Of a DNA stretch of 39,063 nucleotides, positions 1 to 39,063 are shown piece after piece. The stretch comes from a virus, in IMG/VR virus record IMGVR_UViG_3300030329_005444, positions 1 to 39,063 of that record; one strand, written 5' to 3'. Position 1 is the first letter of the stretch. Every line of letters begins with the position of its first letter. The translations under genes were made by a program, and so were the position numbers. A model generated the notes under the pieces. That model worked only from the letters and a program-made list of their open reading frames with translations. It searched no databases and was not told where the DNA came from.

Positions 1-100
1 ATCTAGGGGTTGAAAACACCGTTAAGCGCCTTGAATTGGCCCTTACAAGCGGTGTAGAAAGGATTAAGGCACTCCGTAAGGCAGGTGTGAAAATCAGTAA
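1..100. repeat. Left copy of terminal overlap (circular closure)
   Basis: Bases 3-100 are identical to 38966-39063, and base 1 also matches 38964; only base 2 (T) differs from 38965 (C). The overlap lies inside a coding gene and keeps its frame. The mismatch is the third base of an Asp codon (GAT versus GAC), so it is silent. This is what a circular or circularly permuted genome looks like after assembly. A true physical terminal repeat is possible but less likely inside a gene. Confidence 0.9.
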
Positions 101-755
101 AGTTTACCTAGTTGGAATGGGTGACCTCACGGAAAATTGTTTTGGGTATTACGACTCCCAACCATTTAATATAGAGCTTTCATTAGCACAACAGTATCAT
201 CTAGCTAGAAAATTGATAATGAGATGTGTAGATACCTTCTTACCGTTAGTTGATGAGATAGTTTTAGCTGGTGTACCAGGAAATCACGGCGAAATGTCTA
301 GGTCTGGGAAGGGAAAAGTGACTACAGACCGCTTAGATAACTCAGATACAATGCATCTAGAGATTTGTGGTGAAATAATGGAAAAAAATCCTAGATATAA
401 AAAGGTAAAAGTAGATGTTGCTGATGGATTTCATCAAGTTTTAGACATTTATGGTAAAAAGGTAGCTTTTACTCACGGGCATATGAGCGGTGGCAGTGGG
501 GATCCAACCAATAAAATACTTAATTGGTGGAAAGGACAAATGTTTGGATGGCTTCCTTCGGGGCAGGCTCAAATTCTTATAACCGCGCATTACCACCATT
601 TTCGTAGCTTACAACAAGGTGATAGAGTCTGGTTTCAATGCCCTAGTATCGATAAAAGCATTGATTTTACTGAGCGAACAGGTATGTGGAACCACCCAGG
701 AGTCCTTACTTTAACTATAAATAAAGATGGTTGGGATAATTTAAGTATTTTATAA
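1..755 (+). CDS. Metallophosphoesterase (SbcD-like), 3' part
   Basis: C-terminal two thirds of a calcineurin-type metallophosphoesterase whose start is at 38558; joined across the circular closure it is 386 residues. In full-length numbering the metal-site motifs are D129-W-Q131, G176-D177 with a following N181, G229-N-H231, T293-H-G-H296 and A331-H-Y-H334. The first motif is D-x-Q instead of the usual D-x-H. The family includes SbcD/Mre11 nucleases, and related proteins are common in actinobacteriophages, annotated as DNA repair exonucleases. The gene sits just upstream of a Rad52-like annealing protein, which supports a role in recombination or DNA end processing. No SbcC ATPase partner is seen. 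An in-frame TTG at 36 is not the real start. Confidence 0.85.
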   Translation, partial: LGVENTVKRLELALTSGVERIKALRKAGVKISKVYLVGMGDLTENCFGYYDSQPFNIELSLAQQYHLARKLIMRCVDTFLPLVDEIVLAGVPGNHGEMSRSGKGKVTTDRLDNSDTMHLEICGEIMEKNPRYKKVKVDVADGFHQVLDIYGKKVAFTHGHMSGGSGDPTNKILNWWKGQMFGWLPSGQAQILITAHYHHFRSLQQGDRVWFQCPSIDKSIDFTERTGMWNHPGVLTLTINKDGWDNLSIL

Positions 756-780
756 CTTAAAAACGAGAGGTTATTAATAT

Positions 781-866
781 AGTTATGTACTCAGGTGGAA
801 GCAACTTATAGGTGCCTTTCTTTCCCTGTTATGTACGGTAAAAAATTGTCTATAAGTTGCCCACCT
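781..866 (+). promoter_or_regulatory. Long imperfect stem in the leader of the next gene
   Basis: Bases 793-798 and 801-811 pair with 861-866 and 850-860, giving 17 base pairs with a 2-nt bulge and a 38-nt loop. GTTATGTAC occurs twice here, at 782-790 and 828-836. There is no T-run after the stem on the + strand, so it is not a standard terminator. It ends 18 bases before the ATG at 885, beside the ribosome site AAGGAAGG. It could be a leader that controls translation, or an operator. The inverted repeat is seen directly; the function is inferred. Confidence 0.55.
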
Positions 867-884
867 TAAAAAAGGAAGGTTATT

Positions 885-1439
885 ATGGAGAACATTTATT
901 CAACGCAAGAGGCGTTAGAATTAGCAAAAGAAATATACACCGCTGATGAAATAGGCGATACTAAAGTTGGAGAGTTTATAGAAAAAGCTCCAGCAGAAGA
1001 TTTAGTTTTAGCAAGAATACCTTTGAGAAATGCTGAAGAGTGTACAAAGGTAGTCAAAAATCATGCTGAAAACTTTATTAGAAAAGATGTTGAAAATAGA
1101 GGTACCTTTAAATTAAACGATACTGTATTTCATTCAACAAAACCTTATAAATACGAAGTTTTAGATTTGCCTAATTTCTTTAGATGGCTATTAGGCGATG
1201 TAGAAGAAGATAAGATAGGCGTATTGTGTGCGATTGTTGGGTCTAAGTTTATTCCTAAATTAAGAGCACTAGATACTATCTCTGAAATGAGGGGTAAAAA
1301 TCCTCAGACTATAAGAGATACCTTTTTAGCGAGGAACATAGATGATGAATCTAGACTACTCATAATAAATTGCAGTAGTGCTTCCGCACCTAAATGGGCT
1401 GTCAATATGGAAGAAGGTGAGAGATTTGAAAGATCTTAA
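885..1439 (+). CDS. Hypothetical protein of the recombination block
   Basis: A 184-residue soluble protein that I do not recognise. The ATG has a good ribosome site (AAGGAAGG) and follows a structured leader. There is no signal peptide or membrane segment. The N-terminal half is acidic and looks helical; a segment near residues 90-125 contains a hydrophobic VLCAIVGSKF stretch. Its end overlaps the start of the Rad52-like gene, so the two are probably translated together. By position it may help recombination or single-strand DNA handling, but nothing in the sequence proves this. Confidence 0.75.
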   Translation: MENIYSTQEALELAKEIYTADEIGDTKVGEFIEKAPAEDLVLARIPLRNAEECTKVVKNHAENFIRKDVENRGTFKLNDTVFHSTKPYKYEVLDLPNFFRWLLGDVEEDKIGVLCAIVGSKFIPKLRALDTISEMRGKNPQTIRDTFLARNIDDESRLLIINCSSASAPKWAVNMEEGERFERS

Positions 1440-1863
1440 AGCTTTAGCTCAACCTTTTGCAGGACTTGTAAAGGACGCAGCTCCTGGAAAGTTCGGAGAT
1501 TATGTTGAGCATACTGCAGTAACACAGAGATTGTTATTGCATTTGGGTCCTTATGACCAAACTGTCGTACGAGAAATCTATGATGAACATAAGGAATATG
1601 GTAAATGTCTAGTCGGAGTCGTTCTTGAAATGAAATTCAAGATTGATGGTGAGGTAGTCACTATTCAAGAAGGCGGTTCTGTTGACAAACCATATAAAGT
1701 AACAAATAAAAAAACAGGAGAAAGAATGCATAATGGCGAGAGATTAAAACTTGCTATTTCTGATGCACATAAACGTTGCGCTATGAGAGTTAGCTTAGGT
1801 TTACATTTATGGGCCCAAGAAGATTACTTTCTCTATGATCAATTGGAGGAAAATAATGGTTGA
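1426..1863 (+). CDS. Rad52-like single-strand annealing protein
   Basis: A 145-residue protein if translation begins at TTG 1426, which has a GAAGGTGAGA ribosome site; a GTG at 1378 would give 161 residues but has no good site. The second half matches the Rad52/Sak-type pattern: two strands with VVLEMKFKID, a glycine-rich turn (QEGGS), then KLAISDAHKRCAMRVSLGLHLW, which resembles the KGAVSDAxKRAxxxxGxGxxLY helix of Rad52 family members. Such phage proteins anneal complementary single strands during recombination and replication. It is short for the family, so only the core is present. It overlaps its neighbours on both sides and lies between an SbcD-like nuclease and a DUF669-type protein, a typical phage recombination set. 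Confidence 0.65.
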   Translation: MKDLKALAQPFAGLVKDAAPGKFGDYVEHTAVTQRLLLHLGPYDQTVVREIYDEHKEYGKCLVGVVLEMKFKIDGEVVTIQEGGSVDKPYKVTNKKTGERMHNGERLKLAISDAHKRCAMRVSLGLHLWAQEDYFLYDQLEENNG

Positions 1864-2254
1864 TTCAAAAAAAATAAGTATAAGTGAAGATGATATCCAA
1901 GGTTCAGGTAGCTTTGTATTAGAGGCAGGAGATTACGAAGGCAAAGTTGTCTCTGTGAAAGACCACCTCAGCGAAGCTGGAAATGAAGGTTGGGTATGGG
2001 AGATAGAAGCTATGGGAACTATGTTCAAAATGTGGACTATGTTTACTAAAAGCTCTAAATGGAAACTAATTGAGGTAATGAAATCACTTCATGTTGAACT
2101 CAAAGCTGGTGAGATGGAATTTAATCCAGATAATTATATAGGGAAACCTATTGGAATTGAGATTGATAAAGAAGAAGGTAGTGATTACTTTAATATTGTG
2201 AAAACTTTCCCAATTAAAGTAACAGTTGAAGCACCTAAAGACAGTGCTTTCTAG
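1856..2254 (+). CDS. DUF669-type phage protein, probable ssDNA-binding accessory
   Basis: 132 residues. The ATG at 1856 is chosen because TTGGAGGAAAAT lies directly upstream; an alternative start at 1835 has no site. The pattern GDYEGKVVSVKD, a central W-x-W-E-I-E strand, a helix with KLIEVMKSL, then YIGKPIGIEIDKEEG and a closing strand near VKTFPI fits the DUF669 family, an OB-fold-like phage family usually found beside recombination genes. It overlaps the Rad52-like gene by 8 bases and is the last gene before a strong terminator. Single-strand DNA binding is inferred from family context. Confidence 0.6.
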   Translation: MVDSKKISISEDDIQGSGSFVLEAGDYEGKVVSVKDHLSEAGNEGWVWEIEAMGTMFKMWTMFTKSSKWKLIEVMKSLHVELKAGEMEFNPDNYIGKPIGIEIDKEEGSDYFNIVKTFPIKVTVEAPKDSAF

Positions 2255-2270
2255 ACTATAATAAAGTTAA

Positions 2271-2293
2271 TACATAACTCTCATAGTTATGTA
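2271..2293. promoter_or_regulatory. Palindrome TACATAACT/AGTTATGTA, operator-like
   Basis: A perfect 9-bp inverted repeat with a 5-base spacer (ctcat), lying between the last early gene and the terminator. The same GTTATGTA core occurs at 782, 828 and, as a 15-bp inverted repeat, at 33937-33998. All are non-coding. A dyad of this size suits a dimeric repressor or could be part of the termination structure. Confidence 0.4.
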
Positions 2294-2331
2294 AAAAAAC
2301 CCTTGGACTAGCAATAGCTCAAGGGTTTTTT
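2294..2331. terminator. Bidirectional rho-independent terminator
   Basis: A 12-bp perfect stem (AAAAAACCCTTG at 2294-2305 with CAAGGGTTTTTT at 2320-2331) and a 14-base loop. It ends with T-runs on both strands. It separates the + strand recombination block, ending at 2254, from the - strand late unit, whose last gene ends at 2333. It should stop both transcripts. Confidence 0.9.
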
Positions 2332-2332
2332 A

Positions 2333-2401
2333 TTATCTTTTTTTGCCGTATTTTCCGACTTTAGCTTTTTTCTTTAACTTTTTAGTTCCATATTTTGGCA
2401 T
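2333..2401 (-). CDS. 22-residue lysine-rich peptide, last gene of late unit
   Basis: A short frame starting MPKYGTKKLKKK and ending KYGKKR, with 10 Lys and 1 Arg in 22 residues and a KYG motif near both ends. It follows the holin-like gene by 5 bases and abuts the terminator. Short basic MPKYG-type peptides are found in many marine phage genomes. It may bind DNA, RNA or membrane. A weak AGGT lies upstream. Real coding is likely from start, context and lack of other use of this space, but not certain. Confidence 0.55.
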   Translation of the reverse strand: MPKYGTKKLKKKAKVGKYGKKR

Positions 2402-2406
2402 GATAC

Positions 2407-2595
2407 CTACTTAGTTATCTGTTTTTTAGCGTAAGTTTTAATTACAGCCAAAGCTGCACCACCACCAGCAAGTGCTGCAAGCTGAAGTGTTTCAGCTTCT
2501 ACACCAACCAATGGAGCTACTGTTAAAGCACCGATGAACGCTTCAATGAAGGTCCAACCAGTTCTCTCTAACATATCTTTTAAGTCTTCTGACAT
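2407..2595 (-). CDS. Small holin-like membrane protein
   Basis: 62 residues. An amphipathic N-terminus (MSEDLKDMLERTGWTF) is followed by a hydrophobic segment FIEAFIGALTVAPLVGV, a second hydrophobic stretch around residues 36-53 (LQLAALAGGGAALAVI) and a basic tail KTYAKKQ. This order matches r1t-type phage holins, which make holes in the inner membrane so that the endolysin can reach the wall. It is next to the putative lysis enzyme at 2604-3188, which supports the call. Confidence 0.65.
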   Translation of the reverse strand: MSEDLKDMLERTGWTFIEAFIGALTVAPLVGVEAETLQLAALAGGGAALAVIKTYAKKQITK

Positions 2596-2603
2596 ATGTC
2601 TCC

Positions 2604-3188
2604 TTAATCAATTACTTTCCCACTCAGTTTAAACTGAATTTTGGAAACTTTCTCATTAATAGATTCAAGTTGTTTCATAACTTGAGGTATACCTATTACA
2701 TCATCTGTGGATTTATTAGATAATTCACCATCTAAATCAATTTTGCTATATTCTATGGTGACTTTCTCGCCTTTTAGTATGGCCCCAGACACTTTTGGAT
2801 AAAGTTTTTTATACGCTACAGCACTTGAGCCGACAAAACCGTTAAAATTCACATCTAAATCTTGCTGGGTGTCTCCAACTATCAAACAACCTGAGGTATG
2901 CTCGTCATGGTTCCCTTGATGAATTAATATATATTCAAATCCAGGGACATCTTGTAGCCATAACATACCTCTGTGCATTGTCGGATACTTCTTGGTATAG
3001 CGATCGTTGAAACCGCCTACTGTTCTTAGCTTAATTTCATACTTCCCTTCAGGTATACACGTCTCGTGAATTTGCTTCTTTGCCTGATATTGATCTTCGA
3101 GAACGTAGCATTCAAAAAGTCCGTCTATAAAAAGTAGACCATTTGTCGCATCTTTTCCCATTTGGTGTCTAATAACTTGTAGTTTCAT
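2604..3188 (-). CDS. DUF5675-family protein, probable lysis enzyme
   Basis: 194 residues from the ATG at 3188, which has AAGGAGAAAGA directly upstream; a longer start at 3233 is unsupported. The segment from about residue 18 to 120 contains the family pattern: GLLFIDG, YVLEDQ, IPEGKYEI, a central W-L-Q-D-V-P-G-F strand and IHQGNHDEHTSGCLIVG with conserved His, Asn and Cys. DUF5675 proteins occur in phage lysis regions and are often suggested to act on the cell wall, though chemistry is not established as far as I know. The roughly 70-residue C-terminal tail is not recognised. Neighbouring holin-like and membrane genes fit a lysis role. No other endolysin candidate was found. Confidence 0.7.
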   Translation of the reverse strand: MKLQVIRHQMGKDATNGLLFIDGLFECYVLEDQYQAKKQIHETCIPEGKYEIKLRTVGGFNDRYTKKYPTMHRGMLWLQDVPGFEYILIHQGNHDEHTSGCLIVGDTQQDLDVNFNGFVGSSAVAYKKLYPKVSGAILKGEKVTIEYSKIDLDGELSNKSTDDVIGIPQVMKQLESINEKVSKIQFKLSGKVID

Positions 3189-3256
3189 TCTTTCTCCTTT
3201 TTTGTATTGCAGTGCAGTGAGCACCCACAGCATAGATATTTACATCCACATCTCAT
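3185..3256 (-). CDS. Cysteine-rich 23-residue microprotein
   Basis: The frame reads M-R-C-G-C-K-Y-L-C-C-G-C-S-L-H-C then N-T-K-K-E-K-E: six Cys and one His in 23 residues. Its ATG overlaps the upstream stop (ATGA) and its own TGA overlaps the ATG of the downstream DUF5675 gene (ATGA), so it is stitched into the operon by translational coupling at both ends. Its last codons supply the ribosome site of the next gene. The Cys spacing suggests metal binding or a disulphide-rich peptide. I know of no family for it. It might instead be only a coupling leader. Confidence 0.6.
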   Translation of the reverse strand: MRCGCKYLCCGCSLHCNTKKEKE

Positions 3257-3435
3257 TTTCTAAACCTTATGGTTAAAAGCCATACACCTAACGTTATTAA
3301 AGTCGCAAGACCTGTAATCTGTTGGGCGCTCCCTGTGAGAGTAAGTGTAGCAATAACTAAACCAACTAAAGTCCAACTAAGGTTTAAAGTTTCTTTAATT
3401 ATTTCTACAAACCAAGACCATATCTTTTTAAACAT
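3253..3435 (-). CDS. Small two-helix membrane protein
   Basis: 60 residues with a basic amphipathic start (MFKKIWSWFVEIIKETLN), one hydrophobic helix around residues 18-36 (LSWTLVGLVIATLTLTG) and a second around 40-56 ending in RFRK. It sits within the lysis gene group and overlaps both neighbours by a few bases. Size and topology fit a second holin, antiholin or pinholin, but no family is recognised. Confidence 0.65.
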   Translation of the reverse strand: MFKKIWSWFVEIIKETLNLSWTLVGLVIATLTLTGSAQQITGLATLITLGVWLLTIRFRK

Positions 3436-5438
3436 TATGATCTTCTCATTATAAATGCTGCCATAGAAGCTATTCTAGTCAGAATAACTGGCACTACAAC
3501 TTCTTGAGCTTTTTCTCGCTGATCAGATGTCATGTCATCACCAATGTTTGTAATAGTTATTTCTTCTAAGTTATCAAAGTCCACAAAAACTTCTATTGGA
3601 TTCTCGAGAAACTCCTCATACTGCACCTCTGTAACAACATCCGCAAGAGTATAATTCTCTACATCTTTATTTTCTACAGCTCTCTCAACATATTCTTCTA
3701 CTGCAGTAGCAACTGATTCATCTTCCTTAACAGCTTCAGCAATAATCTCAACGTCTTCTGCTTCTACTTGTAATACTTCAGCAACAACTTCAACTTGTTC
3801 TTCTGTTAGTTCCTCTATCTCTTCAATAGCTTCTTCAACTACGGCCTGTACTACCGCCTGTGTTTCCTCTGTGGCTTCGGATAGATTCTGTACACCAATG
3901 TCGTTAACTTCTTCTAAGACTTCAACGACTTCTTCTGTTTCAAGCTCTTCAACATATTCTTCAATAACTTCTTCAATTTCTTCTTCAGATAAATCTTCTT
4001 CAACTACAGGTATATCAATAACTTCTTCTAATTCTGCAACTTCTTCTTCAACCATTTCTTCAGTAAGTATCTCTTCAATTGGTTCTTCATCTTCCAAAAT
4101 TTCAGGTTCATCATCAATAAATTCTTCTTCAACTTCAGGTATAAGATCATCTTGTACACTCTCCAAATCTTCTAATACTTCCTCTGGGTCAGGAGGGAAT
4201 ATATCATTAGCTATTAATACATCTATTAAGTCTATATCTTCTTCAATAATAATTTCTATTTCTTCAAACTCTTCCAGCTCTTCTATGTATTCCTCTACTT
4301 CAAGGATTATTTCAACAAACTCCTCTAGTTCCTCATCTGATAATTCTTCAATGAATTCAAGTTCTTCTTCCAAGAGTTCAAGCTCCTTAGCCTCAGTCTC
4401 CATTTCCTCTTCAAGAATAAGTATCTCTTCCTCAGTAAGTTCTTCAAATTCAAGTTCTTCAAATTCATCATCATCTGCCACTTCAAGTACCACAATGACA
4501 TCATCAAGAAGCTCTTCTCCTTCTTCATATTCTTCTTCATATATTTCTTCCTCGTATTCTTCCTCATATATTTCAAAATCACAATCACCACGCTCAATCT
4601 GAGCATCAGTCATCTCACAACCATACTCTTCTAAGTTAGCTAATCTTTGTTCATCACGTATTGCTGTTGCTTCAATTTCTTCTCTAGTATTTCTTTCTTC
4701 ATTAGTTTCATAAATACCTGTTTCTTCAAAGTTTAGCTCTTCTTCTGTAGGAGGAGGCGGAACATAAACAGTTGTAGTTGTTGTAGTAGTAGTAGTTGTA
4801 GTAGTCGTAGTAGGAGTTGTAGCAGTATATTTATAATATACATTATCTATTAGCCACCAATCACCTAAGTTATCTGAAGCTCCTGGTATCACTATCTCAT
4901 TGATAGTTGTACCTGTTGGTGCAGTTACTACTATAGTCGCCGTGCTGTTCTCTGCCGTCTGTGGATCTGCAGCGTCCCAAGTGTTAATAAAGTTTATTGT
5001 TGAAGTTGTATCATCATCATAGTAAACAGTAGCTGTACCTGTAGATTCTCTAGCACCATACCTTAAACCTACCTCAGTAATCGGTTTAGTTTCTGAGTTA
5101 GGAAATGCAATCGTAAATCCATCTGTTGAACTACGTAATCCGATTTGATATCTATCTGCTCCATAATACTGTGAGCCGTGGCAATCCATATCTTCAATGT
5201 GGATTCCTCCAGGAACCATACTGTTGTCGCAATCAGCTTCGGCAGCAAGGCTAGTATCGTTACCACCATAAACGAAAGTAATATCTTCGTTAATTTGTTG
5301 GTTATCAAAACCCTCAGTTACTGTTGTTTCTTCTGCATAAACAGGTATAGGAGGAAGTATTAAAAATAAGACTAAAGCTAAACGACTTAACCGCCTGGTA
5401 TGCAGTAACAATTTCCTTTGCAATCGCAAGTATTCCAT
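3435..5438 (-). CDS. Secreted hyperacidic protein with Thr-rich linker
   Basis: 667 residues from ATG 5438 (an upstream in-frame TTG at 5453 is less likely). An N-terminal signal peptide is clear: basic LRLQRK and RRLSR, hydrophobic LALVLFLILPP, and a likely cut after VYA. Next comes a roughly 170-residue beta-rich domain (FDNQQINEDITFVYGG to DNVYYKY) that resembles a carbohydrate-binding or PEP-type jelly roll. A run of about 14 Thr then leads to VYVPPPP. The remaining 400 or so residues are dominated by Glu and Asp, with short repeats such as IYEEEYEEE. The protein ends in a short hydrophobic, basic tail. A phage protein exported from the host before or during lysis is unusual. The poly-Thr/VYVPPPP style is typical of secreted actinobacterial proteins, so acquisition from a host is possible. 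The function is unknown. Confidence 0.8.
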   Translation of the reverse strand: MEYLRLQRKLLLHTRRLSRLALVLFLILPPIPVYAEETTVTEGFDNQQINEDITFVYGGNDTSLAAEADCDNSMVPGGIHIEDMDCHGSQYYGADRYQIGLRSSTDGFTIAFPNSETKPITEVGLRYGARESTGTATVYYDDDTTSTINFINTWDAADPQTAENSTATIVVTAPTGTTINEIVIPGASDNLGDWWLIDNVYYKYTATTPTTTTTTTTTTTTTTVYVPPPPTEEELNFEETGIYETNEERNTREEIEATAIRDEQRLANLEEYGCEMTDAQIERGDCDFEIYEEEYEEEIYEEEYEEGEELLDDVIVVLEVADDDEFEELEFEELTEEEILILEEEMETEAKELELLEEELEFIEELSDEELEEFVEIILEVEEYIEELEEFEEIEIIIEEDIDLIDVLIANDIFPPDPEEVLEDLESVQDDLIPEVEEEFIDDEPEILEDEEPIEEILTEEMVEEEVAELEEVIDIPVVEEDLSEEEIEEVIEEYVEELETEEVVEVLEEVNDIGVQNLSEATEETQAVVQAVVEEAIEEIEELTEEQVEVVAEVLQVEAEDVEIIAEAVKEDESVATAVEEYVERAVENKDVENYTLADVVTEVQYEEFLENPIEVFVDFDNLEEITITNIGDDMTSDQREKAQEVVVPVILTRIASMAAFIMRRS
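4770..4818. repeat. Trinucleotide microsatellite coding poly-Thr
   Basis: A run of GTA/GTT units on the + strand, read on the - strand as about 14 Thr codons (ACT/ACA/ACG). It lies between the beta-rich domain and the acidic half of the secreted protein. Such a tract can vary in length by replication slippage, but all unit changes stay in frame. Confidence 0.7.
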
Positions 5439-5442
5439 TCCA

Positions 5443-5655
5443 TCATCCACCAACCTTAAATAATATCTCTCTAATAACTTCTTCTATAATGATTAAGTTC
5501 TGATTAAACCCACTAATACTATCTTGATATGCAATAACTTGCGCTTTAAGTGTTGCTACTTCTTGTTGTAGATCATTAACTGTTTTAAATAACCAACCAA
5601 CTAAAGCAGCTAAACCGCCTTGTAATATTTGTCCGAGATTAACTTGAGCTTTCAT
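5443..5655 (-). CDS. Small protein, hydrophobic segment plus coiled coil
   Basis: 70 residues: a short polar start, a hydrophobic stretch around residues 8-24 (LGQILQGGLAALVGWLF), then a heptad-like helix (DLQQEVATLKAQVIAYQDSI) and an isoleucine-rich end. This architecture is compatible with a spanin-like or membrane-anchored oligomeric protein, but there is no clear family match. It is followed closely by the secreted acidic protein and preceded by another small coiled-coil/membrane protein, so the group may act together at the envelope. Confidence 0.6.
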   Translation of the reverse strand: MKAQVNLGQILQGGLAALVGWLFKTVNDLQQEVATLKAQVIAYQDSISGFNQNLIIIEEVIREILFKVGG

Positions 5656-5658
5656 ATT

Positions 5659-5844
5659 TTACATTATAGTATTTAAAAATGCTGCTGTGCTACTAATAGC
5701 AACTAACCAACCAACAATTTCAGCTCTCGTAGGAGATTTATTTATTTTCTCATGTAAAAAATCTATGCGTTCATTTAGATCTGATACTTCTTCCCTAATA
5801 AGGTAGAGCATTTCTTTGTTTGTGTAACCGTTATTGGATGTCAT
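5659..5844 (-). CDS. XhlA-like small coiled-coil/membrane protein
   Basis: 61 residues from ATG 5844 (MTSNNGYTNKEM). A longer start at 5877 would run deep into the upstream 46-residue gene, so the short one is preferred. A charged helix (LIREEVSDLNERIDFLHEKI) is followed by a hydrophobic C-terminal helix (IVGWLVAISSTAAFLNTIM). This resembles haemolysin XhlA-type phage proteins, which sit in the membrane in lysis cassettes. The start overlaps the end of the upstream gene by 14 bases in another frame. Confidence 0.6.
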   Translation of the reverse strand: MTSNNGYTNKEMLYLIREEVSDLNERIDFLHEKINKSPTRAEIVGWLVAISSTAAFLNTIM

Positions 5845-5971
5845 CAGTGGATAGCCAATCCCAATCTTCTTTAACATAATTATCAGGTATTTTAACTTCG
5901 GCTAGATTTTTTAACCATTTAAAAAATATACGAGCATAATAACCTAATAAAAATCCTACTATGTAATCCAT
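5831..5971 (-). CDS. 46-residue single-helix membrane protein
   Basis: The frame begins MDYIVGFLLGYYARIFFKWL and ends DWDWLSTDDIQ. It has a single N-terminal hydrophobic helix with basic residues after it and an acidic, Trp-containing tail. There is no ribosome site upstream, but an extended -10 box (TGTTATAAT, hexamer 5980-5985) ends 8 bases before the ATG, as expected for a leaderless message. Context suggests an envelope or lysis accessory. Confidence 0.6.
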   Translation of the reverse strand: MDYIVGFLLGYYARIFFKWLKNLAEVKIPDNYVKEDWDWLSTDDIQ

Positions 5972-5979
5972 GATGAAAT

Positions 5980-5985
5980 ATTATA
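5980..5985 (-). promoter_or_regulatory. Extended -10 promoter, possibly leaderless
   Basis: On the - strand the bases read TGT-TATAAT, a consensus extended -10, with its last base 8 nt before the ATG at 5971. A transcript from here would start at or beside the ATG. It would drive the membrane, secreted and lysis genes separately from the structural genes. No good -35 is visible. Confidence 0.4.
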
Positions 5986-5993
5986 ACATAAAT

Positions 5994-6242
5994 TCAATCA
6001 GGTTCTATCATTATACATTCACCAGGACATTCTTCTGCTGACTCTATAACTGCAGGTTCTTCACCTTTAGGAACTGTGGCTAAACCTTTAGCACCTTCTT
6101 CATTACCTTCTGCTTCAGCATAAATTTTATCTCCATCTTTAACATAAAATAATCCATCATCTAAACCAATAAATACATCTGGGGAAATTTCTTGACATAT
6201 ACCATCACCTGTACAAAGGTCTTGGTCAATCCATACTTTCAT
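5994..6242 (-). CDS. Single-cluster ferredoxin, CxxDxxC type
   Basis: 82 residues. Cys10, Asp13, Cys16 and Cys72-Pro73 form a cluster-binding pattern, with an extra Cys76 in CPGECI. The CxxDxxC spacing, with Asp at the position of the second Cys ligand, is known from Pyrococcus furiosus ferredoxin, where Asp is a [4Fe-4S] ligand; [3Fe-4S] binding is the alternative. SPDVF and the SAEECPGECIMIEPD end are typical of small actinobacterial ferredoxins that serve cytochrome P450s and other oxidoreductases. An insert at residues 36-62 is acidic. The gene lies between tail-module and lysis genes with no visible ribosome site. It is an auxiliary metabolic gene, probably host-derived, that may feed electrons to a host enzyme during infection. 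Confidence 0.85.
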   Translation of the reverse strand: MKVWIDQDLCTGDGICQEISPDVFIGLDDGLFYVKDGDKIYAEAEGNEEGAKGLATVPKGEEPAVIESAEECPGECIMIEPD

Positions 6243-6251
6243 AATGAAAGA

Positions 6252-6590
6252 TTAACTAGGCTTTGGGTTATCGTCCTTAACTTTTTTAACAGCTTTAAAC
6301 CATTCGCCTGTTTTGTCGCCTTTTCCAGCTACCATATCGTGGTATAATAAATCAAATTGTTCGCCTAAAGCTGGATAACTTTCTTGTCTTGCTCTTATAT
6401 AGTTGTTATCTTGTTGATCTAATTTATAAGCAGCTAAGTCTTTAACAGCTTGGTCATACTCTGCATCTGTAAACTCACGCCTAACATTATTGACTTGAGC
6501 AAACATACCATCACCACCATTGGCTGTTTTCTTTGCATCAATCTCTGTCTGTGCTTCTGCTGTAAATTGTTCTAATGTTTTTAATGCCAT
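6252..6590 (-). CDS. XkdW-like phage tail-region protein
   Basis: 112 residues. The C-terminal half has RQESYPALGEQFDLLYHDM followed by a spacer and WFKAVKKVKDDNPKP, which matches the conserved R-x-x-YPxxxxQLDxLYHD...W...I..VK..xPK pattern of XkdW-type and related domains found at the end of tail-fibre modules. The first half is helical and charged. It follows the last appendage gene. A role in tail fibre assembly is likely, but its mechanism is not established. Confidence 0.65.
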   Translation of the reverse strand: MALKTLEQFTAEAQTEIDAKKTANGGDGMFAQVNNVRREFTDAEYDQAVKDLAAYKLDQQDNNYIRARQESYPALGEQFDLLYHDMVAGKGDKTGEWFKAVKKVKDDNPKPS

Positions 6591-6613
6591 ATCTCTCCTA
6601 TATTAACACACTT

Positions 6614-7126
6614 TTATTTCTTAAGTCCGTATAACTCTAAATTACCTGATGATATATTAGCACCACCAGTAAAGTAAAAACTTAATCCATCACTAGCTGA
6701 AGCCACTGTATGGACAAATCCTCCTGCACCCCCAAATCCTTGTGGTGTACTTACCCAAGTAACGTGTTCAAAAGTACCAAAACTATATTCACTTGCATTA
6801 GGAAAATTAAATAAATAAAAAGTAGCAAAGAATCCATCGCCTGTACTTTCAATAGTTGCATTAGTTACACCATCAGCATTTTGTGCCTCATTGTCTTGAA
6901 AACTTGCAGCAGTCGGCATATCTTGTCTTGCATTATCATACTCACTATCAGATTGTATTGAGCCACCTTTAGTAACTCTCCAACCAATAGTGTCATCTGA
7001 AGCTGGTACAATATTTTTAACCTGTACCATATAAACATTATAAGTACTATCAATACCTGTAATAGATAAAGTTGCATCTGAACCACTAGCTACTGCACTT
7101 CCAATATGTACTAAACTACCTGCCAT
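6614..7126 (-). CDS. Appendage protein, type A (second copy)
   Basis: 170 residues, beta-rich and Ser/Thr/Gly-rich with no signal peptide. It begins MAGSLVHIGSAVASGSDATL, has YNVYMVQVKN in the middle and ends with LELYGLKK. It is a paralog of the protein at 8292-8822: both start MAG-L-V, both have GG-VHTVA and both end in a strand with LY. It closes the second A/B/C cassette. It is probably a tail spike, fibre or tip component that contacts the host surface. TAATGG coupling joins it to its neighbour. Confidence 0.7.
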   Translation of the reverse strand: MAGSLVHIGSAVASGSDATLSITGIDSTYNVYMVQVKNIVPASDDTIGWRVTKGGSIQSDSEYDNARQDMPTAASFQDNEAQNADGVTNATIESTGDGFFATFYLFNFPNASEYSFGTFEHVTWVSTPQGFGGAGGFVHTVASASDGLSFYFTGGANISSGNLELYGLKK

Positions 7127-7650
7127 TATTTAACTCCATATACTGATATTATGCCCTCTGCTAAATTATCCCCACCACCTGTAATAAGTTGAACACCTGT
7201 AATACTATCAGTAGTTTTTAAAACAAATATAGACTTACTCCCTCTAAATTCAGAATTTAAAAATGAAGCACCCTGTACTGTCATAAATGTATAACTGCTA
7301 GATGAAAATGGATTAAAGAAATATACAACTGAACTAGATGTTAATGGGGATAAATCTGTTGCAGGTAAATAATCAAACATAGTATCTGCACCATCACTTG
7401 CTAAATCTTGAAATGATGTATGTGCTTTTAAAGTTAATTCTGCTCTGTCATAATTACTTGATGATATAACACTTCCACTACTATTAATTAATCTGCCGTC
7501 AATTCTACTTGCAGTACCACCTGCTAAACCAACTGCTTTTACTGTCATTTGATAAACATCATATTTTGCTGAAAAAACATCAGTTATAGAAATATTTGCA
7601 ACAGAACTTGATATAGTTTGAGATTTTATAAACTGTAAATTAGTAGCCAT
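7126..7650 (-). CDS. Appendage protein, type B (second copy)
   Basis: 174 residues, beta-rich. Shared marks with the 8822-9355 protein are TDVFS followed by YDVYQ, INSSGSVISSSNYDRA, a YTF strand, and SITGVQL with a glycine turn and an SVYGVK end. The family is not named by me, but the short jelly-roll-like units resemble receptor-binding pieces of phage tails. It overlaps both neighbours by one base. Confidence 0.7.
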   Translation of the reverse strand: MATNLQFIKSQTISSSVANISITDVFSAKYDVYQMTVKAVGLAGGTASRIDGRLINSSGSVISSSNYDRAELTLKAHTSFQDLASDGADTMFDYLPATDLSPLTSSSVVYFFNPFSSSSYTFMTVQGASFLNSEFRGSKSIFVLKTTDSITGVQLITGGGDNLAEGIISVYGVK

Positions 7651-8291
7651 TATGAATACCTTATTCCGTAGAGGGATATTGTTGCACTTGTAACACCAGT
7701 TACACCTGTACCTTCTCCAAACCTAATTGCTTGTATTGCTTCTGCGTGATCATAAACTTGACTACCAAACTCCATAGCAGGTGCATCTGTATTATCTACA
7801 AAAACCATATGGCTAGTTGAAAAAGTATATTTTGCACTATCTCCTGCATTATATAAATACATATAACCATTACCTAAAGAATGTGCTGCCGCATCTATAT
7901 CTCCACATAACCTAGCACTATCTTGACCTGTACTTTTTCTTTCTGCAAAACTTCCATCTGATATACCTCTTTGATTTGCAAACTGATAACCTGTTTCATA
8001 ACTACTAGCACTATCATTTGACAACCTGTAACCCAATTCTGTTTGGGTAGTTAAATGCACATCAGTAAAAGTAAAGAAATGAACATTATAAGTATTTTCT
8101 TGTAAAGCAGTAAAATCAGCAGTAGCACTACTAACACTTTGTGTTTGTATAAACTCTAATGTACCTACACCAGACCATTTGTTTTCTGCAATTAAATCAT
8201 TTATATCTGCAGGATCAAACACACCATTATTAGAATCATAAGCCTGTGTTGGTCCTGTGTCTGCTATATATCCGTATGTATTACTACTCAT
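7650..8291 (-). CDS. Appendage protein, type C (second copy)
   Basis: 213 residues. An N-terminal adaptor-like segment (MSSNTYGYIADTGPTQAY, then NNGVFDPADINDLIAENKW) precedes a unit related to types A and B (QTQSVSSATADF, YNVHFFTFTD, YRLSNDSASSYETGYQFAN, end SATISLYGIRYS). The TYGYIADT...GVF...DI start is a common opening in marine phage tail proteins. It likely attaches the A and B subunits to the tail. Its paralog is the 9352-9972 gene. Confidence 0.7.
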   Translation of the reverse strand: MSSNTYGYIADTGPTQAYDSNNGVFDPADINDLIAENKWSGVGTLEFIQTQSVSSATADFTALQENTYNVHFFTFTDVHLTTQTELGYRLSNDSASSYETGYQFANQRGISDGSFAERKSTGQDSARLCGDIDAAAHSLGNGYMYLYNAGDSAKYTFSTSHMVFVDNTDAPAMEFGSQVYDHAEAIQAIRFGEGTGVTGVTSATISLYGIRYS

Positions 8292-8822
8292 TTATATCAC
8301 CTTGTATAATGTAAAAGTTCCACTTGCTATTGTGCTTGAACTCATAACAAAATGTATTTCTGAATTACTTTGTGCAACTGTGTGAACACCACCACCTTGA
8401 TGACCATATAAAGCAGTTATATAAAGCATTGTTGCTTCCTCTTGTGTAATATAACTATACTCTGAATCATTATTCCAATTGTATAAATAATAAATTGCAT
8501 TAGCATTACTTCCAGGAGTAGCCCCACCACTACCACTTTGGTCAAGGTTGTTTAAAGCAAACCATTGTGTTTGGTCAGTGTTTGATTGATTAATAAAACT
8601 TCCTGCTGCATATAAAGTTTTATCTGCGTAATCATAATTTGTTGTGTCATCAGCAGTTCCACTATTTCCAACTCTTACATAACAAGTAGTATTATCAGTT
8701 GTTACAAATAAATCATTAACTGTAACCATATAAACATCATCAGTTGTTATTCCACTTAGATATAAAGATGATGTGGCACTTGTTATTGTTTGTGAATGTA
8801 CTTGTACTAATTGACCTGCCAT
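8292..8822 (-). CDS. Appendage protein, type A (first copy)
   Basis: 176 residues, beta-rich. It starts MAGQLVQVHSQTITSATSSL, has DVYMVTVND and an Asn/Trp-rich centre, and ends SGTFTLYKVI. It is clearly related to the 6614-7126 protein and more weakly to types B and C. The two copies have diverged widely outside short motifs, as expected for surface-exposed receptor-binding proteins under diversifying selection. It is coupled to its neighbours by overlapping or abutting codons. Confidence 0.7.
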   Translation of the reverse strand: MAGQLVQVHSQTITSATSSLYLSGITTDDVYMVTVNDLFVTTDNTTCYVRVGNSGTADDTTNYDYADKTLYAAGSFINQSNTDQTQWFALNNLDQSGSGGATPGSNANAIYYLYNWNNDSEYSYITQEEATMLYITALYGHQGGGVHTVAQSNSEIHFVMSSSTIASGTFTLYKVI

Positions 8823-9355
8823 TAGCTATCAACTCTCAATCCATAAATCTTTACTGTTCCCCCACCAAAATTATCAGAGCTTTCACCATTGTATAAATGG
8901 ATACCAGTAATAGAAGCAGTTTGTTTTAAAACCCTTATTGTTTTCGTTCCATAACCACCTGTACTTCCATACATACCTAGACTTTGATTTATTCCAAAAG
9001 TATAAGATGATGTATTTGTTGGATTAAAAACATACTCTACTGCACCACCACCATTGTTGCCCATAGTTAAATTAAAATAACCACCATAATCAATATTGTT
9101 TCTTGAACTTGGTAAGTTGTCTGAATTAGTACTGTGAGTTCTCATTACTAATGAAGCAGTATCATAATTACCTGCACTAATTATTGAACCTGAAGAATTT
9201 ATATATCTCATATAAATATCTTTGTCAGCATTATGAATATGTGCAGTTGAAACTATTTTATAAATGTCAAAATCTGAACTAAATACATCAGTTATATTTA
9301 CTGTTGCTACACCACTTGATACTGTAGTTTCATTAAGTAATCTTAGGTTACTCAT
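8822..9355 (-). CDS. Appendage protein, type B (first copy)
   Basis: 177 residues. Motifs shared with the 7126-7650 protein are TDVFSSDFDIYK, INSSGSIISAGNYDTA, YTFG and SITGIHLYNG with a final KIYGLR. It has no membrane or signal segment. Its ATG overlaps the stop of the upstream type C gene (ATGA). It is a probable tail tip or fibre subunit. Confidence 0.7.
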   Translation of the reverse strand: MSNLRLLNETTVSSGVATVNITDVFSSDFDIYKIVSTAHIHNADKDIYMRYINSSGSIISAGNYDTASLVMRTHSTNSDNLPSSRNNIDYGGYFNLTMGNNGGGAVEYVFNPTNTSSYTFGINQSLGMYGSTGGYGTKTIRVLKQTASITGIHLYNGESSDNFGGGTVKIYGLRVDS

Positions 9356-9972
9356 AGTTCTTTTATCCCATAAAGTTTCATTGTTGCTGATGTAAGGTTG
9401 CCTGAACTAGCTTGTATAGTAAATGCATTATGTACTTCAGCAGTTGGTAATAAACCAACACCAAAAGAAGTCCTTGTATCTGGACTATAATCACCCATTA
9501 CGTGATAGGTTGCAAAACTATATTTTGAACTGTTTACCAAGTCATATAAATAAAAATATCCATTTGCTGATACACTTGATGTAGTATCAGATAATAAATT
9601 AGTATTTATTTGTGCGTGATTTGTGTTATTTGAACCAGCAGCGGACCCTCCTGTAGTAAGTCTAAAATTTGCATATTCATACCCTGTTGAGATAAAACTA
9701 GAGCCATTATCATTTGAAAATCTTAATCTTGCTTGTGAAGTAGCTGATGTTTTTATATTATTAACTTGCAAAAAATATACCTCATAAGGATTATCAGCTA
9801 AATTTATAAAATCAACACTTGAAACTGCACTTGATACAGTTTGAGTTTCAATATGCTCTAAGCTACCACCAAGCTCACCTACATTCTGTAATGCTAAGGC
9901 TTCTTCTACAGAGAATACTCCACTGTTTTTTAATTGTTGATTCGGTGTTGTTCCTAAATAACCATAAGGCAT
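9352..9972 (-). CDS. Appendage protein, type C (first copy)
   Basis: 206 residues. It opens MPYGYLGTTPNQQLKNSGVF, similar to the TYGYIADT...NNGVF start of the second copy, then has IETQTVSSAVSSVDF, YEVYFLQVNN, LRFSNDNGSSF and STGYEYAN, ending in MKLYGIKEL. It is the first gene of the six-gene appendage series and has a clean ribosome site (TAAGGAGT). It probably anchors the appendage through its N-terminal segment. Confidence 0.7.
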   Translation of the reverse strand: MPYGYLGTTPNQQLKNSGVFSVEEALALQNVGELGGSLEHIETQTVSSAVSSVDFINLADNPYEVYFLQVNNIKTSATSQARLRFSNDNGSSFISTGYEYANFRLTTGGSAAGSNNTNHAQINTNLLSDTTSSVSANGYFYLYDLVNSSKYSFATYHVMGDYSPDTRTSFGVGLLPTAEVHNAFTIQASSGNLTSATMKLYGIKEL

Positions 9973-9982
9973 TATTTACTCC

Positions 9983-10324
9983 TTATGTTATTTCAAGCCA
10001 ACTTACAAATATTTCTATATCACTTGCCGCTGAAGCCAATGCTTGGATCTTATCCCCACTCAATAGAACCAATTTAGAAGTACCAGCTAACTCTATTGAT
10101 GAGTCCGCAGGAACTGTCATAGTCTTGGCTATATATGCAGTAGGTGAACCACTATCATCAACCACTTGAACATCAATGGTAGCATCATTAGCCCCATCCA
10201 CATTAGTAGCTCTTAGTGTGAGAACTATTGTTTCACAACCAGAGGCTACTGTACCCGAAGCAGGAACACATAAAGTATTAGATGTCCCTACGGCTATATG
10301 GTGTGATTTAAAAGCGTTTGGCAT
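9983..10324 (-). CDS. Small beta-sandwich virion protein
   Basis: 113 residues, almost wholly beta-strand in pattern: HHIAVGTSNTLCVPASGTV, a core strand ETIVLTLRATN, IDVQVVDDSG, then DKIQALASAASDIEIFVSWLEI. Small proteins of this pattern are frequent in marine phage tail and fibre regions. A decoration or tail accessory role is likely but unproven. The ribosome site TAAGGAGG is strong, which implies many copies. Confidence 0.6.
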   Translation of the reverse strand: MPNAFKSHHIAVGTSNTLCVPASGTVASGCETIVLTLRATNVDGANDATIDVQVVDDSGSPTAYIAKTMTVPADSSIELAGTSKLVLLSGDKIQALASAASDIEIFVSWLEIT

Positions 10325-10333
10325 ATTTCCTCC

Positions 10334-10996
10334 TTATCCTAATGCGATTATCAGACCTATGTCTGCGTAACCTTTTCCTTCTACAAATGCCTTAACAGAT
10401 TGCTGAGAAGGCGGTCTAGTAGCACTATTCGTTGCCATGTCATCTTCATCAATCAAAGTTAAATGTGTTCCAAGAGCTGCATGGGTATCCACATAAGCTT
10501 TTGTTGACTGCTGGGAAGGCGGTCTTGTTGCTGAATCTGTAGACATATTGTCTTCGTCAATTAAAGTTAAGTGTGTACTAAGAGCTGCGTGAGTATCCAC
10601 ATAAGCTTTTGTTGATTGTTGTGAGGGTGGTCTTGTAGCAGAATCAGTAGACATATCATCTTCATCTATAAGACTTAGAGGCCCTACATAAGTTTTGACT
10701 TGAGAAAGATTAATATATTTCTCAGTTCCTCCATCTGATATAGCTAATTTATCTGTATCAGCTAATGTAACACTGGTACCGTCAGTCATTCCATCTATGT
10801 TAAGAACTTCAGCAGCACCCCATTCAATAGCGTTAGCTGCAGAGTTAGTCCTTAATATTTGACCTGCAGAACCTACAGCTGCTAAGCCAGTTCCTCCGTG
10901 TGTAATTGGAACTGTATCTCCTGATACAAATTCTGATAAACCATCAGCATCTCCTGCTGAGTCAAACGTTGCCTTTACTGGTACCTTATCTGCCAT
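10334..10996 (-). CDS. Tail fibre-like protein with three 36-residue repeats
   Basis: 220 residues. The first part contains VPITHGGTGLAAVGSAGQIL, the GGTG/GQ-L pattern typical of phage tail fibre shafts. From residue 109 a 36-residue unit (LIDEDDMSTDSATRPPSQQS then TKAYVDTHAALSTHLT) occurs twice in full and once partly, ending at about residue 210. The SxxRPPSQQSxKAYVD motif is a recurring trimeric fibre element. It probably forms the stalk that carries the A/B/C appendage proteins encoded next. Confidence 0.8.
   Translation of the reverse strand: MADKVPVKATFDSAGDADGLSEFVSGDTVPITHGGTGLAAVGSAGQILRTNSAANAIEWGAAEVLNIDGMTDGTSVTLADTDKLAISDGGTEKYINLSQVKTYVGPLSLIDEDDMSTDSATRPPSQQSTKAYVDTHAALSTHLTLIDEDNMSTDSATRPPSQQSTKAYVDTHAALGTHLTLIDEDDMATNSATRPPSQQSVKAFVEGKGYADIGLIIALG
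10367..10672 (-). repeat. 108-bp tandem repeat within fibre gene
   Basis: Two full 108-bp units (10565-10672 and 10457-10564) and a partial third (10367-10456), each encoding one 36-residue fibre repeat. The copies differ mainly at third codon positions, so the repeat is old enough to have diverged but is kept at protein level. Confidence 0.8.
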
Positions 10997-11196
10997 TAAC
11001 TAATCCTTAATTTTATATTACTGCTTGAACTATCTGTCTTACTAAATTGTAGTTTAGCCATATTATCTTCTGTTATCAAAGGTATGTCACTTCTTGTTCC
11101 TGCTGCTTTTATAAAAGAAAGAGATCTAGAAACGTCAAACCTAACCTCTCTTGCAGGTCTTAAATCGAAAAAATCACTTATTGTTTGATATGCCAT
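10996..11196 (-). CDS. Small hypothetical virion-region protein
   Basis: 66 residues, starting MAYQTISDFFDLRPAREVRF and ending NIKLRIS. It has no membrane segment or known motif. Its ATG overlaps the stop of the upstream tail gene (TAATG), and the fibre gene follows directly, so it is a real member of the operon. Its position suggests a linker or chaperone between tail and fibre. Confidence 0.6.
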   Translation of the reverse strand: MAYQTISDFFDLRPAREVRFDVSRSLSFIKAAGTRSDIPLITEDNMAKLQFSKTDSSSSNIKLRIS

Positions 11197-13079
11197 TACT
11201 CTACTTCTCTAACTTTAATATTAGCAACTCCTTGGCCCGCTGATGTTAAATTGATATTATATTCTCTAATCATTACATCGTGTTCATCGTAGGAACCAGC
11301 TGATGGAGTTTCATATCCATTATTAAATTGAATAATATTTTCATTTGTAGCTTCTGCTTTTATGTAGTCTATAAGCTGTGCTCCAGTAAAAGCTCTACCT
11401 TGAGCTTGAGCATCTTCATCAGATATATCTAGTAACATATCCCATTCTCTTACATATTCTGTAGGAGTACATCTTACTTGTACTGATCTAACAACAGGTG
11501 TTGTAGTAGCATCGCTTGTTGTTAATTTAATTTTTAATTGTAAGTTTTTAAATTTCACAGATGAACTATCGGTTGATATTTTAAATGTAGTTCCTGTACC
11601 GCTATCAGTATCATATGTTCCTGCTGATGTCCAAGTTCCGTCCTGGTCATCTTGGTAATAAACCTGTACAGCTGTATTTGCTGGTAATGGTTCAGTAGAT
11701 AATCTAATAGACATTAAAGTTTTTTCTTCACCTATATCAAAATCGTGTACTGCAGTAATTAACTCTCCAGAAGTTGCGTATGTTGAAGCAGTTCTGTAAG
11801 TCTGAGTGCTAGCAGATCCTTTATTTTCAGATACAAATGTTCTTCCTAAAAAGTCAACAACAGAGTTTGGATCTCTTACTGCTGAAAATTCTGGGCCACC
11901 AAAGATTGCACCAGTTAACAAGTCTATTGTAAATAATGTCCAATAGTTAGATGCTGAACCTGTTGGTGCTAAAAAGAAAGTTCTATCCATACGAGAAGCA
12001 TCTGTACTTGTTATTAGTTTTGCATCTGTAAATGTTGCATCTTGTCTAATCAATCCAAATGATCCAAGTTCAGTTCCTTTAACATAATAAATAGTTCTTT
12101 TATCTACACCTGTAGTAGTAGAAGTACCTGCTAAAAGTAAAACACCTGAAGCATACCAAATACAATCTACAGAAAAACCAGGGAACCTTCCTACCTCTGT
12201 ACCAAAAGCTTCACCAAGAGCTGAAGCTGGTGTAATTCTATATAAAATACTTTCTCCAGCTTTAGTTCTAACACACACAAACAATTCATTATCTCCTCTA
12301 CAGACAATACCTTGATTGCTTCCTGCGTCTAAGTTTCCTTCATATGCAACAAAAATTTCAGTTGGGGATACTGTAGGTGTAGCTGTTGTTGAATATTCAA
12401 CTACTGAAATTTTTGTTCCATCTAAATGAACAACAAATATTTTATTTCCAATTTTAACTAAAGGTCTACCAAATTTTACCTGACTATCAGCATCTACCCA
12501 TTTAGTTGTATCAGCCATATCGTTTGTATAAGTTGCGTGAGGTTCGTATCTATAAATATCATTCAAACTTCCTATCGGCATATAGATATGTTTTCCATCT
12601 CCATCTCCTCTAACACCAAAATAATCTGAGTCTGATATAGTTCCTGCATCTTGTTCGTCCCAAGTTGTATTAGCAAGGTTCCCAGAATAAGTTCCAATAG
12701 TATCGTCTGAAGAAGAAAAATGAAAAAGTTTATCTGATGCCTTTACTAAAGTACCTGTTCTATTTATACCTGCAGCTTCTACAGCATTAGCTAATCTGAT
12801 ACTTCCTGGCGTATGTAATGCATCTATGTTGTAACTTAGATCGTATTCATTACCAGTTTCATTATCAAACTTTTTAGTACCTTCACCACCAGACCAATCG
12901 GTCATTTCCCATACAGCAGTATCAGGTCTTAAATCATATTTTGGATCAGAGGATTGTACTACTTGAGCGTTAGATATATTTAGCGGAACCAGACGAGCGC
13001 TATAATGTTGGTCGTCAGAATTAGTAGCAAGACGATACTTGTAGCTTCCAAGTTTGACATGGAAATATCCATCAATCAC
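11196..13079 (-). CDS. Large tail protein, beta-propeller-like
   Basis: 627 residues from GTG 13079 (an ATTGATGG context; GTGATTGA overlaps the upstream stop). Repeated blocks of about 40-60 residues with short beta strands (for example KLFHFSSSDDTIGTYSG, KIFVVHLDGTKISVVEY, ELFVCVRTKAGESILYRI, GVLLLAGTS) suggest a propeller. A beta-sandwich follows (SIRLSTEPLPANTAVQVYY, then LQLKIKLTT) and an alpha/beta end with TGAQLIDYIKAE. This type of protein is common as a tail tube, nozzle or minor tail component in short-tailed phages. The exact role is inferred from its place after the adaptor gene. Confidence 0.65.
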   Translation of the reverse strand: MIDGYFHVKLGSYKYRLATNSDDQHYSARLVPLNISNAQVVQSSDPKYDLRPDTAVWEMTDWSGGEGTKKFDNETGNEYDLSYNIDALHTPGSIRLANAVEAAGINRTGTLVKASDKLFHFSSSDDTIGTYSGNLANTTWDEQDAGTISDSDYFGVRGDGDGKHIYMPIGSLNDIYRYEPHATYTNDMADTTKWVDADSQVKFGRPLVKIGNKIFVVHLDGTKISVVEYSTTATPTVSPTEIFVAYEGNLDAGSNQGIVCRGDNELFVCVRTKAGESILYRITPASALGEAFGTEVGRFPGFSVDCIWYASGVLLLAGTSTTTGVDKRTIYYVKGTELGSFGLIRQDATFTDAKLITSTDASRMDRTFFLAPTGSASNYWTLFTIDLLTGAIFGGPEFSAVRDPNSVVDFLGRTFVSENKGSASTQTYRTASTYATSGELITAVHDFDIGEEKTLMSIRLSTEPLPANTAVQVYYQDDQDGTWTSAGTYDTDSGTGTTFKISTDSSSVKFKNLQLKIKLTTSDATTTPVVRSVQVRCTPTEYVREWDMLLDISDEDAQAQGRAFTGAQLIDYIKAEATNENIIQFNNGYETPSAGSYDEHDVMIREYNINLTSAGQGVANIKVREVE

Positions 13080-13971
13080 GATATGTTCTTTGTTTTCTGG
13101 TTTGACGACTTGTTAGTATGAACCTCTCCTCTTCTTTAAGTCGCATATTCTCTTCTTTTCTAGCTCTTAAATATTCTGATAAGAACCAGTTAGAATCTCT
13201 TACTTCCTGTCCTGGCTGAGTTACTTGTCTTGTGTCCCTAGTGTCATTTGTAGATGGAGGAACTGTAGCTCCCATCATCTTAAACACAGCACCTAAGACA
13301 ACTAATTCAACTTGTCTATCTAATAAGTCTGTTGTTGCTGCAATTTCTTTTTTGAAAGTATAGTAAAAAGTTCCTCCGTGATTTAACTCACCATAATCCC
13401 ACATTGTTATACCTATACCATTAGCGAAACCTGATGAGTGCATATGCTTATTCATCTTCCAAGTATTAATAACCCAAGGTTCGTCATTACCTATAGACCC
13501 AGAACGAGGATAATAAACAGATAGGATTTCTTTGAGGCCTGTATCATTTGTTGTGTAATACCAACTATCTTTATTTGCAGTACCACTTCCTGTATTAAAA
13601 ATATAAACTTCTGGATATAGTTCATCAATAATTGATCCAACTGCATTATCTATTTGTGCATAAGTGAATCTTGGATTTTTCTCTATAGCTGTTAAGTCAG
13701 TAACCGTTGCAGCTGTAGTTCCATTCCAAGCTCTAGCTACAGTAAATCTATTATTATCTGTAGAAACATTTTTAATATAAGCTTGTTCACCTGTATTAAA
13801 CTCTACAATATCTCCAACTCCCCAGCTAGAAATATTTGATACAGTTATAACTGTATCTGTTGCTGAAACGTTTCCGTCTTGATTTAAGAAATCGGTAAAA
13901 GGTCTTTTGAGGTAATCAGATCCATAAAGATAATCCTTAACACGTTGTCTTACAACAGCTGCTGAGGCCAT
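13072..13971 (-). CDS. Probable head-tail adaptor protein
   Basis: 299 residues. An N-terminal helix (VRQRVKDYLYGSD) is followed by a small beta domain (TDTVITVSNISSWGVGDIVEF and TVARAWNGTTAATV), then helical parts around IDNAVGSIIDELYPEV, a beta-rich middle, a helix RQVELVVLGAVFKMMG and a charged C-terminal helix (RARKEENMRLKEEER). Helical adaptors of this kind join the portal to the tail. It lies between the capsid group and the large tail protein, as expected. Homology to a named family is not certain. Confidence 0.55.
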   Translation of the reverse strand: MASAAVVRQRVKDYLYGSDYLKRPFTDFLNQDGNVSATDTVITVSNISSWGVGDIVEFNTGEQAYIKNVSTDNNRFTVARAWNGTTAATVTDLTAIEKNPRFTYAQIDNAVGSIIDELYPEVYIFNTGSGTANKDSWYYTTNDTGLKEILSVYYPRSGSIGNDEPWVINTWKMNKHMHSSGFANGIGITMWDYGELNHGGTFYYTFKKEIAATTDLLDRQVELVVLGAVFKMMGATVPPSTNDTRDTRQVTQPGQEVRDSNWFLSEYLRARKEENMRLKEEERFILTSRQTRKQRTYRD

Positions 13972-14534
13972 TATTTACCCTTCTTCTTTGAAGAGTCTAC
14001 TATGTTAGCTCTACGCTTAACCATCTCTACTATCCAATCGTATACCCCTTGTGCAGTTGCCGTCCTTATCCTCGGACCAAGCTTATCTTGACCGCACCAA
14101 TCCACACATCCAACTTTACTTTTCAGTGAGCATGCACAACCAGGTATTCCGTCTCTCAAGGGATTGGGCCTTGTCATATTGCTTGCATTCTTAACATAGT
14201 CTTGAAATAGACGAGTTGCAAGTATATGGATAACTTTTCCTTTATCTGTCTTAGGAACATTTTTTATTACAGGAGGTTGTTCTAGAACCTTCTTGTAAAT
14301 TTCCATTTCAGCTAATTCCTCAGCTTTAGTTAAAGGCGCGTCAGCATCTAGTAACTGTGTTACTTCACCAGACGCATCTCTATGAACTCGGACTTTCTTC
14401 TGGAACATACCATCACCTAGATCTTCTTCACCTAAATCGGAAGCTCTAGGTTTCAGGTGCTTATCTAAACCGAAGGAATCCTCCATCAATTTAGATGCGT
14501 CTTTTAATTCTTTCTTTTTCTTTTTCTTAGACAC
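13971..14534 (-). CDS. Hypothetical basic protein with a four-Cys cluster
   Basis: 187 residues from GTG 14534; the GTGTCTAA overlap joins it to the upstream gene. It has a lysine run at the start (SKKKKKKEL), a charged middle and a compact C-terminal part with Cys133, Cys135, Cys143 and Cys147 (CACSLKSKVGCVDWC), a plausible zinc site, followed by a helix VYDWIVEMVKRR and a basic tail. I do not recognise the family. It may bind DNA or help head completion. Confidence 0.6.
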   Translation of the reverse strand: MSKKKKKKELKDASKLMEDSFGLDKHLKPRASDLGEEDLGDGMFQKKVRVHRDASGEVTQLLDADAPLTKAEELAEMEIYKKVLEQPPVIKNVPKTDKGKVIHILATRLFQDYVKNASNMTRPNPLRDGIPGCACSLKSKVGCVDWCGQDKLGPRIRTATAQGVYDWIVEMVKRRANIVDSSKKKGK

Positions 14535-15057
14535 CGCTCATAGTCTTGCTAGTTGTTGCGTTTTGTCCAAACTTGCCAGACTCTCCTTGATTTCTATGTC
14601 TTATTTTAGCTTCATATTCTGCATCATACTCTGACCAATCATCCCAAAGTGTTGAGAACATAGGTGTACCGTCTGCTTCTACACAGAAGATAAATCCTTT
14701 TCTCTCATACTTTTTAAGACCTATTTGGTCTTCAGGAGCACCTGCTACACCATTGTTAACAGTTGCTTCCCAAGGTAGTTGCACTACGTTTCCTGTAATT
14801 ATTCCATCAGGATCTACTTGCAAAGCTTTCATAACCTTCATATTCTTCCAAGGTACTTTTCTTCCATCTGCATATCTACCTTGTGCGGTAAATTTCAATT
14901 CAACTTTTTTAAACTTTCTAGTTTTAACATACTCTGGTTTAGGTTCACTATTCTCAACACCAGGTTGTTCAAAAGCTTCATTTACATCTGGAGTACTAGG
15001 GTCATCTTTTTGAAATGTCCCATCGTCTTTTCTAGCTCTTTTTTTACTTTCTGCCAT
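14527..15057 (-). CDS. Hypothetical protein downstream of capsid
   Basis: 176 residues from the ATG at 15057, chosen because AGGAGAAGAA stands directly before it; an upstream in-frame start at 15099 lies in the hairpin. The N-terminus is basic and disordered (SKKRARKDDGTFQKDD). The centre has beta strands (KKVELKFTAQG, GIITGNVVQLPWEAT, KGFIFCVEADG) and the end is charged. It may be a head decoration or completion protein by position. No family is recognised. Confidence 0.6.
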   Translation of the reverse strand: MAESKKRARKDDGTFQKDDPSTPDVNEAFEQPGVENSEPKPEYVKTRKFKKVELKFTAQGRYADGRKVPWKNMKVMKALQVDPDGIITGNVVQLPWEATVNNGVAGAPEDQIGLKKYERKGFIFCVEADGTPMFSTLWDDWSEYDAEYEAKIRHRNQGESGKFGQNATTSKTMSGV

Positions 15058-15074
15058 TTCTTCTCCTCTGCCGT

Positions 15075-15094
15075 GTGTGTTGGTAGGAACACAC
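15075..15094 (-). promoter_or_regulatory. Intergenic hairpin after the capsid gene
   Basis: GTGTGTT and AACACAC pair over a 6-base loop, 7 bp. It lies between the major capsid stop and the next start, without a T-run. Weak hairpins here in phages often lower or process the downstream message so that capsid protein is made in excess. That role is inferred. Confidence 0.4.
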
Positions 15095-15131
15095 GACAAT
15101 AAATCTTTCTGCCTACCCAGACTTTACGCTT

Positions 15132-16010
15132 CTAAGCGTCTGTTGTGATTTCCACACCAGCACTGTCAACGATTTCTCCTACACCATACATAGATGAAAC
15201 AACTACAACGAAACCTCTAATAGGTGCCCATCTCATTATTTCAGTCTTTGCAGGCCACTTCTGAACCATACCAAGAGCATAATTCTTAGAGAATGCTCCT
15301 CCTGCACGGTCAGCGGCGGAGTTAGCGGTAGGAACGTTAGTTGATTGATACCAATCAATACCCATGAAGTTACCAAAGAATCCAGTATCTTCGTTTGTTC
15401 CAATCTCGCCTGAACCTCCTCTTACGGAACCACCAGTAAAGATTCCTGAACTTGAAGCTTCTACAGCTGTTCTCAAGTCAGCAATTTGAACTGGGTGTAA
15501 TACACCAACATATGGTCCTGGAGCATTTGCAAGCTCCAATGTATATATTGCTGAAAATATGTTCGCAAGTGATAAGTTCGTACCAGATCCTCCTACAGCT
15601 GTTCCGAAACCTGCCAATAATGCACAGATATCGACATCAATCTTTTGAGCTACAGCGTTACCCATTTGTCTCATTTGAGCACCACGAGTAGCAGCTATAG
15701 AAGATACGTCTAATACGTCTGTGATAGTTGCCATAATTCCGACTTCAGAAGCAGTTAGTGTTGCTTTAGTTGTGGAGAGAGCTGTGTTAGCTAGCTCTGC
15801 ACCTTCTGAAACAGCAGCTGCTGATTCTGCGTCAGCTATTGGAATATCTACAGCCTTAGATGGCTGTCCTGATAAATCGAACATTGCTAGAAGTGGAGGT
15901 GTTACAACAGCGGCTTGTAAAGCATCTAAAATATCATCGTTAATGATAGCTGAATAAACAGTATCATCATACGTAGTGGTATTTGTATCGTTACTTGTAA
16001 AGTCGACCAT
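15132..16010 (-). CDS. Major capsid protein
   Basis: 292 residues. The order fits an HK97-type capsid: a flexible N-arm (TSNDTNTTTYDDTVYSAI), a helical/E-loop part (IPIADAESAAAVSEGAELA), a strand TLTASEVGIMATIT, a spine helix MRQMGNAVAQKIDVDICALL, and a P-domain/A-domain segment with YVGVLHPVQIADLR and FGNFMGIDWYQSTNVP, closing on KTEIMRWAPIRGFVVVVSSMYGVGEI. The ribosome site AGGGAGTGA is strong. The gene follows a scaffold-like gene, the usual order. It should form the icosahedral shell. Confidence 0.85.
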   Translation of the reverse strand: MVDFTSNDTNTTTYDDTVYSAIINDDILDALQAAVVTPPLLAMFDLSGQPSKAVDIPIADAESAAAVSEGAELANTALSTTKATLTASEVGIMATITDVLDVSSIAATRGAQMRQMGNAVAQKIDVDICALLAGFGTAVGGSGTNLSLANIFSAIYTLELANAPGPYVGVLHPVQIADLRTAVEASSSGIFTGGSVRGGSGEIGTNEDTGFFGNFMGIDWYQSTNVPTANSAADRAGGAFSKNYALGMVQKWPAKTEIMRWAPIRGFVVVVSSMYGVGEIVDSAGVEITTDA

Positions 16011-16036
16011 TAATAGTCACTCCCTTTCTAATAATT

Positions 16037-16537
16037 TTATTGATTAAAAGTCTGGTTAGCTACGTAATTGTCTTCTCGCATTTGTACTCTACCTTGAATT
16101 AAAGCCTCATGTGCTGCAGTTGGATCAGATGCTTGTAGCTTCTTGTACTCACCTTTTGTCATTTTCCCAGCTTCTGCTGTTCCAACAACTCCAGATTGAG
16201 CTGAAGTTTGGGCAACATTACCCATATCGGTTAATGCTTCTGATGTTTGCTGCGGTACTTCTGCAGGACTTAAACTGTATTTATTCACGAACTCATTAAT
16301 TGCCTCTGTTGTTATCTCAGCTTCAGGATTTGTTTTAATAAACAAATCTGCGTGAGAATCTTGGAATCCCCCAGCTCTAAAAGCTTCTTTAGCTTTCATG
16401 CCTTTTAATTCCCCAGAAACTTCAGTTAATTGTTCTTGTAATGCAGTTTTGTCCGCTGTTGCTTTATCTAAAGCTTCACGTACATTTGCTATTGATTCTT
16501 CGTTAGACAAACCAGCTCCTTCTTGTTCTGTTGACAT
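16037..16537 (-). CDS. Scaffolding protein
   Basis: 166 residues, mostly helical and acidic, with a long heptad region (ESIANVREALDKATADKTAL, QEQLTEVSGELKGMKAKEAF), then FRAGGFQDSHADLFIK, a pattern typical of scaffold proteins (short domain after the coiled coil), and a Gln/Thr-rich C-terminal part with KGEYKKLQASDPTAAHEALIQ. It lies immediately upstream of the major capsid gene with an AGGAG site. It should guide shell assembly and leave before or during packaging. Confidence 0.75.
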   Translation of the reverse strand: MSTEQEGAGLSNEESIANVREALDKATADKTALQEQLTEVSGELKGMKAKEAFRAGGFQDSHADLFIKTNPEAEITTEAINEFVNKYSLSPAEVPQQTSEALTDMGNVAQTSAQSGVVGTAEAGKMTKGEYKKLQASDPTAAHEALIQGRVQMREDNYVANQTFNQ

Positions 16538-16659
16538 TATTACTCCTCTTATGTCTACGCACTCTTAGAGGGATCGAGTGGCTACTTATACTTTTATTCT
16601 AAACTCGAAGCCAGTTATTTCGATTAAGCGGTTCGAGTAATCGCTTAATATTACCAATT
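16538..16659 (-). promoter_or_regulatory. 122-bp gap with hairpin before scaffold/capsid genes
   Basis: This is the largest gap inside the late unit. ATTAAGCG at 16623-16630 pairs with CGCTTAAT at 16642-16649 (8 bp, 11-base loop). Three CTCGA/TCGAG words follow within 60 bases. On the - strand a TAGAAT or TATAAG box lies about 60-75 bases before the ATG. It may hold a promoter or RNA processing site that raises scaffold and capsid expression. No T-run follows the hairpin. Confidence 0.4.
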
Positions 16660-18480
16660 TTAACCAATAGATCGTATTTGTCTATTCTTTTGGAAAGATT
16701 TATTACCTGCTAAACCAGAAGCTAGATTCTTCAAATTCTCATCAGATTGATAAACTCTAGAAAGAGCACTAGTTAACTCTACTTCAGTCATACCACCTGG
16801 TTCTCTATATCCTAATGAAAGATTTATTATCTGATCAGCATCTAATCCATAAGAACCTAAATCAATATAATCCCTATACTTAGCTACTGTTTGAGCAGCA
16901 GCTTGTAGTGCTCCTGATACTTGTTGCTGTGTTAATTGACCAGGAGTATTTCTAGCTATCTCTAAAGCTTCATCCACAGAAAGGTCAGTTAATTCTAATT
17001 TAGAGGCTTGTTCTGATATAGAGGTTGCTTCATATAAATCATATATCTCTGTAGGTGCAGAACCTTTAAAGAAATCTACAATACCTTGAGGAGAAGTTAC
17101 ATCAAAACCTAACTCTTCTGCATTAATAACATTTTGAAATGCTATTAAAGTAGAAGCATTTTTTTCAGCTCTTTCAAAGATATCATAAGTCTCTTTTAAA
17201 TCTTCAATACTATAACCCTTCTTTATAGCTTCAGTAGTTACAGAAATAGTGTCTACTTCTTCACCATATCTTTTATTAAGTTGTCTAACTTCATATTCAT
17301 AATCTTGGATATTAGAAAGAGCTTCAGTATGAGATCCACCAGTTAAACTTAACATATCTTCAAATGCAGGATACCTTTCCTTAAATACATTAGTTTTAGA
17401 CATTTCTCTTAAAAACCTATTTTCATCCCATTCTTCAGCTACTGCTATAAAAAATAAATCTTTAACAGCTGGATCATTCGCCGCCCATTCAGGCAATAAC
17501 AAATCTCCAGTTGGAGCCATTAAAGTTCTCTCTACTCTAGTTAAATAATGTTCATCAGTACCAACAATTTCAGAAATATTACCTGCTGCTATACCTCTAT
17601 TTTTAAAATCAGAATAAGCAATAGTTCCACCAAAATTAGGTTCTTGTCCTGGACCAATACCCTCTAATACATCTAAATCTTCTCTTGAAGCATAATAAAA
17701 AATCTTTTTTCCACCAGGTAGCGTGAATTCTAAAAAGTAAGCAACATCAAGACCAGGATATCCAGTTACTTGATACCAAGTACCTCCTTGAGCATACTTA
17801 GTTAGAGGATCAGATTGTTTTTTTGGTTCACCTTCACCACCTGGTTCACCTTCACCGCCTGGTTCACCTAAATTTAATACTGCATTCATACCATCAAATG
17901 TTTGATTCTGTAACCCTAAATCTTTAGTGCCTGGTACTACTTCATCTTCATACCCAAGTTCTCCTAAAAATTTCTTTCTTTCGTCTACACCACTATCTTT
18001 TAAAGTTTCTCTAACTCTTTCTTCTTCAGCTCTTGCATCATAATAAGCTTGCTCATCCGCTTCAGGTTCAGGTCTATCATCCACAAAATCAGTAGGGCCT
18101 GCTGCGATTGCAGAAGGGCCAGAAACTTCATTTAATATTTCCTCAACTTCTTCTTCTAAGAAACTTCCTACATCACTAGAAACTGTTAAAGGCTCTTGTG
18201 CTACAGGAGGATCACTAGGAGAAGGTAAATTACTTGGTTCTACTACTTGATTTTCTGCTACTTTTGGTGTCTCTATTTTAGGAGTTGACTCAGGAATGTT
18301 TAACTCTTTTTTAACTTCTGGAATTATCTGGGCTACAGGAGTACCTTTAGGAGCCTCTTTGATTTTTTCTTCTACTACTTTCTTTATAACTTTTTTTTCT
18401 TGTTTTCTATATTCTTCAATGACTTCTTTAGCAGACCTATTAGGTGCAAAGTCAAATGAAATTCCTCTAAATCTAGGCAT
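16660..18480 (-). CDS. Large virion-associated protein, function unknown
   Basis: 606 residues. The N-terminal 200 residues are low-complexity and charged: a helical EVIEEYRKQEKKVIKKVVEE, then Pro-rich stretches (PSNLPSPSDPPVAQEP) and acidic segments. A Gly-Glu-Pro repeat (GEPGGEGEPGGEGEP) is near residue 210. The middle is a mixed domain with YPGLDVAYFLEFTLPGGKKIFYY, and the C-terminal 250 residues are helical. It sits next to the ejection-protein genes and overlaps the transglycosylase gene by 8 bases. It is probably an internal virion or ejection protein. Confidence 0.6.
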   Translation of the reverse strand: MPRFRGISFDFAPNRSAKEVIEEYRKQEKKVIKKVVEEKIKEAPKGTPVAQIIPEVKKELNIPESTPKIETPKVAENQVVEPSNLPSPSDPPVAQEPLTVSSDVGSFLEEEVEEILNEVSGPSAIAAGPTDFVDDRPEPEADEQAYYDARAEEERVRETLKDSGVDERKKFLGELGYEDEVVPGTKDLGLQNQTFDGMNAVLNLGEPGGEGEPGGEGEPKKQSDPLTKYAQGGTWYQVTGYPGLDVAYFLEFTLPGGKKIFYYASREDLDVLEGIGPGQEPNFGGTIAYSDFKNRGIAAGNISEIVGTDEHYLTRVERTLMAPTGDLLLPEWAANDPAVKDLFFIAVAEEWDENRFLREMSKTNVFKERYPAFEDMLSLTGGSHTEALSNIQDYEYEVRQLNKRYGEEVDTISVTTEAIKKGYSIEDLKETYDIFERAEKNASTLIAFQNVINAEELGFDVTSPQGIVDFFKGSAPTEIYDLYEATSISEQASKLELTDLSVDEALEIARNTPGQLTQQQVSGALQAAAQTVAKYRDYIDLGSYGLDADQIINLSLGYREPGGMTEVELTSALSRVYQSDENLKNLASGLAGNKSFQKNRQIRSIG

Positions 18481-20119
18481 CTCTAAACATTCCTTTCACT
18501 CGAGTTCCAAAATTACTAACTTTATCCAAAAATATATCTCCTAATCCTGCTTCAGCAGTTCCACCTAAAGCAGCAGTCTGGGCCTCTTTTTGAGTTCCAC
18601 CTACTGATGCAGATGAAGTAACCATATTACTATAACCTGTAGTTCCTTGACCAACAACACTACCCACAGCTTGAATAAATGGTGCGATGTACTGTTCTTC
18701 TGTCATACCTTGAGGTTTATTTCTATAAATCTGATTATATTTTGGCATATCTTTAATAAAAGGCATAGCAAAGTCTTCTAAAGAAACCTCTGTATTAGGG
18801 TTAACTATCCTATAATCAGTCCAAGCATTTCTAATATCATCAACTAAATGAGGATATGTATCCCATAATTTCCTTCTAACTACTTCACCAATACGTTCAT
18901 TCATTCCAGAAATCTCTTGTTCTCTAGTACCTTCATAACTAGGAACTCTAAATGTCCATTCTTTAATTTCTTTATCTTCTGCTTGATAATATTTTATGCT
19001 GCCAGCTACTTGATCTATAATGCCATTCATATCGTAACCTTGGCCTTCATATGTAGAAACTAATCCTCTCATTCTGTCTATTGCCTCAGCATTAGCTAAA
19101 TGTGATAAAGCCACCCATTGAGACATAGATGGAGAGAAACCTTGATTTTGTGCTGAACGTACATATCTTTCGAATACAGAGGCCATAACAATGTCTGCTG
19201 TAGTAGGAGGTGCAGTTAAATTACTTAAAGCAAATGGATTAGCAAAATTATCTTGCCTGGAAACTATTTCCCATTGTTGAGCAAATTGACCTCCCTGATC
19301 ATTATTTGATATTTCATAGTAATTTTCTAAAGTTGTGTTACCAGGATCCTCTACGTTCAAGAATGCACCATTACCAAAAGCTACCATATAATTACTAAAC
19401 TCTGGACTTGTCTGATAACCGTCCACCCAAGTGTCAGTTAATAAATCATACTTATCTCTACCGTAATATTTTTTTATAGCTTTCCACTGATCGTGAGGAA
19501 GTGTATCAGCTGAAGTATCCATTGCTGTATCAGCTAAATCAGGAGGAGTCTCTTCATACTGCCAAACAGAAGAATGATTATTAGCAGCTTCTAATAATAA
19601 CCTATCATCCATATTAGATACTTCAGAAGCTCTAGTAGCATTTTCTGAGAGATATATACTATAAGCTCCTGTTGTATAAGCTTTCCAATCACTAAGATCC
19701 GCTTTACCGTCAGCATTCCTATCCATCAAAAATGCAGAGTATTTAAACTGGAAATCTAAATTGGTTATTTCTTTTAAGAAATTTTCATAATCTGATTCTG
19801 ACATATCACGAGCGTGTATTCCTTTATATGGAAGAAACTGAGGAAACATTTCAAAAAGTTTTTCTTCTTCTCTATGAACATTCCAATTTATTTGAAATAA
19901 ACCATAAGAAGTTTCATATTCTTTTGCTTTAACATATTGTAAAAATTGAGATTCTTGTTGTATCACAGCGAGTAAGACAGACAAGAAATCTTTCCCACCT
20001 ACCTTTGATCCAAGTAACTTACTCATTTGAGGTGTCTTTTTGATATATCCTAAAATTGTAGATGCTGATAAAGGGGTCTGTTCCCATCCTTTAAAAGGAT
20101 CTACATTCGTATTAGCCAT
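18473..20119 (-). CDS. Virion lytic transglycosylase/ejection protein
   Basis: 548 residues. An SLT-type lysozyme domain occupies roughly residues 30-165: LLAVIQQESQF with catalytic-type Glu56, then TSYGLFQINWNVH (the GLFQIN motif, 73-78). A dockerin or EF-hand-like loop, D133-R-N-A-D-G-K-A-D-L-S-D144, follows and could bind calcium. The rest is helical. It likely cuts peptidoglycan locally during DNA entry, like T7 gp16 or other virion-associated transglycosylases. TAATG coupling joins it to the giant upstream gene, with which it probably forms the ejection channel. Confidence 0.8.
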   Translation of the reverse strand: MANTNVDPFKGWEQTPLSASTILGYIKKTPQMSKLLGSKVGGKDFLSVLLAVIQQESQFLQYVKAKEYETSYGLFQINWNVHREEEKLFEMFPQFLPYKGIHARDMSESDYENFLKEITNLDFQFKYSAFLMDRNADGKADLSDWKAYTTGAYSIYLSENATRASEVSNMDDRLLLEAANNHSSVWQYEETPPDLADTAMDTSADTLPHDQWKAIKKYYGRDKYDLLTDTWVDGYQTSPEFSNYMVAFGNGAFLNVEDPGNTTLENYYEISNNDQGGQFAQQWEIVSRQDNFANPFALSNLTAPPTTADIVMASVFERYVRSAQNQGFSPSMSQWVALSHLANAEAIDRMRGLVSTYEGQGYDMNGIIDQVAGSIKYYQAEDKEIKEWTFRVPSYEGTREQEISGMNERIGEVVRRKLWDTYPHLVDDIRNAWTDYRIVNPNTEVSLEDFAMPFIKDMPKYNQIYRNKPQGMTEEQYIAPFIQAVGSVVGQGTTGYSNMVTSSASVGGTQKEAQTAALGGTAEAGLGDIFLDKVSNFGTRVKGMFRDA

Positions 20120-23100
20120 TATTCATCTCCTATGTCTATATCCAATTTATCATAAAATCTTCTTAAATCCCACCTACTTAGATCTTCAGTTTCTATTTCT
20201 AGCTCTAATCCAGGACCTTTTCCTAAACCATAATATTGATCAGTAGGATTAAAATGTCTTTCAAAGAATACATATTCACCATAACCAGGAGCCATACTTC
20301 CATCTAATCCTTGGTCAACCCAAAGCCAGCCTAAATGTCTACCATCAAAATCTTTATGAGTAGTTCCAAATCTTCTGTCATTAACATAATAGACTCTTCC
20401 TTCATATCTTTCTAAAAATTGATTTAAAAATGCTTTTTGTCTTATAGCCATTTCAGATTCATAAGGATAAATATTTGGATCTAAATTAGTTTCATAAGCC
20501 ATAATTCCAATAACTCTTAATTCTTCACCATCTATCAACTGAACAGAGTCACCATCGATAGCTTTAGAATGTTTCACAACTCTGGAGTTTGCTGGTTTTT
20601 TAGAAGATATAGTATCAAATTCAGCTGTATAATTTCCATCTAAATCATATACTTCAAATGAAGCATCTTTCATTTCACCTTCTGATGGAAGAGGAGCCTT
20701 CCATTCTAAGTCTAGCATTTTTATTGTAGGTGAAACATAATAATCCCACCATTGTTTACCGCTAGCTACATTCTTATCTCCCTCATCATAAATACTTCCC
20801 AATAGATGATTTAAGATAATAAAAGATTGGAATAGTTCATCTCCTAAAGCATTAGCCTCATCATTATTTGCCAACTGTCCTTGGGTTTCGTCTACAGCTG
20901 TTAAGAAAGATTTGAATTTTTGTTCAAATTCAGTTAAAAATTGAATCCTATCAGGACCTTCTTCATCTGTATGTAAAACTTTAGCTTTAGCTAATTGTGT
21001 CAAAATGTTTAAACCTTCAAATATTTTTTGCTTATCTGTATCCATATTTCCACCTGAATAAAAATAAGCAGGATTAAGTTTAGCTGCTTTACTTGCTGCA
21101 TATAAATAAGGAATTATTTGGAATCCTCTATATACTCCGTTTACTGGATTCTCATATCCACTTCCTTTTAATAAATCATCCAATAAAAACACTACCTCAT
21201 CACCTAAATCTTCTACAGAAAACATATTCCATTTTAAGTTTTCAGGACTATCTTCAAGATTAGTTACATCTGTTGAAGTAAGTTTTACACCATAAAGTTC
21301 TAATAAATCTCTATTACCTTTCATTTCAGCAAAAGTAATATCTTGCAATCCAGCAGCTAACTTAGCTTGCTCTAAATTAAATTTATCAGCAATACTTCCC
21401 ATTTTTTCATAAATCACAGCTACAGAATCTATATCTAATCTAGCGTGTTCATTTATTATTTGATTATATTTTGAATCAGGAAGTCTTACTTGAATTAACC
21501 CTTCAGACATATAATCACTATAAACTGATGTGTTATCTTTTTTACCAGTACCAAAAATCTCTCCAGCTATATATGCTTTATTATTTTCTTTTTCTGGTAA
21601 TAATTGAGCGCCTAACTCAGTAACTACATAACCAGGTATAAATAAAGAAATAATTCTAGGATCTTCTTTTATTAATCTTAATCTTTTAGCTCGACCATCT
21701 ATAGTCGAACCAAGATTAAACCACCATATTTTCAAATCTTTCATTGCCTCTACTTTTAATTCTTCATTAAAAGGATGTTTCTCTATTTCTGAACGTAAAG
21801 GATTATTTTCAGTATTAGGAACAATATCTTCATAGACACCTACAGATTGTGCCCATTCAATCCAATTATCTGCTATATCTACATAATCAGCTGAAGCTCC
21901 TACTTTAACTGGATAAAGTAACCTACCACTTCCTGTTATTGCGAGGTCTCTAGCAGAATCAACCCTTGCTGCACGAGCAAATGTATTCTTATATCTATTA
22001 TAATCTGAAAGATTATCCCAGTCCTTCTCTGCTTCTAGAATCAGAGGTGTATCATCAAACGCAGCATTGTTTTCACCTCTACCAGTCTTTAAAGCAGTAG
22101 GAATATCATCTATTGTCCTAGGAGAAGCAGTCATATCAAAAGCTTCTCCGACTACACGAAGAGATTTTAATGTACTACTAACAACACCGCCGCCTAGAAG
22201 ATAGTCACGAGCAGTTTTAACCTTTTCAGCTTTCCATCGTTCTTCAGGAGGAAAGAATCCCACAGAAGGGAATACATCCTCTAAAGTTTCTTGAAGCTCA
22301 AATAATTCATCATCATCAAAAATATTTATTGCAGTTCCTATTAAAGCAATAGGAATAAATCCTCCTACAGGGTTAACAACAAACATTGCATTATCCCCAT
22401 TAGGAAGGAATGTCAAAGGAGAGAAATCTATGCTAGTTCTTTCTTCTCCTATTCCAAATACATTTAAAGGATTTCTTATACTTCCTTCTAACTGTGCATT
22501 AGCAATCCTAGACATATAAGAAAATCTTCTCATATTAGGTAAATGATTTAATCCATCAAATAATTTTCTTTTAATAAAATTACCTGCTGTTTTCTCATCA
22601 GTAAAAGCCCACCAATTTCCTCTAAATTGAGATCTTCTAGTTAAGTCTTTTAGATATCTTCCCCAGAAATCAGCCCAAGGACCACCGAAAGGAGCAAACA
22701 CTTTAAGTTCTTTTTGGAGAGGAGATGACAAATGAAACTTCAACATCATGTCATCTACTTCTTGTAAAGCGAAATCCATAGATAAAGCATTTATATAATT
22801 CTCAGTAACATATCCTTGATTAAATAACTGATCATCAAAATAAGACATACCCCACATATCAGAAGCAAACCTAGGATCTATAGCTTCTCCAACAAAACTT
22901 AAATCCTTCGTTAGATTTTCCGCTTTCTTAATAGCTTTTCCTTGAGATTCAAATAATGCAGTTAGTTGAGCTTTTCTAGTAGCAAACGCTTTGTTAGCAA
23001 TCATATTAGTCCTAGCCCAAGCAGGATCACCAAACATCTGCTCCATAACAGTACTTTCTTTTCCTGTGAATCTTCTAAAAGTTTCGTTCTTTCCTAACCA

Positions 23101-26100
23101 ACCTGCATCTCCCTTTACACCAGGTACTTTTATCTTTCCTAAATATTTAGCATCAGGCAAAGCTTTTAACATATCTTCTGAACCAGAAGCCCTTTTAGCT
23201 GCAGCATCTATAAAAGATCTCCAAATTCCAGGCTTATCTGCACCTTTAGCTCCAAGTGTGTACCAAGTTTCTAAAGATTTATAATATTTCCAAGCTTCCT
23301 CTGCATTGACTAAAGTATGGTCTATTGGAACAGCTGGCCTCTTAGACCCTGGATATAAAACAGTAGCTTGAGTTTTACCTTGCCTATAACCAAATAATTT
23401 CATTCCTTTTATATAGTTTGCATCAGGACTATCAAACCATTTAACAAAATCGTCACTCCCTTTCTCTAAAATTTCAGCAGCAGCTTTTTTAGTTAATTTT
23501 CCAGATTTCACCAATCCTTCTGTTTTATTTATAACTTGAGCGTAAACTTGAAAACCATAATCTTGTAGCAATCCTTCAATATGTTGAGTCGCCTGTTGGA
23601 AGAAACCAGAATCAGTACTACTTAACAAAGTAATAGGTTTACTACTATCAATACCCATTTGATGACGTTGAGCTAATTCCATAGGAAGTTGCTGTTGGTC
23701 TATAAAAGATTTTTCAACCCACTTATTTAACTTTTCTTGTAATTTAGGGTGGGCACTAAGATTTTCTGTACCTCCAACTTTTTCAATATTTCTAAGTAAT
23801 TTTCTAGTATCCCTATGAAACATAGAATCTTGAATAGTTCCTTTCCATCCATAAATAGATTTATAAAATAAATATTCATCTGCAGCAGCAACAAAAGCAG
23901 TAGAAGGCCTAAAGATTTTTTCATAAGCCCAAGTCCTATGAAACCAATCTGAAAATTGATACCAATTTTGAGACTGAGCATTCAGCCAAGCTTTATGAAG
24001 TTTATTGCCTCGTACGCTTCCATCAATAATCATAAACTCTAGAGGGCTAAGAGGAACCTGACCTTCTACAAGCTGATTAGTTGTTCTTTTAACATTTCTA
24101 GCAATATTAGCAAACTGTTCTACTTCTTCTACATCGCCTGTCTTCAAACCTTTTTTTAATTGATTCATAATACTGTCATCATAAGTTCTTCCAGCTATCT
24201 CAAATGAATTACCTCTTTCTGAAAGAGAAAATTTTTGACCTTTAGCTCCATATACATTTTTAATACCTATTTTTTGTCTACCTCTTAATACCGCAGAAGC
24301 AGCACCTAACTCCTCTTTAAAATCCATCATTACTCTTAAAGTTGCCCAATCAATCTCAATATTTTTTACTTTTCCAGCTTTTGTTTTTTCAATTTGAATT
24401 GGATTATCTATCCAATGAACATCAGTTCCGTGAGCATCAACAACAGCCTGCTTATCTTTCTTGAGCAGATCTCTTCCTACTATAGGACCAGCTTCTTCAA
24501 TCTTTACAGCTTGAGAATATAGAGACCCATCTTTATCTACGAGCTTAAACCAACCACCTTTAAATTTATCAAATGTATGCCATTTTGAATCGACAATAAT
24601 ACCTTTAACAACTTCCGTAAGAATTCTTTGTTTGTCTGCTCTCACAGAAGCTCCTAAAGATTTTCTATACTCTCTCATTAATTTGTCTAATTTTATTTGT
24701 AAACTTTGATGTATCTTTCTTACAACTTTATTCATATCTTCAACGGTTCCTCCTGCAGCTGGATTAACATCCAGAATTTCAGAGAATCTCTCATATATTC
24801 CATCAGCAAACTTTTTTTGTTTATCTGCCATTTCAAGAGTTTCTACAGGTGCACCTTTTCTATCTGCAAGTTTTTTAAGATCATCTATTAACTTAATCAT
24901 AAATTCTTTATTTTTAGCACTTACGAAGTCAGCCGTTCTAGCATTTACAGGAAACTCAAACATATTATAATTAGCAGCTTGACCATCTTTTCTACCAGTA
25001 ATAGGCCTAAGTTCTTTTCGCTTTGATTTTAGTGAGCGAATATACGCTTCAGTAAAAGCGATTTCTTCTGGGTCTGTTAAAGTCTTTAATCGTTTCTCAG
25101 CATTTTTTGTTACAAGATTAAGGTTTTCTTGATTTGATAATTCTGAAGATAATGAAGGACCCATTTCTGGAGCTTCATCTAAAGCTAAGTTTCTTAAAGA
25201 CTGCCCAGATTCAGTAACATCATCTCCTAAATTTCTAACAAGGTTCCTAGGTTTAAAACCTAAAATAGCTTCGAAAGTTTTTAAATTTTCAGCAGCATTC
25301 ATTACAGCTAGTCTATTAGCAGCTATAACACTCCCATTAATATCCGTTCCTTTTCCTTTAATAAGATTCCATAAATTATCTAACTCATCATCCATATAAG
25401 TTAACCATTTATTAACTCTATTTTTACCTAAATTACCTGAAGCAACTAACTGTTCTACATAATCAATCATATTTTGATTAGACCTAGGTCCAGCTAGATT
25501 TACTCTTGTTGAAGTATTTTTAGAAGTAAGCAATTTTCTAAAAGCCTTTCTATACTTTCCTGGATTCTTAGAAAATTGATTAATAATATATGAATCACTT
25601 TTAGCTTTAAAATTCATCCAAGCAGATCTATGAAAATTGTAAGGTTGATCTCCTTTTAGTAAAGCTTGTGTATAAGCTTCATAAAATGTTTCACTTGTTG
25701 CTTCATTAGCTCCTTTTAAAGCATCATCACTTACTATCTTTTTAAGAGTACGCCTATTATGATCACTGAAGCCTTTTAGTAATTGATTCTGTTTTAACTT
25801 ATCACCTGACTTGATAATTTGATATAAATCATCAGCAAAAGCTTTTCCAACTCCACTAGACATAAAACCTCTTAAATATTTTTCAGAAGCCCACATCTTT
25901 ATTGCCCCAGCTCTAACTCCTGTTTGAGGAGTTAAAAGCCATACAGTCGGATCAAAAGCAAAAGAGTTTGCAAGGTCAAACATAGAACCAGTAAATGTAC
26001 CATCTATTCCGAAAATAACTGATGGCTTATAATCAATTTCCCTTACCATATCTTGCATACCTTCAAAGTTAAATTCCACAGCCATCTTCCTGTACTCCTC

Positions 26101-27330
26101 ATCTGACAACAACCAAGCATGGCTAGCAATAGAGCCCACAAAATATTTAGAATACGCTCCTAATCCATCAACAATAATTGACCCTACAGTGTCTTCACCA
26201 GAACTTATACGTGCAATTTGTTCATCTTTCCAATTATTAATTTGTTCCGCAAATCCTGATCTAGCTTCAGCATATTCAACATTATTAGATTCAAGAATTA
26301 TTTGAAGACCTACTTTAGCCCTTTGCTCATCTCCTTGATAAAGCCTCATTAAAGTCTCATATAATTCAGGTTCCGAAGTTTGTAAATCTTCCCAACTAAT
26401 ATTCTGCAAACCAGCAAGAAATTTTCTTTCAGTACCCCATACATTTTTTTCTATTTCAATTATCTTGTCTTCTTTTAGACTTTTATTCATAGCTTCGGTA
26501 CTTAATTTACTTTCCCAAGGAGTCCCCGCAACTGTATTATTTACAGCGTCTGTCAAAACAGAACTCAAACCTTTGGCAGCCATACCTAAAAAAGTTAAAG
26601 GCCCAGATTGCCTATACATCTCTGGAGTTATTTCTACTTCTTTATCGTGAAATCTATTATCCCCTAAAGCAAGACCAAGCTTAAAACCAGTAGGAAAATC
26701 CTCAATTAGCCAATTTCTAGCCTTACCTATCATTCCTAATTTAACTTCATTAGGAAGTACCTCATGTTCTAATATTGCAGTAGAATCTGCTTCAGTCTTC
26801 CACATAGAATAAGCTTCTCCTAGTTGCTCTTGCTCTACAGCATCTTTATTCTTATTAAACTCTTTATCAAAATCTATACCTTTCCAAAATTTTTCCTCTT
26901 TACCATCACGATAGATAACATTACCGCCAGCACCTACACCTAAGAAATTTGCAGCAAAATTATAAAATTTAGTTTTCCATTTTGTTCTATTTTTAGCAAG
27001 CATTTCTATTTCTTGATCAGTAGTTTGTCTTGCCTCCCAATGACTATTAGCAGTATTCTGAACTACTTCACTTGAAAGATCAACACCCATAGAGCTGTAA
27101 AAATCTAAAGTTTCATCATCTGCATCAAAAAATACTGAAGTAGGCATTTCGCCTTGATTATTAACTACAGCTTTTTCTATCTTATTAACTGAAGGAGACG
27201 CTGAAGGGGGATAGTAATTAGTTAAATCTTTTGGATCAGGTAAATTATATTGTAAAACGCCATCAAAATTCTGGGCTTTCTCATCATACTTTACCTCATC
27301 TAACCTATCTTCTAAAGGCTTATCACTCAT
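20119..27330 (-). CDS. Giant internal virion protein with SNase-like C-terminus
   Basis: 2403 residues from ATG 27330, which has AGGGAG six bases upstream (an ATG at 27336 is too close to that site). Most of the chain is helical and charged with no family I can name. A hydrophobic segment (FVVNPVGGFIPIALIGTAI) lies near residue 1655. The last 155 residues look like a staphylococcal nuclease-type domain: AIDGDSVQLIDG (Asp2259, Asp2261), EELRVIGIMAYET (Arg2272, Glu2280) and DGRHLGWLWVD (Arg2331). These match SNase Asp19, Asp21, Arg35, Glu43 and Arg87, but the position of calcium ligand Asp40 is Met2277. By size and place after the portal it should be an ejected protein that forms a DNA channel. 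The nuclease-like tail could act on host nucleic acid or only bind DNA. No T7- or N4-type RNA polymerase motifs were found. Confidence 0.75.
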   Translation of the reverse strand: MSDKPLEDRLDEVKYDEKAQNFDGVLQYNLPDPKDLTNYYPPSASPSVNKIEKAVVNNQGEMPTSVFFDADDETLDFYSSMGVDLSSEVVQNTANSHWEARQTTDQEIEMLAKNRTKWKTKFYNFAANFLGVGAGGNVIYRDGKEEKFWKGIDFDKEFNKNKDAVEQEQLGEAYSMWKTEADSTAILEHEVLPNEVKLGMIGKARNWLIEDFPTGFKLGLALGDNRFHDKEVEITPEMYRQSGPLTFLGMAAKGLSSVLTDAVNNTVAGTPWESKLSTEAMNKSLKEDKIIEIEKNVWGTERKFLAGLQNISWEDLQTSEPELYETLMRLYQGDEQRAKVGLQIILESNNVEYAEARSGFAEQINNWKDEQIARISSGEDTVGSIIVDGLGAYSKYFVGSIASHAWLLSDEEYRKMAVEFNFEGMQDMVREIDYKPSVIFGIDGTFTGSMFDLANSFAFDPTVWLLTPQTGVRAGAIKMWASEKYLRGFMSSGVGKAFADDLYQIIKSGDKLKQNQLLKGFSDHNRRTLKKIVSDDALKGANEATSETFYEAYTQALLKGDQPYNFHRSAWMNFKAKSDSYIINQFSKNPGKYRKAFRKLLTSKNTSTRVNLAGPRSNQNMIDYVEQLVASGNLGKNRVNKWLTYMDDELDNLWNLIKGKGTDINGSVIAANRLAVMNAAENLKTFEAILGFKPRNLVRNLGDDVTESGQSLRNLALDEAPEMGPSLSSELSNQENLNLVTKNAEKRLKTLTDPEEIAFTEAYIRSLKSKRKELRPITGRKDGQAANYNMFEFPVNARTADFVSAKNKEFMIKLIDDLKKLADRKGAPVETLEMADKQKKFADGIYERFSEILDVNPAAGGTVEDMNKVVRKIHQSLQIKLDKLMREYRKSLGASVRADKQRILTEVVKGIIVDSKWHTFDKFKGGWFKLVDKDGSLYSQAVKIEEAGPIVGRDLLKKDKQAVVDAHGTDVHWIDNPIQIEKTKAGKVKNIEIDWATLRVMMDFKEELGAASAVLRGRQKIGIKNVYGAKGQKFSLSERGNSFEIAGRTYDDSIMNQLKKGLKTGDVEEVEQFANIARNVKRTTNQLVEGQVPLSPLEFMIIDGSVRGNKLHKAWLNAQSQNWYQFSDWFHRTWAYEKIFRPSTAFVAAADEYLFYKSIYGWKGTIQDSMFHRDTRKLLRNIEKVGGTENLSAHPKLQEKLNKWVEKSFIDQQQLPMELAQRHQMGIDSSKPITLLSSTDSGFFQQATQHIEGLLQDYGFQVYAQVINKTEGLVKSGKLTKKAAAEILEKGSDDFVKWFDSPDANYIKGMKLFGYRQGKTQATVLYPGSKRPAVPIDHTLVNAEEAWKYYKSLETWYTLGAKGADKPGIWRSFIDAAAKRASGSEDMLKALPDAKYLGKIKVPGVKGDAGWLGKNETFRRFTGKESTVMEQMFGDPAWARTNMIANKAFATRKAQLTALFESQGKAIKKAENLTKDLSFVGEAIDPRFASDMWGMSYFDDQLFNQGYVTENYINALSMDFALQEVDDMMLKFHLSSPLQKELKVFAPFGGPWADFWGRYLKDLTRRSQFRGNWWAFTDEKTAGNFIKRKLFDGLNHLPNMRRFSYMSRIANAQLEGSIRNPLNVFGIGEERTSIDFSPLTFLPNGDNAMFVVNPVGGFIPIALIGTAINIFDDDELFELQETLEDVFPSVGFFPPEERWKAEKVKTARDYLLGGGVVSSTLKSLRVVGEAFDMTASPRTIDDIPTALKTGRGENNAAFDDTPLILEAEKDWDNLSDYNRYKNTFARAARVDSARDLAITGSGRLLYPVKVGASADYVDIADNWIEWAQSVGVYEDIVPNTENNPLRSEIEKHPFNEELKVEAMKDLKIWWFNLGSTIDGRAKRLRLIKEDPRIISLFIPGYVVTELGAQLLPEKENNKAYIAGEIFGTGKKDNTSVYSDYMSEGLIQVRLPDSKYNQIINEHARLDIDSVAVIYEKMGSIADKFNLEQAKLAAGLQDITFAEMKGNRDLLELYGVKLTSTDVTNLEDSPENLKWNMFSVEDLGDEVVFLLDDLLKGSGYENPVNGVYRGFQIIPYLYAASKAAKLNPAYFYSGGNMDTDKQKIFEGLNILTQLAKAKVLHTDEEGPDRIQFLTEFEQKFKSFLTAVDETQGQLANNDEANALGDELFQSFIILNHLLGSIYDEGDKNVASGKQWWDYYVSPTIKMLDLEWKAPLPSEGEMKDASFEVYDLDGNYTAEFDTISSKKPANSRVVKHSKAIDGDSVQLIDGEELRVIGIMAYETNLDPNIYPYESEMAIRQKAFLNQFLERYEGRVYYVNDRRFGTTHKDFDGRHLGWLWVDQGLDGSMAPGYGEYVFFERHFNPTDQYYGLGKGPGLELEIETEDLSRWDLRRFYDKLDIDIGDE

Positions 27331-27751
27331 CGTCATCTCCCTGCATATCAGAAAGAACAGCTCCCTTTAATATCTCAGCTGCTGCTTTTCTAACTGCAGG
27401 AATACTAGTCTCTTCAAAGACTTCCATAGCTCTTTGAACAGCTGAAGCTCTTTGTTGTTGTTGCTCAGTTAGAACCATTGGTGAAGGTCCAGCACCAAGA
27501 CCAAATTTTAATTTATCAGAAGCTATATTTCCAGGCCCTTGTGCATTTTGTATAAATTCAGATACACCACCACCTAAATTTAAACTCTCATTAGCAGGTG
27601 CTATTCTTGCAGGACCAGGAGACACAGGTGGTTCAGTGCCCCCTGTTCCTAGACTTACACCTCCTGCTGCTGCTAAATCTTCTACACCTTGTTTATCTGG
27701 TAATCCACCTAAATCGGTAATTTGTGATGGGCCGTCATATCCATTTGCCAT
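27323..27751 (-). CDS. Hypothetical Gly/Pro-rich protein next to portal
   Basis: 142 residues. The first 90 are low-complexity, rich in Gly, Pro and Ala (for example LGTGGTEPPVSPGPARIAPA). The C-terminal 50 residues form a likely helix (EQQQQRASAVQRAMEVFEET) ending in an acidic QGDDDE. It has a strong AGGAGG site. It may be a small head or scaffold accessory. The same Gly/Pro-rich style appears at the C-terminus of the portal. Confidence 0.55.
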   Translation of the reverse strand: MANGYDGPSQITDLGGLPDKQGVEDLAAAGGVSLGTGGTEPPVSPGPARIAPANESLNLGGGVSEFIQNAQGPGNIASDKLKFGLGAGPSPMVLTEQQQQRASAVQRAMEVFEETSIPAVRKAAAEILKGAVLSDMQGDDDE

Positions 27752-27752
27752 A

Positions 27753-29489
27753 CTAACCTCCTATGCCTAATGAACCTAAAGAAGGCAGACTTGCTGCTTC
27801 AGGTGGTAATCCTCCTTCTGCTGGTAACCCTCCTGGCATTCCAGGTTGTTCTGGTGCTGGTTGATTTAAGTTTTCCAACAACTCATCAACTATTTCATTC
27901 AAATCTTTATTCTCTTTACCCATAGATTGAAGTAGTTGAGCAGCTATCTCTACGTTACCTTGTGCAGCCTGTTGATAAATTCCTTCCATTAAAGAGTCTG
28001 TAACTCTTTGTCTTACAATTCTGACTTCTTCTCTTGTTGGATCTTCTAAGAAATCCATTTCGTCTCTTGCAGTTTCTCTTGAAATCAAATTTTGATTCAA
28101 GTTCATTGCAAGTCTCATTTCTCTATTAGAAGGATCTGTTCCTGCGCCGATACCATATCGAACATTATTTTCATAATGTCCTGCAATATCTCTTGAAGGA
28201 ATAAATATTTCTGGTTTCTTTTTATCAGCAGCATCTCCGTGAATAGTTTTCTCACCATCACAATACTTCTCATCGAAACCTAGTAATATTTCAGTTCCCC
28301 TTTCTAAGAAAGTTTCAAATTGTTTATGGGCTAAAGCAAGTCGTGCGTCAATTTGTCCCATTGAAGCTTCAATACCTCTAGCAGAAACAATACTTGCTCC
28401 TGGATCTCCACTTAACTGTCCTGGGAAAGAAGCTTGAGCACGAGCTTCAGAGGCTAATCTTCCGATTAAATCTTTAGCATCAAAATGAGAACGAGATTGC
28501 ATTCTCTCCATTCTCGCTTCAGGACTTCTTCCGTGTATCACAGCTCCAGGACCGAAGTCATCTGGATTCATAACATCATATTCGAACACTGGTGGATAGA
28601 CCTCTTCTTCAGAACTTGTTATTGTAAGAGTCATTAACCTATGCATTGTTCTTAGTATGTGTCGTGTCTGATCAAAAATTCCTCTAGATTGGCCATCGAA
28701 AGATGGTACTGAGACTTCAACAACAGGAACTCTACCAAGTTTATTTTCTTCTTCAGTTAAAATAATACCTGTTCTTTTCTGCATTCCTTTTCTTGAAGCA
28801 TCAGCAATCATATGAACATATCTATCTGGATAGAACCAAAACCATTCCTCAACTTCTGTAATCTTTGGGTCAAGGATTCCTCTAGCAACTGGATATTGTT
28901 TTAAGATAACATCTGTAGAAACTCTTTTAGCAACTAATAGCTCAATAATATTTCCTTTAGTATCTTTAATTGGGTAACAATATCTAGGATCTAATCTCTG
29001 TAAGTAAGGGTCTCTTTTAGCAGGGTCTTGAGAAAAATCAGCCCAGACACCGCAGTACGCAGCGCCAGCACCAGCATAATCTCCCCACCATTGAGCCATT
29101 AATTCATTGATATTAGAACCTGTCCATAACTCATGGACTCTTCTTTCTCTTTTTCTAGCAGCCCTTTCTCCGCCCTTTAAGTCTTTATTCACAGGGACAG
29201 GAACTCTAACTGATGGAATTACTGCTCCACCAATAGCAGACCAGTGATGAATACCCATTTCAATAATATTTGCTACAGAAGGTGCTTCAGCAGTAGCTGT
29301 CAAATTTTGCCAAAGCATATGCCACTCTCCATTAACAATGGAGGTTATTTCTTTAACTCTTTCTTTCCACTCTCTATGTGTTTCAATTAATTGATTTCTT
29401 CTATCCCAGAAACCCTGTGCTGGAGACAAATTTCTAGAACCTGAATTAGCAGATTCTAGAGGTGTCCCAAAATTTAACTCTCTACTCAT
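27753..29489 (-). CDS. Portal protein
   Basis: 578 residues. The gene directly follows the terminase (ATGA overlap). The pattern fits a portal: helical N-terminus (RRNQLIETHREWKERVKEIT), wing strands with IPSVRVPVPVN, a central DPRYCYPIKDTKGNIIELLVAKR, RVPVVEVSVPSFDG, a stem/clip-like region near MHRLMTLTITSSEEEVYPP, then a long C-terminal helix region (AHKQFETFLERGTEILLG) and a Gly/Pro-rich end. Length and order are usual for podovirus portals. It makes the dodecameric vertex through which DNA is packed. Confidence 0.8.
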   Translation of the reverse strand: MSRELNFGTPLESANSGSRNLSPAQGFWDRRNQLIETHREWKERVKEITSIVNGEWHMLWQNLTATAEAPSVANIIEMGIHHWSAIGGAVIPSVRVPVPVNKDLKGGERAARKRERRVHELWTGSNINELMAQWWGDYAGAGAAYCGVWADFSQDPAKRDPYLQRLDPRYCYPIKDTKGNIIELLVAKRVSTDVILKQYPVARGILDPKITEVEEWFWFYPDRYVHMIADASRKGMQKRTGIILTEEENKLGRVPVVEVSVPSFDGQSRGIFDQTRHILRTMHRLMTLTITSSEEEVYPPVFEYDVMNPDDFGPGAVIHGRSPEARMERMQSRSHFDAKDLIGRLASEARAQASFPGQLSGDPGASIVSARGIEASMGQIDARLALAHKQFETFLERGTEILLGFDEKYCDGEKTIHGDAADKKKPEIFIPSRDIAGHYENNVRYGIGAGTDPSNREMRLAMNLNQNLISRETARDEMDFLEDPTREEVRIVRQRVTDSLMEGIYQQAAQGNVEIAAQLLQSMGKENKDLNEIVDELLENLNQPAPEQPGMPGGLPAEGGLPPEAASLPSLGSLGIGG

Positions 29490-31396
29490 TTCTTCCTTGC
29501 GAACATTCTATCCCTTATAATAGGCGGAATATTCCGTCTTGACACGACTTTTCCTAAATCTATGCTAAAAACGGACGAACTTTTACATTCGCCATTTGCG
29601 ACCCAAAAAGCTATCAAAGCGTCCTGCTCTTTAGCCCAAGGGAATACTAGCATATCATCCATCAAAGGTTCAAGCTTTTGCTTATCAGAAATAGTAGCAG
29701 AAGGAAACGCAACAAGTCCGCTATAGAACAAAGCCTGCATAGCACCAATACCATATTCCTCGTCCCACTTAGAACCTCTCTTGCTACCAACACCTACTGT
29801 TTTATGTTCTACCATTCTTGTTCCTGCCCAGTTAGCTCTATTTCTAACAGTCTCATCTCCAAGAAGTGTTGGTGCAAAGTTTGTTTCAATTACTGAGTAT
29901 GCAACTCGGTGATCTTTATACTTCTCCCAAAACTCATATAGTAATTTATTTCTAACTCCTGTAGCACCAAGTCTATGTCCAACAAAAATATCTACAACAG
30001 TTCGTACGCCAGATTCTGGATTGTACGCCAAAAGAACTGACGCAGCTCTACCTGTCGTTGCTGGATCTACTCCTAGAACTAAAATCTCGTCAGGAAAAAC
30101 CTGACCGATAGTTCTATTGGCACCTAGCTCTAAAGCGTTATCAATAAGTTCTTGCTTAAAAATTGCTTCTGCATTCTGAACATCTTCTTGTTGATACACA
30201 AGTTTCCATCTCAGAGGATCTCTGGAAGAAATCTCATCTCTAATATCTCTTAGTCCAGGGATAAAAACTTCTGTATCAATCGTTGGGTCATACTCCCATT
30301 TACCATCTAAAGACCAATACTCATTCCAATTAGGTTTCTCTCCATCAGTATGTTCTTCTAAAATTGCAGGTATTGATACGTGGCGAAAAATTTTATGGTC
30401 TTTCCAAGATTCTTTCCATTGTCCGTAATTATCTAATGGGTGAATCCTAGTTCCATTTACTAAGGTCTGTCCTCTCTGGGCCCTTGACCTTGCCTCCTGG
30501 GTAAACCATTCATCAATTCTTTTTCTTCTAATATCTGTTTGTTGGTTCTCTAGAGTTAAAGCATCATCAAGAATTAATAAGTCTAGACGAGAACCATAAA
30601 TCTGTTTACCTACAGATAGAGCTTGTATGGTTGGGTCCCTCTCACCAGATTCTCTTTGTCGAATTGTAATCTGATCTTTAGACCAACTAAACCCATCAGA
30701 CTTTTGAGACTTAAATCCATTAAAGTCTTCTATAAGATTCCTCTCACAGTCTTTATATAAATGCGGGTCAGTTAAATATCTTTTAATTCTGTTGAGTAAG
30801 TCTTGTGCCTTTTCCCCAGACTTCGTAACCAGGGCTATTCGAATGTCTGGGTTTTGGCACATTTTGTATACAGGATACCATAAAGCGGAAAGCGTTGACT
30901 TTCCAGATTCAGGGTGTCCTAAAACTAATACTAGCCTTCCTTTCGGATCAGCGAGGCAATTTTCAATCTCCGTCTGATGCGGCGCAAACTCCACGTTAAA
31001 ATATAACTTGCAGAATTCGGAAAAATCCATCTGCGATAAATCTGGGTAGGAATCTTTAACAGAATCTCCACTTCGTATTTCACGTGCTTCAGCGGCCCAA
31101 TCTGGGTGTCTTTGGGAATTTTCCTCCCACCACTTTCTCGTGACACCAATACGCTTACACGCTTCGGAATATGTAAGCCCATATCTAATACATTCCAAGA
31201 AACATTCCATAGCCCAAGCTTTCCAGAGAGATGTACCCTTCTTGGCTGGCGGCGGAGGGAGATAAATTTCGACATCTTTATCGAAGGTATGTATTTCATT
31301 GTTGGCTCCAAATATCTGTGCTTGTACTTTAGACCTATCTGAAAGCAGGTCTGCATTAGACCTCTTTGGTCTGCCTGCTTTTACTTCTTTTGACAT
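29486..31396 (-). CDS. Large terminase subunit with N-terminal HTH
   Basis: 636 residues. The ATPase part has Walker A G160-H-P-E-S-G-K-S-T168 and Walker B LDLLILDD (271-278). The nuclease part starts with the VLGVDPA motif (Asp444), followed by a second acidic strand with VIETNF and a later Asp-rich segment. Before the ATPase, residues about 75-100 (YSEACKRIGVTRKWWEENSQ) look like a helix-turn-helix of the kind normally found in small terminases. No separate small terminase was found, so DNA recognition may be built into this protein. It powers DNA packaging and cuts the concatemer. Confidence 0.88.
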   Translation of the reverse strand: MSKEVKAGRPKRSNADLLSDRSKVQAQIFGANNEIHTFDKDVEIYLPPPPAKKGTSLWKAWAMECFLECIRYGLTYSEACKRIGVTRKWWEENSQRHPDWAAEAREIRSGDSVKDSYPDLSQMDFSEFCKLYFNVEFAPHQTEIENCLADPKGRLVLVLGHPESGKSTLSALWYPVYKMCQNPDIRIALVTKSGEKAQDLLNRIKRYLTDPHLYKDCERNLIEDFNGFKSQKSDGFSWSKDQITIRQRESGERDPTIQALSVGKQIYGSRLDLLILDDALTLENQQTDIRRKRIDEWFTQEARSRAQRGQTLVNGTRIHPLDNYGQWKESWKDHKIFRHVSIPAILEEHTDGEKPNWNEYWSLDGKWEYDPTIDTEVFIPGLRDIRDEISSRDPLRWKLVYQQEDVQNAEAIFKQELIDNALELGANRTIGQVFPDEILVLGVDPATTGRAASVLLAYNPESGVRTVVDIFVGHRLGATGVRNKLLYEFWEKYKDHRVAYSVIETNFAPTLLGDETVRNRANWAGTRMVEHKTVGVGSKRGSKWDEEYGIGAMQALFYSGLVAFPSATISDKQKLEPLMDDMLVFPWAKEQDALIAFWVANGECKSSSVFSIDLGKVVSRRNIPPIIRDRMFARKK

Positions 31397-31413
31397 AACC
31401 TCACTATACTAGA

Positions 31414-32496
31414 TTACTCGTCTTCTTCTAACAATTTACCTTGTTCCCTTTTAGGTAAAGGCCTTTCGCTTTCTTTCTCTATGATATCCCAACCTTCTTT
31501 AGTCACAAAGTACTGTTTTGACCTACCTTCTCCTTCTTGCCCTACAAAACCGTCTCTAATCAACTGAGCTTTAGGACGCTCAAATTTTCCACCCTCTAGA
31601 CTTGCAGCTTCTCTCCAGGCCTTATTAAAGAATTTCTCTCCTCTATGAGTAGTAATATCAGCCAAAGCCTTAAGTAAGGTAAAGTCTCTAGCTTTAACTC
31701 CCTGTTGATAAGCAGTAAGGTACGCAGAACCTGATTCCATATCAGCACTAATAACCATAGACCAAGGTTTAAATGGTTCAGCATCCTTTTGCTTAGTACA
31801 GGTCATTTCAATAAAAGCTTCCCCACTAGCAGTTAACTGTATAGTCGTATCCGCAGAGGCCCTTATAACAGATGAACCTCTCATAGATTCTCCAGATTTT
31901 GTGTCGTGGTGCACTGCTAGAATGGCAGCACCGAAATTTTGTCTAAGTGTATCTATCATACCTACTACTTGGCCCATATCTTGTTGTAGGTTTTCATTTG
32001 CACCTACAGTACATCTCTGCAATGTATCAAAGACTATAAGGCCAGGATTAATTTTTTCCACTAGATCTAAAAAATCTAACTGTTCTGACGTAGGAACTTT
32101 TCCAGGTGGAGCAAATAAGGGTACGGCACTCGTGTAATAGAAGACAGGCGGAAACATGGAGGAGTTTCGCTTGTTCTTCCAGGCGGTTACACGAGCACCC
32201 AAGTACCCAATGCCTTCAGCAAGTACATACAGTACGGTAGTTTTTTCTGTCTCCCTACCGAACCAAGACCAGCCGTTAGCAATAGTGTTAGCCCAATCAA
32301 GGGCCAAAAATGTCTTACCTACACCAGCATCACTATGTAAAACAGTAAAACCTTCTTCCATGATAAAATCCTCAATTAGCCAATCAGGTGGTTTTAACTT
32401 TGTGACTTCAGATCCCTTGATTGCCGAGAGGGGCTTGTATGTTTCTTCTTTTCTATGATGTTTTAGTAATAGCTTTAACTTCTCTGGTTGTAGCAT
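31414..32496 (-). CDS. RepA-like hexameric replicative helicase
   Basis: 360 residues. RecA-fold motifs are Walker A S55-D-A-G-V-G-K-T62, Walker B LIVFD (153-157) followed by TLQRCTVGANEN, a sensor-like AVHHDTK (194-200) and RGSSVIRASAD (206-216). This is the RepA/AAA_25 pattern of IncQ plasmid helicases (VHH-x-x-K, RGSSA). The C-terminal 90 residues form a winged-helix-like tail (LIRDGFVGQEGEGRSKQYFV). It is the first gene of the long - strand unit and starts beside the iteron region. Helicase action at that origin is likely. Confidence 0.82.
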   Translation of the reverse strand: MLQPEKLKLLLKHHRKEETYKPLSAIKGSEVTKLKPPDWLIEDFIMEEGFTVLHSDAGVGKTFLALDWANTIANGWSWFGRETEKTTVLYVLAEGIGYLGARVTAWKNKRNSSMFPPVFYYTSAVPLFAPPGKVPTSEQLDFLDLVEKINPGLIVFDTLQRCTVGANENLQQDMGQVVGMIDTLRQNFGAAILAVHHDTKSGESMRGSSVIRASADTTIQLTASGEAFIEMTCTKQKDAEPFKPWSMVISADMESGSAYLTAYQQGVKARDFTLLKALADITTHRGEKFFNKAWREAASLEGGKFERPKAQLIRDGFVGQEGEGRSKQYFVTKEGWDIIEKESERPLPKREQGKLLEEDE

Positions 32497-32519
32497 TTTA
32501 TTCCTCCATTATTTCTGTA

Positions 32520-32547
32520 ATACTAGTAATAGAAAATAATTATGCAA
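32520..32547 (-). promoter_or_regulatory. Candidate sigma-70 promoter of the long - strand unit
   Basis: On the - strand, TTGCAT (32542-32547) and TAGTAT (32520-32525) are separated by 16 bases. The ATG of the helicase gene is 24 bases beyond the -10, with GGAGG in between. It is the only promoter-like pair seen before the helicase gene and could start the whole late transcript. Confidence 0.42.
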
Positions 32548-32557
32548 CCAAAAGAAA

Positions 32558-32584
32558 AAAGAGTTGGGGGCTGTCCAACTCTTT
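32558..32584. terminator. 10-bp hairpin, probable bidirectional terminator
   Basis: AAAGAGTTGG (32558-32567) pairs perfectly with CCAACTCTTT (32575-32584) around a 7-base loop. The + strand continues with ATTTCTTT, the - strand with TTTTTTCTTTT. It insulates the helicase promoter from the origin region. The U-tract is better on the - strand. Confidence 0.65.
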
Positions 32585-32618
32585 ATTTCTTTATGCTGCT
32601 TTAAAGGAGAAAAATTAT

Positions 32619-32651
32619 ATGAATGAACATAGAATTTTTCTAATTCAATAA
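32619..32651 (+). CDS. Possible 10-residue leader peptide
   Basis: ATG at 32619 follows AAAGGAGAAAAATTAT and encodes MNEHRIFLIQ before a stop. Only the good ribosome site supports it. It lies directly upstream of the iteron block on the + strand. It could be chance, a leader peptide, or the relic of a longer gene. Confidence 0.2.
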   Translation: MNEHRIFLIQ

Positions 32652-32682
32652 TAGACTTCCTACGTTTTTAGTACAACTTTTT

Positions 32683-32840
32683 TTGGACTAATTGGACTAA
32701 AAAGTTAGTCCAGTTTTTTCTGGACTAACTTTCACAATTAGGCATTGGGTATATCCAATAAAGCCTATGATTAGTACGGTTTTTCGAATGCCAGAGTTAG
32801 TCCACTTATGTCCACCCTTTAGGGTGGACTAAGGGACTAA
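32683..32840. other. Iteron-like repeat block, candidate replication origin
   Basis: GGACTAA occurs in direct orientation at 32685, 32694, 32722, 32826 and 32834, and as TTAGTCC at 32705 and 32797: seven copies in 156 bases. The first two sit in tandem 9-mers TTGGACTAA. Two perfect dyads are built from the unit: 32701-32713 with 32720-32732 (13 bp, T6 loop) and GTCCACCCT-TT-AGGGTGGAC at 32809-32828. The AT-rich tract follows at once. Helicase, primase and SSB genes flank the region. Iterons plus an AT-rich element is the normal design of plasmid-type origins; this use is inferred. Confidence 0.65.
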
Positions 32841-32863
32841 AGGGATAGGTTAATTTAAGGGGG

Positions 32864-32930
32864 TATTAATTAAATAAGTCAATATATAGCTATATATAAG
32901 CATTTATATAGGGTTTTTATCTAAATATAA
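32864..32930. other. AT-rich tract, possible unwinding element
   Basis: An almost pure A/T stretch containing TATTAATTAAATAA, CAATATATAGCTATATATAAG and TTATATAGGG. It directly follows the iterons. No frame is open across it. It suits a DNA unwinding element. Confidence 0.5.
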
Positions 32931-33036
32931 GGGTTTTCGCAAAATTAATGTGGGGACTTTCTCTAAGGTTGGGAATGGGATTTTATGTTTGTCGTTTGGC
33001 TTTAATTCTCTCTGAGTGTCCAAATCCCCTTCCCTT

Positions 33037-33185
33037 GAGATAAATCTATTCACTCGCTACGCTCGCTGCTTCGTTTATCTCGGAGGCTAAAAAAAACAAC
33101 TATATATATTCACATTCGTATAAGCTTTTTGAAAGATCAAAAACCTTGACCAAAAAATCTCTCAAATTGAGGTAGACTCAATTTG
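33037..33185. repeat. Two hairpins in the control region
   Basis: GAGATAAA (33037-33044) pairs with TTTATCTC (33074-33081) around a 29-base, GC-rich loop containing CACTCGCTACGCTCGCTG. Further on, CAAATTGAG (33163-33171) pairs with CTCAATTTG (33177-33185) around 5 bases, and a third related word CTCAATTTTG follows at 33194. Neither has a terminator T-run. There is no gene here; the GC-rich loop stands out from the AT-rich background. Confidence 0.45.
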
Positions 33186-33229
33186 GTTTAGTGCTCAATT
33201 TTGACGTAACTGTGGCTACTCTCTCTCTC

Positions 33230-33445
33230 GGTTAACACCACCTTAGCGAACAAGACGACCAAGCATAAGTAAAATCGATAGGTAACAATTTCTACTCTTT
33301 TGTGGCCTGCAATCTTTTACTTTTCCGCTACCTACCCCATTCCTCATTGGTTACAGGCCAGTCAGAGCAGAAATTCTAACTTCCCTCGTTCCTCGGCTAT
33401 CGATTTGACTTCTTCCTTGATCGGTTCGCTTGAGGCGTGTTATCC
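33230..33445 (+). ncRNA. 216-nt nested stem structure upstream of the SSB-like gene
   Basis: Segments pair in strictly nested order: 33230-33238 with 33437-33445 (8 of 9), 33241-33243 with 33433-33435, 33245-33251 with 33424-33430 (7 bp), 33260-33263 with 33416-33419, 33267-33281 with 33397-33411 (14 of 15, AAATCGATAG core), 33287-33293 with 33369-33375 (7 bp), 33303-33309 with 33354-33360 (7 bp, TGGCCTG). About 49 pairs form one long interrupted rod with a 44-nt tip. No reading frame fills the region and its GC content is above the neighbourhood. It could be a non-coding RNA, a leader of the SSB gene, or a DNA cruciform at the origin. It matches no RNA family I recognise. Confidence 0.6.
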
Positions 33446-33480
33446 AAGAGAAACTTGGTGTTGATTAAAAGGAGTTCAAA

Positions 33481-33810
33481 ATGAACGAAATTAAGTTAGT
33501 TGGTAGTCTACAAACTGCTGACATTGAAAAATGCAAAGTAAATTCTGGTTATCTAAATAGAGTTTTATTTAAACCAGACTACGATGGCAAAGGATTTGTC
33601 AATTCATTTGGAGTAGAAATACATACAGATAATGCTGATGTTAATGACATTTTAGATAAATTGACTAAATCACAAGAAAATGTCGACAATTGGTATGACG
33701 CTAATTTAAAAGTTGAATTAACTGGTAGGTTAAGAGCAAATAACTACAAATCAGGTGGTTCAACTGTTTATCAAAACATTATTGAAGTTAAAGCTGTAGA
33801 CTTTCAATAA
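33481..33810 (+). CDS. SSB-like single-stranded DNA binding protein
   Basis: 109 residues with an OB-fold pattern: EIKLVGSLQTADIEKCKVNS, NRVLFKPDYDGKGFVNSFGVEIH, a helix NDILDKLTKSQENV, and strands LKVELTGRLRANNYKSGGST and YQNIIEVKAVDF. The GRLRANNY...YQNIIEVKAV end is SSB-like. There is no acidic C-terminal tail like that of bacterial SSB, so it may not recruit host partners. AAAGGAGTTC gives a good ribosome site. It is a single-gene unit between the structured element and a strong terminator, close to the putative origin. Confidence 0.6.
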   Translation: MNEIKLVGSLQTADIEKCKVNSGYLNRVLFKPDYDGKGFVNSFGVEIHTDNADVNDILDKLTKSQENVDNWYDANLKVELTGRLRANNYKSGGSTVYQNIIEVKAVDFQ

Positions 33811-33816
33811 TTCCCC

Positions 33817-33866
33817 TAAGTGTGTAGGCATCTGTTTAGGTGTCTACACACTTAAAAATTTTTTTT
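33817..33866 (+). terminator. Rho-independent terminator after SSB-like gene
   Basis: TAAGTGTGTAG (33817-33827) pairs with CTACACACTTA (33844-33854), extended inside by five more pairs (two of them G-U) to a 6-base loop. AAAA and a run of eight T follow. It separates the SSB gene from the operon at 34082. Confidence 0.88.
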
Positions 33867-33902
33867 AAATGAGAATCTATATAGTTATTTTTTTTAGCCC
33901 AA

Positions 33903-33908
33903 TATAAT
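33903..33908 (+). promoter_or_regulatory. Consensus -10 box of the amidoligase operon
   Basis: A perfect TATAAT lies between the terminator and the hairpin array. A start near 33915 would give a leader of about 165 nt holding all three inverted repeats. The -35 region (TATAGTTATTT) is weak. Confidence 0.4.
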
Positions 33909-33936
33909 TATTGTTGAGTATGGGAATGGCACATAG

Positions 33937-34060
33937 CAGTGAATACATAACAAAGTAATAGATAACCAGAATATCCACACAACGTTATGTATTCACTGGT
34001 ATGGGATAGACCTATACCTTTCTACACTGTTACTAGGTGTTAGAAATAATACCTAGTAAC
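33937..34060 (+). promoter_or_regulatory. Array of three hairpins in the operon leader
   Basis: First, CAGTGAATACATAAC (33937-33951) pairs perfectly with 33984-33998 (15 bp, 32-base loop). Second, 33998-34005 pairs with 34011-34018 (8 bp with one G-U). Third, GTTACTAGGT (34029-34038) pairs with ACCTAGTAAC (34051-34060). None is followed by a T-run. The last ends 7 bases before GGAGG. Operator, riboregulator or RNA-stability roles are all possible. The GTTATGTA core is shared with sites at 782, 828 and 2271-2293. Confidence 0.5.
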
Positions 34061-34081
34061 TAAAAATGGAGGAAAAAATAT

Positions 34082-34261
34082 ATGGAATATACATATTGGT
34101 ATTGGTATCTTGATGAAGTTAATAATCTCATCAAGTTACAATATACAAACACTCACGATGATACGTTAAATCCTGACACGAGTGAAAATACTAAATACTA
34201 CACATCATTAGCAGACGCAATGCATAATGCACCTAAGTTTGCTGAGATAGTAAATGTTTAG
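34082..34261 (+). CDS. 59-residue aromatic-rich small protein
   Basis: It begins MEYTYWYWYLDEVNNLIKLQ and ends NAPKFAEIVNV. The seven residues after the second codon include four aromatics in a row (YWYWY). GGAGG stands 9 bases before the ATG within the repeated AATGGAGGA context. It is the first gene of the amidoligase operon and overlaps the next gene by 8 bases. I do not recognise a family. It could be a regulator, or a peptide substrate of the operon's ligase, which is speculation. Confidence 0.65.
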   Translation: MEYTYWYWYLDEVNNLIKLQYTNTHDDTLNPDTSENTKYYTSLADAMHNAPKFAEIVNV

Positions 34262-34361
34262 TGTTCAAGGATTAATAATTACTTTTATGTTCGGATATAT
34301 GATGGCAATCATAGTTGAAGGCATAAAAGATATTATTAAAGAAACCAAAATAAATAAATGA
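34254..34361 (+). CDS. 35-residue membrane peptide
   Basis: The frame reads MFSVQGLIITFMFGYMMAII then VEGIKDIIKETKINK: one membrane helix and a charged amphipathic tail. Its ATG overlaps the previous stop and its TGA overlaps an ATG at 34358 (ATGA). This suggests coupled translation and a membrane-linked function for the operon. Confidence 0.5.
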   Translation: MFSVQGLIITFMFGYMMAIIVEGIKDIIKETKINK

Positions 34362-34405
34362 GTTTCTCAAAAAGAGCATTTGAGAAATCAGAAATGGAGG
34401 AAAAT

Positions 34406-34651
34406 ATGCCGAATACATTCCAAGTTAAAATTACTGAAAATGTATTAGGTATCTATGGCACATATCTAGGAGGCAAGATAAGAAATAATAAACTTGTTTT
34501 GCAAGTTAGAAATGTGCAAGATACTGAATGGGGAGATAGTGAAACTGTAAAACAATATGAACTATCTAGTGATACTGTAGATGAACTAATCAATGCATTA
34601 GTTGATATACATATAAAAATGGAGGATAAAAATGGCCAAGAAAGTGAGTAA
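34406..34651 (+). CDS. Hypothetical small protein of the amidoligase operon
   Basis: 81 residues (MPNTFQVKITENVLGIYGTY...) from the ATG at 34406, preceded by AATGGAGGAAAAT. An in-frame ATG at 34358 would add 16 residues and overlaps the upstream stop (ATGA), so both starts could be used. The sequence alternates beta strands (NKLVLQVRNVQD, KQYELSSDTV) with a C-terminal helix (DELINALVDIHIKM). No known family. Confidence 0.65.
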   Translation: MPNTFQVKITENVLGIYGTYLGGKIRNNKLVLQVRNVQDTEWGDSETVKQYELSSDTVDELINALVDIHIKMEDKNGQESE

Positions 34652-34862
34652 ATTAGTAGCTAAAGGATTAGCTGTTAAAATGGTAGATAATACTGAGAAT
34701 CCTGCACAACTTAGGGATTTAGCAGTTAACTCATTAACTGAACTATATCTATCTGATGATAGATTCTTTAGAATGGATAAAGATATTATTGAAGGACAAG
34801 AAAAGTTATCTGAAATAATATCTGAAGTATCACGAATCGAGGCACAAAATGCCACGAATTAA
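34632..34862 (+). CDS. Hypothetical helical protein of the amidoligase operon
   Basis: 76 residues, helical and charged: a basic start (MAKKVSKLVAKGLAVKMVDN), then LRDLAVNSLTELYLSDDRFF and an acidic end (EKLSEIISEVSRIEAQNATN). It has AATGGAGGATAAA upstream and overlaps both neighbours. It may be an adaptor or regulator. No family is recognised. Confidence 0.65.
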   Translation: MAKKVSKLVAKGLAVKMVDNTENPAQLRDLAVNSLTELYLSDDRFFRMDKDIIEGQEKLSEIISEVSRIEAQNATN

Positions 34863-36213
34863 AGATAACCATCAAGCAACTCAATTCGAGGAAGTAATTC
34901 CTAGAGAATTTAGAAGGCTAGTTAGTGAAAATAGATTAGCTGAATCTAAATTTAATGAGTTGCTTGAAGGAATTAAATATGCATACGATGAAAATAGTAT
35001 TCCTAAAAATATATGTAATACTAATAATATACCCATAGACAGTTATAGGCAACACCATCCTTTAGCTGTTAAAAAAGGACAATATTGTCAAATTGGAGTG
35101 CAGAGATGTATTCCAATGAGTTATGGACATAAACCATTTGGTAATGATGTCCTAGATTTTGACCCTGATATAGGTGAATTTATTTGGTATAACATATATG
35201 AATGGAAATCTAGAAATTATATTAACAATATAAATTCATCACCTTATAGCCATTTACAACATATCAAAGGTAACACTATGCCATCATTATTGCAATATAT
35301 TCCAATGGGAATTGAATTGGAATATATTTCTAGACTATCTCAACAAGACCAAACTGGTTGGCAATGTGATGGTTGTGCAGAATATGATTATGATAATGGT
35401 TATAATCGTGAAACATTTTGTTATGAGGACACAACTTGCGATGAGGAAGCAAATGCATTCTCAGGAATTTACGATTGTGGTAATAATAATGAAATTAGAA
35501 AATGGGAGGAAAATTCTTTTAGATTTCTTGCTGAACTTAATTTATCATTTGGTGCAGTTGGAACACAAGGTAAAAGAGTATGGATAGCAAAAGCTGATTC
35601 ATCAGTTGATATTGAATTTGTTAGTGCACCTATGACTCTTAGAGCATATAAAATGGGATTTGCTATAGCTGAATATTTATTCAATAGTTTTGATGTATAT
35701 TCAGAACACGCAAAAGGATTTTATGGCCCTTGTGGAGCACATATTCATATAGATAAACAAACTATTGATAATCCATATCAATATTATGCATTTTTATCTA
35801 TGCATTATGAAAATCCTGAATTAATAGCAACTATTGCACAACGTTCAATTGGTTCTGATAGTGAATGGTGTTATCTACAGAAACCAGATGAAGTAGCTAG
35901 ATTTGCTTATTACAAAAGTAATAGCGGAACTAGAGGAGCTGTGCACGTTGGAAGTGATACAGTAGAGCTTAGATATTTTAGGTCTAATTTAAAAGTTGAA
36001 AGACTTTTAAAGAATCTAGAATTTACACAAGCTTTATATCATTTTGTAACACAATTAAGTTATCAAGATATGTCTAGAGATAATGGACATAAAGCTAAAT
36101 ATTTTTTGTTATGGATACGAGCTTATCGTAATACATACAAAAATTTATTTAATTTCTTGACATCAAGAGGTTGGTTAGGAAATGATGAATACACAGAAAT
36201 GGAGGAAAGATAA
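34849..36213 (+). CDS. Putative amidoligase (COOH-NH2 ligase, GCS-like fold)
   Basis: 454 residues. From residue 150 on, the motifs of the Amidoligase_2 family appear in order: GIELEY (154-159), ADSSVDIEFVSAPM (249-262), GAHIHID (296-302), an Arg at 333, and VELRYFRSN (372-380). These acidic, His and Arg residues form the ATP/metal site of glutamine synthetase/gamma-glutamyl-cysteine synthetase-type ligases, which join a carboxyl to an amine through an acyl phosphate. An insert at 172-210 carries Cys173, Cys176, Cys191, Cys197 and Cys210 and may bind zinc. The first 150 residues are a separate, unrecognised domain. The stop overlaps the start of a class II glutamine amidotransferase (TAATG), so the two probably act as a pair with glutamine as the nitrogen source. 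The substrate is unknown. Confidence 0.72.
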   Translation: MPRIKDNHQATQFEEVIPREFRRLVSENRLAESKFNELLEGIKYAYDENSIPKNICNTNNIPIDSYRQHHPLAVKKGQYCQIGVQRCIPMSYGHKPFGNDVLDFDPDIGEFIWYNIYEWKSRNYINNINSSPYSHLQHIKGNTMPSLLQYIPMGIELEYISRLSQQDQTGWQCDGCAEYDYDNGYNRETFCYEDTTCDEEANAFSGIYDCGNNNEIRKWEENSFRFLAELNLSFGAVGTQGKRVWIAKADSSVDIEFVSAPMTLRAYKMGFAIAEYLFNSFDVYSEHAKGFYGPCGAHIHIDKQTIDNPYQYYAFLSMHYENPELIATIAQRSIGSDSEWCYLQKPDEVARFAYYKSNSGTRGAVHVGSDTVELRYFRSNLKVERLLKNLEFTQALYHFVTQLSYQDMSRDNGHKAKYFLLWIRAYRNTYKNLFNFLTSRGWLGNDEYTEMEER

Positions 36214-37103
36214 TGTGTATTATTGCAATGATACCAGCAGGTAAGCAAATTAATAAAAATACTCTTGAAAATATGACTAATAACAATCCAGATGGAAGTG
36301 GAATAGCGTGGATTCAAGATAATAAAATTAAAACATATAAAACTATGGATAATGAAAAATTTATTAATAAAGCGTTAGAAGTACAAAGTAAATTTTGTAA
36401 AGATAGCGATATATTAATTCATTGTAGAATTGCTACATCAGGTAAAACTGATTTAGATAATTGTCATCCATTCAAAATAAGTAATGATACTGTTTTTGCA
36501 CATAATGGAATATTAAATTGTGTTGAAGCTACAAATAAAGTTAGTGATACAAGAATATTTAATAAAGCATTATTAAAACAGTTAAAACCAGAATTTCTAG
36601 ATAATGTAACTACTAGGAAATTAATTGGAGAAATAATTAAGAGTGATAAATTAGCATTCTTAACAGTTAATCCTAAATTAAAAAGAAATAGTTATATTAT
36701 TAATAGAGATTTAGGTGAAAAAGAAAATCGTGTATGGTTTTCTAATGATTCATATAAGGAAAAAACTTATGTTACTGATGTTTGTTATAATTGGAACTTA
36801 AGACCTGATTATGATTCTATTGAGGAAACACCACACGATGATGAAACATTACCTGCTAATGTTTTTCAACCATTTGACCAAAATTTAGAAGTTTGGTTAA
36901 GAGGAAATGATTATGAGGATATAATTATAAGTCCTTATAGAACAGATAAAGTTGATAACAAGTTAGCTAGTAAAAATAAAATCAAATTAAATAAAGTACA
37001 AAATTTAGATGAGGCAGAGTACGCTGATTTATATTTTGATACATTTGGAATTGAATGTCCAGTAATTGTTGAGGATACAATGCATGAAAGTTGGATATTC
37101 TAA
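36213..37103 (+). CDS. Class II glutamine amidotransferase-like protein
   Basis: 296 residues. The N-terminus M-C2-I-I gives the Ntn-type nucleophilic Cys after Met removal. Further family marks are NPDGSG (25-30), H70-C-R-I-A-T-S-G77, N83-C-H-P-F and FAHNGI (95-100), with the Arg, Asn and Gly residues used to hold glutamine. It should release ammonia from glutamine. No synthase domain is fused; the C-terminal 120 residues are unrecognised and acidic. The start overlaps the amidoligase stop and has AATGGAGGA upstream. The natural acceptor partner is the amidoligase. The codon choice is strikingly AT-rich, as in the amidoligase. Confidence 0.8.
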   Translation: MCIIAMIPAGKQINKNTLENMTNNNPDGSGIAWIQDNKIKTYKTMDNEKFINKALEVQSKFCKDSDILIHCRIATSGKTDLDNCHPFKISNDTVFAHNGILNCVEATNKVSDTRIFNKALLKQLKPEFLDNVTTRKLIGEIIKSDKLAFLTVNPKLKRNSYIINRDLGEKENRVWFSNDSYKEKTYVTDVCYNWNLRPDYDSIEETPHDDETLPANVFQPFDQNLEVWLRGNDYEDIIISPYRTDKVDNKLASKNKIKLNKVQNLDEAEYADLYFDTFGIECPVIVEDTMHESWIF

Positions 37104-37112
37104 ATAAATAAT

Positions 37113-37159
37113 GTTATACACCTAGATATATTTCTAGGTGTATAACTTAAAAAAATTTT
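37113..37159. terminator. 13-bp hairpin terminator between convergent genes
   Basis: GTTATACACCTAG (37113-37125) pairs perfectly with CTAGGTGTATAAC (37134-37146) around an 8-base loop, then TTAAAAAAATTTTT. It separates the + strand amidotransferase from the - strand primase and should work in both directions. Confidence 0.85.
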
Positions 37160-37193
37160 TGATCGTTTATAAATGTCTAGTAGGGAATAGTGA

Positions 37194-38069
37194 CTAGTAA
37201 GGATAACCAGTGCTAGCCTTCTGTATTTGTTGCATTAATGTTTCAGGCCTATTCTTAAATTTATTAAAAGGTGTAGGATTGAGTATTGCAAAAGTCTCTT
37301 CGATAGAATATTTATTTTTAATTAATTTTAAAGCTAGAGAAAATATTAAACGAGAACGGTCTACATCTGTATGCTTAGCATATTCTTTTGATGTCATAGT
37401 AACCCAATACTGAACTTCTAAAGGTAGCTCGTCAATTTTAATTTCATACTCGCCATTAGGTATAGTTCTTGGAGCTTCAACTTCTGTAGTTTTTAAATTA
37501 GGAATTGCATCAAAATCATCTATGGTGTATGTGCATTCTGAATCATATTTTTCTATAGTTCCTTTTTCTCCGCCTCTTTTTGCATTAACAGATAAGGGCA
37601 CTCGCAATACTCTTGCGCTGTCCCAAGCACCCTTATCCGCATTTAAGTGGTAAACCAACCTTCTGTTTAGATCTTGTTGAATTTCTAGAGACACCAAAGA
37701 ATCTAACAGCCATATCCCTTGCCACCTAGATTTACTGGTAGTCCATACAATAGATGGTTCAGGCGCTAGTTTTATTCCACCACTCCATTTGACATCAAGC
37801 TCATCCATATCTACAAATAAACAACCTTGCTTGTCTTTAACATTTATTGATTTTCTTGAGTCAGCATCATTAAAACATAAAGGAGTCCAATATATATCTT
37901 CTTCCTCATTTTGATTTTCAAGATGTTCTTTTATAGCTGCGTAATCATCCCAAGAAATTTTTTTATCGTTCCATTTTTTTCCTTTAGTAGATATAAAGGC
38001 AAATCCTCCACCGTTATTGGCCCATACTGTGCTCATTAAATAAAGTGAATCTTTAGAATTATTAAACAT
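37194..38069 (-). CDS. RepB-like primase (archaeo-eukaryotic primase type)
   Basis: 291 residues. Motif I is LFVDMDE (Asp87, Asp89). A motif II-like segment, TTSKSRWQGIWLL (110-122), takes the place of the S-x-H strand, as in RepB-type primases with SPGxxQ. Motif III is GAWDSARVLRVPLSVNAK (147-164, Asp150), typical of primases that end in R-x-P-x-x-x-N-x-K. The last 100 residues form a helical primase C-terminal-like domain (PLEVQYWVT to MQQIQKA). It has GGAGA before its ATG. It likely makes primers for replication together with the RepA-like helicase at 31414-32496. Polymerase activity is possible for this superfamily but not shown. Confidence 0.7.
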   Translation of the reverse strand: MFNNSKDSLYLMSTVWANNGGGFAFISTKGKKWNDKKISWDDYAAIKEHLENQNEEEDIYWTPLCFNDADSRKSINVKDKQGCLFVDMDELDVKWSGGIKLAPEPSIVWTTSKSRWQGIWLLDSLVSLEIQQDLNRRLVYHLNADKGAWDSARVLRVPLSVNAKRGGEKGTIEKYDSECTYTIDDFDAIPNLKTTEVEAPRTIPNGEYEIKIDELPLEVQYWVTMTSKEYAKHTDVDRSRLIFSLALKLIKNKYSIEETFAILNPTPFNKFKNRPETLMQQIQKASTGYPY

Positions 38070-38095
38070 TGTTCTCCATTCGTCTCTAGATAGAC

Positions 38096-38101
38096 TATCC
38101 T
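38096..38101 (+). promoter_or_regulatory. Possible leaderless promoter in a divergent 38-bp gap
   Basis: TATCCT ends 6 bases before the ATG at 38108 and there is no ribosome site, so a transcript would start at the ATG. The gap between the two divergent genes is only 38 bases, so the promoters of both must overlap or be nearby. A TANNNT box is a weak signal in AT-rich DNA. Confidence 0.3.
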
Positions 38102-38107
38102 AGCAAT

Positions 38108-38449
38108 ATGGCAGATATATATGAAAGCCCTGATGAATTTTATCATCTTAATGAATTACCATTCACTAGAGCTGCAATGGAAAGCTTCTCAAAAGTTATA
38201 GAAGAATGGCCTGAAGATGTAGGTGTTGCTGATATTGTTTTATTTATTACAGCATTATATATAAAAATGAGAGAATCAATGGACCCCCTAGAGTTAACCA
38301 AGCAAATGCAGAAGGCATTATACATGACAGAAAGTACAATCCAAGTTTATAAAGATAATTTCCCTGGTAGGTATCCTAACGATAGGAATGAAGCAGAACT
38401 AAAATGGGAAATTAATGATATATTCAAGGATATTAACGAAACCGATTGA
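38108..38449 (+). CDS. Hypothetical helical protein, first of recombination block
   Basis: 113 residues, probably all helical: FTRAAMESFSKVIEEW, DIVLFITALYIKMRESM, ELTKQMQKALYMTESTIQVY and an acidic end. It has no signal peptide; the ADIVLFITALYI stretch is amphipathic rather than a clear membrane helix. There is no ribosome site, so it may be leaderless. Its stop overlaps the TTG start of the zinc-ribbon microprotein. It may be a regulator. No family is recognised. Confidence 0.65.
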   Translation: MADIYESPDEFYHLNELPFTRAAMESFSKVIEEWPEDVGVADIVLFITALYIKMRESMDPLELTKQMQKALYMTESTIQVYKDNFPGRYPNDRNEAELKWEINDIFKDINETD

Positions 38450-38586
38450 GAATTTCGTGCCCAGGTTGTGGGAAGTATCTAGAAAATATCAATAGTGTAT
38501 TGATTTGTTTCAATAAAGATTGTAAACATTTTAATAAAATACAGGCAGGGAGGTCAGATGACCAAAGAAAAAGATCTAGGAAATAA
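38446..38586 (+). CDS. 46-residue zinc-ribbon microprotein
   Basis: From TTG 38446 the frame reads (M)RISCPGCGKYLENINS, then ICFNKDCKHFNKIQ and a basic end RSDDQRKRSRK. C-P-G-C and C-x4-C form a standard zinc ribbon/knuckle. The TTG overlaps the previous stop (TTGA), which suggests coupled translation, and the gene overlaps the start of the phosphoesterase by 29 bases. It probably binds DNA or RNA, or serves as a small adaptor for the nuclease. The start codon is the weakest part of the call. Confidence 0.6.
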   Translation: MRISCPGCGKYLENINSVLICFNKDCKHFNKIQAGRSDDQRKRSRK

Positions 38587-39063
38587 CTATTATCCTAGCG
38601 GTTGGCAACCGAGATACGAATTCGATGAGCCATTAGGCAGAGGTGAGATAACTCACGTAGGAACAGACCCAAATTACAAAAGTAAATTTGATGAAATACT
38701 AAAACAATGGGGTTTTGACCCTAAACACTACGAAATAGAAGGGGAAGTTAGAGCAAGTTCCTGGAATAGTCAGCTAAAGGGTGGTGAAGTTGTCACATTT
38801 TATGCGTTTAAAGGCCTTGTAAAGCGAAAAAATCCTGGAAGAGACAGGTTTGTAGCGAAACTTGAGAAAGAAATAAGCAAGAAACCTGTATTAAAGGTCA
38901 AAAAGAGAGGCGGAGACACCGCCTTTTTATTTATGATGGCCGATTGGCAACTCGGTAAGGCCGACCTAGGGGTTGAAAACACCGTTAAGCGCCTTGAATT
39001 GGCCCTTACAAGCGGTGTAGAAAGGATTAAGGCACTCCGTAAGGCAGGTGTGAAAATCAGTAA
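38558..39063 (+). CDS. Metallophosphoesterase (SbcD-like), 5' part
   Basis: N-terminal part of the 386-residue protein that continues at the left end of the window. ATG 38558 has GGGAGG five bases upstream. Residues 1-118 form a separate N-terminal domain (YYPSGWQPRYEF, ILKQWGFDPKHYEI, WNSQL, VVTFYAFKGLV) that often precedes this phosphoesterase in actinophage homologs. The enzyme domain begins at TAFLFMMADWQLGK, with the first metal ligand Asp129. Confidence 0.85.
   Translation, partial: MTKEKDLGNNYYPSGWQPRYEFDEPLGRGEITHVGTDPNYKSKFDEILKQWGFDPKHYEIEGEVRASSWNSQLKGGEVVTFYAFKGLVKRKNPGRDRFVAKLEKEISKKPVLKVKKRGGDTAFLFMMADWQLGKADLGVENTVKRLELALTSGVERIKALRKAGVKIS
38964..39063. repeat. Right copy of terminal overlap
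   Basis: Matches bases 1-100 at 99 of 100 positions (98 consecutive). Removing one copy gives a circle of 38,963 bp and an intact phosphoesterase gene. Confidence 0.9.

What the first reader, a model, noticed from the sequence alone, without database searches (positions are those of the whole stretch)
34065..37159. Amidoligase and class II glutamine amidotransferase operon with four small proteins, in a phage
Two enzymes with complete motif sets overlap by one base. The ligase shows GIELEY, DSSVDIEFVS, GAHIHID and ELRYFRS; the amidotransferase shows Cys2, NPDGSG, HCRIATSG and HNG. They follow four small genes of 59, 35, 81 and 76 residues, all inside one hairpin-bounded transcription unit. 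Known knowledge: GCS-like amidoligases and class II amidotransferases are predicted partners for novel peptide or wall modification. Inference: the phage makes amide bonds on a host wall peptide, a host protein, or one of its own small proteins. The full six-gene arrangement may be undescribed.
Basis: partly seen in the sequence, partly recalled or inferred. Interest (0 to 1): 0.85.

Follow-up and report, generated by a model that had tools for sequence, protein, structure and literature searches.

The report
Phage amidoligase–glutaminase gene pair
A marine phage carries two overlapping genes for a glutamine-fed amide-bond-forming enzyme pair; the pair is real and recurs as a nearly inseparable unit in many phages, mostly ones that appear to infect Actinobacteria, but it was already described and its target is still unknown.

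Summary
Window 34849-36213 encodes a divergent GCS-like (PF12224-type) amidoligase. Window 36213-37103 encodes a class II glutamine amidotransferase (GAT) with every catalytic residue. They overlap by one base and follow four small genes, with a strong hairpin behind them. The pair is not new: Mycobacterium phage Marvin gp105-106, the OM43 phages MEP401/402 and the larger phiEco32/LUZ24-type 'peptidoglycan modification' cassettes carry it.

(1) The pairing is close to obligatory: 86 of 89 GAT-selected loci have the ligase directly upstream, and 74 of 74 testable ligase-selected loci have the GAT directly downstream. (2) Most relatives lie in WhiB-encoding phages, with whiB 0.2-1.1 kb downstream, so the two-gene form is mainly an actinophage feature. 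(3) Of the four small genes, only the 76-residue one stays with the pair beyond the nearest relative, so the six-gene arrangement is lineage-specific. (4) 18 of 20 records searched lack the cassette's gamma-glutamyl cyclotransferase, which favours GAT-derived ammonia amidating a carboxylate over a make-and-remove gamma-glutamyl route.

The substrate is untested; an envelope peptide of an actinobacterial host is my best guess. This is a new member of a known kind.

The parts
34082..34261 (+). small ORF, 59 aa, tyrosine/tryptophan-rich start; homologue (57%) in the nearest relative only
   Evidence: ATGGAGGA ribosome-binding motif
34254..34361 (+). small ORF, 35 aa, one hydrophobic helix (read by eye); homologue in the nearest relative is longer (76 aa)
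34406..34651 (+). small ORF, 81 aa (97 aa from the in-frame ATG at 34358); 89% identical in the nearest relative, no other homologue found
34632..34862 (+). small ORF, 76 aa; the only small gene kept directly 5' of the ligase across the window's wider lineage (about 35-46% in L015-L018, L198, L200)
34849..36213 (+). GCS-like amidoligase (PF12224-type), 454 aa, with a CxxC-x14-C-x5-C insert (173-197) between the GIELE and DSS motifs
36213..37103 (+). class II glutamine amidotransferase (Ntn-type glutaminase), 296 aa; catalytic domain residues 1-185
37113..37146 (.). 14-bp hairpin between the convergent GAT and primase-like genes, probably a terminator
   Evidence: conserved in L009
33817..33854 (+). 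17-bp hairpin plus T-run, terminator of the preceding gene (33481-33810)
34029..34060 (+). 14-bp hairpin without T-run just upstream of the first small gene (5' leader)
   Evidence: conserved in L009 with pairing kept

Best explanation
The two enzymes form a two-component, glutamine-dependent amidoligase. The GAT hydrolyses glutamine with its N-terminal cysteine. The GCS-like ligase activates a carboxylate with ATP as an acyl phosphate and joins ammonia, or possibly another amine, to it to make an amide. The genes lie in the replication-gene side of the genome, so expression in the early or middle, host-takeover phase is likely. Shown here: both folds and active sites, tight pairing in both directions, co-divergence, and actinophage context of most relatives. 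Inferred: ammonia transfer between the two proteins, and the target. The target is most likely a carboxylate of the host envelope (for example D-Glu or diaminopimelate of a peptidoglycan precursor) in an actinobacterial host, changed so as to affect superinfection or lysis.
For: The ligase matches GCS/GS-superfamily enzymes by fold: YbdK-family 1tt4 E=1.3e-4 and 1r8g 7.6e-4, with PafA, Dop, glutamine synthetase and plant GCL below them. It also matches by sequence. K248, D250, E256, G296, H298, H300, N322, R332, E373 and R375 are invariant in 41 relatives. The GAT matches the GlmS glutaminase domain best, and C2, R72, T75, H85, N98, G99 and D112 are invariant in 38 relatives. Ligase directly 5' of GAT in 86 of 89 GAT-selected loci with upstream sequence; GAT directly 3' of the ligase in 74 of 74 testable ligase-selected loci. 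Mantel r = 0.96 between the ligase and GAT distance matrices over 84 loci, 0 of 999 permutations as high. 18 of 20 records searched have no gamma-glutamyl cyclotransferase, so a two-enzyme make-and-break gamma-glutamyl cycle would be futile in them. Host side: WhiB in 13 of 20 whole records and a WhiB-type ORF 228-1125 bp downstream of the GAT in 63 of 91 loci; Mycobacterium and Bifidobacterium phages carry the pair; the window's terminase and portal are nearest to actinophages.
Against: No enzymatic data. The ligase model is poor in its N-terminal half (mean pLDDT 52), and Pfam support for the window protein is below the curated cut-off (13.6 of 22 bits). OM43 phages (betaproteobacterial hosts) and a C. 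difficile phage also have the ligase, so an actinobacterial target is not universal and the C. difficile case lacks a nearby GAT. The window itself has no WhiB, and its host assignment rests on 26-30% identities. Nothing ties the target to the wall. The two selection sets share contigs and near-identical phages. Mantel correlation shows co-inheritance, not physical contact.
Confidence: 0.62

Rival explanations
1. Gamma-glutamyl protection route, as in ergothioneine synthesis (EgtA ligase plus EgtC hydrolase): the ligase attaches gamma-glutamate to an amine, and the GAT-like protein is a gamma-glutamyl hydrolase that removes it later.
For: EgtC is among the best fold matches of the GAT and a weak NCBIfam hit for relatives. 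In ctfjg026 the GAT is fused to a gamma-glutamyl cyclotransferase, and L011 combines ligase, GAT, ATP-grasp and cyclotransferase.
Against: In most records searched no cyclotransferase or close ATP-grasp homologue was found, so with only these two enzymes making and removing the same bond would be futile. GlmS is a slightly better match than EgtC by fold and better by sequence.
Confidence: 0.13
2. The pair amidates a protein: a host protein, a phage protein, or the adjacent small protein, rather than a wall precursor.
For: The s76 homologues found by scan lie directly 5' of the ligase. A different two-helix small ORF occupies that place in 44 of 80 loci and nowhere else in those loci. Zinc-binding regions in ligases and cysteine pairs in GATs of relatives could bind a macromolecule.
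Against: The small proteins are not detectably homologous between lineages and share no conserved acidic C-terminus. Several branches, including Marvin and OM43, have other ORFs there.
Confidence: 0.2
3. Auxiliary nitrogen or amino-acid metabolism: the pair mobilises glutamine nitrogen for the infected cell.
For: Proposed for a planctomycete phage with similar genes (PMC10945688).
Against: A free glutaminase would not need a dedicated ligase, yet the two are nearly inseparable. No other metabolic genes were recognised among the window genes examined.
Confidence: 0.05

Closest known systems
Mycobacterium phage Marvin (cluster S) gp105-gp106
   Same: Same two enzymes, adjacent and in the same order, near one genome end; in 19 records of this phage group
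   Different: Ligase about 29% identical over the core only; cysteine-rich region N-terminal instead of an internal Cys4 insert; other small neighbours
OM43 phages MEP401/MEP402 amidoligase plus GATase
   Same: Same order, 10-bp overlap; described as PF12224 plus PF13522 in PMC10580990, which cites Iyer et al. 2009 and the Marvin paper
   Different: Betaproteobacterial host; longer ligase (about 548 aa); neighbouring small genes unrelated
phiEco32 / LUZ24 / RIO-1 / PSA-HP1 'peptidoglycan modification' cassette
   Same: GCS-like amidoligase and class II GAT in the early region; proposed to change the wall against superinfection (PMC5498523, PMC3890496, PMC11945000)
   Different: The cassette also has a COOH-NH2 ligase, ATP-grasp enzyme and gamma-glutamyl cyclotransferase; the cyclotransferase (PF06094) was not found in the window. 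Absence of PF14395 was not interpretable
MurT-GatD and AsnB/LtsA wall amidation (Actinobacteria, staphylococci; general knowledge, MurT-GatD also in the abstract of PMC3267633)
   Same: Glutamine-fed amidation of peptidoglycan-precursor carboxylates by a ligase plus glutaminase
   Different: Different ligase folds (Mur ligase, asparagine-synthetase type); GatD is a class I-type glutaminase; resemblance of reaction only

Membership tests
PF12224 Amidoligase_2 / GCS-like amidoligase | Sequence match to the family profile | tested here: inconclusive
   Window protein 13.6 bits, below the 22-bit cut-off; close relative L015 18.6 bits; L014 34.1 bits over the cut-off; the window is linked to that group by hhalign probability 98 and HMM E=5.9e-9
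PF12224 Amidoligase_2 / GCS-like amidoligase | Active-site signature GxExE ... D[GS]S ... GxHxH ... R ... ExR | tested here: met
   GxExE followed by the D[GSAT][ST] motif in 41 of 41; D250, E256, H298, H300, R332, E373 and R375 invariant; GxExE to D[GS]S spacing about 97 instead of about 31-42 because of a Cys4 insert
PF12224 Amidoligase_2 / GCS-like amidoligase | GCS/glutamine-synthetase fold | tested here: met
   Foldseek YbdK-family 1tt4 E=1.3e-4 and 1r8g 7.6e-4, prob 1.00, although the model has mean pLDDT 52
Class II glutamine amidotransferase | N-terminal catalytic Cys, Gln-binding Arg/Thr/Asp, oxyanion Asn-Gly, Ntn fold | tested here: met
   PF13230 37.4 bits over the cut-off; catalytic columns invariant in 38 of 38; GlmS glutaminase 5e-6
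phiEco32-type peptidoglycan modification cassette | Gamma-glutamyl cyclotransferase (PF06094) beside ligase and GAT | tested here: not met
   No PF06094 in the window; the control search rang in 9 known genomes
phiEco32-type peptidoglycan modification cassette | Second ligase of PF14395 type | tested here: inconclusive
   None found, but the search rang nowhere, controls included
phiEco32-type peptidoglycan modification cassette | ATP-grasp enzyme | tested here: inconclusive
   Only a close homologue of the L011 ATP-grasp was sought; none in the window
phiEco32-type peptidoglycan modification cassette | Modified host wall | not testable with these tools
   Needs infected-cell chemistry
Known anti-phage defence system | PADLOC family match | tested here: not met
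   No PADLOC hit for ligase, GAT or the four small proteins

The most novel reading that the evidence does not exclude
Amidoligase and GAT are the core of an actinophage-wide host-takeover module, usually flanked by a lineage-specific small helical protein and WhiB, that amidates one specific actinobacterial target, with the adjacent small protein serving as adaptor or substrate. Candidate targets would be lipid II carboxylates or, more speculatively, the C-terminal glutamate of Pup, whose ligase and deamidase share the superfamily fold.
Probability: 0.12. Interest if true: 0.7.

Novelty: new member of a known kind. Interest (0 to 1): 0.38.

Why it matters
The reaction catalysed by phage amidoligase-GAT pairs has been predicted since 2009 but, as far as the papers read here show, never demonstrated. 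The two-gene form is the simplest version. It occurs in genetically tractable mycobacteriophages (Marvin group) and appears to be common in uncultured aquatic actinophages. A knockout and mass-spectrometry experiment in M. smegmatis could therefore settle what these enzymes modify.

Tried and rejected
Alignment of all named-phage and IMG/VR ligases (A1): MAFFT misplaces the window's GIELE motif because of the Cys4 insert, so conclusions on that motif use motif order instead. The A2 alignment was too diverse to scan with. The genome-contig scan with the GAT found one weak archaeal-MAG hit without a ligase, so bacterial prophage copies are rare or missed by the two short patterns. Homology of s76 to the two-helix ORF of other lineages was tested and not supported (hhalign probability 0.2). 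The PF14395 search was uninformative. No Rfam family and no tRNA in the window. No PADLOC match. Iyer 2009 and the Marvin paper are not held in the library; their content is cited only through PMC10580990 and the other papers read. An anti-Pup function was considered but has only fold-superfamily support, and OM43 hosts, to my knowledge, lack Pup.

Full report
What is there. The window is a virus record of 39,063 bases at 35% G+C, with its last 98 bases repeated at the start, so it is probably a complete, circularly read phage genome. Window 34082-37103 holds six plus-strand ORFs of 59, 35, 81 (or 97), 76, 454 and 296 residues. Four of the starts carry an ATGGAGGA ribosome-binding motif. The ligase stop and the GAT start overlap by one base. 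A 14-bp hairpin lies behind the last gene, and a 17-bp hairpin with a T-run closes the preceding gene.

Ligase. Pfam gives only 13.6 bits to Amidoligase_2 for the window protein. A PHROG family scores 1.5e-6. A profile made only from other phage lineages picks this single ORF out of the window at 5.9e-9, and profile-profile comparison gives probability 98. Some of those other lineages pass Pfam's PF12224 cut-off. The predicted structure is weak (mean pLDDT 52), but its best solved-structure matches are the YbdK carboxylate-amine ligases, then PafA, glutamine synthetase and Dop. The expected active-site positions downstream of the first motif are invariant over 41 relatives, and the first motif is present in all 41 in the right order. 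One architectural difference is real: in the window's lineage a Cys4 (zinc-type) element sits between the GIELE and DSS motifs, about 97 residues apart. Most relatives have a gap of about 31-42 residues there and carry their cysteines N-terminally; that N-terminal region weakly resembles LIM-type zinc domains.

Glutamine amidotransferase. PF13230 is over the cut-off. The catalytic domain model is confident (about pLDDT 93 over residues 1-180) and matches the GlmS glutaminase domain first, EgtC second. Cys2, Arg72, Thr75, His85, Asn98, Gly99 and Asp112 are invariant in 38 relatives.

Pairing. I scanned viral contigs with the GAT and examined neighbourhoods, named phages included. The ligase is directly upstream in 86 of 91 loci. 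Two of the other five have too little upstream sequence. One, a Bifidobacterium phage, has its ligase split across two reading frames. One, ctfjg026, has a divergent ligase-like protein that only the alignment shows. One, in an archaeal MAG, has none. The reverse selection, by ligase, gave a GAT directly downstream in 74 of 74 loci with enough sequence. These sets share contigs and near-identical phages. A C. difficile phage with the ligase but no GAT within 4 kb is a clear exception. Ligase and GAT distances correlate at r = 0.96 over 84 loci. The two proteins are therefore co-inherited and very likely act together.

Small genes. The 59-, 35- and 81/97-residue genes have clear homologues only in contig 3300020472_003568, whose ligase is 91% identical. 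The 76-residue gene is also present directly 5' of the ligase in six more loci of the same lineage, and the scan found it nowhere else. In another large branch an unrelated two-helix ORF takes the same position in 44 of 80 loci. The six-gene set is therefore a local arrangement. The pair, perhaps with one small helical partner, is the stable part.

Hosts. WhiB, which the literature treats as restricted to Actinobacteria and as an indicator of actinophages (PMC10202952, PMC6802176), was found by Pfam HMM in 13 of 20 whole records that bear the pair. A WhiB-type ORF was found by motif 228-1125 bp downstream of the GAT in 63 of 91 loci. Mycobacterium and Bifidobacterium phages carry the pair. The window lacks WhiB, but its terminase and portal are nearest to Streptomyces, Mycobacterium and Gordonia phages at about 26-30% identity. 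An actinobacterial host is a reasonable inference for the window, not a demonstration. OM43 phages show that the pair is not confined to actinophages.

Mechanism. A free-standing glutaminase tied to a single ligase is the pattern of glutamine-dependent amidation: glutamine to ammonia, carboxylate plus ATP to acyl phosphate, then amide. The main rival is an EgtA/EgtC-like gamma-glutamyl route. It is less likely because 18 of 20 records searched have no cyclotransferase and none but L011 has a close homologue of its ATP-grasp enzyme, so making and cutting the same bond would achieve nothing. The target cannot be told from sequence. Envelope peptides are the published guess for the larger cassettes (PMC5498523, PMC11945000) and remain my first choice at low confidence. 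A protein target is next.

Known or new. Phage amidoligase plus GATase is described in Pseudomonas, OM43 and Pseudoalteromonas phage papers; the OM43 paper credits Iyer et al. 2009 and the Marvin paper. The window is a divergent new member of that kind. In the papers read here I did not find the near-obligatory two-gene form with its WhiB neighbourhood described. I count this as a useful extension, not a new system.

Noticed in passing
L014, L028, L044, L049, L062, L063, L068, L076, L083, L090, L025, L040, L077 and others: whiB lies 0.2-1.1 kb downstream of the ligase-GAT pair in most IMG/VR relatives, marking them as probable actinophages.
   Followed up: yes
window 33918-34017 and 33542-33555: A long inverted repeat between the SSB-like gene and the small genes has a loop (33959-33972) that is a 14-nt perfect reverse complement of the start region of the gene at 33481-33810; kept in L009, not seen in L017/L018. 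Mononucleotide shuffles reach 14 or more in 7 of 2000. Possible antisense control.
   Followed up: partly
window 32500-33480 and 33810-34080: Repeat-rich non-coding stretches. The 270-base leader 33810-34080 is nearly identical in L009, with paired changes in its hairpins, while the first small genes diverge; no Rfam family matches.
   Followed up: partly
L003 1850-3521 (Bifidobacterium phage BP677P1): The ligase is split over two reading frames directly before the GAT-like gene: a sequencing error, a broken gene or a programmed frameshift.
   Followed up: no
L011 905-3508 and G012 36613-37839: A phage with RimK-like ATP-grasp, amidoligase, GAT and gamma-glutamyl cyclotransferase together, a bridge between the two-gene form and the phiEco32-type cassette.
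   Followed up: partly
L004 4923-6140 (Caudoviricetes ctfjg026): Class II amidotransferase fused to a gamma-glutamyl cyclotransferase (PF06094) in one protein.
   Followed up: partly
44 of 80 loci, directly 5' of the ligase (e.g. L083 4517-4699, L014 1591-1809): A 55-80 residue, probably two-helix protein family without clear PHROG match, found only next to the ligase in the loci held.
   Followed up: partly
window 3435-5453: 672-residue protein with a Thr run and very long acidic (Glu-rich) repeats, with hydrophobic ends; no PHROG match; possibly a surface or fibre protein.
   Followed up: no
window 20119-27336: 2405-residue ORF in the virion gene cluster, not examined; a large internal virion protein is suspected.
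   Followed up: no
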